Assembly (NCBI RefSeq): GCF_000739915.1
Contig: NZ_BBJT01000003.1
Coordinates: 682,001-746,000, forward strand
Length of the DNA: 64,000 nucleotides
Source: Paenibacillus chitinolyticus NBRC 15660
GTDB lineage: Bacteria; Bacillota; Bacilli; Paenibacillales; NBRC-103111
Direction of reading: 5' to 3'
Shown: piece by piece, positions 1 to 64,000 of the stretch
How positions within the stretch are numbered: position 1 is the first letter of the stretch
Layout: every line of letters starts with the position of its first letter
Position numbers and translations under genes: made by a program
Notes under the pieces: generated by a model
The model's input: the letters and a program-made list of their open reading frames with translations, nothing else
The model's database searches: none
Told to the model about the DNA's origin: nothing

Positions 1-1780
1 TCTGCGGCGCAGCGGCTGCGCCGTCTTCCCCGTCCGCGAGGCTGTCACGATCCCCCGGCGCGGTATGAGCCGCGCGCAGGATCGTCTCCATCTCGGACGT
101 GTGCAGCACGCCGCTTACCGCGGCCTCTTCGCCGCGGTAAGCGGCAAGATCCGGCAGCTCGAACGCCTTCGCGTGCGGCCAGGAAGCCAGCGCGCGCAGC
201 GCCTCCTCGCGGGCCGCTTCCTCGCGCTCGAAGCGCTTCAGCTCGCGCAGTGCGCCGAGCCGCTCTTCCAGCTGCCGCAGATCGGGCGCCAGCTCGGAAT
301 CGAGCCGGACCGAGCAGCTGCCGGCAAGGCCGGCAAGCCGGTCGATCATCGCGAGCGCCGAGCGGCGCGCGGCCGTTTTCAGCTCCGCGGCCGTCTGGCG
401 CATATACGTCATCGTGTATTCGTTCCCAAACACGGCTTCCGTGTTGACCTGCGAAGCGAGCCACGAAGAAGTGACTTCCACGCTGAACGCGTCGATATCG
501 GCCAGCAGTTTCTCGTCGGTCATGCCGATGCCGCTGTACGCTCTGCGAAGAGCGTCCCTCAGATGCCAGTCCATCTGGGCGTGAACCTGCTCGGCGTAAT
601 CCTCGCGGAATACGTCCAGACGCCGCTCCACCTCCGCGGCCGTCTTTGCGGCCGCTCCGAAGAAGCCGACCTTGAAACCCGGCTTCCGGCTGAGTAAATA
701 TTCATGCGCTTTGTCACGGGTAAGCGCGGGCGTTACATTCGCATTGTCGATGATCGCCGCAATCTCTTTCCTCAGCGAGTCCGTCAGGTGGCCGGGCAGC
801 GACTGCGCTTCGTTCAGGCGGCGTGTCAGCTCCTGGAACTCGGCCAGTACTCCGGCCGACTCCTCTTCGTCCACACGCTCGCGCAGAACCGCTTTCTGTG
901 GTTCGCTTTGTTCCCTCAGCCATTCGATGTGCTCGCCGATCAGATGATCCGCCGCCGCGTCCACGCTCGCTTCGCGAAGCTCCTCCTGCATCCCGATCAA
1001 TCGCGACAGCAGCCATTTGAGCTTGCCCGACTCGTTGCGGGGATGGTCCGGCTGCTTCATCGTCACGAAGAACATCCCGTCCGGGTAAATGCCCCAGCTG
1101 CGGAATGCTTCCAGTGCGCTTTCTTTGTATGTATCGAAAGAAAGCTCCTCTTCCCGGTGTTTATCGATTTGGTTCACGATCAGATAAAGCGGCTTGCCGC
1201 GCTCCTTCATCTGTTTCGTGAAGGCCAGGTTTACTTCCGATTGAACATGGTTATAGTCCATGACATAGAAAACCGCATCGGCCAGATGCAGCGCCGACTC
1301 CGTAGCCATGTGATGAGCCCCGTCCGTGGAATCGATTCCTGGAGTATCCAAAAGCACGGCGTGCTCCCCGAGAAAAGGCAGCGGATATGAAATACGAACT
1401 TCCTCGATATCCGTTCCGTTGACGCAGTAAGCGTCGAGTTCGCTCAGCGGAATCCGCCGTTTCCTGGCTTCTTCCTCGCCTTCGCTCCTCTGAACGACTT
1501 CCGCCCCTTCTTCCCCGCTCTCAATGCTAACGATGTTCGCACTCGTCGGAATCGGGCTGGAGGGCAGAAGCCGGTGCCCGCATAAGGTGTTGATCAAAGT
1601 GGATTTGCCCGCCGAGAAATGTCCACAGAACGCAAGGACGGTCTTCTCGCCGCCGAGCTTGTCTTCCAGTTGAATCAGTTTGCGCACCCGCGCGCCGTCG
1701 CCGGCCCCCTTCATTTCTTCCCGAAGACGGTCAAATGCGCGGAGAACCTCGTCCTTTCGTTGCTCCATAAGTCCATTCAT
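1..1780 (-). CDS. Dynamin family GTPase, C-terminus cut by window edge
   Basis: The reading frame is open from an ATG at 1780 to the window edge (593 codons) and is truncated there. The N-terminal G domain shows a P-loop (GHFSAGKST), a switch motif DTPGID and an NQID base-recognition motif, the set expected of bacterial dynamin-like proteins. This family binds GTP and remodels or protects membranes; DynA of Bacillus carries two such modules in about 1,190 residues, so this copy may continue well beyond the window. The AAGGAG box 12 nt upstream supports the 1780 start over the internal ATG at 1768. A sigma-A-like promoter lies just upstream. The far part of the gene is unusually GC-rich. The GTPase family call is firm; the membrane role is inferred from the family. 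Confidence 0.85.
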   Translation of the reverse strand, partial: MNGLMEQRKDEVLRAFDRLREEMKGAGDGARVRKLIQLEDKLGGEKTVLAFCGHFSAGKSTLINTLCGHRLLPSSPIPTSANIVSIESGEEGAEVVQRSEGEEEARKRRIPLSELDAYCVNGTDIEEVRISYPLPFLGEHAVLLDTPGIDSTDGAHHMATESALHLADAVFYVMDYNHVQSEVNLAFTKQMKERGKPLYLIVNQIDKHREEELSFDTYKESALEAFRSWGIYPDGMFFVTMKQPDHPRNESGKLKWLLSRLIGMQEELREASVDAAADHLIGEHIEWLREQSEPQKAVLRERVDEEESAGVLAEFQELTRRLNEAQSLPGHLTDSLRKEIAAIIDNANVTPALTRDKAHEYLLSRKPGFKVGFFGAAAKTAAEVERRLDVFREDYAEQVHAQMDWHLRDALRRAYSGIGMTDEKLLADIDAFSVEVTSSWLASQVNTEAVFGNEYTMTYMRQTAAELKTAARRSALAMIDRLAGLAGSCSVRLDSELAPDLRQLEERLGALRELKRFEREEAAREEALRALASWPHAKAFELPDLAAYRGEEAAVSGVLHTSEMETILRAAHTAPGDRDSLADGEDGAAAAPQ

Positions 1781-1829
1781 TGAGTTTCTAATCTCCTTCT
1801 AATCTCCCATGCCGATTGATATCGGTTTA

Positions 1830-1858
1830 AGTGTAATCCCGGGTGTTCCGGAAGTCAA
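1830..1858 (-). promoter_or_regulatory. Sigma-A-type promoter for the dynamin-like gene
   Basis: Read on the minus strand: -35 TTGACT (1853-1858), 17-nt spacer, -10 TACACT (1830-1835). It lies about 50 nt upstream of the start codon. A short dyad CCGAT-N4-ATCGG (1812-1825) sits just downstream of the predicted transcription start and could be an operator; that is only inference. Confidence 0.5.
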
Positions 1859-1873
1859 TTTCTGTTTATACGC

Positions 1874-1941
1874 AAAAACCCGTCCGTCGCGCACGGAAAC
1901 AACGCCGAAATATCGGCGTGTCCCTGCGCGGACAGACGGGT
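1874..1941 (-). terminator. Long intrinsic terminator after the 92-aa gene
   Basis: On the minus strand ACCCGTC pairs with GACGGGT, with further CGCGCA/TGCGCG pairing inside and a smaller nested hairpin (ACGCC...GGCGT), followed by a run of five T. It terminates the 1982-2260 gene ahead of the dynamin-like gene. Confidence 0.7.
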
Positions 1942-1981
1942 AACCTGCTTGGAAGCCCGGTTGGTGCGGAGCAGCGCGGGT

Positions 1982-2260
1982 TTAGGAAACCACTGCGCTT
2001 TCTTTTTCTTCCGGAAGGAAGATTTCAAAAACGTCGCCGTGTTGAAGGATGGTAATGTCGCCTTCTTTCACTTTCATGACAACCACTTCCGGTTTTGTTC
2101 TCATTTTTTCGAGATAGTTCTCAGGCACTTCGCCGGATTCGCTGACGATAACGCCTTGAATTTCTTTTTCTTCATTTTCGGAGAGCGGTGTGTTCATGAT
2201 TGTCTCGTACAAATCGGAAAAAAGTTCAAAATCTTTCGTGTAAACAGCTATGCATTTCAT
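1982..2260 (-). CDS. Small conserved acidic protein of unknown function
   Basis: A 92-residue acidic protein with no signal peptide or membrane segment, so presumably cytoplasmic. It starts MKCIAVYTKDFELFSDLYE and ends in an acidic glutamate-rich stretch. It is preceded by a GAGGGATG-type ribosome-binding region and followed by an elaborate terminator. It resembles short proteins seen in Paenibacillus genomes, some of which carry an unconvincing transhydrogenase label; I see no Rossmann motif to support that. It lies directly downstream of nth on the same strand with a 29-nt gap, so the two may be co-transcribed. No function is assigned. Confidence 0.7.
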   Translation of the reverse strand: MKCIAVYTKDFELFSDLYETIMNTPLSENEEKEIQGVIVSESGEVPENYLEKMRTKPEVVVMKVKEGDITILQHGDVFEIFLPEEKESAVVS

Positions 2261-2289
2261 TTCTACTCATCCCTCACTACACATTCTTT

Positions 2290-2949
2290 TTAACTAGTTT
2301 TGCTTACTTTCTTGATTTTCATACGTTTTTTTCCTTCCGGACAGATATCAAGCAGCGGGCAAATATCGCATTTCGGCGACTGCGCCTTGCAGTGGTACCT
2401 TCCGAAAAAAATAAGCCGGTGATGCGTCAAGGTCCATTCCTCGCGAGGCACTTTTCGCATCAATTTCTTCTCGACTTCGAGTACGGAATCGTCTTTGCCC
2501 GCGAGCCCAAGGCGCTTCGAAACCCGCTCCACGTGAGTATCGACGGCGATTGCGGGGACTCCGAAAGCATTGGAGACGACTACGTTAGCCGTTTTACGGC
2601 CTACACCGGGCAGTTCCACCAGTTGTTCGTGCGTGGTCGGAATTTGGCCGTCGTAGCGTTCAAGAATGAGTTGACACAGCTTCTGAATGTTCTTCGCCTT
2701 GTTGCGGTACAAACCGATGCGACGGATGTCCTGCTCAAGCTCCTCCAGAGGGACGGCTAAATAATCTTCCGGCGTCTTATATTTTTGAAACAGCGTCTGG
2801 GTGACTTTATTCACGGTTTCATCTGTACACTGGGCGGAAAGAAGCACCGCAATGGTTAACTCGAACGGATTCGAATGGTTCAATTCACAGTGAGCGTCTG
2901 GAAACATTTCACCAATCGTGTCCAAAATGTGCCTTACCTTCTGATTCAT
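2290..2949 (-). CDS. nth: Endonuclease III (DNA glycosylase/AP lyase)
   Basis: A 219-residue base-excision repair enzyme that removes oxidised pyrimidines and cleaves the abasic site. It has the helix-hairpin-helix LPGVGRKTANVV with the catalytic lysine near residue 120, the catalytic aspartate in VDTHV, and a C-terminal iron-sulfur motif C-x6-C-x2-C-x5-C. The start at 2949 (MNQKVRHIL) is chosen because AGAGG lies a few bases upstream and the product then has the usual family length; an upstream ATG at 3042 would add 31 unrelated residues. In Bacillus nth follows dnaD directly; here dnaD is about 36 kb away on the same strand. Confidence 0.93.
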   Translation of the reverse strand: MNQKVRHILDTIGEMFPDAHCELNHSNPFELTIAVLLSAQCTDETVNKVTQTLFQKYKTPEDYLAVPLEELEQDIRRIGLYRNKAKNIQKLCQLILERYDGQIPTTHEQLVELPGVGRKTANVVVSNAFGVPAIAVDTHVERVSKRLGLAGKDDSVLEVEKKLMRKVPREEWTLTHHRLIFFGRYHCKAQSPKCDICPLLDICPEGKKRMKIKKVSKTS

Positions 2950-3063
2950 GAGTACCTCTTCTTCAATTCCCCGTTTTCCTTTTACAAGTGTAGCGGAATG
3001 TTTGTCAGGTTGCAATGGAAGGATGCAAACAAATGCGAACATTTTTCAAAAAAATTCGGACAA

Positions 3064-3092
3064 ACAAAAAACCGCCCTCGTGAGAGGACGGT
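3064..3092 (-). terminator. Intrinsic terminator of the SLH protein gene
   Basis: On the minus strand ACCGTCCTC pairs with GAGGGCGGT (one wobble pair) around a TCAC loop and is followed by a T-run, immediately after the stop codon of the 3103-5790 gene. Confidence 0.8.
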
Positions 3093-3102
3093 CAGGCAAT
3101 CC

Positions 3103-5790
3103 TTACTTTTCCATTTCGATGATTTTGTTATCCACGATGTAAACCGTTACCGTCTCTCCTTTGTTGAAAGAGGAAGCGGTGAGGGTTTCGGTGCCTTTAT
3201 GATAGTAGGCGCTGCGGTGGATGTTGTAGCGCTCGATAGAACCGCCCGCTTCGAACTGGATTTGGTTCACCGCGTACTCGTAGCTGCTGAATGTCTTGGT
3301 CATGGCAGCGGCAAGCTGGACGTTGATTTTTCCGTTCGACTGCTTAATCACTTGGACGCGATCTCCGGCTTTTACCGCATTCAGGCCGATCAGAGTTGTA
3401 CCGTTCTTAACCACCGCATCCGTGCCGATGGTGTAAAGCTGGATTTTGCCCGTAGGCTCCTGGATGGTCAGCGTACCGTTGACGGAATCCACATTCGTCA
3501 CTTTTCCGCGGGACGGACTTACGATCTCCGCTTTCACGACGCTTCCGCCTTTATAGGTCACATACAGGTAATCGTCCGGCAAAATATCCGTGGCTGTCGC
3601 CGACGTACCGTCGCTTTTGACAATCTTAGTGTCTTTCAGGGTAAACGTCACGCCGTTGTTAAGCTCGTCTACGGCCGTAACCTGCTGGGAGCTGTTTACA
3701 TACTGAACCTTTACAAGCGTAGAACGGTCGACGACTACTTTCGTTAAGCCTGCCTGATTGTAATCGAGGGATGCCGTTACCAGGTCCCCGATTTTAAGAT
3801 CGGCGAGTGTTGCGCCGCTTTTGTTCGGAATTTCTACGGCCGGCGAGTACATTTTGAATGTAAACGACTGTCCGTTGTTCGCACGGATCGACATTTCGTT
3901 GGCTACCGTGTTGATTTGCGTGATCGTACCGCTGACGTCAAGGGAAAGCTGAATCGCCGTCACCTTGTTCTTCGATACTTTCAGGTCGACTTTCTTGCCC
4001 TCCGTGAAGAGAGAAGCGAAGCCCGGATAGTTTTTAAACGACATCGACGTACCGCCATACGTTACGACCGTATTATCCGAAATCGTATACGCACCCGGCG
4101 TCCCGTCCGCATGCTGAACGTTCAGTTGATTGTATTTCGAATCGAAACGGATAAACGTAGCGAACAAAAGATTGGAAATCGAACGGTTCGTCACGGTGAT
4201 TTTCACGATCTGGTCATTCGCGATGTCCATCGACAGCTCGTCATTCTCATCCAGGTCATACAAACTCGGGGAACCTACGCCGTCGATAACAACTTGAACG
4301 TTAGCGGATAGTTTGCCGGCGCCGAAACTGCCGTCCGTTTCCTTGTAGAAGATACCCGTTTTATCGCTGCTAAGGCTGGAGAAGTTACCTTTAACCGTTT
4401 TGCTGACGCCGGTTCTTGTTTTGATTTTGACCTGCGTGATTTGGCTGTTCTCGATCGTGTAGGAGATGGCGTCCCCCGCTTTGATCGCGGTTTTGTCCAC
4501 GAGGCGGCTATCGGCATCTACGATCGTCGGATTTTTGGCCAATGTGTACGACTCCGATTGTCCGCTCGTCAAGTCCACGACCGCTACGGTGTCTCCGTTC
4601 ACGCTTTGAACCGTACCGTCGGACGTTTTGTTCACGGGCACTTCGCGGACGACGACTTGGCCGTATTCCTTGCTTCCCGTGATGGAGTTGCGGCGGAGTT
4701 CCAGCTTGCTGCCCACGACGAGCGAAGACAGGCTGATTTCCTGGCCTTTGGCATCCAGCACCAAAGCACCGCTGCCGATTTCGTACGCTTCGAAGTTATC
4801 CAGCGTAAGCTTGCGGTCCTTCACGTTCAGCAATGTACCCTTAATCTTCTCGGAGCGGTCTTCGTCTTTGAGAATCTCGGCATAATAAACCGTTCCGCCC
4901 TGTTGAACAAGGGAAACCTGATACGTGTAAGCGAGCTCCGATGGCTGGATCGGATTGTCGTTCTTGTTTCCGTAGAAAACGGATTCCGGCGTCAATTTGT
5001 AAGAAGTGGTTTTCCCCTTCTCGTCGAAGATGCTGATCTTATCCGCGCTTACATGATTCACGTAACCGCGAACGACGCGGGTCGACAAGTTCTTGCTGTG
5101 ACGCTCAGCCCGGCTAAGGAACGTGGCCATCTGAGCGCGGGTGACTTCTCCCTTCGGACGGAAAGTTCCGTCTTCAAAGCCGTCCACGATTCCCAGCACG
5201 GTAGCCGCGCTGATGTAAGGCTTAGCCCAGCTCGAAATACTCTTCAGATCAGTAAACGCCGGTGTGTCGTCCGTAAGACCGTTAGCCGTTTCCTGCTGTC
5301 CGATCGCCCGGATCGTCAACTTCGCCACCCATTCGCGGGAAGCCGGCTTGCTGCCCCAGTTTTTCGAGCCGTCTTTTTCTTCGTCCACGGAAATCAGCTT
5401 CTTCTCAATGGCGGCCGCTACATATTTCTGGGCGTATGTATCCACTTTCAGCGGGAGATTGTAAGACGTATTCTCGCTGATGCTCGATTCTAGTCCCAGT
5501 GTGCGGACGGCCATAATAATGACATCTTGCTGGGAGACGGAAGCTTCGGGACGATAATTGCCTTTCTCGTCACCCTCAACAATGCCTTCAAGCGCGAGTT
5601 TAGTAATATGTCTCAGAGCCCAGTGAGTGTTCACCACGTCCGGAAAATTCTTTTTAAGCTCCGCTGCAAGTGCAGCTTGTGTAGATGTTGAAGTATCGGT
5701 CGTCTTGTTGTCCGCATAAGCCGGACTTAAAGAAATGCTGGAGGCGATCAAAGCGCCTGCCAGCAACATTGCGGTTTTATTCGTTTTCAT
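3103..5790 (-). CDS. S-layer homology (SLH) domain surface protein
   Basis: An 895-residue secreted protein. Residues 1-26 form a signal peptide ending in an AYA cleavage-like motif. Three SLH repeats follow at about residues 48-100, 113-165 and 183-235; they carry the family hallmarks (FxD near the start, GxFRPxxxVTRAQMA in the third). SLH domains bind pyruvylated secondary cell-wall polymer, so the protein is cell-wall attached. The remaining 650 residues are rich in short beta-strand-like segments (repeated GDTVAVVD, GTLTIQEP style units) and I recognise no catalytic motif. It is followed by a terminator and preceded on the same strand by the GerMN lipoprotein and amidase genes, an envelope neighbourhood. 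Confidence 0.88.
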   Translation of the reverse strand: MKTNKTAMLLAGALIASSISLSPAYADNKTTDTSTSTQAALAAELKKNFPDVVNTHWALRHITKLALEGIVEGDEKGNYRPEASVSQQDVIIMAVRTLGLESSISENTSYNLPLKVDTYAQKYVAAAIEKKLISVDEEKDGSKNWGSKPASREWVAKLTIRAIGQQETANGLTDDTPAFTDLKSISSWAKPYISAATVLGIVDGFEDGTFRPKGEVTRAQMATFLSRAERHSKNLSTRVVRGYVNHVSADKISIFDEKGKTTSYKLTPESVFYGNKNDNPIQPSELAYTYQVSLVQQGGTVYYAEILKDEDRSEKIKGTLLNVKDRKLTLDNFEAYEIGSGALVLDAKGQEISLSSLVVGSKLELRRNSITGSKEYGQVVVREVPVNKTSDGTVQSVNGDTVAVVDLTSGQSESYTLAKNPTIVDADSRLVDKTAIKAGDAISYTIENSQITQVKIKTRTGVSKTVKGNFSSLSSDKTGIFYKETDGSFGAGKLSANVQVVIDGVGSPSLYDLDENDELSMDIANDQIVKITVTNRSISNLLFATFIRFDSKYNQLNVQHADGTPGAYTISDNTVVTYGGTSMSFKNYPGFASLFTEGKKVDLKVSKNKVTAIQLSLDVSGTITQINTVANEMSIRANNGQSFTFKMYSPAVEIPNKSGATLADLKIGDLVTASLDYNQAGLTKVVVDRSTLVKVQYVNSSQQVTAVDELNNGVTFTLKDTKIVKSDGTSATATDILPDDYLYVTYKGGSVVKAEIVSPSRGKVTNVDSVNGTLTIQEPTGKIQLYTIGTDAVVKNGTTLIGLNAVKAGDRVQVIKQSNGKINVQLAAAMTKTFSSYEYAVNQIQFEAGGSIERYNIHRSAYYHKGTETLTASSFNKGETVTVYIVDNKIIEMEK

Positions 5791-5828
5791 GCTTGCCCGT
5801 GTTCTCCTCTCGATTGCACGTTCTCTCT

Positions 5829-6413
5829 TTATTTGCGTTTAATCGGGTAAGGCAGATCCATATGGCCCATCAGGGATTCCACCTGTCCGCCGTCCTTCGT
5901 AATGTAGATGGCTTTCACTTCCGGGAACTGGAATACCGTTTTCTTCAGGGCATCCAGGAAAAACTGTTCCCCGCCCGAGCCGAGCTGAGCGGATTCGCCC
6001 ATTTTCAGGTCGAGCTTGAGCTCGTCCTTCTCGAACTTAACCGACTGGAACGTCACGTCTTTAAAAAGCGGTACGGCTTGGGCATCGTCGCTTTTCTTCA
6101 AAGCTTCCAGGGCCGATTTATACTTGTCCCCTTCGGTTTTATAAGAAATTTTGACGTTCTTCTCTACCAGCTTCGTAAGATCCGGATCGCTGTAATAAGC
6201 TTTAATCTCAGTTTGTTTAGCCTCCGGTGTAGGAGATGGTGACGGCTTTACGGAAATAGTCGGTTCAGGTGAAGGGCTGACGGTTTGAACCGGCTCCGGT
6301 GTGGAACCTCCGTTATTGCTTGCCAGAGGCTGCTGCTTCTGGCCGCAGCCTGAAGCGACCGCCAATACCAGAGAGCCTACCACGATTCCCTGTACCCATA
6401 GTTTTTTCTTCAT
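5829..6413 (-). CDS. GerMN-domain lipoprotein
   Basis: A 194-residue lipoprotein. The N-terminus has a positively charged, hydrophobic signal ending in a lipobox (VASGC), so the cysteine near residue 23 would be lipidated. A proline/serine/threonine-rich linker follows (repeated SPSPEP-like runs), then a single GerMN domain from about residue 75 to the end (YYSDPDLTKLV... VFQFPEVKAIYITKDGG). GerM of Bacillus has this type of domain and is needed for sporulation septum and germination functions. It lies 21 nt downstream of the amidase gene, which suggests an operon concerned with peptidoglycan remodelling. A role in sporulation is inference. Confidence 0.85.
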   Translation of the reverse strand: MKKKLWVQGIVVGSLVLAVASGCGQKQQPLASNNGGSTPEPVQTVSPSPEPTISVKPSPSPTPEAKQTEIKAYYSDPDLTKLVEKNVKISYKTEGDKYKSALEALKKSDDAQAVPLFKDVTFQSVKFEKDELKLDLKMGESAQLGSGGEQFFLDALKKTVFQFPEVKAIYITKDGGQVESLMGHMDLPYPIKRK

Positions 6414-6434
6414 GCTACACCCACTCCTTGCTTA

Positions 6435-7847
6435 TTACGAAATCTTCAAATACTCTTTGATGGCAGCTACGAAAGAGGCCGCGACTTTGTCTTGGAAAGC
6501 GGACGTGTACATAAGGGCTTCCTCTTGCGCGTTGGACAAAAATCCGACTTCGGCAAGTGCTGCCGGCATCTTCGTTTCTCTTACGACGTGCAGGTCGCCT
6601 TCCTTAACACCCCGGTCTTTAAACCCGGTTGCTTCGAGCAAATGCTTCTGAACGACGTTCGCGAAGGCTTTGCTGTCCGCACGCTCGTAATAGAAGGTTT
6701 CGGTACCGCCGGCTGTCGGAGTCGCCTTGTTCCCGTGGATTGAAAGGAACAGGTCGGCATCCAGGTTATTGGCAAATTCGGAACGGCCTTTCAGTGTGAC
6801 AAAAGTGTCCGTCGAACGTGTCATATAGGTCTGGATGTTCGGTTCTTTCTCCAGCAGCTTCGCTACTTTATTCGCTACGGCCAGTACAAAATCCTTTTCT
6901 TTCTTATTGGTCAGGGAAACCGCGCCTGAATCGGTTCCGCCGTGACCGGCGTCAATAACGACTTTGTATTTGGTTTTACCCGGTTCCGGAGCTTTCAAAA
7001 CTCCAACGAGCAGGTTGGCTTGTCCCGCTGCGGCGCTGATCGTAAGATCCGCTTTCGCTTTCATGTCAAGCGTAATTCTTACGGTAGCCGGATCGTTGTC
7101 GAAATTCGAAAACCTTACCTTCTCCACCATCGGATGCAGGGAAGGGGCTTCTCCGACATTGTTGACGAGTTTGGCGGCCAGCGAAGCGTCAAGCTCCGTA
7201 CCCGGCAGATCGATGACGATCCGGTCCGGCGAGGTAAGCTTGAATACGTTCGCCTGGGGAGACTTCTTGTCCGTTCCGACCAGAAGCTGATCCTTGGTCA
7301 GTTCGATCGTTTTCACAAGCACCTTATCCGATACCTGACCGGGATTCGGCGTTGGCGTCGGTGTCGGAGTCGGCGTTGTGGGCGGTGTTCCCGCACCGGA
7401 GCCTTGTCCGCTCTTCGGGAAAATTTGTACTGTGCTGGTTGCTTGTACCCATTTGAAATCGTAGCCGATTTTCTGTCCGACGAACCTAACGGGAACGAGC
7501 ACATTGCCCTTCACGTTCATCGGGGCGACCTCAAGTTGTTCAGCCCTGCTTCCGTTGACGACCGGATTGCGGTCCCCGACCGTAAGCTGGATCTTCATGC
7601 TGTCACGAACAATAGTCGCGGTCTGCTTCGACTGATCCCAGGTCACCTTGGCGCCGAGTTTCTCGAAAATTTGCCGAATCGGAACCAACACATTACCATC
7701 CACGTTGAGCGGGTCCACTTCGGTTGTCAGCGTCTTGCCGTCCAGCACGATTTTAGCGGTTGGGGGGGACGTTGCACCGAAAGCCAATGAGGGCAGGAGC
7801 AGAGCGATCATGAGCAGCGTGGCGACAGTGGACCAAAGTTTCATCAT
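6435..7847 (-). CDS. N-acetylmuramoyl-L-alanine amidase with CuAO-like and AMIN domains
   Basis: A 470-residue secreted zinc amidase that cleaves the bond between muramic acid and the peptide stem. Domains in order: signal peptide (1-25), two copper-amine-oxidase-N-like repeats (about 30-145, with VPIRQIFEKLG and VPVRFVGQKIG), a proline/threonine linker, an AMIN domain (about 172-285), and a C-terminal Amidase_3 domain. Zinc-binding and catalytic residues are visible: H in DAGHGG, E in the KEKDF segment, H in SIHGN, and E in AEVGFLSN. The repeats and AMIN probably target the enzyme to the wall or septum. It is first in an apparent two-gene operon with the GerMN lipoprotein. Confidence 0.92.
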   Translation of the reverse strand: MMKLWSTVATLLMIALLLPSLAFGATSPPTAKIVLDGKTLTTEVDPLNVDGNVLVPIRQIFEKLGAKVTWDQSKQTATIVRDSMKIQLTVGDRNPVVNGSRAEQLEVAPMNVKGNVLVPVRFVGQKIGYDFKWVQATSTVQIFPKSGQGSGAGTPPTTPTPTPTPTPNPGQVSDKVLVKTIELTKDQLLVGTDKKSPQANVFKLTSPDRIVIDLPGTELDASLAAKLVNNVGEAPSLHPMVEKVRFSNFDNDPATVRITLDMKAKADLTISAAAGQANLLVGVLKAPEPGKTKYKVVIDAGHGGTDSGAVSLTNKKEKDFVLAVANKVAKLLEKEPNIQTYMTRSTDTFVTLKGRSEFANNLDADLFLSIHGNKATPTAGGTETFYYERADSKAFANVVQKHLLEATGFKDRGVKEGDLHVVRETKMPAALAEVGFLSNAQEEALMYTSAFQDKVAASFVAAIKEYLKIS

Positions 7848-7909
7848 ACACCTCTTACACTTATTTTTCAGCGTTCGTCTCTTCTCACCGAGTTGCCCGC
7901 CTCTTCTCT

Positions 7910-7939
7910 ATTCTACCAAATTATGCTACGGTCGGACAA
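7910..7939 (-). promoter_or_regulatory. Sigma-A-type promoter for the amidase operon
   Basis: On the minus strand: -35 TTGTCC (7934-7939), 18-nt spacer, -10 TAGAAT (7910-7915). It lies about 65 nt upstream of the amidase start codon. The rest of the 7848-8090 stretch shows no gene. Confidence 0.45.
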
Positions 7940-8090
7940 CGAGAGCATAGATTCGACGGCGCCGAACATAGAGTTAGACGCAGGTTTAATGCCAAAAGTT
8001 GCACTATTTCGCCTAATAACCTTGTATATCGGCTTTTTGGGGGTTGTTTGATAGATTTAAAGAGATATATTGGAAAAGAAGATAACGGCG

Positions 8091-8119
8091 AAAAACCGCT
8101 CCCTGTGGAAGGGAACGGC
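8091..8119 (-). terminator. Intrinsic terminator of leuCD
   Basis: On the minus strand CCGTTCCC pairs with GGGAGCGG around a TTCCACA loop, followed by five T. It lies 27 nt beyond the leuD stop codon. Confidence 0.78.
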
Positions 8120-8145
8120 TATTGGTAAAGAGGAGGACACGCCGT

Positions 8146-8754
8146 TTACAGATTCAGTGCAAGGCGTTCTTGATGCTGTGCTTCGTAAGCGGAAATTTTA
8201 TCCACGTGCTGCAGCGTCAGCCCGATATCGTCAAGCCCTTGAAGAAGAAATTGGCGACGGTGCTCGTCAAGATCGAAATCAATTTTCAGACCGTACTCGT
8301 CGGTCAGCGTCTTGTTTTCCAAATCGACATTGAGCTTGTAACCCTCGTGTTTCGCTGTGCACTGGAACAATTCTTCCACCTGTTCTTCGCTCAGCTTGAT
8401 CGGCAAAATGCCGTTTTTGAAACAGTTGTTGTAGAAAATATCCGCGTAAGAAGGCGCGATGACGACTTTGAAGCCGTAATCGAGAATCGCCCATGGCGCG
8501 TGTTCACGGGAAGATCCGCAGCCGAAGTTAGCGCGCGAAATGAGCACGGATGCTCCCTGATAACGCGGCTTATTCAGGTCAAAGGTCGGGATCACCTGAC
8601 CGTCCTCGGTGAATCTCCACTCGAAGAACAAAAATTGTCCGAAGCCGGTGCGCTCGATACGTTTCAAAAATTGTTTAGGGATGATAGCGTCTGTATCTAC
8701 GTTGACACGGTCAACCGGTCCGACGAGTCCGGTGTGTTGTTTGAATGCTTCCAT
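8146..8754 (-). CDS. leuD: 3-isopropylmalate dehydratase small subunit
   Basis: A 202-residue small subunit of isopropylmalate isomerase, which with LeuC converts 2-isopropylmalate to 3-isopropylmalate in leucine synthesis. Family features are the N-terminal [23 protein letters not shown] and the substrate-loop region [15 protein letters not shown]. It follows leuC with a 35-nt gap and precedes a terminator, so leuC-leuD form a two-gene operon. leuA and leuB are not in the window. Confidence 0.95.
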
Positions 8755-8789
8755 GATTGATTTCCTCGCTTCCTGTTATCTCGTTCTGG

Positions 8790-10220
8790 TTACGCTTCCT
8801 GCGGCACTCTGTACGTCCAGCCGCGCACGTCCGTGAAGCGGCCTTCGATCGCCGCAGCCGCGGCCATCTCCGGAGAAACAAGGTGCGTTCTGCCTCCGCG
8901 GCCCTGACGGCCTTCGAAGTTGCGGTTCGATGTGGACGCGCAGCGCTCGCCCGGGCTGAGAACGTCCGGATTCATGGCGAGGCACATGCTGCAGCCCGCA
9001 TCGCGCCATTCGAAACCCGCTTCGATAAAGATTTTATCGAGGCCTTCTTTCTCGGCCTGCAGCTTAACGCGGCCCGAACCGGGAACGACGATGGCGTTGA
9101 CGTTCGCATTGACTTTGTAGCCGCTCGCCACGGCCGCCGCACGACGCAGATCCTCGATGCGGCCGTTCGTGCAGGAGCCGATGAATACGCGGTCGACGGC
9201 AAGCTCCGTCATCGGTGTTCCGGGCTCAAGGCCCATATATTCAAGCGCCTTCTCGGCCGCTTTACGCTCGTTCTCCGTCGTCATTTCCTGCGGGTTAGGC
9301 ACACTGCTCGTTACGCCCGTGCCCATGCCCGGGCTCGTGCCCCAGGTAACCTGCGGAACGAGGGACGCGGCGTCGAAGTCAACGACGAGGTCGTAGGATG
9401 CGCCTTCGTCCGTAGTCAGCAGCTTCCAGGCTTCGACCGATTGATCGAAAGCCGCGTCCTGCGGTACATACTGGCGGCCGCGCAGGTATTCGAACGTCGT
9501 CTCGTCAGGCGCGATCAGTCCCGCTCTCGCACCGGCCTCGATCGACATGTTGCAGACGGTCATGCGCTCTTCCATGGACAATCCGCGGATCGCTTCGCCC
9601 GTGTATTCGATGACGTAGCCTGTCGCAAAGTCCGTTCCGTACTGGGCGATAATGCCCAGAATAAGATCCTTTGCGGTCACGCCTACGGGCAGGGCGCCGT
9701 TCACGCGGACTTCCAGCGTCTTCGGCTTCGCCTGCTGCAGCGTCTGGGTAGCCATCACGTGCTCGACTTCGCTTGTGCCGATACCGAACGCCAGGGCGCC
9801 GAAAGCACCGTGCGTGGACGTATGGCTGTCGCCGCAAACGATCGTCTTGCCCGGATGAGTCAAGCCGAGTTCAGGCCCCATAACGTGGACAACGCCTTGA
9901 TCCACATGGTTCAGGTCGAACAGGGTAACGCCAAAATCGCGGCAGTTCTGCGAAAGCGTGTCGATCTGTTGCTTGGAAATCGGATCTTTGATGTTAAAAC
10001 GGTCTTTCGTAGGCACGTTGTGGTCCATCGTGGCAAAAGTCAGCTCCGGACGGCGCACCCGGCGCCCGCTGAGACGGAGTCCTTCAAAAGCCTGCGGAGA
10101 AGTTACCTCATGCACAAGATGAAGATCGATATACAAGATGCTCGGTTTTCCTTCTTCCTGGTAAATCACGTGGTTGTTCCAAATTTTTTCGAATAATGTT
10201 TTTTTGCTCATGTCGCTCAC
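8790..10220 (-). CDS. leuC: 3-isopropylmalate dehydratase large subunit
   Basis: A 476-residue aconitase-family large subunit. The three cysteines that hold the [4Fe-4S] cluster are in [12 protein letters not shown] and [12 protein letters not shown]. An N-terminal DHNVPT motif and [13 protein letters not shown] are also typical. The length matches the family. The gene is transcribed divergently from a LysR-type regulator across a 120-bp intergenic region that carries two dyads, which suggests local control of leuCD by that regulator. Confidence 0.96.
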
Positions 10221-10247
10221 CCCAGATAAAGATTCCGTTAATTAATT

Positions 10248-10264
10248 GATAATCTTATGCTATC
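10248..10264. promoter_or_regulatory. Dyad in the leuC/LysR intergenic region
   Basis: GATA-N9-TATC is a perfect inverted repeat in the divergent promoter region, about 30 bp upstream of leuC. Its form and place fit a LysR-type regulator site that would act on leuCD. No binding data are available from sequence alone. Confidence 0.4.
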
Positions 10265-10300
10265 ATTTCTTTCTTCATTGTTCCAAGATATAATAACTAT

Positions 10301-10314
10301 AACCTTCATAGGTA
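10301..10314. promoter_or_regulatory. Second dyad, proximal to the LysR gene
   Basis: ACCT-TCAT-AGGT is a perfect 4+4 inverted repeat 27 bp upstream of the LysR gene start. LysR regulators usually bind an upstream recognition site and repress their own promoter, and this location would suit autoregulation. This is inference from position. Confidence 0.35.
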
Positions 10315-10340
10315 AAACCAATAATTAGAGGAGCCTTCAT

Positions 10341-11255
10341 ATGGAACTTCGCCAACTGCAATACGCCGTACAAATCGCACTGGAGCGCAATTTCTCGCGG
10401 GCGGCCGAAAAGCTTCATATCGCCCAGCCTTCGCTCAGCCAGCAGTTGTCCAAACTCGAACGCGAAATAGGCGTTCTGCTTTTCCAGCGCAGCACCAACT
10501 CGGTAGAGCTGACTCACGCCGGTTCTATTTTTGTAGATAAAGCCCAGGCCATTCTTGATTCGCTCGAGCAGTTGAAGCAGGAGATGGAAGATATCTCCCA
10601 GATGAAAAAGGGCAAGCTCGTTGTCGGAAGCATGCCGATCACCGGCTCTACGATCATGCCCTATGTGCTGCCCGTCTTCCAGTCCGCCTACCCGGATATC
10701 GAGGTCGTTCTCGTCGAGGAGACTTCCGCCAATCTGGAGAAATTGACGACCAGCGGCCAGACGGACATCTCCCTGCTCTCCCTCCCCTTGCAGGAAGATT
10801 CGCTCGTATACTCCCACCTGCTGGAAGAAGAAATCGTCATCGCTTTTCCGCCAAGCCACCCTCTTGCCAAGCGTCACATGGAAAACGGGGAGCCTGTCAC
10901 GATCTCCGAGCTCGAAAACGAAGCGTTCATCGCGCTCAAGAAAGGCCAGGGGTTCCGCAAAATCAACGTCGCTCTGTGTCAGGAAGCCGGCTTCACTCCG
11001 AATATCGTCTTCGAGAGTTCCAACATGGAGACGGTTCAGTCTCTTGTCGCCGCCGGAATGGGCATCGCCTTCGTTCCTTATCTGATCGCCAAAAGAACGC
11101 GCAGCGAGCTGTCCCCTATTCACCTTCCGCTCCGGAATCATCCGTCCCGGACGCTCGTGATCGCCCACAGGCGGGGGCGTTACCTGTCGAAGGCGGCAGA
11201 CGCCTTTATCGAGACGATTCAGGCGGTCATGAAGGAACAGGGCAGCTTCGAATAA
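10341..11255 (+). CDS. LysR-family transcriptional regulator
   Basis: A 304-residue LysR regulator. The N-terminal winged helix-turn-helix (RNFSRAAEKLHIAQPSLSQQLSKLEREIGVLLFQR) occupies residues 16-50, followed by a linker helix and a periplasmic-binding-protein-like effector domain (about 90-295). It is divergent from leuC, the usual arrangement for a LysR regulator and its target. The effector could be a leucine-pathway intermediate, by analogy with LeuO or IlvY-like systems, but this is not shown by the sequence. The start has GAGGAG 9 nt upstream. Confidence 0.9.
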   Translation: MELRQLQYAVQIALERNFSRAAEKLHIAQPSLSQQLSKLEREIGVLLFQRSTNSVELTHAGSIFVDKAQAILDSLEQLKQEMEDISQMKKGKLVVGSMPITGSTIMPYVLPVFQSAYPDIEVVLVEETSANLEKLTTSGQTDISLLSLPLQEDSLVYSHLLEEEIVIAFPPSHPLAKRHMENGEPVTISELENEAFIALKKGQGFRKINVALCQEAGFTPNIVFESSNMETVQSLVAAGMGIAFVPYLIAKRTRSELSPIHLPLRNHPSRTLVIAHRRGRYLSKAADAFIETIQAVMKEQGSFE

Positions 11256-11287
11256 GCGGATATAAGGAATTCGTGCAGCCTCCATTT

Positions 11288-11313
11288 GTTTCATCTCGCT
11301 TCCTGCCGGGTAG
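11288..11313 (+). promoter_or_regulatory. SigB-type promoter upstream of yeaQ-like gene
   Basis: GTTTCA (11288-11293), 14-nt spacer, GGGTAG (11308-11313). It is close to the Bacillus sigma-B consensus GTTTAA-N12-15-GGGWAW and has the same spacing as the rsbV and dps elements in this window. The predicted transcript start is about 37 nt before the ATG. Confidence 0.65.
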
Positions 11314-11356
11314 AAAAAAGTACGGCAGAATCAACAAGAGAAAGGGGAGTGGAACC

Positions 11357-11617
11357 ATGATAGGCTTCATTATTACCATTATAATGGCCGTAGTCATCGG
11401 GATTATCGGCGACGCGATCGTCAGAAGCAATATGCCGGGAGGCATACTGGGATCCATGCTGGCCGGTTTTGTCGGAGCGTGGCTCGGTTCATTGCTTCTC
11501 GGCAGCTGGGGTCCCGAAATCGGCGGCTTCTCTGTCATTCCGGCTATTATCGGTGCAGCGTTATTCGTTTTCCTGATCGGTCTTGCCAGCCGTGCTTTTC
11601 ACCGCACCAATGCTTAA
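11357..11617 (+). CDS. GlsB/YeaQ/YmgE-family (transglycosylase-associated) membrane protein
   Basis: An 86-residue, very hydrophobic protein with three predicted membrane helices and glycine-rich motifs (GDAIVRSNMPGGILGSMLAG, and GGFSVIPAIIGA) typical of the GlsB/YeaQ/YmgE family. Members are stress-induced small membrane proteins of unclear mechanism. The start at 11357 is set by AGGGGAG a few bases upstream; a longer in-frame extension overlaps the LysR gene and is not credible. A SigB-type promoter lies upstream, in keeping with stress induction of this family in other Bacilli. Confidence 0.85.
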   Translation: MIGFIITIIMAVVIGIIGDAIVRSNMPGGILGSMLAGFVGAWLGSLLLGSWGPEIGGFSVIPAIIGAALFVFLIGLASRAFHRTNA

Positions 11618-11696
11618 CACGCGGAAACACTTCACATTTCTATAAATGTATTCTGTGTTTTAAAAAACTGATATTCAGGTAAAGGAGATGGATCAC

Positions 11697-12062
11697 ATGT
11701 CTAACGAATCCAAAGGTAATGGCGTATTGCTTGGTACTCTGGTAGGTGCAGGTGTAGGCGCGATCACCGCCCTTCTTCTTGCCCCTAAAACAGGCCGTGA
11801 AATGAGAGAAGATCTCTCGGCCAAATATTCCGAATGGATGGCGAAAGGTCAAGAACTCGCATCCGACGCCAAAACGAAAGTTGCGGATGTTGCCAGCCGC
11901 GTGAACGAACAGACCAGCAATCTGGTTGACCGTTCGAAGGATTTGGTAAACAGCGCAGCGGACTCCACCAACCGCGCTCTCGATAATGTGAAAGAAATGA
12001 AAGAAGAGCGTACGGACCAGATGCTTAACAGCATGGACTCGTCCAACAAACCGATGAACTGA
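11697..12062 (+). CDS. YtxH-domain stress protein
   Basis: A 121-residue protein with one N-terminal membrane segment (GVLLGTLVGAGVGAITALLLAP, residues 8-29) followed by the KTGREMREDL motif of YtxH proteins and a long charged, helical tail that is probably coiled coil. YtxH is a general stress protein of the SigB/SigH regulons in Bacillus. The start is placed at 11697 because AAAGGAG (11681-11687) abuts the earlier ATG at 11688 and leaves correct spacing only for the second. It lies 80 nt after the yeaQ-like gene and may share its transcript. Confidence 0.82.
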   Translation: MSNESKGNGVLLGTLVGAGVGAITALLLAPKTGREMREDLSAKYSEWMAKGQELASDAKTKVADVASRVNEQTSNLVDRSKDLVNSAADSTNRALDNVKEMKEERTDQMLNSMDSSNKPMN

Positions 12063-12103
12063 ACCGCTTCGGGAACATCCCATTGAAATTGTTCCGAGCA
12101 TCG

Positions 12104-12137
12104 GCAGCCAGCTTCTCTGCGGAGAGCTGGCTGTTTT
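12104..12137 (+). terminator. Intrinsic terminator after the YtxH gene
   Basis: CAGCCAGC pairs with GCTGGCTG around a TCTCTGCGG-containing loop and is followed by TTTT. Confidence 0.75.
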
Positions 12138-12191
12138 GGCGAAAGCCGCCCCCAGGAGCCGTTCAAACTGACCGAAAGAGGTGCATTCCGT

Positions 12192-12521
12192 ATGAGACAT
12201 TCTTCTCCCACCCGTGAGCGCCGAGTCCCTGGAGAGGTACCGATTCCTTCCCAGGAACCGAGCCGGAAGGAATTGGCGCTGGAACGCCTTGCCACCATCC
12301 TGGAACGCTCCGAGTATAAAGATGTGCTCGAAAATTATCTCAATCCGCGCAAACGGATTATTACGAATTTTACGGCCGGCCTAGCCAGAGGCTTGGGGCT
12401 GACGATCGGTACCACGGTTGTTGTCGCTCTGCTCGGCTGGATCGTTTCCCAGTTCCTATCCATGCCGATCATCGGGGAATTTATCGCGAAGCTCGTATCC
12501 TACGTGGATATGTATAAATAA
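12192..12521 (+). CDS. DUF5665-type small membrane protein
   Basis: A 109-residue protein with a charged N-terminal half (residues 1-50) and one or two hydrophobic segments in the C-terminal half (TIGTTVVVALLGWIVSQFL and a second weaker stretch). The pattern NPRKRIITNFTAGLARGLG before the membrane segment is typical of DUF5665 proteins of Firmicutes, whose function is unknown. AGAGGTG precedes the ATG. It stands alone between two terminators. I found no SigB-type promoter for it. Confidence 0.72.
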   Translation: MRHSSPTRERRVPGEVPIPSQEPSRKELALERLATILERSEYKDVLENYLNPRKRIITNFTAGLARGLGLTIGTTVVVALLGWIVSQFLSMPIIGEFIAKLVSYVDMYK

Positions 12522-12526
12522 AACGA

Positions 12527-12566
12527 AGACTGCTCGGCGGGCCAAAGGCTCGGGCAGTCTTTTTTC
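12527..12566 (+). terminator. Intrinsic terminator after the DUF5665 gene
   Basis: AGACTGC pairs with GCAGTCT, followed by six T, immediately after the stop codon. Confidence 0.78.
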
Positions 12567-12572
12567 TTCTAC

Positions 12573-12612
12573 AAAAAACAGCCCGGAAGCAGATCACTCT
12601 GCCCCGGACTGT
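12573..12612 (-). terminator. Intrinsic terminator of the 104-aa gene
   Basis: On the minus strand ACAGTCCGG pairs with CCGGGCTGT (one wobble pair), followed by six T. It faces the preceding plus-strand terminator in a convergent arrangement. Confidence 0.72.
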
Positions 12613-12622
12613 CGTTATTTCA

Positions 12623-12937
12623 TTATGCAAAGAGTGCATTCACTTGTTCACTCTGCATCTCTTCGTTCAGAATTTTGCTGACCGGAATCGGATGTTTATC
12701 CGGCTTTACCAGGAAAGTCTCCTGCAGGTAAAACCCGTTTTCTTTCGCCTTGGCGTAGGTTTCACAAAAATGATCGGCTGCACGGACCGCACGGTAGAAT
12801 TCTGAATACGTTTCCAAAACATTCCCATTGCCAAGCGGGTTCGTACTAGCACGTATACAAAGCTGATAAGTTGCTCCGTCAACTTCACGAACCAGAATCT
12901 CGCTGCCTTCACAGTCGATCGTATATTTGACTGTCAT
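12623..12937 (-). CDS. Hypothetical 104-aa protein, likely stress-regulated
   Basis: A 104-residue soluble protein (MTVKYTIDCEGSEILVREVDG...) with no recognised motif, no signal peptide and no membrane helix. The start at 12937 is preferred because GGAGG lies at a usable distance; the upstream ATG at 12955 overlaps that box. The gene lies alone between a terminator and corA. A sequence matching the SigB promoter consensus lies about 57 nt upstream, so it is probably a general-stress gene. Function unknown. Confidence 0.7.
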   Translation of the reverse strand: MTVKYTIDCEGSEILVREVDGATYQLCIRASTNPLGNGNVLETYSEFYRAVRAADHFCETYAKAKENGFYLQETFLVKPDKHPIPVSKILNEEMQSEQVNALFA

Positions 12938-12993
12938 AAGACTCACCGCCTCCATTATAGTGGGAATACATTTTAATTGGGTATGGATAGTAT

Positions 12994-13020
12994 TTACCCA
13001 TGTTTCCCCCTACTTGAAAC
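12994..13020 (-). promoter_or_regulatory. SigB-type promoter for the 104-aa gene
   Basis: On the minus strand GTTTCA (13015-13020), 15-nt spacer, GGGTAA (12994-12999). The match to the SigB consensus is good, with a spacer one base longer than the other elements in this window. Confidence 0.6.
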
Positions 13021-13084
13021 CGTTTCTTCTGGCAGCCGTCCGTTATCCGAAAAACCGGACCGGCCTCTTACGAAGCCCATCCGT

Positions 13085-14026
13085 TTATTTCAGATTGGAA
13101 TTTTTGTTTTTCCCCTTGATAATATCGCCTGTCCAGCCCTTCCAATGAAGCCAGCCGAGGACTACAATAGGGAGAGCGACGATGAGACCCAAGGCCAGAT
13201 AATAGCCCGCCGTCCACTTCAGCTCCGGCATATTCTCGAAGTTCATGCCCCATATTCCCGCCAGCATCGTAGGCGGCGCAAATACGGCCGTAAAGACCGT
13301 CAACGTCTTCGTAATCTCATTCCCACGGTAGTTCGCAATACTCGTATCCAAGGCCAGCAGAGCCTCTACCTCTTCCGTATACAGCTTCAGCCGCGTCATA
13401 ATCCGCTCGATTTTGATGCACATTCTGCGGTGTTCCAATCCTTCTTCCATATTCTCGACAAACAACTCTTTGGTCGTCATCATCGTGTCTTTGAGCGGAC
13501 GCACCCATTTGGTCAGGTCCAGCAGCTCGTGACGGCGGTCAAGGATGCGGTCCAGCAGTTTGGAATTGTTTCTTTTTCTCATATGCTCCCCGACCTGGCG
13601 CATCTTTTTCTCATATTCCGTCAGAACATGCAGCAGCCGCTCCGCGATATAGCCAAGGATAACGAAAAGGCCTTCCAGCGCATTCTTGGCATTCAAGGCC
13701 TGTTCGCGGATCAAGTCCGGATCGAAGGGAGACAGCAGCTCTTCTTTGAAATTGATCGTAACCAGATGATGCTCGTTGACTAGAAAATGAAAGATCGGAG
13801 TGCCTTCCCGGCATTTGGAATCAAAATCGTAATAAAAAGCCCCCTCCAGCAGCTCGCTTCCTTTATGACGGTATAAACGGGCCTCGAACGGTTCCGCTGC
13901 GGCCTGTTTCACAAGCGGCTTCAGCTCTTCGGGCAGCGCATCGACCGCTACATTCAGATCTCCTTCCTTATCATGCAGGTCGTGCCAAACCCAATTCGAT
14001 GAAGATTCCAGCTCTTTATCTTCCAT
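13085..14026 (-). CDS. corA: CorA-family magnesium/divalent cation transporter
   Basis: A 313-residue membrane protein. The long N-terminal cytoplasmic domain is followed by the pore-helix signature GMN (in IWGMNFENMP, about residue 255) and a second C-terminal membrane segment ending in a basic tail (KGKNKNSNLK). CorA forms homopentamers that pass Mg2+ and related ions. ATG 14026 is chosen because AAGGAAGG (14033-14040) lies 6 nt upstream; the in-frame GTG at 14032 abuts that box. It lies downstream of sigB but behind the sigB terminator, so it is probably transcribed separately. Confidence 0.9.
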   Translation of the reverse strand: MEDKELESSSNWVWHDLHDKEGDLNVAVDALPEELKPLVKQAAAEPFEARLYRHKGSELLEGAFYYDFDSKCREGTPIFHFLVNEHHLVTINFKEELLSPFDPDLIREQALNAKNALEGLFVILGYIAERLLHVLTEYEKKMRQVGEHMRKRNNSKLLDRILDRRHELLDLTKWVRPLKDTMMTTKELFVENMEEGLEHRRMCIKIERIMTRLKLYTEEVEALLALDTSIANYRGNEITKTLTVFTAVFAPPTMLAGIWGMNFENMPELKWTAGYYLALGLIVALPIVVLGWLHWKGWTGDIIKGKNKNSNLK

Positions 14027-14058
14027 GTACACCCTTCCTTTACCAGAATGCTGTCATT

Positions 14059-14091
14059 AAAAAAGAACACGCTATAGCAACGTGTTCTTTT
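14059..14091 (-). terminator. Intrinsic terminator of rsbV-rsbW-sigB
   Basis: A perfect 11-bp stem (AAAAGAACACG / CGTGTTCTTTT) around a 9-nt loop, followed on the minus strand by a T-run. It lies about 30 nt beyond the sigB stop. Confidence 0.82.
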
Positions 14092-14119
14092 CTGCAGGTT
14101 CTATTGCTGCATGAACGGG

Positions 14120-14899
14120 TCAAGCTCCTTCACCGGGCTTGTTCTTCTCGAAATATTTGCGCAGCTTATCCAGCGCCCTTCGCTGAATACGGGATACGCT
14201 CATTTGAGAAACGCCAAGATCCTGGGCGATGGTTCTTTGCGAATATCCATCCACGTAAGCCAGCATCAGGACTTTCTGCTCCTCAGGCTTGAGGTGGCTC
14301 AGCGCCTCCTGCAAATCGAGTTTATTGTCGACATTGAGATACTCATCCACTTGAGTACCCAATACATCGCCAATCGTCGACCCGTTCTCTTCCGTTGAAA
14401 GCGGCATGTCCAAGGACACATAATGATAGCATTCACGTCCGGCCAAAATTTCAATCGTTTCCTCGACTGTCAGACCCAGCTCTTCCGCAATCTCATTGAC
14501 ATTGGGGGAGCGTTCCAGCCGCATCGTCAGATGATCGATCGCCTGTTGGATCTGGAATCCTTTTTCTTTAATCCGTCTCGGAACCTGAATATACCAGGAC
14601 TTGTCACGAAGATAATTCTTCATGTGGCCGATAATGCTCTTCATCATATAAGCATCAAACTGCACACCGTGAGAAGGGTCAAACTGTTTAAACAGCTTCA
14701 ACAGGGAGATTTGCCCGATTTGAATCAGATCTTCATACAGATCCGGTCGGTTGCGGGACATCTTCGCTGCAGCCATTTTCACAGTAGACTCGTATTGAAT
14801 AAGCAAAGAGGTAGCGATATCATTGCATTCGGTTTCCTGATACTGTCGAATCAGATCATGGATATGCTCCATCTCTTTCCTCTCGGATTGTAATTTCAT
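14120..14899 (-). CDS. sigB: RNA polymerase sigma-B-type general stress sigma factor
   Basis: A 259-residue group 3 (SigB/SigF/SigG type) sigma factor. Region 2 (DLYEDLIQIGQISLLKLFKQFDPSHGVQFDAY, about 52-85), region 3 (RRIKEKGFQIQQAIDHLTMRL) and region 4 with a helix-turn-helix (GYSQRTIAQDLGVSQMSVSRIQRRAL, about 218-243) are all visible. Its start overlaps the rsbW stop by 4 nt (ATGA), so the two are translationally coupled. The operon order rsbV-rsbW-sigB identifies it as SigB rather than a sporulation sigma factor. A SigB-type promoter before rsbV indicates autoregulation. No rsbR/S/T/U genes lie here; a nearby REC-PP2C operon probably supplies the input. Confidence 0.93.
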   Translation of the reverse strand: MKLQSERKEMEHIHDLIRQYQETECNDIATSLLIQYESTVKMAAAKMSRNRPDLYEDLIQIGQISLLKLFKQFDPSHGVQFDAYMMKSIIGHMKNYLRDKSWYIQVPRRIKEKGFQIQQAIDHLTMRLERSPNVNEIAEELGLTVEETIEILAGRECYHYVSLDMPLSTEENGSTIGDVLGTQVDEYLNVDNKLDLQEALSHLKPEEQKVLMLAYVDGYSQRTIAQDLGVSQMSVSRIQRRALDKLRKYFEKNKPGEGA

Positions 14900-15345
14900 A
14901 CCATTTCCTCACTTTTGCTGACCAGCTTCGTTAAGATAACTACAGTCCCATGATCCCCTTTCACCTCTACATGGTCCATCAGGGCTTGCATGAGATATAA
15001 TCCGAGGCCGCCGCTGCTCACTTCATCGAGTGATTTGTTGTGCAAAGAGTCGGCGGAACCCACTTTCGTGACATGATCAAAGCTGAGACCCTGATCCTGC
15101 ACGATAATTTTAATGCCGCCTTCCACCTCTTCGAAATGAACTTCCATTTTGCCGCCCTGGCCCGGCTCGTAAGCGTGAACCACAACGTTGTTGCAAGCCT
15201 CCGAAACGGCGACTTTCATATCTTCGATATCTTCATAAGAGAACCCCATCTTGGAGCTGATTCCATAGAGCGTCAAACGGACAAGATCGATGTATTCAGC
15301 TTCAGCAGGCAACGTTAAACTCACAGTACGATTTTTGGATTCCAT
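14896..15345 (-). CDS. rsbW: Anti-sigma-B factor and serine kinase
   Basis: A 149-residue GHKL-fold kinase. The N box VSEACNNVVVHAY, the G1 box VQDQGLSFD and the G2 box GGLGLYLMQALMD show an intact ATP site. RsbW holds SigB inactive and phosphorylates RsbV; when RsbV is dephosphorylated RsbW switches partner and frees SigB. It sits between rsbV (20-nt gap) and sigB (4-nt overlap). Confidence 0.93.
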   Translation of the reverse strand: MESKNRTVSLTLPAEAEYIDLVRLTLYGISSKMGFSYEDIEDMKVAVSEACNNVVVHAYEPGQGGKMEVHFEEVEGGIKIIVQDQGLSFDHVTKVGSADSLHNKSLDEVSSGGLGLYLMQALMDHVEVKGDHGTVVILTKLVSKSEEMV

Positions 15346-15365
15346 AGACCCTTTTCTTTCCTTTC

Positions 15366-15701
15366 TTAATTCACAGTATTCGCTACAGCCGACAAAAACG
15401 GTGTCAACCCCGTAAGGTCAAACAACTTCTGGACCTTGGGAGGGATATTCTCAACCGCAAAAGACGCTTTTAAAGCGTGACGGGTTTTGATGATCGTAAG
15501 GATAACTCCGATTCCCGTGCTGTCGATATAGGTCAGTTCTTTAAGATTGAGAATAAGTTTGCGTCCCACATCTTGCACAAACGGGTCCACGTTTGTATTA
15601 AATTCGGAAGCCTTGGAAAGATCCAGCTCCCCAATCAAAGAAATGATGTTATCATCATCTGTAATTTGTTTTTCCATCCGGAATTTGTTTTCTTGCACCA
15701 T
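15366..15701 (-). CDS. rsbV: Anti-sigma factor antagonist
   Basis: A 111-residue STAS-domain protein with the phosphorylated serine in the conserved TYIDSTGIGVIL motif (about residue 62). In its unphosphorylated state it binds RsbW and releases SigB. It is first in the rsbV-rsbW-sigB operon and has AGGAGG upstream. The PP2C phosphatase that would activate it is probably encoded at 26149-27288. Confidence 0.93.
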   Translation of the reverse strand: MVQENKFRMEKQITDDDNIISLIGELDLSKASEFNTNVDPFVQDVGRKLILNLKELTYIDSTGIGVILTIIKTRHALKASFAVENIPPKVQKLFDLTGLTPFLSAVANTVN

Positions 15702-15761
15702 TTATTTGTCCTCCTTAGTAAATGACCCACCAATTATAATAACCTGCGCATACTACTTACT

Positions 15762-15787
15762 TTACCCGCCATAATTCCAAGTGAAAC
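15762..15787 (-). promoter_or_regulatory. SigB-type promoter of the rsbV-rsbW-sigB operon
   Basis: On the minus strand GTTTCA (15782-15787), exactly 14 nt, GGGTAA (15762-15767). The predicted start lies about 53 nt before rsbV. Positive autoregulation of the sigB operon from such a promoter is well known in Bacillus, Listeria and Staphylococcus. Confidence 0.75.
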
Positions 15788-15849
15788 AGCTTTTTTATCT
15801 TTCTTGTTTTTACCAGCCCGCTTCGGGCTGTTCTTTGTAAGAAGCCGTC

Positions 15850-16308
15850 TTACTTGACGGCTACGCTTTTGCTGTTCGTCGTGCGGCTCTGCTTCAATCT
15901 CTTCCACATATCGACCGCTACCGGAACCAGAGGCGCGATTCGGTTCACGATGCTTTTCGGAGAGTTCAGCTCTTTCTCCACTTTGTTTCTCATTGTATTC
16001 GTTACGGTAGCCGAGGTCTGGCGCACGGAAGTCGTAATCTCGCTTACCACATCCCCGACATTTTTAATGGTATAAAAGGTTTTATCGAGCGCATGCAGCT
16101 TGTTGCGCACGTCCAGGCTAACCTCATTGGTATGACGAAGCAGTTCGTTTGCTTCCTGGCTTACTACCGTCACCTGCTGCTGAACTTGCTGAATGGTCTG
16201 GTTCGTCTGGGCAACGAGATCGGTCACCGACCGGAGTGTCTTCACCAGAAAAACGACGAGCACCACAAAGGCAACCGCAATAACCGCTAAACTAATTTGC
16301 CATATCAT
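15850..16308 (-). CDS. DUF948 family membrane protein
   Basis: A 152-residue protein with an N-terminal membrane helix (residues 4-24) and a long helical domain rich in Q, V and T that is probably coiled coil (about 30-110), as in DUF948 proteins related to YtxG of the Bacillus ytxGHJ stress operon. The C-terminal tail is basic. A GGGAGGGGA box precedes the start. It is divergent from dps, and each gene has a SigB-type promoter in the shared region. A small GC-rich hairpin (15812-15828) follows the gene but lacks a clear T-run. Confidence 0.8.
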   Translation of the reverse strand: MIWQISLAVIAVAFVVLVVFLVKTLRSVTDLVAQTNQTIQQVQQQVTVVSQEANELLRHTNEVSLDVRNKLHALDKTFYTIKNVGDVVSEITTSVRQTSATVTNTMRNKVEKELNSPKSIVNRIAPLVPVAVDMWKRLKQSRTTNSKSVAVK

Positions 16309-16377
16309 AAGCTATCCCCTCCCTTATACGTGAACCTTGCTCATGAAACCCGCCGAATCGACCGGCTCATCTCAGTT

Positions 16378-16403
16378 TTACCACCTGCCGGGCTCTTTGA
16401 AAC
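16378..16403 (-). promoter_or_regulatory. SigB-type promoter of the DUF948 gene
   Basis: On the minus strand GTTTCA (16398-16403), 14-nt spacer, TGGTAA (16378-16383). It has one mismatch to the -10 consensus. It lies back to back with the dps promoter; the two -35 boxes are 27 bp apart. Confidence 0.58.
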
Positions 16404-16430
16404 ACTGGATTTCCCGCTATAATTTGTCTT

Positions 16431-16456
16431 GTTTCGCCGGGTGGGGCTGCGGGTAA
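16431..16456 (+). promoter_or_regulatory. SigB-type promoter of dps
   Basis: GTTTCG (16431-16436), 14-nt spacer, GGGTAA (16451-16456), about 47 nt before the dps start codon. dps is a classic SigB-regulon gene in Bacillus. Confidence 0.72.
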
Positions 16457-16502
16457 TGAGCTTGTAGAGACGACTATTCAGAGTACAAGGGAGGAAATTA
16501 AC

Positions 16503-16964
16503 ATGGCTAAAACATCTACAGCTAAAGAAAAACAAACCGTAACTTTACTGAATAAACAAGTGGCAAACTGGGGTGTCATGTACGTCAAGCTGCATCAGTT
16601 CCATTGGTACCTCAAGGGCCCTTCGTTCTTCGTTCTCCATGTAAAATTCGAAGAGCTCTATAAAGAAGCCGATCTTTACCTCGACACGATTGCCGAGCGT
16701 ATCCTGGGACTTCAGGGAAGCCCGCTTTCCACAACGAAAGAATTCCAAACGAATTCTTCTATCAAAGAAGTTTCTCCGGAGCGCAATGCCGGCCAAATGG
16801 TAGAAGAGCTTATCCAAGACTTCCGCACCATTACGAAAGAATCCAAGGAAGCGATCGAAACCGCCGAAAACGAAGGCGATCCCGGTACGGCCGATATGCT
16901 GACTGAAATCTGCACCAACCTTGAAAAACACATCTGGATGCTGGAGTCTTACATAAACGACTAA
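16503..16964 (+). CDS. dps: Dps-family ferritin-like protein (DNA protection during starvation)
   Basis: A 153-residue four-helix ferritin-like protein. The inter-subunit ferroxidase residues are visible in KLHQFHWYLKG (about 31-41) and in the DLYLDTIAERIL segment (about 58-69). Dps forms dodecamers that store iron and shield DNA from peroxide. Its length is typical. AGGGAGG precedes the ATG. A SigB-type promoter lies directly upstream, and a 52-codon membrane gene follows 40 nt downstream. Confidence 0.93.
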   Translation: MAKTSTAKEKQTVTLLNKQVANWGVMYVKLHQFHWYLKGPSFFVLHVKFEELYKEADLYLDTIAERILGLQGSPLSTTKEFQTNSSIKEVSPERNAGQMVEELIQDFRTITKESKEAIETAENEGDPGTADMLTEICTNLEKHIWMLESYIND

Positions 16965-17004
16965 GACTACCGCAATTGATTCCATAAAGGAAGGAGGGAT
17001 ACCC

Positions 17005-17163
17005 ATGGATCAAGACAAAAATGTCGACATCGAGCAGAGACACATTGAGAAAAGATCGGATTCGAGCGCCGTCGCTTCTACTTTTATCAAATATGCGGCC
17101 TATCTCATCATCTTCTTTGGTTTCCTTTACTTCCTCATTAAATATGTATTCCCTAAATTTTAA
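17005..17163 (+). CDS. 52-aa single-pass membrane protein
   Basis: A short gene with a strong ribosome-binding site (AAGGAGGG, 8 nt before ATG). The product is charged in its first 18 residues (MDQDKNVDIEQRHIEKRS) and has one membrane helix near the C-terminus (AAYLIIFFGFLYFLIKY, about residues 31-47). The layout suggests a tail-anchored protein with its N-terminus in the cytoplasm. It follows dps on the same strand with a 40-nt gap and is followed by a terminator, so it is probably co-transcribed with dps. I know of no named family. Confidence 0.7.
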   Translation: MDQDKNVDIEQRHIEKRSDSSAVASTFIKYAAYLIIFFGFLYFLIKYVFPKF

Positions 17164-17173
17164 TAGATCTCCT

Positions 17174-17205
17174 TTAATCAGCCTTCTTGCAAGGCTGATT
17201 TTTTG
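17174..17205 (+). terminator. Intrinsic terminator of the dps operon
   Basis: AATCAGCCTT pairs perfectly with AAGGCTGATT around a 5-nt loop and is followed by a T-run. Confidence 0.85.
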
Positions 17206-17505
17206 TGTCACCGGCACCCTTGCTCCATATTCTACGCGTAGGTGTATAAGCGCCTTTGAGGCTCTCCAAATAGACAAAACCTATCGGCTGCACCTTATAT
17301 GATTCTAGTTTTCCGGATCTGCCAAGTCGGCTGCCGGGTTGTCGTGTCTGGTCAATCGAGTCGAGCATAAATGCTAGGACCTAGGCCCTTTCGGGTCTGC
17401 CTTGGCCCGGTCATGGTTTCCGGCTCCACGTTACCCTACACAGAGGTGTCTGTCTCCTCCTTTTAACTCGTTACAATCTCGACTTCAGATTTTATCCGAA
17501 ACAAA
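17206..17505. ncRNA. Gene-free, apparently structured segment; candidate non-coding RNA
   Basis: There is no credible coding frame here. The segment lies between the dps-operon terminator and a terminator at 17511-17536. Several complementary blocks are visible: CCGG-N4-GCCAAG (about 17316-17329) with CTTGGC-CCGG (about 17400-17410), AGCAT/ATGCT (about 17366-17378), and ACAC/GTGT near 17440. It shows none of the conserved cores of SRP RNA, tmRNA or RNase P RNA that I looked for. The strand is uncertain. It could also be a decayed gene or a long untranslated region. Confidence 0.35.
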
Positions 17506-17510
17506 ACAAC

Positions 17511-17536
17511 AAAAAACCCGCTTAACGCGGGTTTTA
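17511..17536. terminator. Bidirectional terminator
   Basis: AAAACCCGC-TTAAC-GCGGGTTTT is flanked by A-run and T-run on both strands. It ends the 17567-18202 gene on the minus strand and could also end a plus-strand transcript from the preceding gene-free segment. Confidence 0.75.
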
Positions 17537-17566
17537 CCTTCTTAATAGGATTCAAGCAGGTCGTTC

Positions 17567-18202
17567 TTATTCCGTAACGCTGGAGAAGAAATGAACCGAT
17601 TTTAACTGACCGCTGTTAGGGTCTACAAACAATTTCAGCGCTTGACTGTCGTGCGTGTAGACCAGGCCGTCCTCGGCTACCCAGTAAGGCTCTCCCAGCG
17701 TCTTTTCGAGCGCCTGTAAATTATTCGCCACCGGCTTGCCGTCGAGATTAATCTGTTTGTGATCCGGGGTAACTTCTACATATTCAACCCCATATTCCCC
17801 TACGGCAACGCGGCAATCCGGATACTCAAGAATTTTCGTGTCACCGAAAAATTCATCCTTCCGGATGGATTTCGGCTCTCCCTTCCGCTTCACAATCGCA
17901 TTCACATCGTCGGACAGAGAGATGCCGTTTACGCGTTCCAGTTTGATGGAACCGGACGTCCCTACAGGCGATACTTCGGCCGGAGCTACCGCCGGCATTG
18001 CCGACACCGTACCGTTAGCATTAGCCGTCTTGTATCCCGCTATCTCCGTAATGGCACCTCCAGCGCCAAGAACCAAAGGAGGTGCCGCCTGAGAAATGAG
18101 TCCGTCATCCGCACCTGCGGACGCAGGCCCCTCAAGTCCATGAGCGCCGCCGAAAAGCAGCGCACCGCCAAGCAGCGCCATCGTCAGTGATTTCTTGTTC
18201 AT
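17567..18202 (-). CDS. Secreted protein of unknown function
   Basis: A 211-residue protein with a signal peptide (residues 1-30, MNKKSLTMALLGGALLFGG...). An alanine/proline/glycine-rich low-complexity region follows (about 30-85), then a folded part that starts near LERVNGISLSDD. The folded part contains two related stretches (INAIVKRKGEPKSI-like and LQALEKTLGEPYWV), each resembling the short repeats that compare a LGEP motif with a downstream Y/V-rich strand. I do not recognise a family with certainty. GGAGGG precedes the ATG. It is monocistronic and ends at a strong terminator. Confidence 0.72.
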   Translation of the reverse strand: MNKKSLTMALLGGALLFGGAHGLEGPASAGADDGLISQAAPPLVLGAGGAITEIAGYKTANANGTVSAMPAVAPAEVSPVGTSGSIKLERVNGISLSDDVNAIVKRKGEPKSIRKDEFFGDTKILEYPDCRVAVGEYGVEYVEVTPDHKQINLDGKPVANNLQALEKTLGEPYWVAEDGLVYTHDSQALKLFVDPNSGQLKSVHFFSSVTE

Positions 18203-18307
18203 CTGGAGTCCCTCCTAAGACGTATTGGGGTCATGAGCGGCTAAGGGATGATTACAGAGTCTGAAAATATGCTAAAAACATGATTGAAAGTGCAACCAAT
18301 CGTGTGG

Positions 18308-18700
18308 TTATTGGCCCGCAGCGGAAGCTTCAAACGCTTGATCCGCATAACTGGCGTCATAGGCGTAAACAAACTGGCTGGGAACCGCCACGACTACAAT
18401 GCGCCCCCGCGAAATTTCCTCTTCGTAATAAGGAATCGCGCTTCCTGCCAGTCCGAGCGAGATGAGCTTGGAGCGCATCGCCATGCCGCTGCCGCGGAAA
18501 ACAGTCGCCATCGTATAGGCCATTTGCTCTGCGGAGAAGCCGATACGGCTCGTATAACGCGGCCTCAGCATCTCCTCCGTGTCTACCGCTTCATCGGACA
18601 GCACGTGAATGCAGTGCGGTTCGCACCCGGCGGTTTGAAGCTGACGAATGACATCGCGGATTTCCTTCTCGCTGTCGACGACAATAATGGAATGATTCAC
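18308..18700 (-). CDS. YflT/GSP17M-like general stress protein
   Basis: A 130-residue protein whose layout matches the YflT domain: an N-terminal beta-alpha unit (SIIVVDSEKEIRDVIRQLQTAG), a variable middle with a methionine-rich helix, and a closing strand after a Y-x-E-E-x-x-R-G motif (YYEEEISRGRIVVVAV). The same architecture is in the gene at 27744. GTG 18700 is taken as the start because GGGGGAT lies 7 nt upstream and it begins just after glgC; a longer frame overlaps glgC. It is probably in an operon with glgC. Confidence 0.72.
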   Translation of the reverse strand: MNHSIIVVDSEKEIRDVIRQLQTAGCEPHCIHVLSDEAVDTEEMLRPRYTSRIGFSAEQMAYTMATVFRGSGMAMRSKLISLGLAGSAIPYYEEEISRGRIVVVAVPSQFVYAYDASYADQAFEASAAGQ

Positions 18701-18713
18701 GTGAATATCCCCC

Positions 18714-19904
18714 TTAACCGATACGCTGCTCGAGACGAGGCAGGTAAATTTTCGGAGCTTTGTCGTTGATCTTGTAAAGCACCTCATGATCTCCGACCAC
18801 ACTAATCGTTTGGGCATCCGTCTTGCCTACCGTTACACCGTCGCACAATACGCTTCCCTCGCCGATAATGGCTTTATGGAGCTTTACGTTGTTCCCTATC
18901 CGGACATTCGGCATAATCACACAGTCCGTCAGAACGCTGCCTTTGCCTATGTAAACTCCATGAGAGATTACCGAGTTCTGAACTTGACCGTACACGGCGC
19001 AGTTTTCGCTGATCAGGGAACGGTCGACTTTAGCCGTACGGTCGACGTGCGGCTTTGCATTGGCAACCCGGGCCGTATACATCGGCCATTCGAGTTCGCT
19101 CATAAGCGGAGAACCGTTCAGCAGGTCCATTTGGGCCTGCCATAGGCTGTCGATCGTGCCGACATCCTTCCAATAGCCCTCATAAGAGAAGGAATGAACG
19201 CGAACACCTTCTTCGACCATCATCGGAATGACATCCTTACCGAAATCGTGAGAAGAATCCGCCGACAAATCGTCACGCTCCAGCACTTTCTTCAGGAAAT
19301 CCCAGTTGAATACGTATATTCCCATCGAAGCCAGATTGCTCTTCGGCTGTGCCGGTTTCTCTTCAAACTCGACAATACGTCCTTCCTCGTCCGTGTTCAT
19401 AATTCCGAAACGGCTCGCTTCGTCCCAGCCTACCGGCTTAACCGCGATCGTCGCGACCGAACCGAGCTTTTGATGCTGTTCGATCATTTTACTGTAATCC
19501 ATTTGGTAAATGTGGTCGCCCGAAAGCACCAATACATATTCCGGATCGTGCTTTTCAATAAAATGGCGGTTCTGATAAACCGCGTTGGCCGTTCCCGTAA
19601 ATTCGTTGCCGATTACATGTTCCTGGTTCGAGCAAAGCACTTCGACGCACCCTTTGTCCGTTTCACTGAGCCAAGCTTCACCCGTTCCGATGTGCTGATG
19701 AAGGGATTCCGGTTTGTATTGGGTGACAACACCGATCGTGTCGACGCCGGAGTTGCGGCAGTTGCTGAGCGCGTAATCGATCATTCGGTAGCGGCCCGCG
19801 AAATGAACCGCCGGTTTCGCCGTATTTTGGGTAAGCGCACCGAGTCGGCGGCCTTCACCTCCTGCTAGTAGTAAAGCTACACTCTGTTTTCTCATCTCTG
19901 TCAC
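18714..19904 (-). CDS. glgC: Glucose-1-phosphate adenylyltransferase
   Basis: A 396-residue nucleotidyltransferase making ADP-glucose for glycogen synthesis. The N-terminal nucleotide loop GGEGRRLGALTQNTAKPAVHFAG, the catalytic SGDHIYQMDY motif and a C-terminal left-handed beta-helix (residues about 290-385) are clear. glgA, glgB, glgD and glgP are not adjacent. Instead a YflT-type stress gene follows 13 nt downstream and a weak SigB-type promoter lies upstream, which hints that storage-sugar synthesis is stress-linked here. Confidence 0.92.
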   Translation of the reverse strand: MTEMRKQSVALLLAGGEGRRLGALTQNTAKPAVHFAGRYRMIDYALSNCRNSGVDTIGVVTQYKPESLHQHIGTGEAWLSETDKGCVEVLCSNQEHVIGNEFTGTANAVYQNRHFIEKHDPEYVLVLSGDHIYQMDYSKMIEQHQKLGSVATIAVKPVGWDEASRFGIMNTDEEGRIVEFEEKPAQPKSNLASMGIYVFNWDFLKKVLERDDLSADSSHDFGKDVIPMMVEEGVRVHSFSYEGYWKDVGTIDSLWQAQMDLLNGSPLMSELEWPMYTARVANAKPHVDRTAKVDRSLISENCAVYGQVQNSVISHGVYIGKGSVLTDCVIMPNVRIGNNVKLHKAIIGEGSVLCDGVTVGKTDAQTISVVGDHEVLYKINDKAPKIYLPRLEQRIG

Positions 19905-19992
19905 CTGATCCTTTCGTAGTTGTCGATTTTATTTTTTCTATAAGAAAGAGTTCTTGTTTATTTAGTCTCAAGTAAAACTTGTCTAACTTTAA

Positions 19993-20018
19993 ATACCCCG
20001 TGCGGAGAATTCATAATC
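19993..20018 (-). promoter_or_regulatory. Weak SigB-type promoter candidate for glgC
   Basis: On the minus strand GATTAT (20013-20018), 14-nt spacer, GGGTAT (19993-19998). The -10 is perfect but the -35 matches only four of six positions. It lies about 89 nt before glgC. The rest of the 330-bp gap between glgC and the next gene holds no coding frame. Confidence 0.4.
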
Positions 20019-20186
20019 AACTTAATTTGATTTGTTCGCTTTTATTTGTACAATCTGTAAAACTATTGCTGTCAGGGGTCAGCCCGGTTTATATCGCTTC
20101 TATCTTATTCCCACCCGCCTCTATATCTTGATAGTACCTGTTCTTACACCGCCTCCCATTCCTTTGAATCAATAAAAAAAGACAAC

Positions 20187-20230
20187 AAAAAAAGCCCCGC
20201 AAACCGCATTCTGCGCGTGTTTACGAAGCT
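20187..20230 (-). terminator. Terminator of the signalling operon
   Basis: On the minus strand an imperfect stem (AGC..CG..AAAC.CGC with GCG.TTT.CG..GCT) is followed by seven T. It starts just after the stop codon of the REC-kinase gene at 20235. Confidence 0.65.
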
Positions 20231-20234
20231 TTTA

Positions 20235-21419
20235 TCAAACGCGGAGTTCTTCCGCCTGTACGGTAAAAACAAATTCGGTGCCTTGGCCCTCTTGTGAGTA
20301 AACTTCCATTTTGCCGGACATGAGCTCCACAAGATTTTGACAAATGACAAGCCCCAAGCCGGTTCCTCCGTATTTCCGCGTCATCGAAGAGTCCACCTGT
20401 GTAAAAGGCTGGAACAGCCGGTTTCTTTTCTCGGCTGGAATTCCGATTCCCGTATCGCGGACCCGGAATTGAAGAATAATCCGGCTGCCGTCCCCGGCTT
20501 TTCCCAGATTCGTCACTTGAACCTTAATGCCGCCCGTCTCCGTGAATTTAACCGCGTTGCCGATCAGATTAATGAGCACCTGACGGAGCTTCAGCTCATC
20601 CCCGATGAGATGGGTCGGAACATTCTCCGCAATTTCCCGTTCCAGATTGAGGTCCTTCTTGCGGCATTCGCCGTAGAACAGATCCATCGTTTCTTCCATG
20701 CAGACGTCCAAATCGAACGGCTCGGTGTTCATCTCCATTTTGGAAGATTCGAGTTTGGTGAAATCGAGAATCTGATTGATAATATGCAGCAGCGCGGCAC
20801 CGCTCCGCGAAATGGTATCGGCATATTCCCGCTGTTCATCCGAAAGCTCCGTTTCCAGGAGCAGATCGGTCATCGCCATGACCCCGTTCATGGGCGTGCG
20901 GATTTCATGGCTCATCAGCGCAAGAAACTCGGATTTGGCCCGGTTGGCGGATTCCGCCGCTTCTTTAGCCGTCAGCAGTTCCTGTGTCCGCATATTCAGC
21001 AGCTCCGACTGGTGCTGGAGCTTTTTCTGAACGAGGTACAGGTTCACGAATCCTTCGATCTTGGCTTTCAGCGTGTGAGGCACAAATGGTTTGACGATAT
21101 AATCAATGGCACCGACGGAATAAGCCGCGAAGACATGCTCCTTCTCATGGGAAGCCGCTGTAATGAAAATAATCGGGATATCCTTCGATTTCTCCCGGGA
21201 TTTGATCCAACGGGCCGTCTCGAAACCGTCCATGCCCGGCATCTGAACGTCCAGGACAATTACGGCGAAATCGTCGTGCAACAAACATCGAAGGGCCTCT
21301 TCACCCGAGCCCGCTTTTACCAGATGGTAGTTCTCTTCCGCAAGAACGGCTTCAAGCGCCAGCAAATTCTCGGGCTGATCGTCTACCATCAGTATTTTAA
21401 TCGGTTCATCCAAGTTCAC
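20235..21419 (-). CDS. REC-histidine kinase (response regulator fused to kinase)
   Basis: A 394-residue soluble signalling protein. An N-terminal receiver domain (1-120; acidic pocket VDD, phosphoacceptor in [10 protein letters not shown], lysine in IVKPF) is joined by a helical linker to a HisKA domain (histidine in [10 protein letters not shown] near 171) and a HATPase domain (N box [10 protein letters not shown] boxes DTGIGIP and GGTGLGL). There is no membrane segment, so input should come from phosphotransfer or a partner, probably the 1225-aa kinase in the same operon. GTG is the start codon, with GGAAGGGG upstream. It is the last gene of the operon, 46 nt after the methyltransferase gene. 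Confidence 0.88.
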
Positions 21420-21465
21420 TTCGAGAAACCCCTTCCTCCAACTCGTCTCCTCATCTAATGCAGCG

Positions 21466-22335
21466 TCACTGCACCTTGCGGTAAATTTTGTCGGCTGTAC
21501 TGACGGCTTCGTAAGCGGACGCGTGCTTGGTGAAAGTGATCGTTTCTTTATCGCCCAAAATCAGAAACCCGGACGGTCCCAGGCTTTCGTAGATGAGCGT
21601 ATGCACCTGGTTCTGGAGCTGCGTATTGAAATAAATCAATACGTTCCGGCACAAAATCACATGGAACTCGTTAAACGAACGATCCGTAACCAGGTTATGC
21701 TGGGCAAAAACAATATTATCACGCAAAAAGGAATGCAACGTAACGGAATCCTTCGAAGCCGTATAGTACTTCGAGAAAGCTTCCTTGCCTCCGGACTGCA
21801 GGTAGTTTCTCGTATAGTCTTTCATGCTGCGCAGCGGATAGATTCCTTTCTCCGCCTTTTTAAGCACATCCTCGTTTATATCCGTCGCATAAATCCGGGT
21901 GCGGTCGTAGAGCCCCTCTTCGTGCAGCAGGATCGCCATGGAGTAAACTTCCTCTCCGGTGGCGCAGCCCGCATGCCAGATGCGAATCGCCGGATACTGG
22001 CGGAGCAGGGGAACCACCTTCTGGCGGAAGCTGAGGAACACCTCGGGATCGCGGAACATCTCGGTTACGTGAATCACCAGATCCGACAGCAGGCGCTCCA
22101 GGCACTCCCGATCGTGCAGCACTCTCTCCTGCAGGCCGGAAACGGTCGTCAGCTTCTCCGCCAGGATGCGGTGCCAGATCCTCCGCCGGATAGACGGGTA
22201 CGAATAATTACGGAAGTCGTATCCGTAAATCCGGTAAATGCCCTCGAGCAGCAGACTGATCTCGATGCGTTCATGCTCGGCCTGCAGCCCGGAAAAAGTC
22301 GGCAGTTGATCTATAGGGTGAAAATTCGAATCCAA
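21466..22335 (-). CDS. CheR-type methyltransferase, RsbM-like
   Basis: A 289-residue SAM-dependent protein glutamate methyltransferase. The N-terminal helical domain precedes the SAM-binding motif [17 protein letters not shown] (about 124-140), TDINEDVL and the CRNVLIYF motif. Stand-alone CheR enzymes next to hybrid kinases occur in Bacillus cereus, where RsbM methylates the kinase RsbK and damps SigB activity. The neighbour here is a large membrane hybrid kinase of RsbK-like layout. TTG is the likely start, with AAGGAG 9 nt upstream. A chemotaxis role is less likely because no chemotaxis genes are nearby. Confidence 0.85.
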
Positions 22336-22421
22336 ATTGTCTCTCTCCTTCTCCTCCGAATCGATCCTGCGGCACGTCTTTAGATGTTTCTTATTCAGAG
22401 GGTTCGCATTTGCTCCTTCTC

Positions 22422-25400
22422 TTACTTAAACAACCAAACGCGAATTAGAGACATTAACTGATCATTATTTATCGGTTTTGTTATATAATCCGACGCGCCG
22501 GCCCGTATACACTTCTCCCGGTCATCCCGCATGGCCTTCGCGGTCAAGGCGATAATCGGCAGATTATCGAATTGCGGCATGCTGCGGATCTCCTTCATAG
22601 CCTCATAACCGTCCATTTCCGGCATCATGATATCCATCAGAACGAGATCAAGATCCGGTTCCTTCTCAAGAATGGACAAGGCTTGGCGTCCGGTCTCCGC
22701 AAACAGCACCTTCATATTGTAGCCTTCCAGCAGGTTGGATAGCGCAAACACGTTGCGGATATCGTCATCGACGAGAAGTACCTTCTTGCCGGCAAATACC
22801 GCTTCGCTGCTGTGAAGACGCTGCAGAATCCGCTTTTTCTCCTCCGGCAGTGTTTCTTCCACCCGGTGCAGGAACAGCGCCGTTTCGTCAAGCAGCCGTT
22901 CCGGCGATTTTACGTTCTTGATGATGATGGACTCCGCGTATTTCTTAAGTCTCATCTCGTCTTTCTTATCGTATTCTTTTTCCGTGTAAATAACAATCGG
23001 CAGACGGCGAAGCTCTTCCTCCGCTTTGATCCGCTCCAGCAGATCGAATGCGGAGTGGTCCGCTAGGCCAATATCAAGAACCATGCAGTCGAAATGCCGC
23101 TCTCTTAACTTCACGATCGCTTCATCCGCCGTTGTCGCCACTTCGATAAGGACATCGTCGTGACGGATAAGCTCGATCAGATTGTTCATTTGGACGGGAT
23201 CATCCTCTACAAGCAGGAGCTTCCGCAGATTTTGATCTATGAATCCTTCGAGCTCGATAAAGGCTTGCTCCAGCACATCCTTGCTGGAAGGCTTGCGCAT
23301 ATAGGCTATCGCGCCCATAGAGAGCCCCTGGTGCACTTCGTCGACTACCGACATCACGTGCACCGGGATATGCCGGGTCTCGGCGTTGTTCTTGAGCTGG
23401 ACGAGAATCGACCAGCCGTCGACGATCGGCAGCTGGATATCCAAGATGATGCCGTCCGGTTTATACTCTTTCGCCATCTGCAGCCCGATATCCCCCTGCA
23501 TCGCGACCAGAGCCTTAAATCCGCGGCTGCGGGCCATGTCGACGAGCACGTTCATAAAGTGCACGTCGTCTTCCACGATCAGCAGCACTTTATCGTTCTC
23601 GGTGATGCTGCCCCGGTCGTCCTCCACCTCTCGCTGGGCGGCTTTCGGAACCGGTTTAACCGGCACGGGCGCAGGTGCCGGAAGCTGTGGCACTGCCGGC
23701 GCGTCAGGGAGCGGCAGTGCCTGCTGCTCCTGTCCAGCGGCAGCCGCCTCGGCCGATCCTCCTACGCGCTCGGAATACTTCCGGTGCGGGATGAACAGCG
23801 TGAACGTGCTGCCTTCCCCTTCCCGGCTGCAGATTTCGATCGTACCGCCGAGGAGGCCCGCGAGCTGCTTGGAGATGGACAGCCCGAGTCCCGTTCCGCC
23901 GAACTGCCGGCTCGTCGTCCCGTCGGCCTGCTGGAACGCTTCGAAGATAATCTGCTGCTTCTCTTCGGCGATCCCGATTCCCGTATCCTTGACGGAGAAA
24001 GCGATTTGCGGCTCTCCCTCCTTGACGGGATAGACATGCAGAAGTACGGAGCCTTGGGACGTGAATTTAAAGGCGTTGGACAGCAGATTCCGCAAAATCT
24101 GCTCCAGCCGCATGCTGTCCGTATAGAGCATGCGCGGAACGCCGCTGTCGATCGTAATTTCAAAGCCCAGCGCCTTCTTGCGCGCGACTTGTTCAAACGA
24201 ACGCTGGATCGTTTCCATGATATCCGGCACGAGAACATACTCGGCCTGGACCTCCACTTTCCCGGCTTCTACCTTCGAAAGGTCGAGGACATCATTGATC
24301 AATTTGAGCAAATCGGAGCCGGAAGAGTGAATCGTCTCCGCGTATTCCACCTGCTTGTCGTACAGGTTGCTGTCTTTATTCTCCGCAAGCATCTGCGAAA
24401 GAATAAGCATACTGTTAAGAGGCGTACGCAGTTCATGCGACATATTGGCCAAAAATTCGGATTTGTACTTCGAAGCCATCGCCAGCTCGAACGCCTGCTT
24501 TTCCAGCGCTTCCTTGGCTTCCTCGATCTGGCGGTTAGCCAGCTCCGTTTCTTGAACCTGGGTCTGGAGCTGCTTCGTTTTGCGGAGCAGCTCTTCGTTA
24601 TTCTGCTCCAACTCTTCCTGCTGGGACTGCAGCAGCTCTTCGGACGCTTTCAGCGCCTTCGTCTGCTCCTCCAGCTTCTCATTGGAAGTGCGCAGTTCTT
24701 CCTGCTGGGAAATGAGCTCTTCGGACTGGCTTTGCAGTTCCTCCGTCAAGGCCTGCGACATGCGGAGGAGCTCCTCGACCCGTTCGCGGGAACGGATCCG
24801 CCCGATGGAAACCGCGAGATTCTCCGTCAACTGCTCCAGCAGATCCAGTTCATTCTCGCTGAGCATTTTCAGTCCCGCAAATTCAACGACGGCTCCGACT
24901 TCTTCTTCGGACACGACCGGCTCCACAACGAGATACTTCGCGTCCAACTGTCCGAAAGAAGATTGGATAGTCAAATACGTATCCACTTCGTCCTGGACCA
25001 TGATCCGCCGGCCGTCGGCGGCCGCCTGGCCTACAAGACCTTGACCGAGCGCGAACTCGGGCAGAAGATTGTCCTCGGGATCTTTGTCGAAAGCGTAAGC
25101 CGAGGACAGAACGAGCCTCGTCCTCATACCTTCCCGCTCCAACAGATACACCGCTCCGAACGTGGCGCCGATCATGCGGGACGCTTCCGAAATAAAACTG
25201 TTTGTCAAGTCGTGCATGTTCGTCTGATCCTGAAGGAGCATGCTCATGTTCGCCACGTTAGACTTCAGCCATGCCTGATCTTCGTTCTGCTTGTTGAAGG
25301 TCCGTTCGTTGTGCATTAATTCTTCCAGATCGTCGGCCATCACGTTGAAAACTTCGGCTACTTTGCCGAATTCGTCCGTCGTCGTCACCTCAACGCGGTA

Positions 25401-26099
25401 TCCCGGGTCAAACCGGCCGTTGCCGAAACCTTTGATCATGCCGGTCAGCAGGGCGAGCCCGCGGGACAAGCTGCGCATGATCCAGTACATGATCCCTAGG
25501 CCGATGACCAGAGCAGCAACCGTCAGCAGAATCGTCAAGAGCAGCGTTTTGCTGTTGGAAGCTTTAAATTCGTTAATCCCTTTTTGTACGTTATCGTCCA
25601 GATATTGCGTTAAATGATCCACGCTCTCTGTTACCTGATCTTGATAGCTAACGCCGATATCGGTTCTCAGTTTGTTCGCTTCCGCTACCTTGCCGTTGTC
25701 ATAAAGCTCGATCGCCTGATTCAGGTAGGACATAAAATTTTCGGTGCTTTTGACCGTCTCATAGGTAAGCTGCTTCTCCACATCCGAATCGGCGGATTTT
25801 TGGAGAGCGGCCACCCCTTCTTTCAGCTTCTCTTTGTAAGTGTTCGCTTTAGCCAGGTTTTCCTTGGCTCCCGGCTGATTAGGATCTGAGTTAAGCAGCA
25901 GATTCGCCATATATTTGGCGATCGAATTGACGTCCGAGCGGGCCGTGTAGGCCAACCGTGTCTTGTTAAAACGGTTGACAAACGCGCTATCGAGGCTCTC
26001 GTCGATACTGCTTATCCGAGTCGTCCCGATTCCCGCCAGCACGAACATCAAGATAAACAAAAGCCCGAAACCCGCCATGAGCTTTGTTGATATTTTCAT
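22422..26099 (-). CDS. Large hybrid histidine kinase (4HB sensor-HAMP-GAF-HK-3xREC), RsbK-like
   Basis: A 1225-residue membrane kinase. Approximate domains: membrane helix 8-28, extracytoplasmic helical bundle 30-185, membrane helix 187-208, HAMP 208-262, GAF 285-430, long Q/E-rich coiled coil 435-540, HisKA with SHELRTPLNS near 553, HATPase 655-775 (NLLSNAFKF, DTGIGIAEE, GGTGLGLSI), a proline/alanine linker, then three receiver domains at about 840-955, 960-1085 and 1105-1222, each with its phosphoacceptor aspartate. The membrane-HAMP-GAF-kinase-REC order matches Bacillus cereus RsbK, the sensor for SigB activation, though this protein has two extra receivers. It is second in the operon after the REC-PP2C gene. 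Confidence 0.88.
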   Translation of the reverse strand: MKISTKLMAGFGLLFILMFVLAGIGTTRISSIDESLDSAFVNRFNKTRLAYTARSDVNSIAKYMANLLLNSDPNQPGAKENLAKANTYKEKLKEGVAALQKSADSDVEKQLTYETVKSTENFMSYLNQAIELYDNGKVAEANKLRTDIGVSYQDQVTESVDHLTQYLDDNVQKGINEFKASNSKTLLLTILLTVAALVIGLGIMYWIMRSLSRGLALLTGMIKGFGNGRFDPGYRVEVTTTDEFGKVAEVFNVMADDLEELMHNERTFNKQNEDQAWLKSNVANMSMLLQDQTNMHDLTNSFISEASRMIGATFGAVYLLEREGMRTRLVLSSAYAFDKDPEDNLLPEFALGQGLVGQAAADGRRIMVQDEVDTYLTIQSSFGQLDAKYLVVEPVVSEEEVGAVVEFAGLKMLSENELDLLEQLTENLAVSIGRIRSRERVEELLRMSQALTEELQSQSEELISQQEELRTSNEKLEEQTKALKASEELLQSQQEELEQNNEELLRKTKQLQTQVQETELANRQIEEAKEALEKQAFELAMASKYKSEFLANMSHELRTPLNSMLILSQMLAENKDSNLYDKQVEYAETIHSSGSDLLKLINDVLDLSKVEAGKVEVQAEYVLVPDIMETIQRSFEQVARKKALGFEITIDSGVPRMLYTDSMRLEQILRNLLSNAFKFTSQGSVLLHVYPVKEGEPQIAFSVKDTGIGIAEEKQQIIFEAFQQADGTTSRQFGGTGLGLSISKQLAGLLGGTIEICSREGEGSTFTLFIPHRKYSERVGGSAEAAAAGQEQQALPLPDAPAVPQLPAPAPVPVKPVPKAAQREVEDDRGSITENDKVLLIVEDDVHFMNVLVDMARSRGFKALVAMQGDIGLQMAKEYKPDGIILDIQLPIVDGWSILVQLKNNAETRHIPVHVMSVVDEVHQGLSMGAIAYMRKPSSKDVLEQAFIELEGFIDQNLRKLLLVEDDPVQMNNLIELIRHDDVLIEVATTADEAIVKLRERHFDCMVLDIGLADHSAFDLLERIKAEEELRRLPIVIYTEKEYDKKDEMRLKKYAESIIIKNVKSPERLLDETALFLHRVEETLPEEKKRILQRLHSSEAVFAGKKVLLVDDDIRNVFALSNLLEGYNMKVLFAETGRQALSILEKEPDLDLVLMDIMMPEMDGYEAMKEIRSMPQFDNLPIIALTAKAMRDDREKCIRAGASDYITKPINNDQLMSLIRVWLFK

Positions 26100-26148
26100 A
26101 TAAAACTTCCCTCTCCCCTTTATTCCTTTCTCTGTAAACGGTCCATCC

Positions 26149-27288
26149 TCAAGGAATATCGATCCAGATCAGACAAATATCATCCATGTGATTGTTTTGG
26201 ACCTCTTCGTCCAGCAGTTCGTCCACTACCGCGTGAAGTCCCATATCCCCTTTTTGCTGAACAGCCGTGATAAGGCGCGTCGGCAGCTCCGTCTCGGCCT
26301 CTTCTATTTCCTCGAGAAGTCCGTCGGTATAAAGCAGAATCCGTGATTTTCCCGTGTAAGTGATCCGACCGGGCTTGATATCCATTTCCTCGAAAAAACC
26401 GACCGCACAGGTTCCGTTCGCAAGGGGGATCGCCTTACCGCTGTCGTTCATAAGAAAGCCCGGCGGGTGGCCGGCATTTACGTAGTCGATGGTTTTGTTC
26501 TTCGTATCTACCAGCATATAAATCGCCGTGAAATAATAGTTCAAATGATTCTGGTCGTTATGCAGCCGGTTCATATACCGGTTCAGTTCGGCAATTACAA
26601 GCTCCGGCGTCACAAACTTAGTAATCGTATCCCGGAGGACCGAGGAGATAAACATGCAGACGAGCGACGAAGAAATGCCGTGACCCATAATGTCCAGCAG
26701 CATAACCCCGTAACGGTCTTCGTCTATGGGATACCAGTTGTACAAATCTCCCGCAAGCTCATAAGAAGGATTGTAGTACGCTTCGATTCGGATTTTCTCG
26801 GTTTCGATCGGCAGGCTGAGTACGCTGCTCTGCACGTTTTTCGCCAATTGCAGCTCGGAACGAATCCGCTTGTCGTTCTCTTTGTGCCAGTCTTTCTCGT
26901 ATTTGAGCCGCAGGGCGGATTTAATCCGGGCTACCAGCTCGATTTTGTTGATAGGCTTGGTTACGTAATCGATCGCTCCCGCTTCCAAAGCCTCCGCCAG
27001 TTTAATGGAATCTCCCATGGCCGTGATGATAATAATCGGAATGTCTTTCAGTTCTTCGATTTGCTGCAATTTTTTGCAGGCTTCGATCCCGTCGATTTCC
27101 GGCATCATCAGGTCCATCAAAATCAAATCGATTTGTAAATCCGAGGAACTCGGATTGTCGATTTTCAACATGTCAAACAGTTCCATAGCAGAAGAAGCGC
27201 GGTGCATATTAGAGTAGCCCGCGCTTTTCAATATTTTTTCGATCACAATAAGATTGACCGGATTATCGTCTACAATCATGATGCTCAT
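26149..27288 (-). CDS. REC-PP2C serine phosphatase, RsbY-like
   Basis: A 379-residue protein: an N-terminal receiver domain (1-120; IVDDN, phosphoacceptor in LILMDLMMPE, VTKPI), a short helical linker, and a C-terminal SpoIIE/RsbU-type PP2C domain (about 165-379) with metal-binding motifs AGDLYNWY, DIMGHG, NAGHPPG, YTDGLLE and DDICLI. This is the layout of Bacillus cereus RsbY, which dephosphorylates RsbV once its receiver is phosphorylated by RsbK. It is first in the four-gene signalling operon (AAAAGGAG before ATG). The target RsbV is 11 kb away, so the link is inferred. Confidence 0.88.
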   Translation of the reverse strand: MSIMIVDDNPVNLIVIEKILKSAGYSNMHRASSAMELFDMLKIDNPSSSDLQIDLILMDLMMPEIDGIEACKKLQQIEELKDIPIIIITAMGDSIKLAEALEAGAIDYVTKPINKIELVARIKSALRLKYEKDWHKENDKRIRSELQLAKNVQSSVLSLPIETEKIRIEAYYNPSYELAGDLYNWYPIDEDRYGVMLLDIMGHGISSSLVCMFISSVLRDTITKFVTPELVIAELNRYMNRLHNDQNHLNYYFTAIYMLVDTKNKTIDYVNAGHPPGFLMNDSGKAIPLANGTCAVGFFEEMDIKPGRITYTGKSRILLYTDGLLEEIEEAETELPTRLITAVQQKGDMGLHAVVDELLDEEVQNNHMDDICLIWIDIP

Positions 27289-27302
27289 TCCATGTTCTCC
27301 TT

Positions 27303-27540
27303 TTATAGTGGAATTCTTCTGTCCGTGATTCCTTGATCTACTTGGGAGTATTTTGTAACCAAAGCCGCCCGCGTCCGCTTTCTTACCGCAGCATCGGGTA
27401 AAGCCGAAACGCGTCGGTCTGGGGGGATATATCGACTACCGCACACTTTGTCTCCCGTCGGTATCGCCAGAGATTGACGTGCGCCTGAAAATAAAGGTAG
27501 CTGCATATCTATCCTATTATATAAAATATCCTATTTAAAA
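27303..27540. other. Gene-free region upstream of the signalling operon
   Basis: About 240 bp without a credible gene. On the minus strand a TATAAT box (near 27516) begins an AT-rich stretch, followed by GC-rich sequence with no riboswitch I recognise. A GTTTCG-N16-CGGTAA near 27384-27411 resembles a SigB promoter but the spacing is poor. The region probably carries the operon promoter and leader. Confidence 0.35.
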
Positions 27541-27613
27541 GTAACCCCGAAAACGACTCTTGAATCAGGAAAGATTTGATAGTTCATATACAGGCAAATT
27601 TGTCAATAGTTTT

Positions 27614-27639
27614 GTTTCAGCGAAAAGGAGGGCGGTTAA
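27614..27639 (+). promoter_or_regulatory. SigB-type promoter of the YflT-family gene
   Basis: GTTTCA (27614-27619), 14-nt spacer, GGTTAA (27634-27639); one mismatch to the -10 consensus. The predicted transcript has a leader of about 98 nt. Confidence 0.55.
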
Positions 27640-27743
27640 TAAGAGTCATGAACGACAGGCAAACAACCTGAACAACGAAGTCGCCGCGGCATCAGCAATA
27701 AGACAAGAAAGCTGCGGCTTAAACGATAAGGAGGAGAATGAAT

Positions 27744-28181
27744 ATGGAAACCAAAGTGAGACTTGCAGCTAACGAAGAACAAGCCCTGCGCGAGGTGAAA
27801 AATTTGCAGGCGGAAGGCTTTAATCTGGATGAAATTTACGTAATGACACATGATAACGACCGTACCGAAGGCGTTGCGGAAATGACGAATACGAATGAAG
27901 TCGGTGTAGCGGAGGAAGGCTTGATGACGGCCGCCGCCAACCTGTTCCGTTCGAAAGGCGATAAGCTCCGTGCCAAAATGGAATCGCTCGGCCTGAGCTC
28001 TTCCGAAGCGGATACCTATGAGAAGGAGCTTGACCGCGGTAAAATCCTTGTCATCGCTTATGCGGACCGCGACGGCGACGGCTATCCTCACGACGGACGT
28101 CTTCGCGGAGAGGAAACGACGCTCCCGCCTACGGGCATTTACATGAGCGGCCGCGATAATCAGAACAGCAATCTGTTCTAA
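27744..28181 (+). CDS. YflT-domain general stress protein
   Basis: A 145-residue soluble protein with the YflT (GSP17M-type) domain: LAANEEQALREVKNLQAEGF at the start, the central helix of LFRSKGDKLRAKMESLGL, and EKELDRGKILVIA followed by an acidic/arginine tail. B. subtilis YflT is heat- and SigB-induced. The start at 27744 leaves 9 nt to AAGGAGG; the ATG at 27738 would leave only 3. A SigB-type promoter lies upstream. It is homologous in layout to the gene at 18308. Confidence 0.85.
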   Translation: METKVRLAANEEQALREVKNLQAEGFNLDEIYVMTHDNDRTEGVAEMTNTNEVGVAEEGLMTAAANLFRSKGDKLRAKMESLGLSSSEADTYEKELDRGKILVIAYADRDGDGYPHDGRLRGEETTLPPTGIYMSGRDNQNSNLF

Positions 28182-28289
28182 TTAAGGCAGGCAGAATGAG
28201 GCCGTGAGGCCATACATGTACAGCCGTTAACGTACTTGCACACGACCGTACCCATATAAAAATACTATCGTTTTAAAGGAGGGTTTCTC

Positions 28290-28454
28290 ATGTTAAAATG
28301 GGCTATGATTTTTCTGATCATCGCGATCGTAGCGGGTATTTTCGGATTCTTCGGAATCGTCAGCGCCGCTGCCGGCATCGCCAAAGTCCTTTTCTTCCTG
28401 TTCCTCATCCTGTTCGTTATTACACTGATAACAGGTCGAAGATCTTCCGTCTGA
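28290..28454 (+). CDS. DUF1328-type small membrane protein
   Basis: A 54-residue hydrophobic protein with two membrane helices ([20 protein letters not shown] and [17 protein letters not shown]) joined by a GIVSAAAGI turn, and a short basic tail (GRRSSV). This matches DUF1328/YtjA-type proteins, which are often stress-linked. AAAGGAGGG precedes the ATG. It follows the YflT-family gene on the same strand (108-nt gap) and ends at a strong terminator. Confidence 0.78.
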
Positions 28455-28506
28455 CGCCGGATTCCGGTTTGCATCCAACAACCCTTTTCCATTAAAAGGG
28501 AACGAT

Positions 28507-28545
28507 AAAAACGCAGTCCTTCATCTCGAGGGACTGCGTTTTTTG
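28507..28545. terminator. Bidirectional terminator
   Basis: ACGCAGTCC pairs with GGACTGCGT and is flanked by AAAA and TTTTTT. It serves the DUF1328 gene and the convergent nitrilase-family gene. Confidence 0.82.
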
Positions 28546-28554
28546 GCGTTCGCT

Positions 28555-29370
28555 TTATTCGTATACGGCAGGCCGACGGTCGGCGAATACCGGAATTTTA
28601 CCGCGTACGGAGGCCACCTCGGCCAAATCGACTTCGGCGAAAATGATTTCTTCCTCTTCCCCGCCCTCGGCCAGCACCTGCCCCCAAGGATCAATCACCA
28701 TGGAATGACCGAAGAATGAGGTTCCCTTGCTTTCTCCAACCCGGTTGCAGGAAACGACGATCATCTGATTCTCGATGGCGCGCGCCATCAGAAGAGTGCG
28801 CCAATGATGAAGCCGCGGATGCGGCCACTCAGCGGGCACGAAGAGCATCTGCGCCCCGTCCAGAGCGAGCTTGCGGGTAAGCTCCGGGAACCGGATGTCG
28901 TAACAGATTACGGCTGCGGCCGGAATCCCATCCAGATCGAAACTGCCCCTTTGACTGCCGGCGGCAAGGCTCAAATGCTCGTCCATCAGCTGGAACAGAT
29001 GAATTTTGGAATATTCGAGAATCTCCTCACCGTTCCGGTTAAATCCGTAGACGGTGTTTTTAACTTCCTCGCCCTTCTTCTCCGCTACGGAGCCTCCGAT
29101 AATATGTACCCCATGCTCTTTGGCAAAAGAGCCGAGCATGTCCCGGGTTATACGGCCCTCCGGGTCGGCAAGCTCATGAATCCGGTCCAGGGCATACCCC
29201 GTGTTCCACATTTCGGGAAGCACGATAATGTCCGGTTTTTGCGCGCCGCCGACCGCTTCCAGAAGAAGCTGCTCTACTTTCCGCCGGTTTATTTCCGGCT
29301 CTCCGATTGTAATATCCATCTGAATAAGCGCAAGACGGACTCTGTTCGGAAACGATTGCTGATTATCCAC
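28555..29370 (-). CDS. mtnU: Nitrilase-family omega-amidase (MtnU-like)
   Basis: A 271-residue carbon-nitrogen hydrolase. The catalytic triad is visible: E in LPEMWNTGY, K in YSKIHLFQL and C in VICYDIRFPEL. MtnU of Bacillus is an omega-amidase that hydrolyses the amide of 2-oxo acids formed when glutamine is the amino donor in methionine salvage. The mtnE aminotransferase, its functional partner, lies 1.6 kb away on the other strand and mtnWXB lie further along, which supports this reading. A general nitrilase-family amidase is the alternative. AGGAGGTGCTC lies before the ATG. Confidence 0.82.
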   Translation of the reverse strand: MDNQQSFPNRVRLALIQMDITIGEPEINRRKVEQLLLEAVGGAQKPDIIVLPEMWNTGYALDRIHELADPEGRITRDMLGSFAKEHGVHIIGGSVAEKKGEEVKNTVYGFNRNGEEILEYSKIHLFQLMDEHLSLAAGSQRGSFDLDGIPAAAVICYDIRFPELTRKLALDGAQMLFVPAEWPHPRLHHWRTLLMARAIENQMIVVSCNRVGESKGTSFFGHSMVIDPWGQVLAEGGEEEEIIFAEVDLAEVASVRGKIPVFADRRPAVYE

Positions 29371-29581
29371 CTGAGCACCTCCTAAATTAGTCTGCCGGGT
29401 AAGTCAGTCTGCTTTTATGATAGAGGATCGTCCCCCATAGATCAATTCTTTTCTTCCCGTCCTGCTTAGGGCAAAAAGGGACCGAACTCTCTTTCGTCAA
29501 ACCATTCGGAAGGAAAATCCTGGTCCCGCGGCGAAATTCATGTTCAACCATCCAATCACGTAGCGATAAGGAGAGATACCC

Positions 29582-30865
29582 ATGAATTCGTCCCGACCTC
29601 TCAGCAGAAGAAAGCTGCTGGCCGCACTCGGCGCGGCTGGAGCCGTTATGGCTGCCGGTTCGCTTCCTTCCGCGGTCAAAGCGCGCGGAGCGGAAACGCT
29701 TATCCATAACGTAAAAGAATACGGCGCCCTGGGGCAGGGCTCCTACGGCGACACGGACTCCGCCGGGATTCAGAGCGCCGTTCACGCAGCCGCTCAGACC
29801 GGCGGCATCGTCTACATACCCGCGGGCCGGTATATCCTGACCAAGCCGGTTCAGCTGAAAAGCGGCATACGGATTATGGGAGCGGGGATCAGTCTGACGA
29901 CCCTGACGGCTACCGCCGGCTGCGCTTTTACTTCCCTGCCGCCCGCATCGGATATCGAAATCGCCAGCCTCTCCTTCCACGGCGGCAGTGCGCCCGGTCC
30001 TGTCGCTTCACCAGTCGAAGACAGCATCATTTCTCTGCTGCAAGCGAGCCATGTCAGCATCACGGACTGCCGCTTTTTCACCTTGTCCAGTCCGGTCTTG
30101 CTCAGAAACTGCCACTCGTGCCGTGTCGATCACTGCGACTTCGAGCTTATTCTGGGCAACATACCGGGTAAACCGCATTACGGCACCGGCATTTACTGCA
30201 GCGGAGGCGAAGGCCACACCTTTTTCCGCAACACATTCAAGAGCGTAACGAACACAGCCGTGTATCTGGACGGAGGATGTTCCCGGTCGGTGATCCAATC
30301 CAATGACGTCACCTACATCGATCAGTACGCCTTCCTCGTCCAATCCGATCAGGCAGCCGAACCTGCCGCCCGGATTGATATTATTTACAACCGGATCACC
30401 AATCTGGATGCCGCCAAATCGGGGATAACCGCCATTCTGCTGAAACGCAATGTCTCCGGCTGTACCGTTTCCCACAATGAAATCACCGGTCTCGACGGGG
30501 ACGGCATCCGGTTGGAAGGCGATCAGGAGTCCGGCAAGCTCCAGCCCGCGGACCATACCCTTCACGGCAATGTGCTGAAAGGAATCAAAGGAAACGGAGT
30601 CGTGATCAGCAACGCGGTCCGTGCATCGGTTCACGGCGGAACGTTCCGCAATCTGGGCGCAAGCGGCATTCACATCGAATCGAGAGGGGAAACCGGTTCT
30701 CGCGAAACCGCGGCCAGCGGCAATCTGTTCAGCGGCTGCAAAACAGCCGGCATCCGGATTTCCGGCAAGAAAAGCACGGGCAGCCTGCTCTTCGGCAACG
30801 GAGGAACAGGCAACGGGCAGAATGTTCTCGACGAAGGAACGGGAACCGTTAAAGACAGCTTTTAA
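29582..30865 (+). CDS. Secreted right-handed beta-helix protein (pectate-lyase-3-like), Tat signal
   Basis: A 427-residue exported protein. The N-terminus has a twin-arginine motif (SRRKLLAALGAAG) followed by a hydrophobic stretch and an alanine-rich cleavage region, so it is probably exported folded. The mature part starts with VKEYGALGQGSYGDTDSAGIQSAV and GGIVYIPAGRYILTKP, the pectate-lyase-3 signature, and then repeating strands with N, G and V ladders typical of a parallel beta-helix. The catalytic residues cannot be assigned, so polysaccharide lyase, hydrolase and binding roles remain open. It is divergent from the mtnU-like gene. Confidence 0.8.
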   Translation: MNSSRPLSRRKLLAALGAAGAVMAAGSLPSAVKARGAETLIHNVKEYGALGQGSYGDTDSAGIQSAVHAAAQTGGIVYIPAGRYILTKPVQLKSGIRIMGAGISLTTLTATAGCAFTSLPPASDIEIASLSFHGGSAPGPVASPVEDSIISLLQASHVSITDCRFFTLSSPVLLRNCHSCRVDHCDFELILGNIPGKPHYGTGIYCSGGEGHTFFRNTFKSVTNTAVYLDGGCSRSVIQSNDVTYIDQYAFLVQSDQAAEPAARIDIIYNRITNLDAAKSGITAILLKRNVSGCTVSHNEITGLDGDGIRLEGDQESGKLQPADHTLHGNVLKGIKGNGVVISNAVRASVHGGTFRNLGASGIHIESRGETGSRETAASGNLFSGCKTAGIRISGKKSTGSLLFGNGGTGNGQNVLDEGTGTVKDSF

Positions 30866-30894
30866 ACGGACAATTCCGAGTGGTATACATCCTT

Positions 30895-30923
30895 TTGAAA
30901 TCATGATAAAGTAGGGGTAAATT
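30895..30923 (+). promoter_or_regulatory. Sigma-A-type promoter of mtnE
   Basis: TTGAAA (30895-30900), 17-nt spacer, TAAATT (30918-30923), about 56 nt before the mtnE start. There is no SAM riboswitch in this short leader. Confidence 0.4.
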
Positions 30924-30978
30924 TAGGATCATACCGGGTTTATCCCTAACGGATCAGCATGATGGAGGCAGTAAAATC

Positions 30979-32235
30979 ATGAACGAAAACCTACAAACCG
31001 GCCGGTCCACGCAGCCGGATCATAGCCAGTCCCCCTCAACGAACGCGCCTGTAAGACCTTTGCAGATCGAAGCGGCCAGCCGCATGGCAAGCCTGCCTTC
31101 GCAGTTTTTTGCGGGACTCGTCAAAAAAGCCAATGCCCAAATCGCTCAGGGGCATGATGTCATCAATCTCGGACAAGGGAATCCCGATCGTCCCACCCCT
31201 TCTCATATCGTAAAATCTCTTCAGGAATCCGCGGAGAACCCGCTGTACCACAAGTATCCGCCCTTCAGCGGGTACGGCTTCCTGAAAGAAGCGATTGCCG
31301 CACGCTACCGGGAGGATTACGGCGTCACCCTGGACCCGGAGACGGAAGTGGCGATTCTGTTCGGCGGCAAAACCGGACTCGTCGAAATCAGCCAATGCCT
31401 GCTGAATCCGGGAGACGTCTGCCTCGTGCCGGACCCGGGCTATCCCGATTACTGGTCGGGTGTAGCGCTAGCCGGCGCCGAAATGGCCTTCATGCCTTTG
31501 CGTGAGGACAACGCCTTCCTGCCGGATTACGGATCGTTGTCCGAGAACGACGTAAGACGCGCCAAACTTATGTTCATCAACTATCCGAACAACCCGACCG
31601 CTTCTACGGCTTCCGCAGCCTTCTACGACGAAACGATCGCTTTCGCCGCGAAGAACGGGATTGTCGTGGCCAGCGATTTCGCTTACGGCGCGATCGGATT
31701 CGACGGCGGCAGGCCCGTCAGTTTCCTCGAACGGCCGGGCGCCAAGGAAGTCGGCGTAGAGTTTTATACGCTTTCCAAAACCTACAACATGGCCGGGTGG
31801 AGAGTCGGGTTCGCGCTGGGCAACCCGGACATTATCCGCATCATCAATCTCATGCAGGATCATATGTACGTCTCCCTGTTCGGCGGGATACAAGCCGCTG
31901 CCGCCACCGCTTTGACCGCTCCCCAAGACTGCGTGCACGAGCTGAGAGCCGTCTACGAAAGCCGCCGCAATGCGCTTTTCGGCGCTCTGAACGAAATCGG
32001 CTGGGAAGCCAAACCTTCACAGGGGTCCTTCTTCGCCTGGCTTCCGGTGCCCCGCAAATACAGTTCGGCTGAATTCGCCGATCTGCTGCTGAACGAAGCC
32101 AAAGTCGTCGTGGCGCCCGGCATCGGATTCGGCACTCACGGGGAAGGGTACGTACGGCTCGGATTACTGACGGGTGAAGAACGCCTGCAAGAAGCTGTTC
32201 GTCGTATCGGCAAGCTTCATCTGTTCGACAAGTAA
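30979..32235 (+). CDS. mtnE: Methionine-salvage aminotransferase
   Basis: A 418-residue class I PLP aminotransferase that converts 2-oxo-4-methylthiobutyrate to methionine. The body is closely similar to B. subtilis MtnE as I recall it: LPSQFFAGLVKKANAQI, GHDVINLGQGNPDRPTPSHIV, NYPNNPT, the PLP lysine in YTLSKTYNMAGWRVGF, and RLGLLTGEERL. The first 30 residues (QTGRSTQPDHSQSPSTNAP...) are an extra low-complexity extension. mtnW-mtnX-mtnB of the same pathway follow after the inserted proBAC genes. An LL-diaminopimelate aminotransferase annotation would be a less specific alternative. Confidence 0.85.
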   Translation: MNENLQTGRSTQPDHSQSPSTNAPVRPLQIEAASRMASLPSQFFAGLVKKANAQIAQGHDVINLGQGNPDRPTPSHIVKSLQESAENPLYHKYPPFSGYGFLKEAIAARYREDYGVTLDPETEVAILFGGKTGLVEISQCLLNPGDVCLVPDPGYPDYWSGVALAGAEMAFMPLREDNAFLPDYGSLSENDVRRAKLMFINYPNNPTASTASAAFYDETIAFAAKNGIVVASDFAYGAIGFDGGRPVSFLERPGAKEVGVEFYTLSKTYNMAGWRVGFALGNPDIIRIINLMQDHMYVSLFGGIQAAAATALTAPQDCVHELRAVYESRRNALFGALNEIGWEAKPSQGSFFAWLPVPRKYSSAEFADLLLNEAKVVVAPGIGFGTHGEGYVRLGLLTGEERLQEAVRRIGKLHLFDK

Positions 32236-32288
32236 TCCGCAAATAATCCGCCGAAGCGGACCCGGTTCTCCTTCCCGGAGAGCCCTTC

Positions 32289-32317
32289 TTTACAACCGGC
32301 GGCACGCGTGCTATCCT
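32289..32317 (+). promoter_or_regulatory. Sigma-A-type promoter of the T-box leader and proBA
   Basis: TTTACA (32289-32294), 17-nt spacer, TATCCT (32312-32317). The predicted start is at about 32324, just before the T-box Stem I. Confidence 0.55.
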
Positions 32318-32323
32318 AGTAAG

Positions 32324-32634
32324 AAAACATCGAACGTTGTGATGGGAATAGTAAGGATTACCCGCTTTGCTTCAGAGAAAAGCTCCCCGGCTGAAAGAGC
32401 TTTGCAGCAGTTTTCCCGAACCCGCCCCGGAACGGTCAGCGACGAGCTGAACAGTCCCCTGCTGTTATCAGGGACAGAGATGGATGTGCATCTCGATCGG
32501 ACCTTGTTTATGTATGGCCCCTGTTCTCAACGGGTGCCGGCAGGTTCGCTCAGACGGCGCGTCAACCGAAGGTGGTACCGCGGAAGCCCAGGCTTTCGTC
32601 CTTACGAGGACGAGAGCCTTTTTTGCATTCTCCC
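32324..32634 (+). promoter_or_regulatory. T-box riboswitch, probably proline-specific, controlling proBA
   Basis: Canonical T-box elements in order: GATGGGAATAGTAAGG with the AGTA box of Stem I (32341-32356), the AGAGA bulge, a hairpin AAAGCTC/GAGCTTT (about 32379-32403), a GAA followed by CCC (32418-32423; CCC is a proline codon), the T-box proper GAAGGTGGTACCGCGG (32569-32584), and a terminator (AGGCTTTCGTCC ... GGACGAGAGCCTTTTTT, 32590-32625). The UGGU discriminator-binding stretch fits an A73CCA tRNA end. The leader senses uncharged tRNA and allows read-through into proB. Confidence 0.9.
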
Positions 32635-32747
32635 GTTCGGCTCATCCCTGCCGTCCTGCCCGCGTTCTTTTGAAGAAGGTACAGCAAGACCGGAATCAAT
32701 CGTAAACTAGACGGTCGTACGGACCGTTTTCCTAAGGAAGTGAAAAT

Positions 32748-33872
32748 ATGCAGCAGCGAATCGTTGTAAAAATAGGAAGCAGCTCGCTTACCTCGGATGC
32801 CGGAGGATTAAACCCGGCTCCTATCGCCTATTTCGCCGCCGAACTCGCCCGGCTTCAGCAAAACGGCTTCGAAGTCGTACTCGTCACATCGGGGGCCGTG
32901 GCGGCAGGCTTCTCTTTCCTCGGCTATAAAACAAGGCCGAAGCTGCTTCACGAAAAGCAGGCGGCCGCTTCCGTCGGTCAGGCGCTGCTCATGCGCGCTT
33001 ATCAGGAAGCTTTTCACCAATACGGTATCGGCGCTGCCCAGATCCTGCTGACCCGGGACGATTTCACGAGCCGCAAGCGGGTCTCCAATGCGACCGCAAC
33101 GATGGAAGAGTTGCTCCGGCGCGGCTTTATTCCGATTATCAATGAGAACGACACCGTGTCGGTCGATGAGATCAAATTCGGAGATAACGATACGTTGTCG
33201 GCTCTCGTAGCCAATCTGCTCAAAGCGGGGCAGCTGATCATCATTACGGATACAGATGGCTTGTATACGGACGATCCCCGCAAAAACAAAGACGCGCGCC
33301 GGATCGAGCGTGTCGATGAAATCAGCGACGAGCTTTACCGAATCGCCGGCGGGTCCGGCAGCTCCGTAGGCACCGGCGGGATGCGCTCCAAAATCGAAGC
33401 GGCCCGCATCGCCATGCGCGGGGGGATTCCCGTCTTCGTCGGACGCGCCACGGAACCGCATGATTTGAGGCTGGCCGCTGAAGGGAACGGCCGGGGGACG
33501 TATTTCTCCGCCGCCGACCATACGCTGTCCATCAAAAAGCAGTGGGTCGGTTTTCACTCCGTTCCCCAAGGCAAAGTAACCGTCGACCAAGGCGCGGAGA
33601 ACGCTCTCCTGTCCGGCGGCAAAAGCCTGCTGCCTGCCGGCGTGACCGCCGTCGAAGGCGACTTCCACCCCGGCGATGTAATCGAGGTGTGCGGCGAAGA
33701 CGGCTCCGTGATCGGACGCGGCGTCGCCAATTACGTGGCCTGGCAGCTCCAGGCCGTTATGGGACTGGGCACCGGGGAAATCCAGCGCAGAGTCGAGGTT
33801 CCCCGCATCGAGGTCATTCACCGGGATGAGTGGGTCACTCTTCAAGCTTACCGCGCTTCGCAAAACACGTGA
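32748..33872 (+). CDS. proB: Glutamate 5-kinase
   Basis: A 374-residue enzyme for the first step of proline synthesis. The amino-acid kinase domain (1-260) has VVKIGSSSLTSDAGGL, LVTSGAVAAGF and the NENDTVS motif; a PUA domain occupies the C-terminus (about 278-365). It is preceded by the T-box leader and followed by proA after a 147-nt gap. Control by uncharged tRNA-Pro is inferred from the leader. Confidence 0.95.
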   Translation: MQQRIVVKIGSSSLTSDAGGLNPAPIAYFAAELARLQQNGFEVVLVTSGAVAAGFSFLGYKTRPKLLHEKQAAASVGQALLMRAYQEAFHQYGIGAAQILLTRDDFTSRKRVSNATATMEELLRRGFIPIINENDTVSVDEIKFGDNDTLSALVANLLKAGQLIIITDTDGLYTDDPRKNKDARRIERVDEISDELYRIAGGSGSSVGTGGMRSKIEAARIAMRGGIPVFVGRATEPHDLRLAAEGNGRGTYFSAADHTLSIKKQWVGFHSVPQGKVTVDQGAENALLSGGKSLLPAGVTAVEGDFHPGDVIEVCGEDGSVIGRGVANYVAWQLQAVMGLGTGEIQRRVEVPRIEVIHRDEWVTLQAYRASQNT

Positions 33873-34019
33873 CGTCTGCGGCGGCCCCGTGCCTTTATCG
33901 AAGCGGCTGCCGTAAAACGGAAAAAATCCCGGAACGCCGGATTGCCGGATTGTAGGATTCGGCTCCGTTGTTTTTATTGAAAAATGAAATCCAATTCGAT
34001 TAGCCAAGGAGTGAGCCCC

Positions 34020-35267
34020 ATGAGTGAAGTCAGACAAAAAGCAACCATCGCGAAAGATGCATCTTCCCGTCTCGGCAACTTAACCACCGGTCAGAAGAAT
34101 ACCGCTCTCTTAAGAATGGCTGAGGCCCTGGTAGCCGAGCAAGACTCCATTATCGCAGCCAACGCCGAGGATCTGAAGCGGGGCGCCGATACCGGCCTTA
34201 GCACTTCTCTGCTGGACCGGCTGGCCCTCACACCCGAGCGGATCGAAAGCATGGCCGAAGGGCTCCGCCAGATCATCGAGCTGCCCGATCCGATCGGCGA
34301 TCAGCTCGAATCGTTTGCCCGGCCCAACGGTCTGCGCGTCGAGAAAATCCGCGTGCCGCTCGGTGTAATCGGCATTATTTACGAAGCCCGTCCGAATGTG
34401 ACCGTCGACGCCGCCGGACTTTGCCTGAAAACGGGAAATGCGGTCGTTTTGCGCGGTGGCTCTTCAGCGCTGCGCTCCAATGAACGGATCGTAGAAGTGC
34501 TGCAAGCCGCACTGGCAGGCACGGACGTCCCTCCGGGCGCCCTGCAGCTTATCTCCGATCCCGACCGGGCTTCGGTTGATGAAATGCTTAAGCTGAACGG
34601 ACTGCTTGACGTGCTCATTCCCAGAGGCGGAGCTTCCCTCATTCAAAACGTGGTCAAAAACGCGACAGTGCCCGTTATTGAAACCGGAGCCGGGATCTGC
34701 CACACGTTCGTCGACGAATCGGCAAAACCCGAGATGGCCGAGAAGATTGCCATCAACGCGAAAGTGCAGCGCCCCTCCGTCTGCAATTCGATGGAAACGC
34801 TGCTCGTACACCGCAGCCACGCCGAACAACATCTGTCTGTCTTGGCCGGAAAGCTGTCCGCTCTGGGTGTCGAGCTGTACGGCTGCCCTCAGTCCCGCGA
34901 GCTGGCCCCGCAAATTAAAACGGCGGCCGACGAGGCCTGGGATACCGAATACAACGACTATGTCTTGAATGTCAAAGTCGTGGATTCCCTGGAGGAGGCT
35001 CTCGCTCATATCCGCCGTCACGGAACCATGCACTCTGAGTGTATCGTGACGGAGAACGAAGCTCACGCATCCCGCTTCCTGCAGGAAGTCGATGCGGCCG
35101 CCGTTTATCACAACGCCTCCACCCGCTTCACGGACGGTTTCGAATTCGGCTTCGGCGCGGAAATCGGCATCAGCACACAAAAACTTCATGCGAGAGGTCC
35201 GATGGGACTTCCCGCATTGACTTCCACCAAATACAGAATTTATGGCGACGGCCAAATCCGGGAATAA
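34020..35267 (+). CDS. proA: Gamma-glutamyl phosphate reductase
   Basis: A 415-residue aldehyde-dehydrogenase-fold enzyme that reduces glutamyl-5-phosphate to glutamate semialdehyde with NADPH. Motifs: VPLGVIGIIYEARPNVT, LRGGSSALRSN and the active-site cysteine in AKVQRPSVCNSMETLL. The start at 34020 has AAGGAG 8 nt upstream; the in-frame ATG at 33984 lacks a site. It sits between proB and proC. Confidence 0.95.
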   Translation: MSEVRQKATIAKDASSRLGNLTTGQKNTALLRMAEALVAEQDSIIAANAEDLKRGADTGLSTSLLDRLALTPERIESMAEGLRQIIELPDPIGDQLESFARPNGLRVEKIRVPLGVIGIIYEARPNVTVDAAGLCLKTGNAVVLRGGSSALRSNERIVEVLQAALAGTDVPPGALQLISDPDRASVDEMLKLNGLLDVLIPRGGASLIQNVVKNATVPVIETGAGICHTFVDESAKPEMAEKIAINAKVQRPSVCNSMETLLVHRSHAEQHLSVLAGKLSALGVELYGCPQSRELAPQIKTAADEAWDTEYNDYVLNVKVVDSLEEALAHIRRHGTMHSECIVTENEAHASRFLQEVDAAAVYHNASTRFTDGFEFGFGAEIGISTQKLHARGPMGLPALTSTKYRIYGDGQIRE

Positions 35268-35331
35268 TTCCTTGAACAAAGAGATCCGTTCCGCGAAGGA
35301 ACGGGTCTTCACAAACAGGAGAGTGAGACTT

Positions 35332-36186
35332 GTGAACAGCATAATTCATACTAAACGCATCGCTTTTGTCGGTGCAGGCTCCATGGCTGAGGCTGTTTTG
35401 CGCGGCCTCATCGAACGGGGAATCACGACGCCCGGGCAAGTTTTTGCATCCAACCGGCAAAATGAAGAACGGCTGCAAGAGCTGAGAGAGCGGTACGGCG
35501 TCGAAGCGAGCTGTGATCCGGTGGTCAAAAGAGAACGTATCTCGTCCGCCGACATCGTCGTGCTCTGCATGAAGCCCAAAGACGTGGAAGCTTCGTTCGA
35601 CGAGCTTAAACCGATGCTTAACGGCAGCCAGCTTCTCGTGTCCGTCATCGCCGGGCTGACGATCCGCAAAATCGAAATTTTGCTGGATACCCAAATGCCG
35701 ATCGTACGGACCATGCCCAACACTTCGTCGACCATCGGCCTTGGCGCAACCGGCATGAGCTTCTCCGAAAGCGTGTCCGAGGAGCAGCAGGAGCTCGCGA
35801 CGAAAATGTTCGAAGCCGTCGGAATGGTGACGGCCGTTCCCGAAGATTACTTAGAAATCGTAACCGGACTTTCCGGAAGTGGTCCCGCTTATGTATACTA
35901 TTTTATGGAGGCCCTAATTCAGGCGGGCATCGCGGGCGGACTCGACGAGAACGAAGCGCGCCGGCTCACCATGCAGACACTGCTCGGAGCCGTTCACATG
36001 GTAGAACGTACGGGAGAAGAACCCGCGGAGCTCAGACGCAAAGTGACTTCCCCGAACGGTTCGACCTTGGCCGCTCTGCAGACGCTGGACCGCTACAAGT
36101 TCCCGGAAGCCGTAGCCGCAGCTGTTTTCAGCTCCGCAAAACGCGCAAAGGAAATGGGCGCAGAAATCGCTCCCCATATCCGTTAA
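35332..36186 (+). CDS. proC: Pyrroline-5-carboxylate reductase
   Basis: A 284-residue enzyme for the last step of proline synthesis. The N-terminal Rossmann motif is IAFVGAGSMAEAVLRG, and the C-terminal dimerisation domain carries the signature VTGLSGSGPAYVYYFMEAL and VTSPNGSTLAALQTL. GTG 35332 is the likely start, with AGGAGAG 8 nt upstream. A strong GC-rich hairpin (about 35283-35308) lies in the proA-proC gap but has no T-run, so it is not a simple terminator. Confidence 0.94.
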   Translation: MNSIIHTKRIAFVGAGSMAEAVLRGLIERGITTPGQVFASNRQNEERLQELRERYGVEASCDPVVKRERISSADIVVLCMKPKDVEASFDELKPMLNGSQLLVSVIAGLTIRKIEILLDTQMPIVRTMPNTSSTIGLGATGMSFSESVSEEQQELATKMFEAVGMVTAVPEDYLEIVTGLSGSGPAYVYYFMEALIQAGIAGGLDENEARRLTMQTLLGAVHMVERTGEEPAELRRKVTSPNGSTLAALQTLDRYKFPEAVAAAVFSSAKRAKEMGAEIAPHIR

Positions 36187-36228
36187 GGCGTTCTGCCTCC
36201 TATTCCTTTCTTAAGCAGGTGATATGTT

Positions 36229-37533
36229 GTGAGTTCCTACTGTTTGGCGACTTACCGCTGTTATGACGATACAGCCGATTTTAACAAAAAAGCGCAGGGG
36301 ATCGCAGTCGGTCTGACCGTCGGAAGCTGGACCGATCTGCCGGAAGCCCGCAAAGCCCAGATGCAGCAGCATCTGGGTCATGTAGTCTCCGTCGACGTCA
36401 GCGAAGCCGGGGAAGCTTCACCCGAATCCAGGCGTTACGCGGACATCCGTATCGCGTATCCCGATGTGAATTTCAGCCGGGACCTTCCCGCCCTGCTTGT
36501 CACCGTTTTCGGCAAGCTGTCCATGGACGGGAAAATCAAATTGACCGACCTGTCCTTTTCGGAGTCGTTTCTTTCGGCTTTTGCCGGCCCCAAGTTCGGT
36601 CTTCAAGGCGTAAGGGAGCTGCTCGGCGTACACGACCGGCCGCTTCTGATGAGCATTTTCAAATCCGTCATCGGCCAGGATCTAGAAGGGCTCGGGGAAC
36701 AGTTTTACGCGCAGGCGGCAGGCGGCGTGGATCTCATTAAAGACGACGAGATCTTGTTCGAGAACCCGCTTACCCCTATCGAGAAAAGGGTAGCCGTCTG
36801 CATGGAAGCGTCACGCCGCGCATACGATGTGACGGGACAGAAGCTGCTCTACGCGACGAATCTGACCGGCCCGACGTCCAAGCTGGCCGATCAGGCGAGG
36901 AAAGCGATCCATGCCGGAGCGAACGCGCTTCTGTTCAATGTGCTCGCTTACGGATTCGATACGCTGTGCGAGCTCAGCGCCGACCCGGACATCTCCGTGC
37001 CGATTATGGCGCATCCCGCTATGGCCGGTGCGTTCTACCCTTCTCCGGAGTATGGCATTTCCGCCTCCCTGCTGCTCGGCAAGCTGATGCGGGTAGCCGG
37101 GGCCGATCTCGTCCTGTTCCCTTCCCCGTACGGCTCTGTGGTGATGCCACGTGAAGAGAACCTGGCGATTAAACAGGTCCTGCTAACAGAGAACCTCGAG
37201 CAGGACTATCTGTATCGGCATTCCGCGGCGGAAGGCCCTGAACGTGAGCCGTCCGCTTCGGCAAACGTACGCGCAGCGCTTAAAACAAGCTTCCCCGTCC
37301 CTTCGGCAGGAATCCATCCCGGACTTGTTCCGCTCATCTTGCGTGATTTCGGCACGGATGTCGTGGTTAACGCCGGCGGCGGGATTCATGGCCATCCCAT
37401 GGGCGCCATTGCCGGCGGACAAGCTTTCCGGCAGGCGATCGGGGCAACGCTGGACGGGAAACCGCTCCAGGAAGCCGCTCAGCAGCATCCAGAATTGAAA
37501 GCCGCAATCGAAGCCTGGGGGGTTAAATCTTGA
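36229..37533 (+). CDS. mtnW: 2,3-diketo-5-methylthiopentyl-1-phosphate enolase (RuBisCO-like)
   Basis: A 434-residue RuBisCO-like protein of methionine salvage. It shows the carbamylated-lysine region AAGGVDLIKDDEILFE and the conserved MAHPAMAGAFY and GGGIHGHPMG motifs of form IV RuBisCO. It enolises the diketo phosphate made from methylthioribose. GTG is the start codon. It overlaps mtnX by 4 nt, and mtnX in turn overlaps mtnB, so the three are translationally coupled. Confidence 0.94.
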   Translation: MSSYCLATYRCYDDTADFNKKAQGIAVGLTVGSWTDLPEARKAQMQQHLGHVVSVDVSEAGEASPESRRYADIRIAYPDVNFSRDLPALLVTVFGKLSMDGKIKLTDLSFSESFLSAFAGPKFGLQGVRELLGVHDRPLLMSIFKSVIGQDLEGLGEQFYAQAAGGVDLIKDDEILFENPLTPIEKRVAVCMEASRRAYDVTGQKLLYATNLTGPTSKLADQARKAIHAGANALLFNVLAYGFDTLCELSADPDISVPIMAHPAMAGAFYPSPEYGISASLLLGKLMRVAGADLVLFPSPYGSVVMPREENLAIKQVLLTENLEQDYLYRHSAAEGPEREPSASANVRAALKTSFPVPSAGIHPGLVPLILRDFGTDVVVNAGGGIHGHPMGAIAGGQAFRQAIGATLDGKPLQEAAQQHPELKAAIEAWGVKS

Positions 37534-38198
37534 GTACCCGACAAAAGATCGTGTTCTGTGATTTCGACGGCACGATTACCGTTAGCGACAACATCGTAGC
37601 GATTATGAAACATTTCGATCCGCCCGGCTGGGAAGCGATCGTGAAACGTCTCGTGGAAGAAAGGGCGATCTCCGTCAGACACGCGGTCGGCGAAATGTTC
37701 CGGCTGCTCCCTTCTTCCCGTCAACAAGAAGTAATTCAATTTGCCATCTCGAATGCGGTCATCCGCGAAGGCTTCTCCGATTTCGTCGCCTATTGCAAAC
37801 AAAACGGCATCAAACTGCTCGTGACAAGCGGCGGGATCGACTTTTTCGTCTATCCGCTCCTGGAATCGTTTGATATCCCCCGTGAGCATATTTACTGCAA
37901 CGGAAGTTCATTCGAAGGCGAAACCATCGAAATTTTGTGGCCGCACGCCTGTGACGAGCACTGCGGAGCGGACTGCGGAATGTGCAAAACGTCGATTATC
38001 CGTTCCTATCCCGCAGACGACTATGAACGCATTCTCATCGGGGACAGCGTAACCGATTTTCAGGGAGCTAAGCTGGTGGAGAACGTCTATGCCCGCTCTC
38101 ATCTTATTGAGCTTTGCGAGGAACTAAAGCTGTCTTACGTGCCTTTCGAAACGTTCCACGATATTATCCGCGACCTGGAGGCGACGATACAAGCATGA
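37530..38198 (+). CDS. mtnX: 2-hydroxy-3-keto-5-methylthiopentenyl-1-phosphate phosphatase
   Basis: A 222-residue HAD-family phosphatase, with the nucleophile motif FCDFDGTITVSDN near the N-terminus, motif II TSGGIDFF and motif III-IV LIGDSVTDFQGA. A cysteine-rich stretch (CDEHCGADCGMC, about 143-154) is also typical of MtnX. TTG is the start, overlapping the mtnW stop (TTGA). It acts between MtnW and MtnD in salvage. Confidence 0.92.
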   Translation: MSTRQKIVFCDFDGTITVSDNIVAIMKHFDPPGWEAIVKRLVEERAISVRHAVGEMFRLLPSSRQQEVIQFAISNAVIREGFSDFVAYCKQNGIKLLVTSGGIDFFVYPLLESFDIPREHIYCNGSSFEGETIEILWPHACDEHCGADCGMCKTSIIRSYPADDYERILIGDSVTDFQGAKLVENVYARSHLIELCEELKLSYVPFETFHDIIRDLEATIQA

Positions 38199-38833
38199 CC
38201 GAATTGACCTTGGAGCAAAAACAGCACGCGTATGACGAACTACGCGAGATCAAAGCAAATCTGGCCGCCCGGGGCTGGTTTCCGGCTACCAGCGGAAATC
38301 TGTCCGTGCGCGTCGGCGAATTCACCCCCGACAAGTTCACATTTGCCGTGACATCCAGCGGAAAGGACAAGTCTCTGCAATCTCCGGAAGACTTCCTTCT
38401 CGTCAATGAAAAGGGAACACCGGTCGAAGCGACCCGTTTGAAGCCTTCCGCCGAAACCCTGATCCACTGTGAAATTTACAAGTATACGGGAGCAGGCGCC
38501 ATTTTACATGTGCATACCATGTTTAACAACCTAGCCTCCGAGCTGTACGGCGAGGAAGGTTTTATCCCGGTTGAGGGTATTGAAATCATCAAAGCGCTCA
38601 ACATTTGGGAAGAGGATGCCACCATCCGCATTCCCGTCCTGCCGAATTACGCCGACATTCCGAAAATCGCCGAACTGGTGCAGGGGGCCATTGTCCCGCG
38701 CATTCCGGGGATCGTGCTGCGCAAACACGGGATCTATGCCTGGGGCGCAAGCGTGGCCGAAGCCAAGCGGCATCTGGAGGCATTCGAATTCATGTTCGAA
38801 TATGTATACCGCTGGCACCTTCTTAAAAAATAA
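38195..38833 (+). CDS. mtnB: Methylthioribulose-1-phosphate dehydratase
   Basis: A 212-residue class II aldolase-fold enzyme. Zinc-binding histidines are seen in LHVHTMFNN (about 105-113) with a third in RKHGIYAWG; the SGNLSVR motif near residue 32 is typical. ATG 38195 overlaps the mtnX stop by 4 nt. A terminator follows. mtnA, mtnK and mtnD are not in this window, so the pathway is completed elsewhere. Confidence 0.93.
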   Translation: MTELTLEQKQHAYDELREIKANLAARGWFPATSGNLSVRVGEFTPDKFTFAVTSSGKDKSLQSPEDFLLVNEKGTPVEATRLKPSAETLIHCEIYKYTGAGAILHVHTMFNNLASELYGEEGFIPVEGIEIIKALNIWEEDATIRIPVLPNYADIPKIAELVQGAIVPRIPGIVLRKHGIYAWGASVAEAKRHLEAFEFMFEYVYRWHLLKK

Positions 38834-38843
38834 GCAACACGCA

Positions 38844-38892
38844 AAAACCCCCGAAGGAATCTCATTAAGAGAATCCAATCGGGGGTTTCTTG
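38844..38892. terminator. Bidirectional terminator between mtnB and dnaD
   Basis: ACCCCCGA pairs with TCGGGGGT around a 24-nt loop that has its own partial pairing. A-run and T-run flank it on both sides, serving the convergent mtnB and dnaD genes. Confidence 0.75.
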
Positions 38893-38931
38893 TTAGCGGG
38901 CGGACTGCTCAGTAAGAACGAGAGGACCCGA

Positions 38932-39627
38932 CTAGCGGTTGCCTCTGAACTTCTGTGTAAATTCTTTCGCCTGCTCCACTGTCGTAATCCGGTTCCGGCT
39001 CCATTCCAGCAAAATGCGGTCCACATAGCGGAAATGGACTTTGCCCGCGAAAACGGCCTCTTTGAGGGCGGCCAGCACAAGCTCTTCCTTGTAGCCGTCC
39101 CTATCCAGCCAGCTCGTTATCGTTTCTAGCTCCATCGGAGTCAAAGGCCGGGCAAATTCCGCTTCGAAGATCGAATAGACGTCCTTTTCCCGTCCGGGCT
39201 GTGCTTCCGGCTTCTGGGCCTCCGCCTGCCTGGCCGCTTTCTGAAGGAGATCCTCCGCATAGCAGCCCGCGATTTTTTCGTACATCGGCCTCAAATTGTA
39301 CCGCTCGTACTGGATATCCGACACGCTGTCGATTTCCTGCTCAATCCGGAGCACACCGCTGTTCACAAGCTTTTGAATCGCTTCGATCACTTGATCCTGC
39401 GGGGTAGTCATCCGGTCTTGAATCTCATCGTGCGTCGGGAAATCTTTCTTTTCATTCTCCTGGAAAGCCAGGATATGAATAAGCAGCATGACTTCAAGTT
39501 CGGACAGCTTCATCCGGTGATAATACCTCAAAAGCAGATGCGGAACGGCCACGGTTCCTGCTGTCATTCCTGCAAGGAGAGCCCGCTCTACCCGCTTGCG
39601 ATCGTTATCGTTCGGTTTCAAATCCAT
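38932..39627 (-). CDS. dnaD: DnaD replication initiation protein
   Basis: A 231-residue primosomal protein. The N-terminal winged-helix DDBH1 region (LLLRYYHRMKLSELEVMLLIHILAFQ) and the C-terminal DDBH2 domain (FEAEFARPLTPMELETITSWLD...) are both visible. DnaD loads the helicase at oriC and at stalled forks with DnaA and DnaB. It lies 67 nt downstream of asnS, the conserved Bacillus order. AGGAGG directly abuts ATG 39627, so initiation at TTG 39621, 6 nt from the box, is also possible. Confidence 0.92.
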   Translation of the reverse strand: MDLKPNDNDRKRVERALLAGMTAGTVAVPHLLLRYYHRMKLSELEVMLLIHILAFQENEKKDFPTHDEIQDRMTTPQDQVIEAIQKLVNSGVLRIEQEIDSVSDIQYERYNLRPMYEKIAGCYAEDLLQKAARQAEAQKPEAQPGREKDVYSIFEAEFARPLTPMELETITSWLDRDGYKEELVLAALKEAVFAGKVHFRYVDRILLEWSRNRITTVEQAKEFTQKFRGNR

Positions 39628-39693
39628 CCTCCTCTTTCTAGCTCGGCCGGTGTGACCGGCCACCCCGTACGTAAAGGCTGCATTGCTGCCGTA

Positions 39694-40989
39694 TTACGGG
39701 TACAGACGGTAAAGCAGACGCGGGAACGGAATCGTCTCACGCACATGCTCCAGACCGCAGATCCAGGCGACCGTGCGCTCCAGACCGAGTCCGAATCCGG
39801 AATGCGGAACCGTGCCGTATTTGCGCAGATCCATATACCACTGGTACGCTTCGGAAGACAGCTCGTGTTCCTTGAAACGCTCTTCCATCAGCTCCGGATC
39901 GTCGATCCGCTGACTGCCCCCGATAATCTCGCCATACCCTTCGGGTGCGATCATATCGGCGCAAAGCACGACTTCCGGACGGTTCGGGTCCGGTTTCATG
40001 TAGAAGGCTTTAATGCCCGTCGGATAGTGTGTAATGAAGACCGGCTTCTCGTGCTTCTCGGCGATAGCCGTTTCATGAGGAGCGCCGAAGTCATCTCCCC
40101 AAGGGAATTCATGCCCATTGTCCTGCAGGAACTGAACCGCTTCATCGTATGTGATGCGAGGGAACGGAGCCTGGATTTTCTCCAGCTTGGAGATATCGCG
40201 GCCCAACGTTTCAAGCTCGCTGCGGCAGTTTTTCAGAACGGTTTGGACCACATGGGAAACGAACTGCTCCTGCACGCGAAGACTCTCTTCGTGATCGACA
40301 AACGCCATTTCAGGCTCGATCATCCAGAACTCGATCAGGTGACGGCGCGTTTTGGACTTCTCCGCACGGAAAGTCGGCCCGAAGGAATACACTTTCCCCA
40401 GCGCCATAGCGGCGGCTTCCATGTAAAGCTGACCGCTTTGGGTCAAATAAGCGTCTTCATCGAAATATTTCGTATGAAATAAATTCGTCGTCCCCTCGCA
40501 GGAGGATGGCGTCAAAATCGGCGGGTCGACAAGCTGAAAGCCCTTGTCATCGAAAAACTGCTGAATCGCACGGATAATCTCCGCGCGGATAACGAGAATG
40601 GCGCGCTGACGCGGAGCACGCAGCCACAGGTGGCGGTGATCCATCAGGAAATCGACGCCGTGTTCCTTCGGCGTAATCGGATAATCCTGGGTAATCTGAA
40701 TAATTTCCACGCCTTCAACCGTCAGTTCATACCCGCTCTTGCTGCGCGGTTCTTCGCGAACCGAGCCCGTCACGTAAAGCGAGCTTTCCTGGGTTAATTT
40801 CGAAGCGGCTTCCCAAACTTCCTCGCTCACTTCGCTTTTTACGACAACCGCCTGAATAAAGCCGGTTCCGTCACGCAGCTGCAAAAATTGAATTTTGCCG
40901 CTCTTGCGCTTGTTGTGCAGCCAGCATCCGATTCTTACGGATTCGCCGACATGGTCCTTGACTTCATGAATCGTACTCACACTGCTCAT
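39694..40989 (-). CDS. asnS: Asparaginyl-tRNA synthetase
   Basis: A 431-residue class IIb synthetase. The N-terminal OB-fold ([24 protein letters not shown]) binds the anticodon. Motif 2 ([28 protein letters not shown]) and motif 3 ([15 protein letters not shown]) are intact. No T-box is seen in the short upstream region. It is upstream of dnaD as in Bacillus. Confidence 0.96.
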
Positions 40990-41016
40990 CTAACGTCTTC
41001 CTCCTTGGGTTGACAT

Positions 41017-41041
41017 GGAAAGACGGCTCTATGGCCGTCTT
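41017..41041 (-). terminator. Weak terminator after ackA
   Basis: On the minus strand AAGACGGC pairs with GCCGTCTT around a CATAGA loop but is followed by only a short T-run. Confidence 0.45.
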
Positions 41042-41093
41042 CTCCCATCCACCTATTGTACTATAAACCAGTGGTAAAAAAAATCATTTACCG

Positions 41094-42305
41094 CTACGCT
41101 TCGTTCAGCCCGTTCACTAGTTCAAACGTATCCCGCGCGATCATCCACTCTTCGTTCGTCGGAATAACCAGCACTTCTACCTTCGAATCGTCCGTCGAGA
41201 TACGCTTCTCGATTCCCCATCCGTTAATGTTGCGCTCGGAGTCGAGTCCAAGACCGAGATAGGACAATCCCTCACATACCGCTTTGCGCAAAATAACGGA
41301 ATTTTCGCCTACGCCCGCGGTAAAAATCAATACATCAATGCCGTTCATCGCAGCCGCATAAGAGCCGATAAATTTACGCAGCCTGTACGTATACATGTCG
41401 AAGGCCAGTTTCGCGTTTTTGTCGCCGCTGTCCATCGCTTCCGTAATTTCACGCATATCGCTGCTCAGTCCGGATATCGCCTGCAGCCCGCTGTGCTTGT
41501 TCAGCATGGAGTTCACTTCATTGAGGGACAAGTCCTCTTTGCCCATTGCAAATGTGACGACCGCCGGATCGAGATCCCCGCTCCGCGTCCCCATCATCAA
41601 GCCTTCAAGCGGGGTAAGCCCCATGCTCGTATCCACGGATTTGCCGCCTTGAATAGCCGTGCAGCTTGCGCCGTTCCCGATATGGGCCGACACGATTTTT
41701 AGCTCTTCCAGCGGACGGTCCAGGAACCGGGCGGCACGCTCGCTCACATATTGGTGAGAGGTGCCGTGGAAGCCGTAGCGCCGGACTTTATGTTTGCTGT
41801 ACCAGATTTTCGGAATCGCATACATGTAAGCGTGAGAAGGCATCGTCTGGTGGAAAGCCGTGTCGAAAACGACCACCTGAGGCACGTCGCCCATGTTCGC
41901 TTCGACGGCGTTAATCCCCAGCATGTGAGCAGGGTTATGGAGCGGCGCCAAATCGAACAAGCGCTTGATCTCCTTCTTCACTTCTTCCGTAACGACTACC
42001 GAGGAAGAAAACGCTTCCCCTCCATGTACGATGCGGTGACCCACCGCATCGATTTCATTCACCGTCTTTAAAACCCCGTGCTCTTTATGAACGAGCTTAT
42101 CCAGCACTTTTTTGATCGCCGTCGTATGCTCGAGAATTTCGCTGACCTCACGGACCTCGGTCTTTCCTTCCGGCTCGTGGGTGAGAATGGCCGAATCCAG
42201 CCCGATCCGCTCTACGCGACCTTTAGCCAGAACGGTCTCATCCTTCATGTTGTACAACTGATATTTGACCGATGAGCTTCCTGCATTAATGACGAGAATA
42301 TTCAC
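41094..42305 (-). CDS. ackA: Acetate kinase
   Basis: A 403-residue ASKHA-fold kinase that interconverts acetyl phosphate and acetate with ATP. Signatures are MNILVINAGSSSVKYQLY and GHRIVHGGE, with the catalytic region in FDTAFHQTMP and GVGENS. Its start overlaps the hbd stop by 4 nt, so the pair is coupled. pta is not in the window. The enzyme could serve either overflow acetate production or acetate use. Confidence 0.95.
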   Translation of the reverse strand: MNILVINAGSSSVKYQLYNMKDETVLAKGRVERIGLDSAILTHEPEGKTEVREVSEILEHTTAIKKVLDKLVHKEHGVLKTVNEIDAVGHRIVHGGEAFSSSVVVTEEVKKEIKRLFDLAPLHNPAHMLGINAVEANMGDVPQVVVFDTAFHQTMPSHAYMYAIPKIWYSKHKVRRYGFHGTSHQYVSERAARFLDRPLEELKIVSAHIGNGASCTAIQGGKSVDTSMGLTPLEGLMMGTRSGDLDPAVVTFAMGKEDLSLNEVNSMLNKHSGLQAISGLSSDMREITEAMDSGDKNAKLAFDMYTYRLRKFIGSYAAAMNGIDVLIFTAGVGENSVILRKAVCEGLSYLGLGLDSERNINGWGIEKRISTDDSKVEVLVIPTNEEWMIARDTFELVNGLNEA

Positions 42306-43174
42306 ATTCTGTCACCTTCCTTATCGTACCGGAAAAATCCTTCGCCGGTTTTAACGCCCAAATGTCCGGCATGCACCATCTGCTTCAGCAGGAAGGAAGG
42401 CCGGTATTTCAATTCGCCGAATTCACGGAACATCCGGTCCAGTGCGGCCAGCACCGAGTCCAGTCCGAAGCGGTCCGCCATCTCGAGAGGCCCGTGCCGG
42501 AACTCATAGCCTTTGCGCATCGCCAGATCGATATCTTCCGCAGAAGCCACACGCTCGGCGAGCGTATGAACCGCTTCGTTAATGAGCAGACAGATAAGCC
42601 GGGACGTGACAAAACCAGGCGACTCGTACACCTTAATCGCCGTTTTCTGAATCACATCTTCCACGAATCGGCGTGTCAGCATGTACGTGTCTTCCGAGGT
42701 TTTCAGACCGCGGATAATTTCGACAAGGTCGATTTTCGCAACCGGATGAATAAAATGAAGGCCGATCACCCGCTCCGGGTGCTTCGTAGAAGCGCCCAAT
42801 TCCGTAAGACTAAGCGTGGACGTATTGGAAGCCAGAATCAGATCCGGGCCGCAAATTTCGTCCAGCTTTCGGAATAAACTCTTTTTAAGATCCAGATCCT
42901 CTGAAATCGTCTCAATCACCATATGGCAGGAAGGAAGCTCTTTCAGATCCGTCGTTTTATGAATGCGAGATAGAATCAGTTTCTTCTCCGCACCGGTAAT
43001 AGCCCATTTCTCCAGCTGTTTGTCCAGACTCAGCTCAATCATGGCCCAAGAATGTTCCATTCGTTCGTTATCTTTCTCCACCAGGACAACTTCAAGGCCT
43101 TTAGCCGCCAACATCTCGGCTATCCCCTGCCCCATCGTTCCTCCACCGATTACACCTATCTTTTTATATTGCAT
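42302..43174 (-). CDS. hbd: 3-hydroxyacyl-CoA (3-hydroxybutyryl-CoA) dehydrogenase
   Basis: A 290-residue NAD-dependent dehydrogenase. The Rossmann motif IGVIGGGTMGQGIAEMLA opens the protein; SNTSTLSLTEL and the catalytic FIHPVAKIDLVEII region follow, and the C-terminal domain carries RKGYEFRHGPLEMADRFGLD. It oxidises or forms acetoacetyl-CoA in short-chain fatty-acid or butyrate-type metabolism. No thiolase or crotonase is adjacent. It overlaps ackA by 4 nt, suggesting a shared carbon-flux role. An mmgB-like name is an equivalent alternative. Confidence 0.88.
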   Translation of the reverse strand: MQYKKIGVIGGGTMGQGIAEMLAAKGLEVVLVEKDNERMEHSWAMIELSLDKQLEKWAITGAEKKLILSRIHKTTDLKELPSCHMVIETISEDLDLKKSLFRKLDEICGPDLILASNTSTLSLTELGASTKHPERVIGLHFIHPVAKIDLVEIIRGLKTSEDTYMLTRRFVEDVIQKTAIKVYESPGFVTSRLICLLINEAVHTLAERVASAEDIDLAMRKGYEFRHGPLEMADRFGLDSVLAALDRMFREFGELKYRPSFLLKQMVHAGHLGVKTGEGFFRYDKEGDRM

Positions 43175-43490
43175 CCCTATTCTCCTCTTCGTCCGTTAAT
43201 CTAGGGTTGTCGATTTTTATATCTCTTTTCAAGTCCATCATACAACGTTTTCATACCTTTTTCATTAGTATACACAAAACTTTCAAAAGCAAATGCGCAA
43301 TTTCGACAACTTTCGCAAGCTGTGAAAAAGGACACAGACAACCACGCTTCATTATACGGTTTCTTACCCGTTTAGAAATAGTGGAAATCTGGAATTTTCA
43401 AAAACCGTAATTAAAGGTAACTGCTAGATTTACGCGTTAAAATAGGATCAAAAAGATTCAATATTGCCCGGGCAATGGCCGCTTCGTTTT
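43175..43490. other. Intergenic region upstream of hbd
   Basis: About 315 bp, AT-rich, with no gene found. On the minus strand TTGTAT (43240-43245), 18-nt spacer and TATAAA (43216-43221) form a plausible sigma-A promoter for hbd-ackA. Nothing else was recognised. Confidence 0.35.
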
Positions 43491-43495
43491 GTAAA

Positions 43496-43533
43496 GAAAA
43501 AACCAGCCTGGCTGTAAACAGCCTAGACTGGTT
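43496..43533 (-). terminator. Terminator of the FtsH-like operon
   Basis: On the minus strand AACCAG-N3-GGCTG pairs with CAGCC-GG-CTGGTT around a short loop and is followed by a T-run, about 25 nt after the stop. Confidence 0.78.
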
Positions 43534-43558
43534 CTCGTTTTGTATACGATTATACGAT

Positions 43559-45079
43559 TTAAGCCAATACCGGCTCCAGATGTCTTTTGCTTCCTTCAAG
43601 CAGATCACGGAACTGCTGCCCGGAAATGACTTCTTCCTTAAGCAGAATATCCAGCGATTGCTCGAATACGATCCGGTGCTTCGTCAGAAGCTCTTTTGTA
43701 CGAGCCATCAACTCATCGAGGATGGCATTGTTTACTTCCATCAGCTTCTGCTGCGGAACCATTTTCAGATCGACAATGCCGAGAGATGTCAGGCCCGAAG
43801 AAATCATCGTGCGGACCATGTCGATGGACTTTTCGAAGTCGTTGCTAGACCCAGTACTGCGGCCGCCGTAAATAATCTCTTCCGCAGCCGCGCCGGCCAG
43901 CGCGATCATAATCTGATCTTCGATCGCTTCTTTGGAATACAAATACTGGTCCTGCGGCGGGTTGTGGCGCACATAACCGAGCGCTTTGCCGCGAGGCCGC
44001 AGGGAAACCTGGGCGACGGAATCCGGACGCACCAGCTCTGCGATAATGGCATGGCCGAGTTCGTGATAGGCAACCCGGATCTTCTCTTCCTGGGTCGCTT
44101 CACGGTCTGTCTGTTCGCCCATCATCACTTTATCGATGGCGGCGAGCAGATCTTTCTGCATGACGGTCTCCTGCTGGCCGCGCAAGGCGTAAATGGCCGC
44201 TTCATTCAGCACGCTTTCGAGCTGCGCTCCGGAAAATCCGAAGGTTTGCTCCGCGATTTTCTCCAGATCCGCCGCTTCGTCCAGCGGCTTGTTCTGGGCA
44301 TGAATGTTAAGAATGGACAGGCGTCCCTTCTTGTCCGGCAGCTCGACGTCGATATGACGGTCAAACCGTCCCGGACGGAGCAGAGCCGGGTCCAGCATTT
44401 CTTTGCGGTTGGTCGCCGCAATGATCAGAATGCGCGGCGTCGTATTTGTATGAATGCCGTCCATTTCCGTCAGGAGCTGGTTCAGCGTCTGGTCGTACTC
44501 GCGCTGCTGTCCGCCGTCACGCTTGCCCCCGATCACGTCGATTTCATCGATAAAAATAACGGCGTTTTCTTTGTTTTCCTTTTGGGCTTTCGTTCTGGCT
44601 TCCTGGAAAAGGGTTCGTATCCGTGAAGCACCTACACCGACATACATCTCTACGAATTCACTGCCGGAAGCGGCAATGTAAACGGAATTCGTATGATGGG
44701 CGGCCGCTTTGGCCATCAGCGTTTTCCCCGTTCCCGGAGGACCGGTCAGCAGGATGCCCTTCAGAGGGCGGATGCCAAGCTTCTTCGTTTCTTCCTGTTT
44801 GACGAGAAAATCAAGCGCTTCGACAAGCTCTTTCTTGGCGCGTTCCTGACCGCCGATCTGATCGAAGCTGAGGTAGGAAGGCTGCCGGGATTTCCCGCGC
44901 GTACCGGCTCCCGCGCCGATTCCGATGCCGGAACCCCCACGGCTTTTCATCATATAAAGAACGGCTGTAATAAGGGCGGCTGTAAACAGTAAAGGGATAA
45001 TGTTGACTTTAATAAAGGCCAGAAAAATGAATAGTACCGGAGCAGCGCCAATCGCTATCTCTTTTCCGTATTTGCTCAT
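43559..45079 (-). CDS. Short FtsH-like membrane AAA+ zinc protease
   Basis: A 506-residue member of the FtsH (M41) family. Two N-terminal membrane helices (about 8-25 and 28-45) are separated by only a few residues, so the extracytoplasmic domain of normal FtsH (about 70-80 residues) is missing. The AAA+ module has Walker A GPPGTGKT, Walker [12 protein letters not shown] and the arginine-finger region RPGRFDRHI. The peptidase domain has HELGH with a downstream acidic zinc ligand region. The C-terminus is also shorter than in canonical FtsH (about 640 residues). It overlaps a gene for a small membrane protein by 4 nt. The canonical ftsH probably lies elsewhere, near tilS-hpt. Confidence 0.88.
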
Positions 45080-45609
45080 TTAAACACCCCAACTTTTTCG
45101 GCATTTCGCGGCAGCACCACGTATTTGTGCTGATCCCCTTTTTGCAGATGAACATAAACGTTCTGCTCGTCCATTTCGGTTTTCACGACCAAATTGCTAT
45201 CTTTGTCTGTTTTATGCTTTTCCAGTGCCGTAGGTATATCGGCATAGTGACGGGTTTCCATCGCCTGGGCGACATCAAATAACGCTTGCGCCCACCATTT
45301 ATCGAGATCCGGAGATTCTTTTGTATTGACCGACAGTTTCACGCCACGGGAACCGATTGTCGAGGCCCCTTCTTTTGTAATGCGGCCGTACACTTCTCTT
45401 AAGCTGGTGTCAGGTTTGAGGGACAGACGGATCGAAACTTCTTTATCATTATATGTGACCTGGGATTGCTCAACCCCCGGTGTTTCTTTCACGATATTGC
45501 CTAGCGGTTTTCCGATGGCGTAGGTTTGATAAGCGAACCAGCCGCCAAAAAGGAAAAAAGCGGTGATGACGACACTTAAAAGGACGGGCAAGAGACGTAT
45601 TTTACGCAA
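45076..45609 (-). CDS. Membrane-anchored protein paired with the FtsH-like protease
   Basis: A 177-residue protein with one N-terminal membrane helix (residues 7-27) and an extracytoplasmic domain of about 145 residues rich in charged residues and beta-strand-like stretches (VTYNDKEVSIRLSLKPD, HKYVVLPRNAEKVGVF). No family is recognised. TTG is the start codon, with AAAGGGGG upstream. It is first in a two-gene operon and overlaps the protease start by 4 nt (ATGA). Tight coupling and topology suggest it is the sensor, adaptor or missing outer domain of the protease; that is inference. Confidence 0.75.
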   Translation of the reverse strand: MRKIRLLPVLLSVVITAFFLFGGWFAYQTYAIGKPLGNIVKETPGVEQSQVTYNDKEVSIRLSLKPDTSLREVYGRITKEGASTIGSRGVKLSVNTKESPDLDKWWAQALFDVAQAMETRHYADIPTALEKHKTDKDSNLVVKTEMDEQNVYVHLQKGDQHKYVVLPRNAEKVGVFK

Positions 45610-45631
45610 CTTACGTCCCCCTTTCTATATC

Positions 45632-45665
45632 ATTCGTATTTAGCAAATGCTATACGAATAGTATA
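45632..45665 (-). promoter_or_regulatory. Promoter with large operator-like palindrome before the FtsH-like operon
   Basis: On the minus strand a -10 TATACT (45660-45665) has TTGCCC 18 nt upstream. Directly downstream, ATTCGTATAGCA pairs with TGCTAAATACGAAT (45632-45659), a near-perfect inverted repeat with a 2-nt asymmetry. It covers the predicted transcription start, the classic place for a repressor site. Confidence 0.5.
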
Positions 45666-45727
45666 TCACAGTCCGTAACCCATGGGCAAAAAAAACGATG
45701 GAGACTTTGACAAAATAACGAAATGAG

Positions 45728-45758
45728 AGAAAAGCTCACCCTATTGAAGGCTGAGCTT
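45728..45758 (-). terminator. Terminator overlapping the end of ypmB
   Basis: On the minus strand AAGCTCA pairs with TGAGCTT and is followed by TTTTCTCTC; the stem includes the last codons of the gene. Confidence 0.5.
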
Positions 45759-46244
45759 AAACGTATCTTCGAGTGCACCCGTCTTTAAATTGTAATAATC
45801 ATAGAACGCCCGGTCCTGCTCGTCTTTATAAAAGACTTCCCAGACATACTTCCCTTTGAATTCGCCCGCGTTAACGCGCAGAATATCCAGCTTGGCGTTT
45901 TTCTTCGCCATGATTCCGCGCACGGCTTCTTCCGTTATGTTCTCGGCGGTCATTTCCGTATGAATCTCGTCGATGGCCAGACCGGTTCCGTCCTGTTTGA
46001 GCGGCACCCAGACGATCAGCCCGTTGCCGAGCTTGTCTTCCCCGTACACGACTTCATAGGAGCGGGCTCCGTGAAAAGCTTCGACCCGGTTAGCCTTGGT
46101 CATCGTCGTTTTCTCATAAGCCGCCTGAACGGCCTCGGAATTTCTTTCCCAGTGGTTCGCCTGCACGTTCACGTAAAAACGGTTAATGCCGAACCCCGAT
46201 GTCAGCACGACAAACAGTCCGATCCAAATGGCTTTTTTAAGCAT
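45741..46244 (-). CDS. ypmB: YpmB/TseB-type membrane protein (DUF5590)
   Basis: A 167-residue protein with an N-terminal membrane helix (residues 5-24) and an extracytoplasmic PepSY-like/DUF5590 domain (EAFHGARSYEVVYGEDKLGN... KYVWEVFYKDE... DYYNLKTG). B. subtilis YpmB (TseB) modulates a cell-wall penicillin-binding protein and lies in the dinG-ypmB-aspB-asnS neighbourhood; the present locus is syntenic. It follows mtaD by 28 nt, so the two form an operon. Confidence 0.82.
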   Translation of the reverse strand: MLKKAIWIGLFVVLTSGFGINRFYVNVQANHWERNSEAVQAAYEKTTMTKANRVEAFHGARSYEVVYGEDKLGNGLIVWVPLKQDGTGLAIDEIHTEMTAENITEEAVRGIMAKKNAKLDILRVNAGEFKGKYVWEVFYKDEQDRAFYDYYNLKTGALEDTFKLSLQ

Positions 46245-46272
46245 TTCGTTCCCTCCTTCCTCTTGCTGAAGA

Positions 46273-47571
46273 CTAGCTGTTCGTCAAACGGGCGAAGCAC
46301 GATTCGAATTCCCGTTTAATCTTCTCTTCGTCAAGTGTCAGGCATTCGCGGCCGCTTACGATCCAACTGCCGTCTACGCACACATCTACCACATCATGGG
46401 CGGATGCCGAATAGACGATATGGGAAACATAATCCGTACGAGGCAGAAAATGAGGCTGGTCGATATCCAGCGCGATAAAATCGGCCTTCATGCCAGGCTG
46501 GAGCGTGCCGATATCGTCAAGCCAGATGGAGCGCGCGCCCATCGATGTGCCCATGCTTAAAGCGGCGGCGGCCGGCACCGCGGTCGGATCGCCGGTTACG
46601 CCTTTGTGGATCAGGGCGGCAAGCCGCATTTCCTCGAACATGTCGAGGTTATTGTTGCTCGCGGCACCGTCCGTGCCAAGGGACACGTTTATGCCGGCTT
46701 TGAGCAGCTCGGGCACGCGGGCAACGCCGCTGGCAAGCTTCAGGTTGCTCCCCGGATTGTGCGAAACCCCGACGTTGTATTTGGCAAGAACGGCGATCTC
46801 TTCGTCCGTCAGGTGAACGCCGTGAGCGACGAGAGTCGGCCGCGTGAAAACGCCCAGTTTTTCCAGATGCTCGACCGGCCGTGCCCCATACTGCTCTGCG
46901 TTCGCTTCCACTTCTTTTAAAGTCTCGGACATATGGGTATGAATAGGCAGGTCCAAATCGTGGGCGGCTTGGACAAACCGTTCGATGTAATCCGGCGGGC
47001 ACGTGTAAGGAGCGTGCGGGGCCATCATCGTCGTAATGCGCCCGTTCGCGGCGCCGTTCCAGTCCTTGGCGAATGCGATCGCTTCCCGGAGCTTGGCTTC
47101 CTGAACGTCGGCCGGACACAGTCCGATGACACCGCGGGTCAGGCGCGCACGCATACCGGAATCGGATACGGCCTGGGCCACTTCGTTCATATGGTCGTAC
47201 ATGTCGACAAATGTCGTTGTGCCGCCTTTGATCATTTCCAGGATGGCCAGGAGCGTTCCGTAGCGCACATCCTGCGCCGTGAACTTGCCTTCCATCGGCC
47301 ACATCTTCTCCTCCAGCCATACCTGGAGGGCGAGATCGTCTCCGTAGCCTCTCAGCAAAGTCATCGCCGCATGGCCGTGCGTATTGACGAGTCCGGGCAT
47401 GTAGAGCTTGCGGTCCCCGCGAATGACTTCGTCATAAGTTTCGAGCGGCTGCGGCGCATCCTTTCCTATATATGTAAGCTGATTCCCTTCCATAACCATA
47501 CAGCCTTCGATTACGGGAGCAGCGGCGTCCCCGGTTACGAACAAACCGTTTATGATAATCGTTTTTTTCAT
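46273..47571 (-). CDS. mtaD: 5-methylthioadenosine/S-adenosylhomocysteine deaminase-type amidohydrolase
   Basis: A 432-residue metal-dependent amidohydrolase of the ATZ/TRZ group. Metal ligands appear in VNTHGHAAMTLLRG, in APHAPYTC, in IHTHMSET and in SLGTDGAASNN. The family deaminates adenosine derivatives such as MTA and SAH, which would feed the same methylthio pool as the mtn genes in this window. The exact substrate cannot be read from sequence; guanine- or 8-oxoguanine-type deaminases are alternatives. Confidence 0.85.
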   Translation of the reverse strand: MKKTIIINGLFVTGDAAAPVIEGCMVMEGNQLTYIGKDAPQPLETYDEVIRGDRKLYMPGLVNTHGHAAMTLLRGYGDDLALQVWLEEKMWPMEGKFTAQDVRYGTLLAILEMIKGGTTTFVDMYDHMNEVAQAVSDSGMRARLTRGVIGLCPADVQEAKLREAIAFAKDWNGAANGRITTMMAPHAPYTCPPDYIERFVQAAHDLDLPIHTHMSETLKEVEANAEQYGARPVEHLEKLGVFTRPTLVAHGVHLTDEEIAVLAKYNVGVSHNPGSNLKLASGVARVPELLKAGINVSLGTDGAASNNNLDMFEEMRLAALIHKGVTGDPTAVPAAAALSMGTSMGARSIWLDDIGTLQPGMKADFIALDIDQPHFLPRTDYVSHIVYSASAHDVVDVCVDGSWIVSGRECLTLDEEKIKREFESCFARLTNS

Positions 47572-47709
47572 CCGTTAGCCCTCATTCCGTATAAATCCGC
47601 CGAAATCGGCAGTTATTCTTATCTTTTCAATGTACAACGTCACTTGTTTAAAATCAAGCGAAGCAAACAATTGAAAAAACGCTCATCCAGTGATTGCTTT
47701 CTGGGGAAA

Positions 47710-47718
47710 TGTTATGAT
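47710..47718 (+). promoter_or_regulatory. Extended -10 promoter for the DUF47-pit operon
   Basis: TGTTATGAT is an extended -10 element about 95 nt upstream of the DUF47 gene. The -35 region is weak. No PhoB/PhoP-type box was recognised. Confidence 0.4.
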
Positions 47719-47812
47719 ATTTTTAAGTTTGTGAGTTTAAGCTACAAAATTCTACATACATTAAACTTAACTTCACGGAATCTTTACAATCGAATCACTA
47801 GGAGGAACCGTA

Positions 47813-48442
47813 ATGGCATCGCTTTTTAGCAGTAAAAGAGGAGACGTCGATTTTTTAAACCTGCTCATACGGGCGGCAGAAAACACACTCCATGCATCCC
47901 AGATGTTCAGAAACGCGATGATGGGAGATAAAATTCCGGAAAACTTTTTCCAGATGATCAAAGACATTGAGAGCAAAGGCGATCAGATCACCCACGAAAT
48001 CTTTAAAGAGCTGAACAAAGTCTTTATCACTCCGCTTGACCGTGAAGATATTATGGAGCTGGCTTCCAAGCTCGACGACGTACTGGACGGCATTGAAGCG
48101 ACAGCGGCACGTTTTGACTATCTCAACATCAGCCAGACAGACAAGGTTATGCAGGAATTCTCCGCCGTGATCGTGTCCAGCTGCCAACATATGCTCGATG
48201 CCTTCAAGCTTCTTTCCAAAAAGAAGTACATGCAGATCCCGCAACATACGGTTGAAATCAATGCGCTTGAAAACGAAGCCGACCGCTTGATGCGCGAAGG
48301 CATCCGTGAAATTTTTATCACCAAACGCGATCCTTACGAAGATTTCAAGCTCAAAGAACTTTATGAACGTCTCGAACAGACCACCGATGCATGTGAAGAC
48401 GTTGCCAACATCTTGGAAAGCGTCGTGCTGCGCTACTCGTAG
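47813..48442 (+). CDS. DUF47 (PhoU-like) Pit accessory protein
   Basis: A 209-residue all-helical protein of the PhoU-like DUF47 family (FSSKRGDVDFLNLLIRAAENT at the start; ELYERLEQTTDACEDVANILESVVL at the end, with the ExxxD metal-binding-like helix). It is almost always next to Pit and is thought to regulate phosphate entry. It lies 23 nt upstream of pit with the same orientation, so the two form an operon. Confidence 0.9.
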   Translation: MASLFSSKRGDVDFLNLLIRAAENTLHASQMFRNAMMGDKIPENFFQMIKDIESKGDQITHEIFKELNKVFITPLDREDIMELASKLDDVLDGIEATAARFDYLNISQTDKVMQEFSAVIVSSCQHMLDAFKLLSKKKYMQIPQHTVEINALENEADRLMREGIREIFITKRDPYEDFKLKELYERLEQTTDACEDVANILESVVLRYS

Positions 48443-48465
48443 GCCCAGCAGTTTAGGAGGATTTC

Positions 48466-49479
48466 ATGACGACAACAGTTCTTATTACCTTGATTGCGAT
48501 CGTTTTTCTCGCCCTTGCCTTTGATTTCATTAACGGTTTCCACGATACGGCGAACGCGGTAGCGACTTCGATCTCTACGCGTGCGATGAGTCCGAAAGTG
48601 GCTATTATATCCGCCGCATGTCTGAACTTCGTCGGCGCCTTGTATTCTTCGGAAGTGGCCAAGACGATCGGCAGCGGGATCGCGGACCCGTCCAAGATCA
48701 ACCACGGTGAATTTATCGTCATCGCGGCCCTGCTTTCCGCCATTATCTGGAACCTGGCAACCTGGTATTATGCCATTCCTTCCTCTTCCTCCCATACCCT
48801 CATCGGATCCATTGTCGGAGCCGTGCTGGCCGGGGCGGGAGCCGACTACGTCAAATGGGGCGGTCTCGGCAAGATTGTGCTGATTCTGGTGCTTTCGCCG
48901 ATTGTCGCATTTGTGGCCGGCTACATCATCATGACGATCATCAAATACCTGGTTATCCTGACAGGCAACAAATCCCGTTCGAAGCTGAACCGCGTATTCA
49001 AGTTCTTCCAGATTTTGTCCGCCTGGCTGCTGTCCTTCTCCCACGGGGGGAACGACGCTCAGAAAGCGATGGGCATTATCGTATTCGGACTCGTCGCTGC
49101 CGGAGCCCAGACAACCATGGACGTGCCGTTGTGGGTGAAAATCGCCGCTGCGACCGCAATGGGTCTCGGCACCTCGATCGGAGGCTGGAAGATTATCAAG
49201 ACGATCTCCAAAAACTTGATCAAAATCGAGCCGATCAACGGATTCGCTTCGGATTTAACTTCCTCCATCGTGATTCAGACTTCCACGCACATGGGGATGC
49301 CGCTTTCGACGACTCACGTGATTTCCTCCGCGATCATCGGTTCGGGTTCCGTACTCCGGTTTCATGAGGTGAAATGGGGTACCGTAACGCGCATGATCGT
49401 TACCTGGATCATTACGATTCCGATCAGCATCATTTTGTCTTATGTGCTGTACACCGTGTTGTTTAAGTTCTTCGTATAA
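48466..49479 (+). CDS. pit: Low-affinity inorganic phosphate transporter, Pit family
   Basis: A 337-residue membrane protein with about ten helices. The two PHO4 signature repeats are clear: ALAFDFINGFHDTANAVATSI near the N-terminus and SWLLSFSHGGNDAQKAMG in the middle, each supplying an aspartate for ion coupling. It imports metal-phosphate or uses the proton gradient. The partner is the upstream DUF47 gene. A terminator follows. Confidence 0.93.
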   Translation: MTTTVLITLIAIVFLALAFDFINGFHDTANAVATSISTRAMSPKVAIISAACLNFVGALYSSEVAKTIGSGIADPSKINHGEFIVIAALLSAIIWNLATWYYAIPSSSSHTLIGSIVGAVLAGAGADYVKWGGLGKIVLILVLSPIVAFVAGYIIMTIIKYLVILTGNKSRSKLNRVFKFFQILSAWLLSFSHGGNDAQKAMGIIVFGLVAAGAQTTMDVPLWVKIAAATAMGLGTSIGGWKIIKTISKNLIKIEPINGFASDLTSSIVIQTSTHMGMPLSTTHVISSAIIGSGSVLRFHEVKWGTVTRMIVTWIITIPISIILSYVLYTVLFKFFV

Positions 49480-49504
49480 CATGTAATTCAAATAGCGAGT
49501 TCCA

Positions 49505-49550
49505 TTAAAAAACCGCCATACGGCCTAAAAGGCCCATATAGCGGTTTTTC
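49505..49550. terminator. Bidirectional terminator between pit and rex
   Basis: AAAACCGC ... GGCC-TAAAA-GGCC ... GCGGTTTTT forms a long imperfect stem, with A-run and T-run at the two ends for the convergent pit and rex genes. Confidence 0.72.
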
Positions 49551-49579
49551 TGGTTTTCAAGACCAAAACCCTCACTTGC

Positions 49580-50203
49580 TTATTCCGGAAGGTAATAGGC
49601 CAGGCTCTGGAGCTCTGCCGTAAAGTCCGCATGATGCACGCGGATTTCCTCCGGTACTTTCAGAATCGACGGAGCGAAGTTCAGAATCGCTTCGATCCCC
49701 GCCTTTACGAATTGGTTGGCGACATTCTGCGCTTCCGGCGCCGGAACGGTTATGATGCCGATTCGAATGCTGGAATCCCGGATAACATCGGCCAGATGCT
49801 CCATGGGCAGAACGCTCATGTTATTGATGACCTGGCCGATCTTGTCCGGCGACGAATCGAAAATCGCCGTTATTTTCATCTGATCGCGCAAGTAGATGTT
49901 ATAGTTGCACAGCGCCCGCCCCAGGTTACCGGATCCCACGAGGGCAACCGGTATTTGGCGGTCAAGCTTCAGAATCTGCCGGATCTTCTCGATAAGATAG
50001 GTCACATCGTACCCGATCCCCTTCTTACCGAATTCACCGAAGTAAGCCAAATCTTTGCGGATTTGGGCCGGGTTCAGATTCAGTTTCTGCCCCAGATCCT
50101 GGGACGAAACCGTTAATACGTTTTTCTTTGATAGTTCATTTAGAAAACGCAGATAGATCGGCAGCCGTTTTACGACCGCCTCGGATATTTTAAGTGACTT
50201 CAA
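49580..50203 (-). CDS. rex: Redox-sensing transcriptional repressor
   Basis: A 207-residue NADH-responsive repressor. The N-terminal winged helix (KRLPIYLRFLNELSKKNVLTVSSQDLGQKLNLNPAQIRKDLAYFGEFGKKGIGY) binds DNA, and the Rossmann motif VALVGSGNLGRAL (about 85-97) binds NAD(H). It represses fermentation and alternative respiration genes when NADH is low. Its first 14 nt lie inside the dinG 3' end, so the gene is at the end of the dinG operon. In B. subtilis rex is found elsewhere. Confidence 0.94.
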   Translation of the reverse strand: MKSLKISEAVVKRLPIYLRFLNELSKKNVLTVSSQDLGQKLNLNPAQIRKDLAYFGEFGKKGIGYDVTYLIEKIRQILKLDRQIPVALVGSGNLGRALCNYNIYLRDQMKITAIFDSSPDKIGQVINNMSVLPMEHLADVIRDSSIRIGIITVPAPEAQNVANQFVKAGIEAILNFAPSILKVPEEIRVHHADFTAELQSLAYYLPE

Positions 50204-53063
50204 GCGAATTCTCTCCCATCCATTCCTGAATTCTCGGTACGATGCGCTCTACAGGCATATGCTCAATCTTCGGTCCCGGCAGGGAGTAGAGAAAGTGCTT
50301 CCCGTACTGCGTCTCAATGACTCGCGTATCGTAAATCAGCACAATCCCTTTGTCCGAAGCCCTGCGTACAAGTCGGCCGAAGCCCTGCTTGAATCGGATG
50401 ACGGCCTGAGGCACCGACAGCTTCATGAACGGGTTCTGATTCCGTTTTTTCAGGTTTTCGCTCTTCGCTTCAACCAGCGGATGGTTCGGCGGCTGGAAAG
50501 GCAGCCGTACGATGGCCAGACAAGTCAAGGCTTCTCCCGGAATGTCCACCCCTTCCCAGAATGAACTCGTGCCGAGCAGCACGCACGCTTTATGCTCTTG
50601 GAAGAGCCGGGTCAGCTTGCTGCGGTTGCCGGTGTCCACCCCTTGGCCGAGCACATGGATGCCGTGCGGGCGGAGATTCTCCTTCAGAACCGCGTGGGCA
50701 AGCTTCAGCATCCGGTTCGAAGTGAACAGCACGAGCATCCTCCCTCGCGTAGCCACGGCCACATCCGTAAGCGACTCCGTCAGCGCTTTGAGGAACTCCT
50801 CTTCGCCGCTGCGGCCCCGGATCATCGGAAAGTCCCGCGGTATGCAGACAAGAGCCTGCTGCCGGTACTGGAACGGAGACGGAAGCTGGACGGTTTTCAG
50901 CTTCGGATTCTCCTCTTCTTCGACCGGCAGTTTCAGCCCCAGCTGATCCGCCGAATACTGGAACGATTTATTGACCGAGAGGGTGGCCGATGTGAGAATA
51001 ACGCTCTCTTTGTTGTCAAAGAAATGTTCGCGGATAAGCGGACTTACGTCCATCGGCACGGAGATCAGGTTGATCGAACGGCTTTTGTTGTACGTCCCCG
51101 CTTCCACCCAGTAAACGAAGTTATCGTCCGCCATCTTCATAAAGAAGCGGAGCGTCTCTTTCGCTGCCTGGAGTTCCTTCGCCACGCCGCCGAGATCGGT
51201 TACGAAGCTCTGGACGTCGTATTCTTCCTGGACTTCTTTCAAATCCTGCACAAGCGAATCCACGGATTTATACACTTCTTGAATATGCTGTTCCAAAATC
51301 TCCTCAAGATCCGTGAAATCGCTCCAGTTCGGGGGTAACGATTCTTTCTTCAGACGCATCACCAGGGAACCGGGGTCGATTTGGCCGGGCTCGGAATTCG
51401 TCTGGAGCAGCTCGTAAAACTTTTCACAGAGTAAATCCCAAGCTTCCTTAATGAGCAAGGTTTTCGGGAAAAGGTTGTCGATTCCGTTCATCCAGGTAGC
51501 CGCCCGGTAATCGTCGTCATACCGTTGAAGCTTCGTGCGAAGCGCCGGCAGCTGCCCGTTCCGGCTGTCCTTAAACAGCCAAAGAAGCTGATTCGTCAAC
51601 CCCAGGTAGTGAAGCTCCTTGCCCAGATGCTTGCTTGCCACTTCTTCGAAATGGTGGGCCTCGTCCAGAACGAGATGCTTATAAGCCGGCAGCACCCGGT
51701 TCTCGGCCTTCATATCGGTAAACAGCAGCGAGTGGTTCGTAATGACTACGTCCGAATTGTTGGCGTCATGGCGCGCACGGTGATAAAAGCATTTTTTGAA
51801 CCACGGACAGTGCCGGTTCTGACACGACTCGGCATCGCTGGAAACGGTATGCCAGAAAGCGGCCCCTTTGTTCCCGAAATGCAGTTCCTCCTCGTCGCCG
51901 TTCTGCGTCTGGCTCAGCCAGACGACCATCTGGGCGGCCGTAATGGCATCCTCCTTGCCCGTATCGAACTCCTGCATGGAGATGCGGTTCTCGAATTTGC
52001 GGAGGCACAAGTAGTGGCTGCGGCCTTTGAGAACCGACGCTTTGAAATTTACCGGAAAAATGTCGTGAAGCAGCGGAATATCCCGCTCACGCAGCTGCTC
52101 TTGCAGATTGATCGTATGCGTGCTGACGACCACCTTCTCGTCATGCTTAATCCCGTAATAGAGGGACGGGATCAAATACCCGAGCGATTTGCCCGTGCCC
52201 GTGCCAGCTTCGATCATGAGGTGCCGGTCGTTCTGGAAGGCTTCTTCGATTTCACGAATCATGATTTCCTGGGCTTCGCGGCTTTCGAAATGCTCGAACT
52301 TGGCTTTCAAAGCTTCTTTGACCTGATCGTAAACGTCTTCAAAAGAGTCGCTCAATTCCAGCACATCGTTCTCGTCACGTACCGGATCTTCGTCCCCCCA
52401 GTCCTGCACATTCAGCGCGAACTGGCGGTAATACTGGTGAATCGACTGGTCCAAGGGAGTCTGCTGTTCCTTGAACCGGGCGATTTCCGACATAAACCAG
52501 CCGAGATCGCTCGTCTCGGCCGGCAGGATTTGAGCCAGCCGCTGAACCGTCAATAAAGGCAGGGACAGAAGCCTGTCCAGGCTCATCGTCCAGATTTCCG
52601 CCGTAACGTCCGCATCGCTGTCGGCCTGATGGGGCCGCTCATGTTCGATGCCGAAGGCCGAAGCCACCATGCCGAGCTGGTAAGTCGGTAGAGAAGGAAA
52701 CACAATTCTCAGCATGTCTATCGTATCCAGAACGCGCCCGGTAAAATCGGGATAGCCCGTTTTGCGCAGGGCCCGCTGTAAAAAACCGAGATCGAACGAA
52801 GCATGATGGGCCACGAGAACACAGTCAAAAAGCAGCGGATACATCTCCGCCATAATATCGTCGACCTTAGGGGCATGCTCCACCATCTCGTCGGTAATGC
52901 CCGTAAGCTCCGTAATCGAAGAAGGTATACTGATCCCCGGATTTACCAGGGAAGTATACCTGTCGGTTACTTCCATATCATCTATAATAACGAGACCGAC
53001 TTGAATAATATCGTCAGCCGGGCCCGTTCCAGTCGTTTCAAAATCCAAAACAGCAAATTTCAT
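50190..53063 (-). CDS. dinG: DinG-type helicase with N-terminal 3'-5' exonuclease domain
   Basis: A 957-residue DinG-family protein. Residues 1-170 form a DEDDh exonuclease (FAVLDFETTGTGPADDIIQVG; HHASFDLGFLQRAL; HQADSDADV). From about 255 it is an XPD-like superfamily 2 helicase with Walker A EAGTGTGKSLGYLIPS, the DEAH box VLDEAHHFEEV and motif VI QGFGRLVRR. Four cysteines (in YLCLRKF, then SCQNRHCPWFKKC with C-x4-C-x5-C spacing) match the iron-sulfur arrangement of E. coli DinG. It lies downstream of a TPR gene in the panBCD-dinG block, as in Bacillus. Confidence 0.92.
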   Translation of the reverse strand: MKFAVLDFETTGTGPADDIIQVGLVIIDDMEVTDRYTSLVNPGISIPSSITELTGITDEMVEHAPKVDDIMAEMYPLLFDCVLVAHHASFDLGFLQRALRKTGYPDFTGRVLDTIDMLRIVFPSLPTYQLGMVASAFGIEHERPHQADSDADVTAEIWTMSLDRLLSLPLLTVQRLAQILPAETSDLGWFMSEIARFKEQQTPLDQSIHQYYRQFALNVQDWGDEDPVRDENDVLELSDSFEDVYDQVKEALKAKFEHFESREAQEIMIREIEEAFQNDRHLMIEAGTGTGKSLGYLIPSLYYGIKHDEKVVVSTHTINLQEQLRERDIPLLHDIFPVNFKASVLKGRSHYLCLRKFENRISMQEFDTGKEDAITAAQMVVWLSQTQNGDEEELHFGNKGAAFWHTVSSDAESCQNRHCPWFKKCFYHRARHDANNSDVVITNHSLLFTDMKAENRVLPAYKHLVLDEAHHFEEVASKHLGKELHYLGLTNQLLWLFKDSRNGQLPALRTKLQRYDDDYRAATWMNGIDNLFPKTLLIKEAWDLLCEKFYELLQTNSEPGQIDPGSLVMRLKKESLPPNWSDFTDLEEILEQHIQEVYKSVDSLVQDLKEVQEEYDVQSFVTDLGGVAKELQAAKETLRFFMKMADDNFVYWVEAGTYNKSRSINLISVPMDVSPLIREHFFDNKESVILTSATLSVNKSFQYSADQLGLKLPVEEEENPKLKTVQLPSPFQYRQQALVCIPRDFPMIRGRSGEEEFLKALTESLTDVAVATRGRMLVLFTSNRMLKLAHAVLKENLRPHGIHVLGQGVDTGNRSKLTRLFQEHKACVLLGTSSFWEGVDIPGEALTCLAIVRLPFQPPNHPLVEAKSENLKKRNQNPFMKLSVPQAVIRFKQGFGRLVRRASDKGIVLIYDTRVIETQYGKHFLYSLPGPKIEHMPVERIVPRIQEWMGENSLEVT

Positions 53064-53181
53064 AAGTTCAAGCCTTCTTCCTTTCTCCAGCTTCTATCCT
53101 AAGCATACCACATTTAGAGGTCCAGAGGGGAAGTTAGTTTGTCAATTCCGCAAATAAGGAGATCATCCGTTCTTATTCTTT

Positions 53182-53820
53182 TTATTCGTTTGATGCGGAA
53201 AAAAGCTCCAGGCAGTCCGGATCGGCATGGTAGGCCTTTTTGAAATACTCAAGCGCCTGTTCCAGGTTCCGGTTCTGAAATTGAATGCAGCCCATCGCGT
53301 TGTAAGAGATGGCTTTCATCTGTTTATTTTCGGTGAGTGCCAGAAGAAGGGTAAAGTGCCGGGCGGCTTCCTCGTTGTCTCCCTGGCGCAGATACCCCAT
53401 GGCGAGATAAGCCCTCGCAAGTAAAAAGTCCGGTTCGCGCGTAAGCAGAGCCTCGAATTCCCGGGTTGCCTGCTCGTACATAAGCAGCATATAAAACCCC
53501 TGTCCGCGGATAAACTCCACCGCATCCTTCCCTTCGGCCGAATGAGGCTGAGCCTCTTCGGCAGGCTGCGGCACGTTCTGCAGCTGATTCGAATCGGCGG
53601 CTGAGGCTAAAGAGGACGTGACGGACGCGTTTCCGACGGACAGGGTTTTCCCAAGCTTCTCCTCAAAGAGGAGCCAGTGCTCGATACAATCGTCACTAAT
53701 GGCCTTCAGGGCCCCAAGCTCTTCTTCAAGTTCCGCTTTTAACGCACCTTTTGCATTCGGCAACTGAAGCAAAATTTCATCCAACACTTCATTCATCGTG
53801 GCGAACAAATGTTTGAACAC
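53182..53820 (-). CDS. TPR-repeat protein
   Basis: A 212-residue soluble protein. The first 60 residues are helical (NEVLDEILLQLPNAKGALKAEL...), then a linker rich in Q, A and E. The C-terminal half has about three tetratricopeptide repeats (EFIRGQGFYMLLMYEQATREFEALLTREPDFLLARAYLAMGYLRQGDNEEAARHFTLLLALTE..., ending near QNRNLEQALEYFKKAYHADPDCL). GTG 53820 is the likely start, with GGGTGGGGG upstream. A long inverted repeat (CCCTTCGGC / GCCGAAGGG) lies in its leader. Partner proteins are unknown. Confidence 0.78.
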   Translation of the reverse strand: MFKHLFATMNEVLDEILLQLPNAKGALKAELEEELGALKAISDDCIEHWLLFEEKLGKTLSVGNASVTSSLASAADSNQLQNVPQPAEEAQPHSAEGKDAVEFIRGQGFYMLLMYEQATREFEALLTREPDFLLARAYLAMGYLRQGDNEEAARHFTLLLALTENKQMKAISYNAMGCIQFQNRNLEQALEYFKKAYHADPDCLELFSASNE

Positions 53821-53911
53821 TGTGCATCCCCCACCCTTCGGCTTTGCTGTCGTACACTCATTCTGCGTTGCCGAAGGGCTTTTCATACAAGTTCTTTAAG
53901 GGTGCCAGACG

Positions 53912-54295
53912 TTACAGTACAGTTGCATGCATTTCCTCTTTTAACAGCTGGGCCACTTTATTGTTTTCTCCCATAATGGCAACGGTCGGCTTGTGGCGCC
54001 GCGCCTCTTCTTCCGTCATCATCGCGTAAGAAATGATGATAACGGTGTCGCCTGTCTGCACGAGCCGCGCCGCGGCACCGTTAAGGCAGATGACCCCCGT
54101 TCCGCGCGGACCCGGTATAATGTACGTTTCCAGGCGGGCCCCGTTGTTGTTGTTAACGATCTGAACCTTCTCGTTGGGCAGCATATCGACCTGATCCAGC
54201 AGATCCTCGTCGATCGTAATACTTCCGATATAATTAAGATTCGCCTCGGTCACCGTCGCACGGTGTATTTTGGCCTTCATCATTGTTCTGAACAT
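53912..54295 (-). CDS. panD: Aspartate 1-decarboxylase
   Basis: A 127-residue pyruvoyl enzyme that makes beta-alanine. The self-cleavage site is in [10 protein letters not shown] (Gly-Ser, near residue 27), and the ENNKVAQLL helix near the C-terminus is typical. It starts a few bases after panC (gap of 4 nt) and completes the panB-panC-panD operon for pantothenate. Confidence 0.95.
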
Positions 54296-54299
54296 GCGA

Positions 54300-55181
54300 T
54301 CACTTCCCCAGGGTTAAAATGGTGTTGTCGATAAGCCGCGTGGCGCCGAATTTGACCGCCAGCGCGACGATGAGCCGCACGGGTACGCCGGCTTCCACCG
54401 CTTCCGGCTGCTCCAGCTGCGGGTACGTCAAAACCTCCACGTAATCGATATCGGCGAGAGGAGCTTCTTCGATGACGGCTTTTACGGCGCCGCGGAGGTC
54501 TTCCGCCCGAAATGAAGCGTGCTCCCGCACCCAGGCTTCCGCAGCTTTCAATGAGCGGCTCAGAACCAGCGCCTGTTCGCGTTCGTCCTTGCTCAGGAAT
54601 ACGTTCCGGGAGCTCATGGCAAGTCCGTCTTCTTCGCGCAAAATGGGGCAGGCCACAATGTCCACGTTCATGTTCAGGTCCTGCACCATCTGAGAAACGA
54701 CGGCAACCTGCTGCGCGTCCTTAAGTCCGAAGAAAGCTTTATCGGGCTGAACGATATTGAGCAGCTTGGCAACTACCGTAGTCACCCCGTCGAAATGCAC
54801 GGGTCGTGAAGCGCCGCAGAGCACCGAAGTGATGCCCGATACCGAAACCGTCGTTTTGACCGGTCCCGGATACATTTCTTCGACCTGGGGCAGAAAAACG
54901 ATGTCCACGCCGGCTTCTTCCGCCAGCTTCAGGTCACGCTCGGTATCCCGCGGGTAACGGTCCAGATCTTCGGTAGGACCGAACTGAAGCGGGTTGACGA
55001 AAATGCTGAGCACGACGATTTCACTCGCTTCGCGGGCCGCTTTGATCAGACTCAAGTGCCCTTCGTGAAGATAGCCCATCGTGGGCACGAAACCGACCGG
55101 GGCTTTAAGGGACGCCCCGATCCCGGATTTTTTCTGTTGCAACGTGCTGCGCAGCAAGGCTACGCTTTGAATAACTTCCAA
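54300..55181 (-). CDS. panC: Pantothenate synthetase
   Basis: A 293-residue ligase that joins pantoate and beta-alanine with ATP. It has the HIGH-like region [16 protein letters not shown], the [20 protein letters not shown] substrate loop and the [17 protein letters not shown] segment. It lies 39 nt downstream of panB and directly upstream of panD. Confidence 0.96.
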
Positions 55182-55220
55182 CGTCTCTCTCTCCTTCGGG
55201 ACTAAAGCTAGGATAACCGT

Positions 55221-56081
55221 TTATTTCACGGCCGTTCCGTACAAATACTGGAGAACTTCGTTGTCTCCTTTAAAGCCGTGCTGCTCGGCCGGGAATTTGC
55301 GGCCCTTCACTTCGGCCACATACTGCCCGATCCCTTCGCGGATGGCCAGGCCGACCTGCGCGTAAGCTTTAACGAATTTTTTGGCCGGAGCGTCCGGCTC
55401 GTAGCCTAGCATATCGTGAAAAACGAGAACCTGGCCGTCACAGGAAGCTCCTGCTCCGATACCGATCGTCGGGATGGACAGCTTGCTTGTGATCCATTCC
55501 GCCAGTTCTTCCGTTACCAATTCCAGTACGATCGCGATTGCGCCTGCTTCTTCCAGCGCTTTGGCGTCTTCCATCAGTTTGCGGGCCTGTTCGGAATTTT
55601 TGCCCTGTATGCGGTAACCGCCCAGCACGTGAACCGACTGGGGCGTCAATCCGAGATGACCGACGACAGGAACGCCCGCCTGGGTCAATGCTTTAACCGC
55701 ATGGGCGATTTCCGCGCCGCCTTCCAGCTTCACGCCTTTGGACAGACCCTCGCGCATAATCCGTCCCGCGTTCTGAAGCGTCGTATCAAGGCTTCCGTGA
55801 TACGTCATAAACGGCAGATCCGTCACGACAAAAGCCGATTTCACGGCACGTGTCACCGCTTTGGTATGATAAATCATTTCGTCCAGCGTGACCGGCAGAG
55901 TGGATTCATGTCCCTGAATGACATTTCCCAGGGAATCTCCTATCAGAATCATGTCTACTCCCGCTTCGTCAGCCAGTTTGGCCGTCAGATAATCGTAGGC
56001 CGTCACCATTGAAATCGGTTCCTTGCTCGCTTTCATTTTTTGCAGCTTGACAGTCGTCACCGGTTTGCGCTCTTGCGCCAT
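55221..56081 (-). CDS. panB: 3-methyl-2-oxobutanoate hydroxymethyltransferase
   Basis: A 286-residue TIM-barrel enzyme that adds a hydroxymethyl group to ketoisovalerate. Typical motifs are MVTAYDYLTAKLADEAGVDMILIGDSLGNV and IGIGAGASCDGQVLVFHDMLG. It is first in panB-panC-panD. It is preceded by a structured, terminated leader of about 257 nt with its own promoter, so the operon is likely regulated by attenuation. Confidence 0.96.
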   Translation of the reverse strand: MAQERKPVTTVKLQKMKASKEPISMVTAYDYLTAKLADEAGVDMILIGDSLGNVIQGHESTLPVTLDEMIYHTKAVTRAVKSAFVVTDLPFMTYHGSLDTTLQNAGRIMREGLSKGVKLEGGAEIAHAVKALTQAGVPVVGHLGLTPQSVHVLGGYRIQGKNSEQARKLMEDAKALEEAGAIAIVLELVTEELAEWITSKLSIPTIGIGAGASCDGQVLVFHDMLGYEPDAPAKKFVKAYAQVGLAIREGIGQYVAEVKGRKFPAEQHGFKGDNEVLQYLYGTAVK

Positions 56082-56161
56082 GTCAATCCCACGCTTTCTT
56101 TTTTAATGTGGAAAAAATAAAACCGTGCTTCCGTCCAAGCCTTGACCGGGTTCTAAGCATC

Positions 56162-56193
56162 AAAAAACCCCTTCAGCAAACAGACTGAAAGGG
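56162..56193 (-). terminator. Terminator within the panB leader
   Basis: On the minus strand CCCTTTCAG pairs with CTGAAGGGG, followed by six T. It lies 81 nt before the panB start codon, an attenuator-like position. Confidence 0.78.
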
Positions 56194-56338
56194 CGCATAG
56201 TCAAAGAATCGTGAATCGTATGATCCTTCTGTCTCGGTCCTTCAGGCTCAGAGCAGAATCAGAAAACACACAAACGTACTTTATGCAATTGTCTAAAGCA
56301 TTAACCGTATAAGTGCAGTTCCGAAGATACCGCCTTAC
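56162..56338 (-). promoter_or_regulatory. Structured leader of panBCD, possible attenuator or riboswitch
   Basis: On the minus strand the RNA starts after an extended -10 promoter and contains a GCGGTATC/GGAACTGC hairpin with a UUCG loop (about 56307-56329), a long imperfect stem (TGATTCTGCTC with GAGACAGAAGGATCA, about 56215-56258) and a terminator at its end. It matches no riboswitch consensus I can apply by eye. The pan RNA motif described upstream of panB in other Firmicutes is a candidate but is not proven. Confidence 0.5.
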
Positions 56339-56344
56339 GGTGAC

Positions 56345-56350
56345 AGTATA
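56345..56350 (-). promoter_or_regulatory. Extended -10 promoter of the panBCD leader
   Basis: On the minus strand TGATATACT has a TG dinucleotide upstream of TATACT. The -35 is weak. It lies just after the birA stop and makes panBCD separately transcribed from birA. Confidence 0.5.
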
Positions 56351-56378
56351 TCAAAAACCCGGTCTTTTGAACAGACGG

Positions 56379-57353
56379 TTAGCGTAATTCGACATCGCCG
56401 CTGTAAATTTTAACCTTGCGGCCGTCGTCTGTGATCACGGTCAGCGCCCCGCTGTCATCGAGCGAATCCGCCCGTCCTTCCACCGTTTCCTGGCTCGTTT
56501 TGACCCGGATGGGACAATTCAGCGAGACGCTCATCGCTTCCCACATGATCCGGATCGGAGCGAATCCGTTTTCCAGATACAGGTCGTACAGCTGCTCCAG
56601 CTCATTCAGAAAAGCCGCAATCATCGCCTCCCGCCGAACCGGCGCTCCCGATTCCAGGGCAAGTGAAGTGGCGACCGGTTTCAGGTCTTCCGGGAAGTCG
56701 GCTTCGGTCAGATTCGCCGTGATGCCGACACCGATTATGACGTATTTCAGCCGCTCGTCTTCCCCGCTCATTTCAAGCAGAATCCCGCTTACCTTGCGGC
56801 CCTTCACGAGAAGATCATTGGGCCATTTGATGCCGATATCGATGCCGCATACCTTGCGGATAGCCCGGCAAAGAGCTACCGCGGTAAGCAGCGTAAGCTG
56901 GGGAACGAAGTAAACCGGCACACGCGGCTTCAAGATCAGGCTCATCCAGATGCCCTTCCCTTTCGGCGAATGCCAGTGCCTGCCCATCCGGCCGCGGCCG
57001 GAGGTCTGCTCTTCGGCAAAGATCAGCGTCCCTTCCTCGGCCCCTTCCGCGACGAGCCTGTGCGCTTCGTTCATAGTGGATTCTACCTCTTCGCGGACTT
57101 CGATGTGCCGGCCCATAAAGCGCGTTTGCAAGGCTTCTTCTATATGAGCCTTCCGGAGCTTGTCAGGCTCTTCTGTCAGACGGTAGCCTTTACGTGTGAC
57201 GGCTTCGAACTGAAACCCGTCCTGCCGGAGGCTTTCGATATGCTTCCAGACGGCTGTCCGGCTGCAGCCCAGCTCCCGGCTGATTTGCTCGCCGGACAAA
57301 TATACGCCCGGATTGCTCCGGAACAAGTCTACAATTCGCTCGCGTACCGTCAT
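56379..57353 (-). CDS. birA: Biotin-protein ligase and biotin operon repressor
   Basis: A 324-residue bifunctional protein. An N-terminal helix-turn-helix (GVYLSGEQISRELGCSRTAVWKHIESLR, about 16-43) precedes a ligase domain (about 75-265) with GRGRMGRHWHSPKGKG and the SH3-like C-terminal domain. It joins biotin to carboxylases and, with biotinyl-AMP, represses biotin genes. It lies 3 nt after cca, in the conserved Bacillus order cca-birA-panB. Confidence 0.94.
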   Translation of the reverse strand: MTVRERIVDLFRSNPGVYLSGEQISRELGCSRTAVWKHIESLRQDGFQFEAVTRKGYRLTEEPDKLRKAHIEEALQTRFMGRHIEVREEVESTMNEAHRLVAEGAEEGTLIFAEEQTSGRGRMGRHWHSPKGKGIWMSLILKPRVPVYFVPQLTLLTAVALCRAIRKVCGIDIGIKWPNDLLVKGRKVSGILLEMSGEDERLKYVIIGVGITANLTEADFPEDLKPVATSLALESGAPVRREAMIAAFLNELEQLYDLYLENGFAPIRIMWEAMSVSLNCPIRVKTSQETVEGRADSLDDSGALTVITDDGRKVKIYSGDVELR

Positions 57354-57356
57354 GAG

Positions 57357-58991
57357 TCATTCATCTCGCATTTCTGTAGGACGGAAAGCTTCCGTCATTA
57401 AAATTTCTAGGATGTTTTCCAGCTGCCCTAAGGCAACCCGCTCCAAAAGCCTATTCAGCGTTTCGCCTATCCAGGGTCCCGCTTTCTGTCCGCTTTGCGC
57501 CATCAGGTCGCTTCCGCCGACGGCGAGATCTTTGACACTATAGACCGGCATCACCCGTATCCATGGTTCACCGTTTTCCAGGTAGACGTTAGCTTCCTCC
57601 GTCATGAAGCTGAAAAGCTCTTCCAGACATGCTTTATCGGCAGACGTATGCATTTCTTCGTCCGTGGAGAGACCCCCGGAAGCTTCGTACCGACCGGATG
57701 CAAGGCGTGGCACCACCTGACTAGGCTGCCCGTGCTTCGCAGACGGCTGAGCGTCTTGCTCCGGGCGCTGGGCTCCCGCGCGGGATGCTTCAAGGCAGTC
57801 TGACTCACCTTGAGCCACTGCCAAGCCGGACTGCGCCGATTTCCCGGGCAGCGTCCCATATTGTCCCGTACGCCCGGTGCCCGCGGGTGAAGCTGCTCCC
57901 GTTCCGGCCTGCCGTTGCCGCCACGCTGCGCGCAGCAGCCCGGCCGCGCGCAGCCAGCCGCGCACAGCCTCTTTGCCGTGAGCAAGCACGGCAAGCTTGA
58001 ACCGCGCGGCTGCGCGCTCTTCCGCGGACGCCTGCGCCTCCGGCCGCGGCCTCACCGCCGCATCTTCAGCGTCACCGCTCTGAAGATGCGCGTGCACGGC
58101 GAGGATGCGCGTCAGACGCGCGATGTCCTCGCCGGGGAACGTCAGCGCGCGCAGCTCCGCTCTGACGGCTTCAAGCTGCTGCGAACCGATCAGCAGCAGC
58201 AGAACCGCCCATCTGTCCTCTTCCGCAGGGATAGAGGACAGATGGGCGATAACCGCCTGCGCATGGGGATGCCCCCATGCGGCGAAGTGCAGCGCGAGCG
58301 GCATCTTCGCGTGCCGCCAAAGACCGCTCGCGAGGAGCAGCCCCGTGGCGCGGGCCGGGTCCGCGCCGCCCACCATGCGCTGGAGCTCCGCGCGTACGCG
58401 CTCCATCGCGATGTGCCGCAGCAGAGGGGCCTGCCGCAGCAGAGCCTGCCACGTGGCCTCTTCGATCTCGAGGCCGTATTCGGCTGAGAAGCGGATGCAG
58501 CGCAGCATCCGCAAGGCATCCTCCCCGAAACGTTCGGCCGCCTCTCCCACACATCTCAGAACGCCTCTATCCATATCGCTGCGGCCGCCGAACGGATCGA
58601 TCAGGTTCCCTTCGACATCCATGGCCATCGCGTTCATGGTAAAGTCGCGTCTTTTTAAATCTTCTTCCAAATCCGTAATATATTCGACTTCCGCCGGTCT
58701 GCGAAATCCCTCGTATTCCGTTTCCTTCCGGAAGGTAGTGACTTCAAAACTGTAAGCCCCCGTCAGAACGGTTACCGTACCGTGCTGAAGTCCCGTAGGC
58801 ACCGTCTTGGAGAAGGCTTCCATCACCTCTTCGGGTTTGGCCGAAGTCGCGATGTCCACATCCTTCACGGGCCTTTCCAGAACAAAATCCCTGACAAACC
58901 CGCCGACAAAATAAGCTTCATGCTGACGGGATTGCAGTTTCTCAAGCACACGGCGCCCTTCTTCGATCATGGTCCGGTTTTTCTCTTCCAT
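57357..58991 (-). CDS. cca: CCA-adding tRNA nucleotidyltransferase with low-complexity insertion
   Basis: A 544-residue class II enzyme that adds CCA to tRNA 3' ends. N-terminal catalytic motifs: FVGGFVRDFVL, VDIATSA (metal aspartates), the RRDFTMNAMAMD region and ERFGEDALRMLRCIRFSAEYG. Residues about 355-442 form a glycine/alanine/glutamine-rich insertion not expected in a family of about 400-430 residues. The start at 58991 has GGAAGGAAGAG upstream; a longer frame overlaps bshA. The middle of the gene is strikingly GC-rich. It lies between bshA and birA. Confidence 0.9.
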   Translation of the reverse strand: MEEKNRTMIEEGRRVLEKLQSRQHEAYFVGGFVRDFVLERPVKDVDIATSAKPEEVMEAFSKTVPTGLQHGTVTVLTGAYSFEVTTFRKETEYEGFRRPAEVEYITDLEEDLKRRDFTMNAMAMDVEGNLIDPFGGRSDMDRGVLRCVGEAAERFGEDALRMLRCIRFSAEYGLEIEEATWQALLRQAPLLRHIAMERVRAELQRMVGGADPARATGLLLASGLWRHAKMPLALHFAAWGHPHAQAVIAHLSSIPAEEDRWAVLLLLIGSQQLEAVRAELRALTFPGEDIARLTRILAVHAHLQSGDAEDAAVRPRPEAQASAEERAAARFKLAVLAHGKEAVRGWLRAAGLLRAAWRQRQAGTGAASPAGTGRTGQYGTLPGKSAQSGLAVAQGESDCLEASRAGAQRPEQDAQPSAKHGQPSQVVPRLASGRYEASGGLSTDEEMHTSADKACLEELFSFMTEEANVYLENGEPWIRVMPVYSVKDLAVGGSDLMAQSGQKAGPWIGETLNRLLERVALGQLENILEILMTEAFRPTEMRDE

Positions 58992-59025
58992 CGTATGTAC
59001 TCTTCCTTCCGTTACCGGAACACGC

Positions 59026-60204
59026 TTACCTTTCCGCGCAAGCTTGTTTGTCCACCCGGTGCGACGGAGGCAGTTCTTTTCCGAGAACCCGGTAATAGAT
59101 TTCCTCGTACTGCATCGTAATCCAGTCATTGCAGAAGGTCGTGCGGGCACGGTTCAGACATGCCGCCGACATTTTTTCGTACTGCTGCGGATCGCTGAGC
59201 AGTTCCACCGCGTAGTCCGCCATCTTCTCCGTGTCGCCGATTTCCGCTAGAAAGCCGGTCTCGCCGTGCGTCACCAGCTCGGGAATTCCGCCCGCTATCG
59301 AACCGACAGTCGGTACTCCGCATGCCATCGCTTCCAGGGCGACAAGTCCGAAGCTTTCTTTTTCCGAAGGGAGCAGCATAACGTCCCCCAGAGAGATAAG
59401 CTGCGCGACATCATCCTGTTTGCCGCAAAAGTTGACCCGGTCGCTAAGGCCTAGTTCTTTCACGTACGAAATCACTTTGGAGAGCTCGGGACCTTCCCCT
59501 ACAAATAGAAGACGACTCGGGATTTTTTCACTGACGCGCTTGAAAATATCGACCACGTCCGTGACCCTTTTGACCGGCCGGAAATTCGAAATGTGCAGCA
59601 AAATTTTCTCGTCGTCCCGGGCGAATTCTTTGCGAAGCGACTTCACGTCCCGCGGGTAATACACCCGTTTGTCCACGAAGTTGTAAGTCAGATCAATGTC
59701 GCGGGAAATATCGAGCGTTTCTCTCGTTTCCGCGATCAGATCGTTGGAAACGGCCGTAACCGCATCGCTTTCGTTAATGGCGTACCGGATCAGGTCGCTG
59801 ATGGACTGATCTTGAGCGAGTACCGTAATATCCGTCCCGTGAAGGGTCGTAACGACCTTCAAATCAGGTCCTACCATCTGCTTGGCCAGCAGAGCGCAAA
59901 CGGCGTGGGGGATCGCATAATGCACATGCAGCAGATCCAGCTTCTGCATCTGCGCGACCTGCGCAAGCTTGCTCGCGAGGGACAAATCGTAAGGAGGGTA
60001 GCGGAAAACGTAATAATCGCTGACCTCAACCTCGTGATAATAAATATTGCGGTGAAATTTACCCAGCCTGAAAGGCATGCTGTGCGTTATAAAGTGGACC
60101 TCGTGGCCTTTTTCCGCGAGCAGCTTGCCGAGCTCCGTCGCAACCACTCCGGAACCTCCCAGGGTAGGGTAGCACGTGATTCCGATTTTGAGCTTATCGT
60201 TCAT
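59026..60204 (-). CDS. bshA: N-acetylglucosaminyl-malate synthase (bacillithiol synthesis)
   Basis: A 392-residue GT4-family glycosyltransferase (TCYPTLGGSGVVATELGKLLAEKGHEVHFI at the start; ESFGLVALEAMACGVPTVGS as the nucleotide-sugar motif near 275-294). It joins GlcNAc to malate, the first step of bacillithiol. It sits between bshB1 and cca as in Bacillus. Confidence 0.95.
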   Translation of the reverse strand: MNDKLKIGITCYPTLGGSGVVATELGKLLAEKGHEVHFITHSMPFRLGKFHRNIYYHEVEVSDYYVFRYPPYDLSLASKLAQVAQMQKLDLLHVHYAIPHAVCALLAKQMVGPDLKVVTTLHGTDITVLAQDQSISDLIRYAINESDAVTAVSNDLIAETRETLDISRDIDLTYNFVDKRVYYPRDVKSLRKEFARDDEKILLHISNFRPVKRVTDVVDIFKRVSEKIPSRLLFVGEGPELSKVISYVKELGLSDRVNFCGKQDDVAQLISLGDVMLLPSEKESFGLVALEAMACGVPTVGSIAGGIPELVTHGETGFLAEIGDTEKMADYAVELLSDPQQYEKMSAACLNRARTTFCNDWITMQYEEIYYRVLGKELPPSHRVDKQACAER

Positions 60205-60206
60205 GC

Positions 60207-60923
60207 TCAGGTTCCTTTCTTGGGTAGAAAGTATTGAAGTGCAACGGGCAGCTTAGACATAAACCCTTCCGCATAAGCCATCATCCGCTTCTGTCCGAGC
60301 AGCGCGTCTCTTGCTTCCACGCGTTCCACGTAATTACGGTTCAGGGGGGTCAGCACGATGTCTTCCCCGACCTGCGGAGGCGTGAATTGGGAACGGTAAG
60401 CCTGCAGCACTTCTTTCTTGCCGGGATAGGCGTCCGAGACATCCACTACGATGTCCGGATCAATGGTATCGTTAATAAAATAAAAGAATAGGCTCTCGAC
60501 TTGAAAAGCTTCCGTTTCAGGCAAATATCGTCTGAGTTTGGCATTGAAAACCGCTTCCTGCACCAGATAAGAGCATGCGATATGATCGGGATGGCGGTCT
60601 TCCCAATAAGGAGCAAAGACGATTTTCGGCTTTCTCAGCCGGATTTCCTCCGTAATCGCGTCAATCTGATCCTTGGAACCGGCCGATAAGCCCCGGTCGG
60701 GAAGTCCGAGATTGGAGCGGAGCACGATTCCCATCGCTTCCGCCGCTTTGTTCGCTTCCTCCAGCCGGTTTTCAGGCGTTCCGTTCGATGACATTTCCGA
60801 GCGGGTCAGATCGCACAAGCCGACCTTATACCCCGCTTTTGTGTGCTTCAGGATCGTACCGGCCATTCCGATCTCCGCGTCATCCGCATGTGCTCCGAAT
60901 ACGAGGATATCCACCGTCTCCAT
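60207..60923 (-). CDS. bshB1: Bacillithiol deacetylase BshB1
   Basis: A 238-residue PIG-L family zinc deacetylase. The AHADDAEIGMAGT motif supplies metal ligands, and APYWEDRHPDHIA gives the third histidine. It removes the acetyl group from GlcNAc-malate. The start overlaps the mgsA stop (TAATG) and the stop is 2 nt before bshA. Confidence 0.94.
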   Translation of the reverse strand: METVDILVFGAHADDAEIGMAGTILKHTKAGYKVGLCDLTRSEMSSNGTPENRLEEANKAAEAMGIVLRSNLGLPDRGLSAGSKDQIDAITEEIRLRKPKIVFAPYWEDRHPDHIACSYLVQEAVFNAKLRRYLPETEAFQVESLFFYFINDTIDPDIVVDVSDAYPGKKEVLQAYRSQFTPPQVGEDIVLTPLNRNYVERVEARDALLGQKRMMAYAEGFMSKLPVALQYFLPKKGT

Positions 60924-61345
60924 TAAGCTTCACCCGGCTTATACTTGTGGACAAGCTCGCGCCAGGCGAAATCCCCTCTGTCCAGAGCACGGACAAGAAG
61001 CTCCGCGGTTGCGATATTCGTTGCGACGGGGATCCCCATTACGTCGGACAAACGGAGCAGCGCAATGATATCGGGTTCATGAGGCTGAGCCATCAAAGGA
61101 TCCCGCAGGAAAATAATCAGGTCCATCTCGTTTTGAGCTACCATAGCACCGATCTGCTGATCTCCGCCAAGGGGGCCTGACATAAACCGGTGGATCGTCA
61201 GACTTGTATTTTCCATAATTCTTTGGCCCGTGGTTCCGGTTGCGAAAAGCTTGTTCCCGTCGAACACATGCTCATAGGCGGTCACGAAATTGACCATCTC
61301 GTCTTTTTTGCGGTCGTGGGCGATTAAGGCAATATTTAAGCTCAC
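60923..61345 (-). CDS. mgsA: Methylglyoxal synthase
   Basis: A 140-residue enzyme converting dihydroxyacetone phosphate to methylglyoxal. Motifs are [17 protein letters not shown], the GTTG phosphate loop, the catalytic aspartate in FLRDPL, and [14 protein letters not shown] is the start, with GGGAGAG upstream. It is followed directly by bshB1. Confidence 0.94.
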
Positions 61346-61460
61346 TGGTAAACTCTCCCTTCCCTGCCTTCAGGGGGTCTGCTGATATGTATGGTTCGTA
61401 GAGAAGCACGATAAATAAATAGTAGTAATTAGGAAGTCCGATTGAAAGAATGAAGAACAA

Positions 61461-62267
61461 TCAGTCGATAAAATGTTCGAACCCGTAGATCATGCCTTCA
61501 TAGGTCATCACTTTATGCACGGCCGTATTTACGCCTGGCATATAAGCCGCGCGCTCATAGGAATCATGCCGGATTTTGAGCGACTCCCCGTACGCCCCCA
61601 TAATAACTTCTTGCTGGGCAAAAACACCCGGAAGCCGGACGCTGTGGATCCGGAAGCCGTTATAATAAGCTCCGCGCGCTCCTTCAAGCTGCTCCTCTTC
61701 TTTGGGATTTCCTTGCCGGAACTCTTCCCGGTTCTGGGAGATAAGTTCCGCTGTTTTCACGGAAGTACCCGATGGAGCATCAAGCTTCTGGTCTCCGTGA
61801 TATTCGATGATTTCGAGGTGCGGGAAATATTTGGCCGCCTGTGAAGCGAATTTCATCATCAGAATAGCGCCGATGGAGAAATTGGGGGCGATCAGTCCGC
61901 CGATTTTTTTATCCTTGCATTGTTTGTCCAACTCTTCGATATCTTGGGTCGTAAAACCCGTCGTTCCGATTACCGGTCTGACACCATGACGAATAGCTAG
62001 CGCCGTATTGGCGACAGCGCTCTGAGGTCCGGTGAAGTCTACCAGAACGTCCGCTTTGCTTTCAACCAAAGCCAGCTCCAGATCGTTGGACATTTTAACG
62101 CCGCAATCCGGAAGACCCACCAAAGACGCGGCGTCTACCGGACCGGAGGACCGGTCAACGGCAGCCACCAGCTTCAAGGAGGAATCTCCGAGTACCATTT
62201 TTACCACTTCACGGCCCATTCGTCCGCTTGCTCCGGCAACCGCTACATTAATTACTTCCTGAGTCAT
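61461..62267 (-). CDS. dapB: 4-hydroxy-tetrahydrodipicolinate reductase
   Basis: A 268-residue enzyme of the lysine/diaminopimelate pathway. The NAD(P) motif VAVAGASGRMGREVVK is at the N-terminus, and the catalytic EYHGDQKLDAPSGTS segment is in the middle. ATG 62267 has AGGCGG 8 nt upstream; GTG 62270 is possible. It lies in the conserved ypjD-dapB-mgsA order, with a TPR gene inserted before it. Confidence 0.95.
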   Translation of the reverse strand: MTQEVINVAVAGASGRMGREVVKMVLGDSSLKLVAAVDRSSGPVDAASLVGLPDCGVKMSNDLELALVESKADVLVDFTGPQSAVANTALAIRHGVRPVIGTTGFTTQDIEELDKQCKDKKIGGLIAPNFSIGAILMMKFASQAAKYFPHLEIIEYHGDQKLDAPSGTSVKTAELISQNREEFRQGNPKEEEQLEGARGAYYNGFRIHSVRLPGVFAQQEVIMGAYGESLKIRHDSYERAAYMPGVNTAVHKVMTYEGMIYGFEHFID

Positions 62268-62300
62268 CACATATACCGCCTTTCTTATCTTGTGCAGTGT

Positions 62301-62822
62301 TTAAGGTTTCAAATACTGGCGCAGTTTCCTGCGGTACTCATCCAGCAGTCCCGCTGCCGCCTTGTTCAGCGGTTCGAGGCGAATGGCCTCTTTGGCCGCG
62401 TGTACGGCCAGATCATAGTCGTCTGCCTCCGCGTACGCGGCGGCAAGCTTCAAGTAGGCTTCAGCACTCAGCGGATCCAAAGCAGCCGCCTGCTTCAGCA
62501 GACCGATCGCGGTTTGAAGCTGTTCTTTTTCCCGGCTTTGATCCAGACACTTGTCCGCTTCCGCAATCAGAACTTTGGCTTTCAGCGTAGTCAGATGATA
62601 CTGATAAGCTTCGCTTTCAGGTTCCAGCTCATAAGCGGCAACCGCATGATCAATCGCTTTTCCGAGTTTTCCGCTCCTGGCGAACGTAATCGAGAGCTTA
62701 TAATGGTAGGAAGCGTTGTCTGGCTCCGACAAAACAGCCTTTTCGAACCATGCGATCGCATCTTCGAAATCATTGTTCAAAATAGCCTCGTAAGCCTTCT
62801 GAATTTCCTGTTCCCCATCCAT
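62301..62822 (-). CDS. TPR-repeat protein
   Basis: A 173-residue soluble protein built of about four tetratricopeptide repeats (YEAILNNDFEDAIAWFEKAVLSEPDNASYHYKLS..., AIGLLKQAAALDPLSAEAYLKLAAAYAEADDYDLAVHAAKEAIRLEP). ATG 62822 has AAGGAGG 9 nt upstream. It sits between ypjD and dapB and may be co-transcribed with them. Function and partners unknown. Confidence 0.8.
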   Translation of the reverse strand: MDGEQEIQKAYEAILNNDFEDAIAWFEKAVLSEPDNASYHYKLSITFARSGKLGKAIDHAVAAYELEPESEAYQYHLTTLKAKVLIAEADKCLDQSREKEQLQTAIGLLKQAAALDPLSAEAYLKLAAAYAEADDYDLAVHAAKEAIRLEPLNKAAAGLLDEYRRKLRQYLKP

Positions 62823-62877
62823 TCGTCCATCCTCCTTCCGCCCGCAACAGAGCCGGGGATGGTACAGCATATGAGGG

Positions 62878-63216
62878 TTAGTCGGAATCGGTGTGTATTT
62901 TCGTCCACCTGTCCGCATCACGTGTGTTGAATTTCTTCATCACTTTATCGTGCGCTTCCGTTAAATCAATGCCAAGCGAATTCGCGAAGCAGATGGTAAT
63001 AAATAAGATGTCGCCGAGCTCCAGCTCTATCGAGTTTTCTTCTTCGGATGCCTTTTTGGGTTTCTCACCGAACTGATGATTGACTTCCCTGGCCAATTCC
63101 CCGACTTCCTCGGACATTCTGGCCAGCATGGCAAGAGGACTGAAATATCCCTCTTTGAATTGCGATATGTATGTATCCACTTCCTGCTGCAGATCCTTCA
63201 TTGAACGTTCCGGCAT
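62878..63216 (-). CDS. ypjD: MazG-type nucleotide pyrophosphohydrolase (YpjD)
   Basis: A 112-residue MazG-family enzyme. The metal-binding motif EEVGELAREV (about 36-45) and the second cluster ELELGDILFITICFAN (about 64-79) fit the EExxE...D pattern. It hydrolyses nucleoside triphosphates, probably to clean the pool. It heads the minus-strand housekeeping run, as ypjD does in Bacillus. A TATAAT box (63267-63272) upstream may be its -10. Confidence 0.9.
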   Translation of the reverse strand: MPERSMKDLQQEVDTYISQFKEGYFSPLAMLARMSEEVGELAREVNHQFGEKPKKASEEENSIELELGDILFITICFANSLGIDLTEAHDKVMKKFNTRDADRWTKIHTDSD

Positions 63217-63390
63217 AATACGGCCTCTCTTTCCTTCCAGCCTAACTTCAATCTTATCAACATCTTATTATAGACTCGTTTTTATTGCAATTTTCGATTT
63301 TCGGACAACACTTTCCTTGTATGACATTTAGGGTAGAGGGAAAACCAAAGATAAGCAGCAAACGAAGCCAACCAGGAAGGCGGGAATCAG

Positions 63391-63822
63391 ATGAAACGGC
63401 TGTACAGTTTTTTACTCTGCGTTATGATGTTTTTGACCGTTAGCGGTACCTGCATCGCACAATCCGCTGAGCGCGGCATAAAAGGAGAACCCGGAACGCT
63501 CGGTTACCCGGATCAAAAGCCCTCATCTTACGGAACTCAGCAGATCAAATCAGGCATAAGCGGCTCCACCGGAACGTCCGATCCGTCTCAGTATTCAAAC
63601 GGCGGCGTAGGCACAAGTCTGCCCCAGCCTCCATTAAACCCTGTTCCCAAGCCGGGAGACTATCCTCCATCCAAAAAGTACAACGTCAACCTGATGCCGT
63701 TCGATTCCAAAGTATCGGATTCCGCGAGGAGAGACGATCCGACCTGGGACTGGCTGGGCTTCATCGGTGTGCTCGGTTTAGCCGGATTTATCGGCAAATA
63801 CCGCAAAAAAGAATTTTATTAG
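63391..63822 (+). CDS. Small secreted protein with WGxxGxxG-like C-terminal anchor
   Basis: A 143-residue exported protein. A signal peptide (1-24, ending CIAQS) is followed by a glycine/proline/serine-rich, probably disordered middle (about 25-105). The C-terminus has W-D-W-L-G-F-I-G-V-L-G-L-A-G-F-I-G then K-Y-R-K-K-E, that is a tryptophan plus glycine-spaced hydrophobic helix and a basic cap. This pattern resembles the WGxxGxxG-CTERM sorting signal. Function unknown; surface attachment is inferred. Confidence 0.72.
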   Translation: MKRLYSFLLCVMMFLTVSGTCIAQSAERGIKGEPGTLGYPDQKPSSYGTQQIKSGISGSTGTSDPSQYSNGGVGTSLPQPPLNPVPKPGDYPPSKKYNVNLMPFDSKVSDSARRDDPTWDWLGFIGVLGLAGFIGKYRKKEFY

Positions 63823-63842
63823 CGTCCTCTCTACCTATGCAA

Positions 63843-63879
63843 AAAAACAGGCCAAGGAAAGGAATCCGGCCTGTTTTTC
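63843..63879 (+). terminator. Intrinsic terminator of the secreted-protein gene
   Basis: AAACAGGCC pairs with GGCCTGTTT, followed by further T. Confidence 0.8.
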
Positions 63880-63921
63880 CCTATGATCCGCAGAAACAAT
63901 CAAGTCGCCTCCGGCGCCCGG

Positions 63922-63950
63922 ATGACAACGGACCCGAATTTCATTACAAT
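63922..63950 (+). promoter_or_regulatory. Sigma-A-type promoter of the gene at the window end
   Basis: ATGACA (63922-63927), 17-nt spacer, TACAAT (63945-63950). It lies about 45 nt before the start codon at 63994. Confidence 0.5.
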
Positions 63951-63993
63951 AGGATTGGTGATTAGTGGCAAGTCAGGGAAGGAGGAGAAAACA

Positions 63994-64000
63994 ATGGCAC
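63994..64000 (+). CDS. Start of a further gene, cut by window edge
   Basis: An ATG at 63994 with a strong AAGGAGGAG box 7 nt upstream and a good sigma-A promoter before it. Only two codons are present, so nothing can be said of the product. Confidence 0.5.

Follow-up and report, generated by a model that had tools for sequence, protein, structure and literature searches.

Which signalling system feeds the sigma factor SigB in Paenibacillus chitinolyticus NBRC 15660, and how closely does it follow the RsbK-RsbM-RsbY system of Bacillus cereus? The question is raised by the window, i.e. the whole 64,000-nucleotide stretch of contig NZ_BBJT01000003.1 analysed here, in which genes for RsbY, a hybrid kinase with three receivers, a methyltransferase of the CheR type and a REC-kinase follow one another head to tail, 4.5–11.6 kb from rsbV-rsbW-sigB; all seven genes are on the minus strand in the window's list of open reading frames. 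RsbKYM in Paenibacillus has already been published, and the available text of PMC9847131 lists it as the same system as that of B. cereus. We consider it likely that the locus encodes a membrane-sensed SigB activation circuit, running from an RsbK of a type that we call B through RsbY and RsbV/RsbW to SigB.

A four-gene module accompanies rsbV-rsbW-sigB

Open reading frames and Pfam matches bear out the first-pass annotation, which had placed a REC-PP2C protein, a HAMP-GAF hybrid kinase, a CheR-type protein and a REC-kinase near rsbV-rsbW-sigB. The four genes are separated by gaps of 46–86 bases, a spacing compatible with one operon. The 379-residue product of rsbY (26149–27288, minus strand), the presumed RsbV~P phosphatase, matches the REC and SpoIIE-type PP2C domains with 93 and 128 bits, respectively, and carries D59, K111 and the PP2C motifs; it thus has the REC plus PP2C build with phospho-acceptor D59 of the B. 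cereus-type system. The RsbK-like membrane hybrid kinase (22422–26099, minus strand; 1225 residues, H555) has the order 4HB_MCP_1-HAMP-GAF-long S-helix-HisKA-HATPase-REC-REC-REC; its three receivers and 4HB sensor had gone unmentioned in that annotation. It is followed by the RsbM-like CheR-type methyltransferase (21466–22335, minus strand; 289 residues) and by the REC-HisKA-HATPase histidine kinase, or REC-kinase (20235–21419, minus strand; 394 residues). The H, N and G1 boxes are present in both histidine kinases.

Downstream lie rsbV, encoding a STAS anti-anti-sigma factor with a DST motif (15366–15701, minus strand), rsbW, encoding the anti-sigma kinase (14896–15345, minus strand; NF003144, 174 bits against a cut-off of 145), and sigB (14120–14899, minus strand). 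The best NCBIfam match of the latter is SigB TIGR02941 at 210 bits, below the cut-off of 315, and we therefore call its product, assigned by this match and by synteny, a divergent SigB. Two YflT-domain proteins are encoded nearby, one a stress protein divergent from rsbY (27738–28181, plus strand) and the other at 18308–18817 (minus strand). The gene arrangement recurs across the family and is thus not due to chance.

The first-pass annotation had also proposed that this module stands in place of the RsbRSTU stressosome, and the genome agrees with it: an RsbY-type phosphatase is linked to rsbVW-sigB, and STAS and HATPase_c_2 searches found no RsbR, RsbS or RsbT in the genome. Its four SpoIIE-family matches, named by eye, are RsbY, an FHA-linked PP2C, a PrpC-like protein and a frame of 837 residues that we take to be SpoIIE; no RsbU-type phosphatase was found other than RsbY and SpoIIE. 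Three STAS proteins were found (RsbV, SpoIIAA and one 510-residue frame), as well as 26 HATPase_c_2 matches, of which the two that are strong and short are RsbW and SpoIIAB, the others lying in frames of at least 349 residues. PDB searches returned generic receivers, one REC-phosphatase-like regulator (3eq2) and chemotaxis CheR.

RsbY recurs across the family, usually adjoined by a type-B kinase

Our samples comprised 398 genomes of the class and 299 of the order; a generic two-peptide-pattern scan gave at least 80 loci, of which the 13 that are Bacilli RsbY loci were analysed. Within the family, 84 of 104 genomes have RsbY at E ≤ 1e-60. RsbW accompanies it in 51 of 52 genomes, a co-occurrence that says little, given how common RsbW is (270 of 398 genomes over the cut-off). 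A type-B kinase adjoins rsbY in 52 of the 71 loci examined. Two observations count against a SigB circuit built on this kinase: a SigB match falls within the stretch in only 27 of these 52 loci, the stretches reaching to about 14 kb downstream or to the end of the contig, and one locus (L374) has rsbY beside rsbVW-sigB in a stretch without kinase, methyltransferase or REC-kinase.

Near-identical rows were removed before the kinase, RsbM and RsbY trees were built. RsbY of the window type and the sigB-linked B. cereus type group together (97/91). A type-A clade, that of the B. cereus-type loci, was not rejected in the RsbY tree (p=0.093, without L127, L102 and L103), and we dropped as unproven a clean kinase swap, in which type B replaced type A beside rsbY.

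The kinase and methyltransferase point to a subfamily of their own

Throughout, the B. cereus type was represented by a Neobacillus stand-in, whose sigB cluster is comparable and whose RsbK carries CHASE3; it was chosen for a gene order and RsbK domains that agree with the descriptions in the available text of PMC4574943 and PMC9912610. No B. cereus was recognised in the class and order samples or among the loci of the peptide-pattern scan. In a search of RsbM against plasmid records, there was no B. cereus row among the best 12 of 249.

The first-pass annotation inferred the same circuit as in B. cereus. Measured against the stand-in, this does not hold up well for the kinase: the best genome match to Neobacillus RsbK is a CHASE3 kinase near dacF-spoIIA (48% over the full length, E 2.5e-246), and the window kinase, with a best segment at 6.9e-97, ranks third by best segment and second by summed segments. 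In the reverse direction the result is mixed, since in both Neobacillus genomes (G762 and G763) the best single segment lies in the sigB-cluster RsbK, as identified by coordinates, and the summed segments favour another kinase; the two proteins are not reciprocal best matches. Nor does the window kinase, with 4HB_MCP_1 and three receivers, have the architecture of CHASE3 plus one receiver. The sensor alone fails to separate the types: among the 29 scanned of 41 type-A rows, CHASE3 and 4HB are each matched by 16, with some rows matching both, and 4HB is matched by 20 of the 21 scanned type-B rows.

The trees place both window proteins, the kinase and the methyltransferase (type B), with those of a Neobacillus cassette that has no RsbY beside it. 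Forcing the kinase into the B. cereus-type group was rejected (p=0.044 and 0.011), as was forcing RsbM into it (p=0.0006), the groups having in both cases been chosen after the trees were seen. The core-plus-receiver kinase tree was built without eight type-B rows of one Paenibacillus branch, whose last receiver was missed by the pattern. For RsbM, grouping with the methyltransferase of the cassette has 100/98 support, and the pairwise gap is small: the cassette methyltransferases (M2) score 349 and 363 bits to window RsbM and 330 and 341 bits to Neobacillus RsbM. The methyltransferase does not fall with the genome's other CheR, the kind of grouping that the first-pass annotation had named as speaking against its reading; this other CheR, assumed to serve chemotaxis, has a very long branch and is 28% identical to the B. 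cereus type and 30% to window RsbM. Together, these comparisons suggest that the window kinase and methyltransferase belong to a subfamily separate from the B. cereus type as represented by Neobacillus.

Two further kinase features were followed. The S-helix carries EEL heptads, and all 62 of 62 rows, among which a few genomes occur twice, have an anchor-to-His spacing of 6 modulo 7. Residues of the acceptor helix do not discriminate between partners.

The REC-kinase is a regular companion of type-B kinases

The REC-kinase had been described as an addition to the B. cereus set. The gene is real, but it is not a local addition: it is intact in 50 of 52 type-B loci (in one it is broken, L096, and in one cut by the contig end), each time no more than 300 bases from the gene for the kinase or for RsbM, as against 0 of 13 type-A loci.

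This regularity raises the possibility of a kinase-to-kinase relay, in which the target of type-B RsbK would be the REC-kinase receiver, with the REC-kinase itself as the direct phosphodonor (or phosphatase) of RsbY. We regard such a relay as possible, though somewhat less than probable. It would fit two loci in which rsbY has the REC-kinase as its sole partner in the stretch (L097 and L123) and a third, L102, whose rsbY-adjacent kinase combines a 4HB-HAMP-GAF sensor with a catalytic core of the REC-kinase type; it would also fit the lack of any Hpt match near the module, all four in the genome being on other contigs. L123, however, is cut by a contig end, and L097 is judged from its stretch alone. 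The type-B acceptor helix is nearly that of type A, which is thought to act directly on RsbY, but this likeness does not discriminate, since kinases unlinked to rsbY look alike too. A second candidate is the orphan CHASE3 kinase near dacF-spoIIAA-AB-sigF (G000:C30:829.7-832.4 kb), which shares with Neobacillus RsbK the domain order, including CHASE3 and one receiver, besides being its best genome match, and which the core-plus-receiver tree places with type A (99/90). That this orphan is the true RsbK, phosphorylating RsbY in trans, seems decidedly improbable: no CheR was found within the surrounding 20 kb, rsbY is about 120 kb away, and the core-only tree puts the kinase weakly nearer type B (86/81), a type-A clade including it being merely not rejected (p=0.278). 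It could also feed RsbY alongside the module. The combined reading, in which the REC-kinase is the true RsbY phosphodonor of type-B modules in place of direct RsbK-RsbY transfer and the B. cereus-type CHASE3 kinase survives as the orphan by the sigF operon, we hold to be unlikely.

Full orthology of the operon with B. cereus rsbKMY, with noise behind the tree differences and the REC-kinase as a passenger, appears improbable. Several results do lean that way: Neobacillus RsbM finds window RsbM as its best match in the genome (58%, against 28% for the other CheR, the only other candidate), RsbY is 53% identical to Neobacillus RsbY, the RsbY tree joins the two types, the reverse kinase search by best single segment returns the sigB-cluster RsbK, one Neobacillus K2 kinase, from an RsbY-less cassette, scores 568 bits to Neobacillus RsbK and 444 bits to the window kinase (best single alignment), and RsbKYM is in print for Paenibacillus in the available text of PMC9847131. 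Against it stand the forward RsbK search, the kinase and RsbM trees, the architecture and the fact that the REC-kinase accompanies just one of the kinase types. Least plausible, to the point of being very improbable, is that the four genes serve another output (e.g. a chemotaxis-like one or c-di-GMP) and lie near sigB by chance. Kinase-CheR-REC-kinase cassettes without an adjoining rsbY do exist in Neobacillus (L355, L356), as does a kinase and REC-kinase pair without CheR elsewhere in the P. chitinolyticus genome (L350), but rsbY so often adjoins type-B kinases, the sole other short STAS protein of the latter genome is the sporulation one, and window RsbM is remote from the other CheR.

A proposed circuit and its relatives

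We return to the type-B circuit as the preferred reading, in which RsbY is very probably the SigB activator, as in B. cereus. What is inferred in it is every enzymatic step, the way in which phosphoryl groups travel and the signal. A dimer of type-B RsbK would sense the signal via the GAF domain and the four-helix bundle outside the cell, and the RsbM-like enzyme would damp it by methylating glutamates of the long S-helix. Under stress, RsbK would autophosphorylate at H555 and the phosphoryl group would pass to D59 of RsbY, either directly or through the REC-kinase, which would then sit between the two. RsbY~P would dephosphorylate RsbV~P, RsbV would capture RsbW and SigB would be freed to re-transcribe rsbVW-sigB from a SigB-type promoter.

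The claim that the circuit is the same as in B. cereus is supported for RsbY, linked to rsbVW-sigB in a genome where no stressosome proteins were found, and is not supported for the kinase; the methyltransferase gives a mixed picture, its identity being in favour and its tree against. As far as the available text of PMC4574943 and PMC9912610 goes, the two systems share the REC-PP2C RsbY with D59, a CheR-type RsbM, a membrane hybrid kinase with HAMP, GAF and S-helix, the rsbVW-sigB linkage, ferritin-like and YflT genes in or near the cluster and the lack of a stressosome; they differ in the sensor (4HB here, CHASE3 there), the receivers (three here, one there), the added REC-kinase, the gene order (here rsbY-K-M-REC-kinase) and, judged against Neobacillus, the kinase and methyltransferase subfamily. 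With the B. subtilis RsbRST-RsbU stressosome, as outlined in the available text of PMC9847131, the module shares the RsbV/RsbW/SigB partner switch and a PP2C phosphatase, but no RsbR, RsbS or RsbT was found in its genome. The Neobacillus K2-M2-REC(PAS)-kinase cassette (L355, L356) shares the kinase and CheR subfamily by tree and a related REC-kinase receiver, but lacks an adjoining RsbY, and the catalytic part of its REC-kinase is, by eye, of another type. In the HsbR/HptB pathway of Pseudomonas, a receiver-controlled PP2C acts on a STAS protein with several kinases as inputs, and pathways of this type use a separate Hpt protein. Hybrid-kinase input to a receiver-controlled PP2C and the plurality of kinases are common to that pathway and our module, near which, in contrast, there is no Hpt match.

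The data suggest that two kinase and methyltransferase subfamilies feed one phosphatase and that a further kinase comes with one of them. In that case, SigB control would have more diverse inputs than has been described. Where a locus retains just the REC-kinase, or just its core, it offers a natural experiment on how RsbY is phosphorylated and on why RsbK carries receivers, whose role is left open for B. cereus in the available text of PMC4574943.

SigB-type promoters in the window

A SigB-type promoter (GTTTCA-N14-GGGTAA) lies upstream of rsbV (15762–15787, minus strand) and another (GTTTCG-N14-GGGTAA; 16431–16456, plus strand) precedes a probable SigB target, a gene that looks by eye to be Dps/ferritin-like (16503–16964, plus strand). 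Both leave a footprint in relatives, in comparisons covering matches with at least 60% coverage and at least 120 bases upstream. The available text of PMC9912610 assigns the bacterioferritin gene bc1005 to the B. cereus cluster. Two more sites, identified by pattern, precede the 12623–12955 reading frame (GTTTCA-N15-GGGTAA; 12994–13020, minus strand) and a small membrane-protein frame (GTTTCA-N14-GGGTAG; 11288–11313, plus strand). The strict pattern, picked after these sites were seen, has 4 of its 30 genome sites in the window; a loose pattern is not enriched there (10 found, 9.6 expected). Also counting against the circuit, no SigB-type promoter was found at rsbY in the window or in any of the 71 Paenibacillales loci. 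In its favour, rsbY located away from sigB has its own such promoter in 11 of 31 loci (0.7 expected), compared with 0 of 31 for rsbM, and across 56 loci the promoter lies upstream of rsbV or a DUF948 gene in 35. The small membrane-protein frame behind the 11288–11313 promoter was picked out by eye and lies inside the 10976–11617 reading frame.

Results

Four minus-strand genes of the window, with 46-86 bases between neighbours, encode RsbY (26149-27288), a membrane hybrid kinase of 1225 residues (22422-26099), an RsbM-like, CheR-type methyltransferase (21466-22335) and a REC-histidine kinase, hereafter REC-kinase (20235-21419). Between this set and rsbV-rsbW-sigB (15701-14120, minus strand) lie glgC-like and YflT genes. 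The hybrid kinase is composed of 4HB_MCP_1, HAMP, GAF, HisKA and HATPase domains and three receivers, and active-site motifs were found in every window protein inspected for them. We consider that this operon in all likelihood governs SigB via RsbY, a REC-PP2C phosphatase presumed to act on RsbV~P.

The B. cereus cluster is described in a passage of PMC9912610 as rsbV, rsbW, sigB, a bacterioferritin gene, rsbY, rsbM and rsbK. Neobacillus rhizophilus and N. cucumis (L144 and L137), our stand-ins for B. cereus, carry rsbV-rsbW-sigB-rsbY, a Dps-like gene and then rsbK-rsbM; the L144 kinase is CHASE3-HAMP-GAF-HK-REC, the domain order given for B. cereus RsbK in PMC4574943. Searched with Neobacillus RsbM, the source genome returned the window RsbM as best match (58%) and a sole other match at 28%. 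The best match to Neobacillus RsbK was a 900-residue CHASE3 kinase (48% over full length), with the window kinase third by best segment and second by summed segments. In the reverse search the best single segment fell, by coordinates, within the sigB-cluster kinase of both Neobacillus genomes, and summed segments favoured another kinase in each. This second kinase, K2, adjoins a CheR gene and a REC-PAS-kinase gene, with no rsbY beside it. In single alignments K2 scored 568 (L355) and 541 (L356) bits against Neobacillus RsbK and 444 and 430 bits, respectively, against the window kinase, the lower scores being due to the extra receivers, which break up the alignment. The CHASE3-HAMP-GAF-HK-REC kinase resembling B. 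cereus-type RsbK (G000:C30:829699-832386, minus strand; L348:11700-14402) is encoded upstream of dacF-spoIIAA-spoIIAB-sigF, and no CheR gene was found in the 20 kb fetched around it.

In the methyltransferase tree, the window type joins the Neobacillus RsbY-less cassette (100/98), and a constraint uniting it with the sigB-linked B. cereus type was rejected (p=0.0006). The kinase-core tree likewise holds a type B, which comprises the window kinase, the Neobacillus RsbY-less cassette and two paralogues from the source genome (99/98). Forced grouping with the B. cereus type (type A) gave p=0.044 for the core and 0.011 for the core plus last receiver. The methyltransferase and kinase p values all flatter the split, because the groups were named after the trees were seen. 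With the last receiver included, support for type B falls to 91/78 and the paralogue L349 switches side; window type plus K2 alone forms no clade in the best tree and was not rejected (p=0.23). The RsbY tree places the window and sigB-linked B. cereus types together (97/91), and type A alone as a clade was not rejected (p=0.093); either an exchange of kinases next to rsbY or divergence of the module as a unit may lie behind this pattern.

We sorted 71 loci, including one Brevibacillus-family and two Neobacillus loci, by the catalytic core of the kinase; since close relatives were counted singly, the counts are not independent events. A type-B kinase adjoins rsbY in 52 loci, 50 of which have an intact REC-kinase gene no more than 300 bases from the kinase or RsbM gene; the two exceptions are L096, where it lies in broken frames, and L369, whose stretch ends inside the kinase. 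None of the 13 loci with only a type-A kinase has a REC-kinase. Among the six loci with neither type, L097 and L123 pair rsbY with a REC-kinase, L102 encodes a sensor kinase carrying a REC-kinase-type core, the L374 stretch has no sensor kinase, REC-kinase or RsbM gene, and for L367 and L394 the sequence covered is short. RsbM was not seen in six of the 52 type-B loci (L103, L111, L369, L385, L391, L392). A SigB match occurs in 13/13 type-A loci and in at least 27/52 type-B loci, the latter count being a lower bound because the sequence covered reaches some 14 kb downstream, or less where a contig stops. The REC-kinase takes the forms REC-HK, REC-HK-REC and REC-PAS-HK with or without a final receiver. 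Direct phosphodonation from it to RsbY is conceivable, if somewhat doubtful.

By elimination, RsbY is very likely the SigB phosphatase. The source genome (6.43 Mb, 32 contigs, 98.4% complete) yielded four SpoIIE-family matches: RsbY, an 837-residue frame interpreted as SpoIIE, and two weak matches that by eye look like an FHA-linked PP2C and a PrpC-like protein whose gene adjoins an rlmN-like gene. Its three STAS proteins are RsbV, SpoIIAA and a 510-residue protein that we regard as a transporter from size alone. Two of the 26 HATPase_c_2 matches are strong and short, namely RsbW and SpoIIAB (the latter from a dacF-spoIIAA-AB-sigF operon), and all others fall within frames of at least 349 residues. 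Thus the STAS and HATPase_c_2 searches of the 32 contigs found no stressosome proteins. RsbY is present at E<=1e-60 in 84 of the family's 104 genomes, and a close full-length RsbY (E<=1e-110) in 52 of the 398 genomes of the class sample. RsbW matches below 1e-40 in 51 of these 52, the exception being an assembly of 400 contigs; this co-occurrence adds little weight, since RsbW passes the cut-off in 270/398 genomes.

In the window, rsbV, a Dps-like gene and two further small genes are preceded by SigB-type sites (GTTTC[AG]-N14/15-GGGTA[AG]), and rsbY is without one. A strict pattern matches the whole genome 30 times (backward control, 14), with four matches in the 64-kb window (binomial p=0.0002, partly circular because the pattern was picked after the window sites were known); a loose pattern was not enriched there (10 found, 9.6 expected). 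For relatives we used the published consensus form, and this footprint is independent. Sites precede Dps genes in 16/21 cases, DUF948 genes in 27/37, rsbV in 15/66 (second copies counted), YflT2 in 7/49 and rsbW in 1/67; rsbV or the DUF948 gene is so preceded in 35/56 loci. No site was found upstream of rsbM (0/58), the REC-kinase gene (0/52) or rsbY (0/71 loci of this set).

We also observed 31 Bacilli loci (L112-L121, L134, L272-L291) that have rsbY together with rsbK-rsbM and in whose surroundings (about 9 kb either side, shorter at contig ends) rsbVW-sigB had no match. In the ten L112-L121 genomes, which belong to the class sample, RsbW matches elsewhere at E<=1e-50. A SigB-type site precedes rsbY in 11 of the 31 loci (0.7 expected), which ties RsbY to SigB even where the genes are unlinked; the missing site at the window's rsbY and the unenriched loose pattern speak against this tie.

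Around rsbVW-sigB, window positions 11288-16964 resemble a SigB stress island, with YtxH-like, DUF948 (YtxG-like) and Dps-like genes (named by eye) and SigB-type promoters.

Discussion

RsbKY with RsbM in Paenibacillus is already in print (PMC9847131, a study with two such genomes), and a passage of PMC4574943 mentions 127 RsbK-like kinases across ten phyla. Among the open-licence papers searched, none was found to deal with a partner REC-kinase or with two kinase subfamilies.

EEL heptads occur upstream of the acceptor histidine in all 62 kinase rows (a few genomes twice). The anchor-to-histidine distance takes the values 55, 62, 83, 90 and 111 residues, all of them equal to 6 modulo 7, with the longest belonging to long, three-receiver kinases. 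This is suggestive of an S-helix whose length may change by whole heptads, and only suggestive, because the anchor is a flexible pattern. The source genome encodes another triple-receiver kinase of the window subfamily directly before a REC-kinase (L350:6612-11282), with very numerous EEL heptads and no adjoining CheR gene, and L349:6164-11941 encodes a 1925-residue kinase with about ten consecutive HAMP domains, GAF, HK and three receivers.

Two RsbW genes are present in 13/71 loci (L098, L100, L101, L104, L136, L138, L392, L393, L395-L399). The second rsbV-rsbW pair, beside which no sigma gene was seen in these loci, is possibly a second partner switch and often adjoins glgC-like genes.
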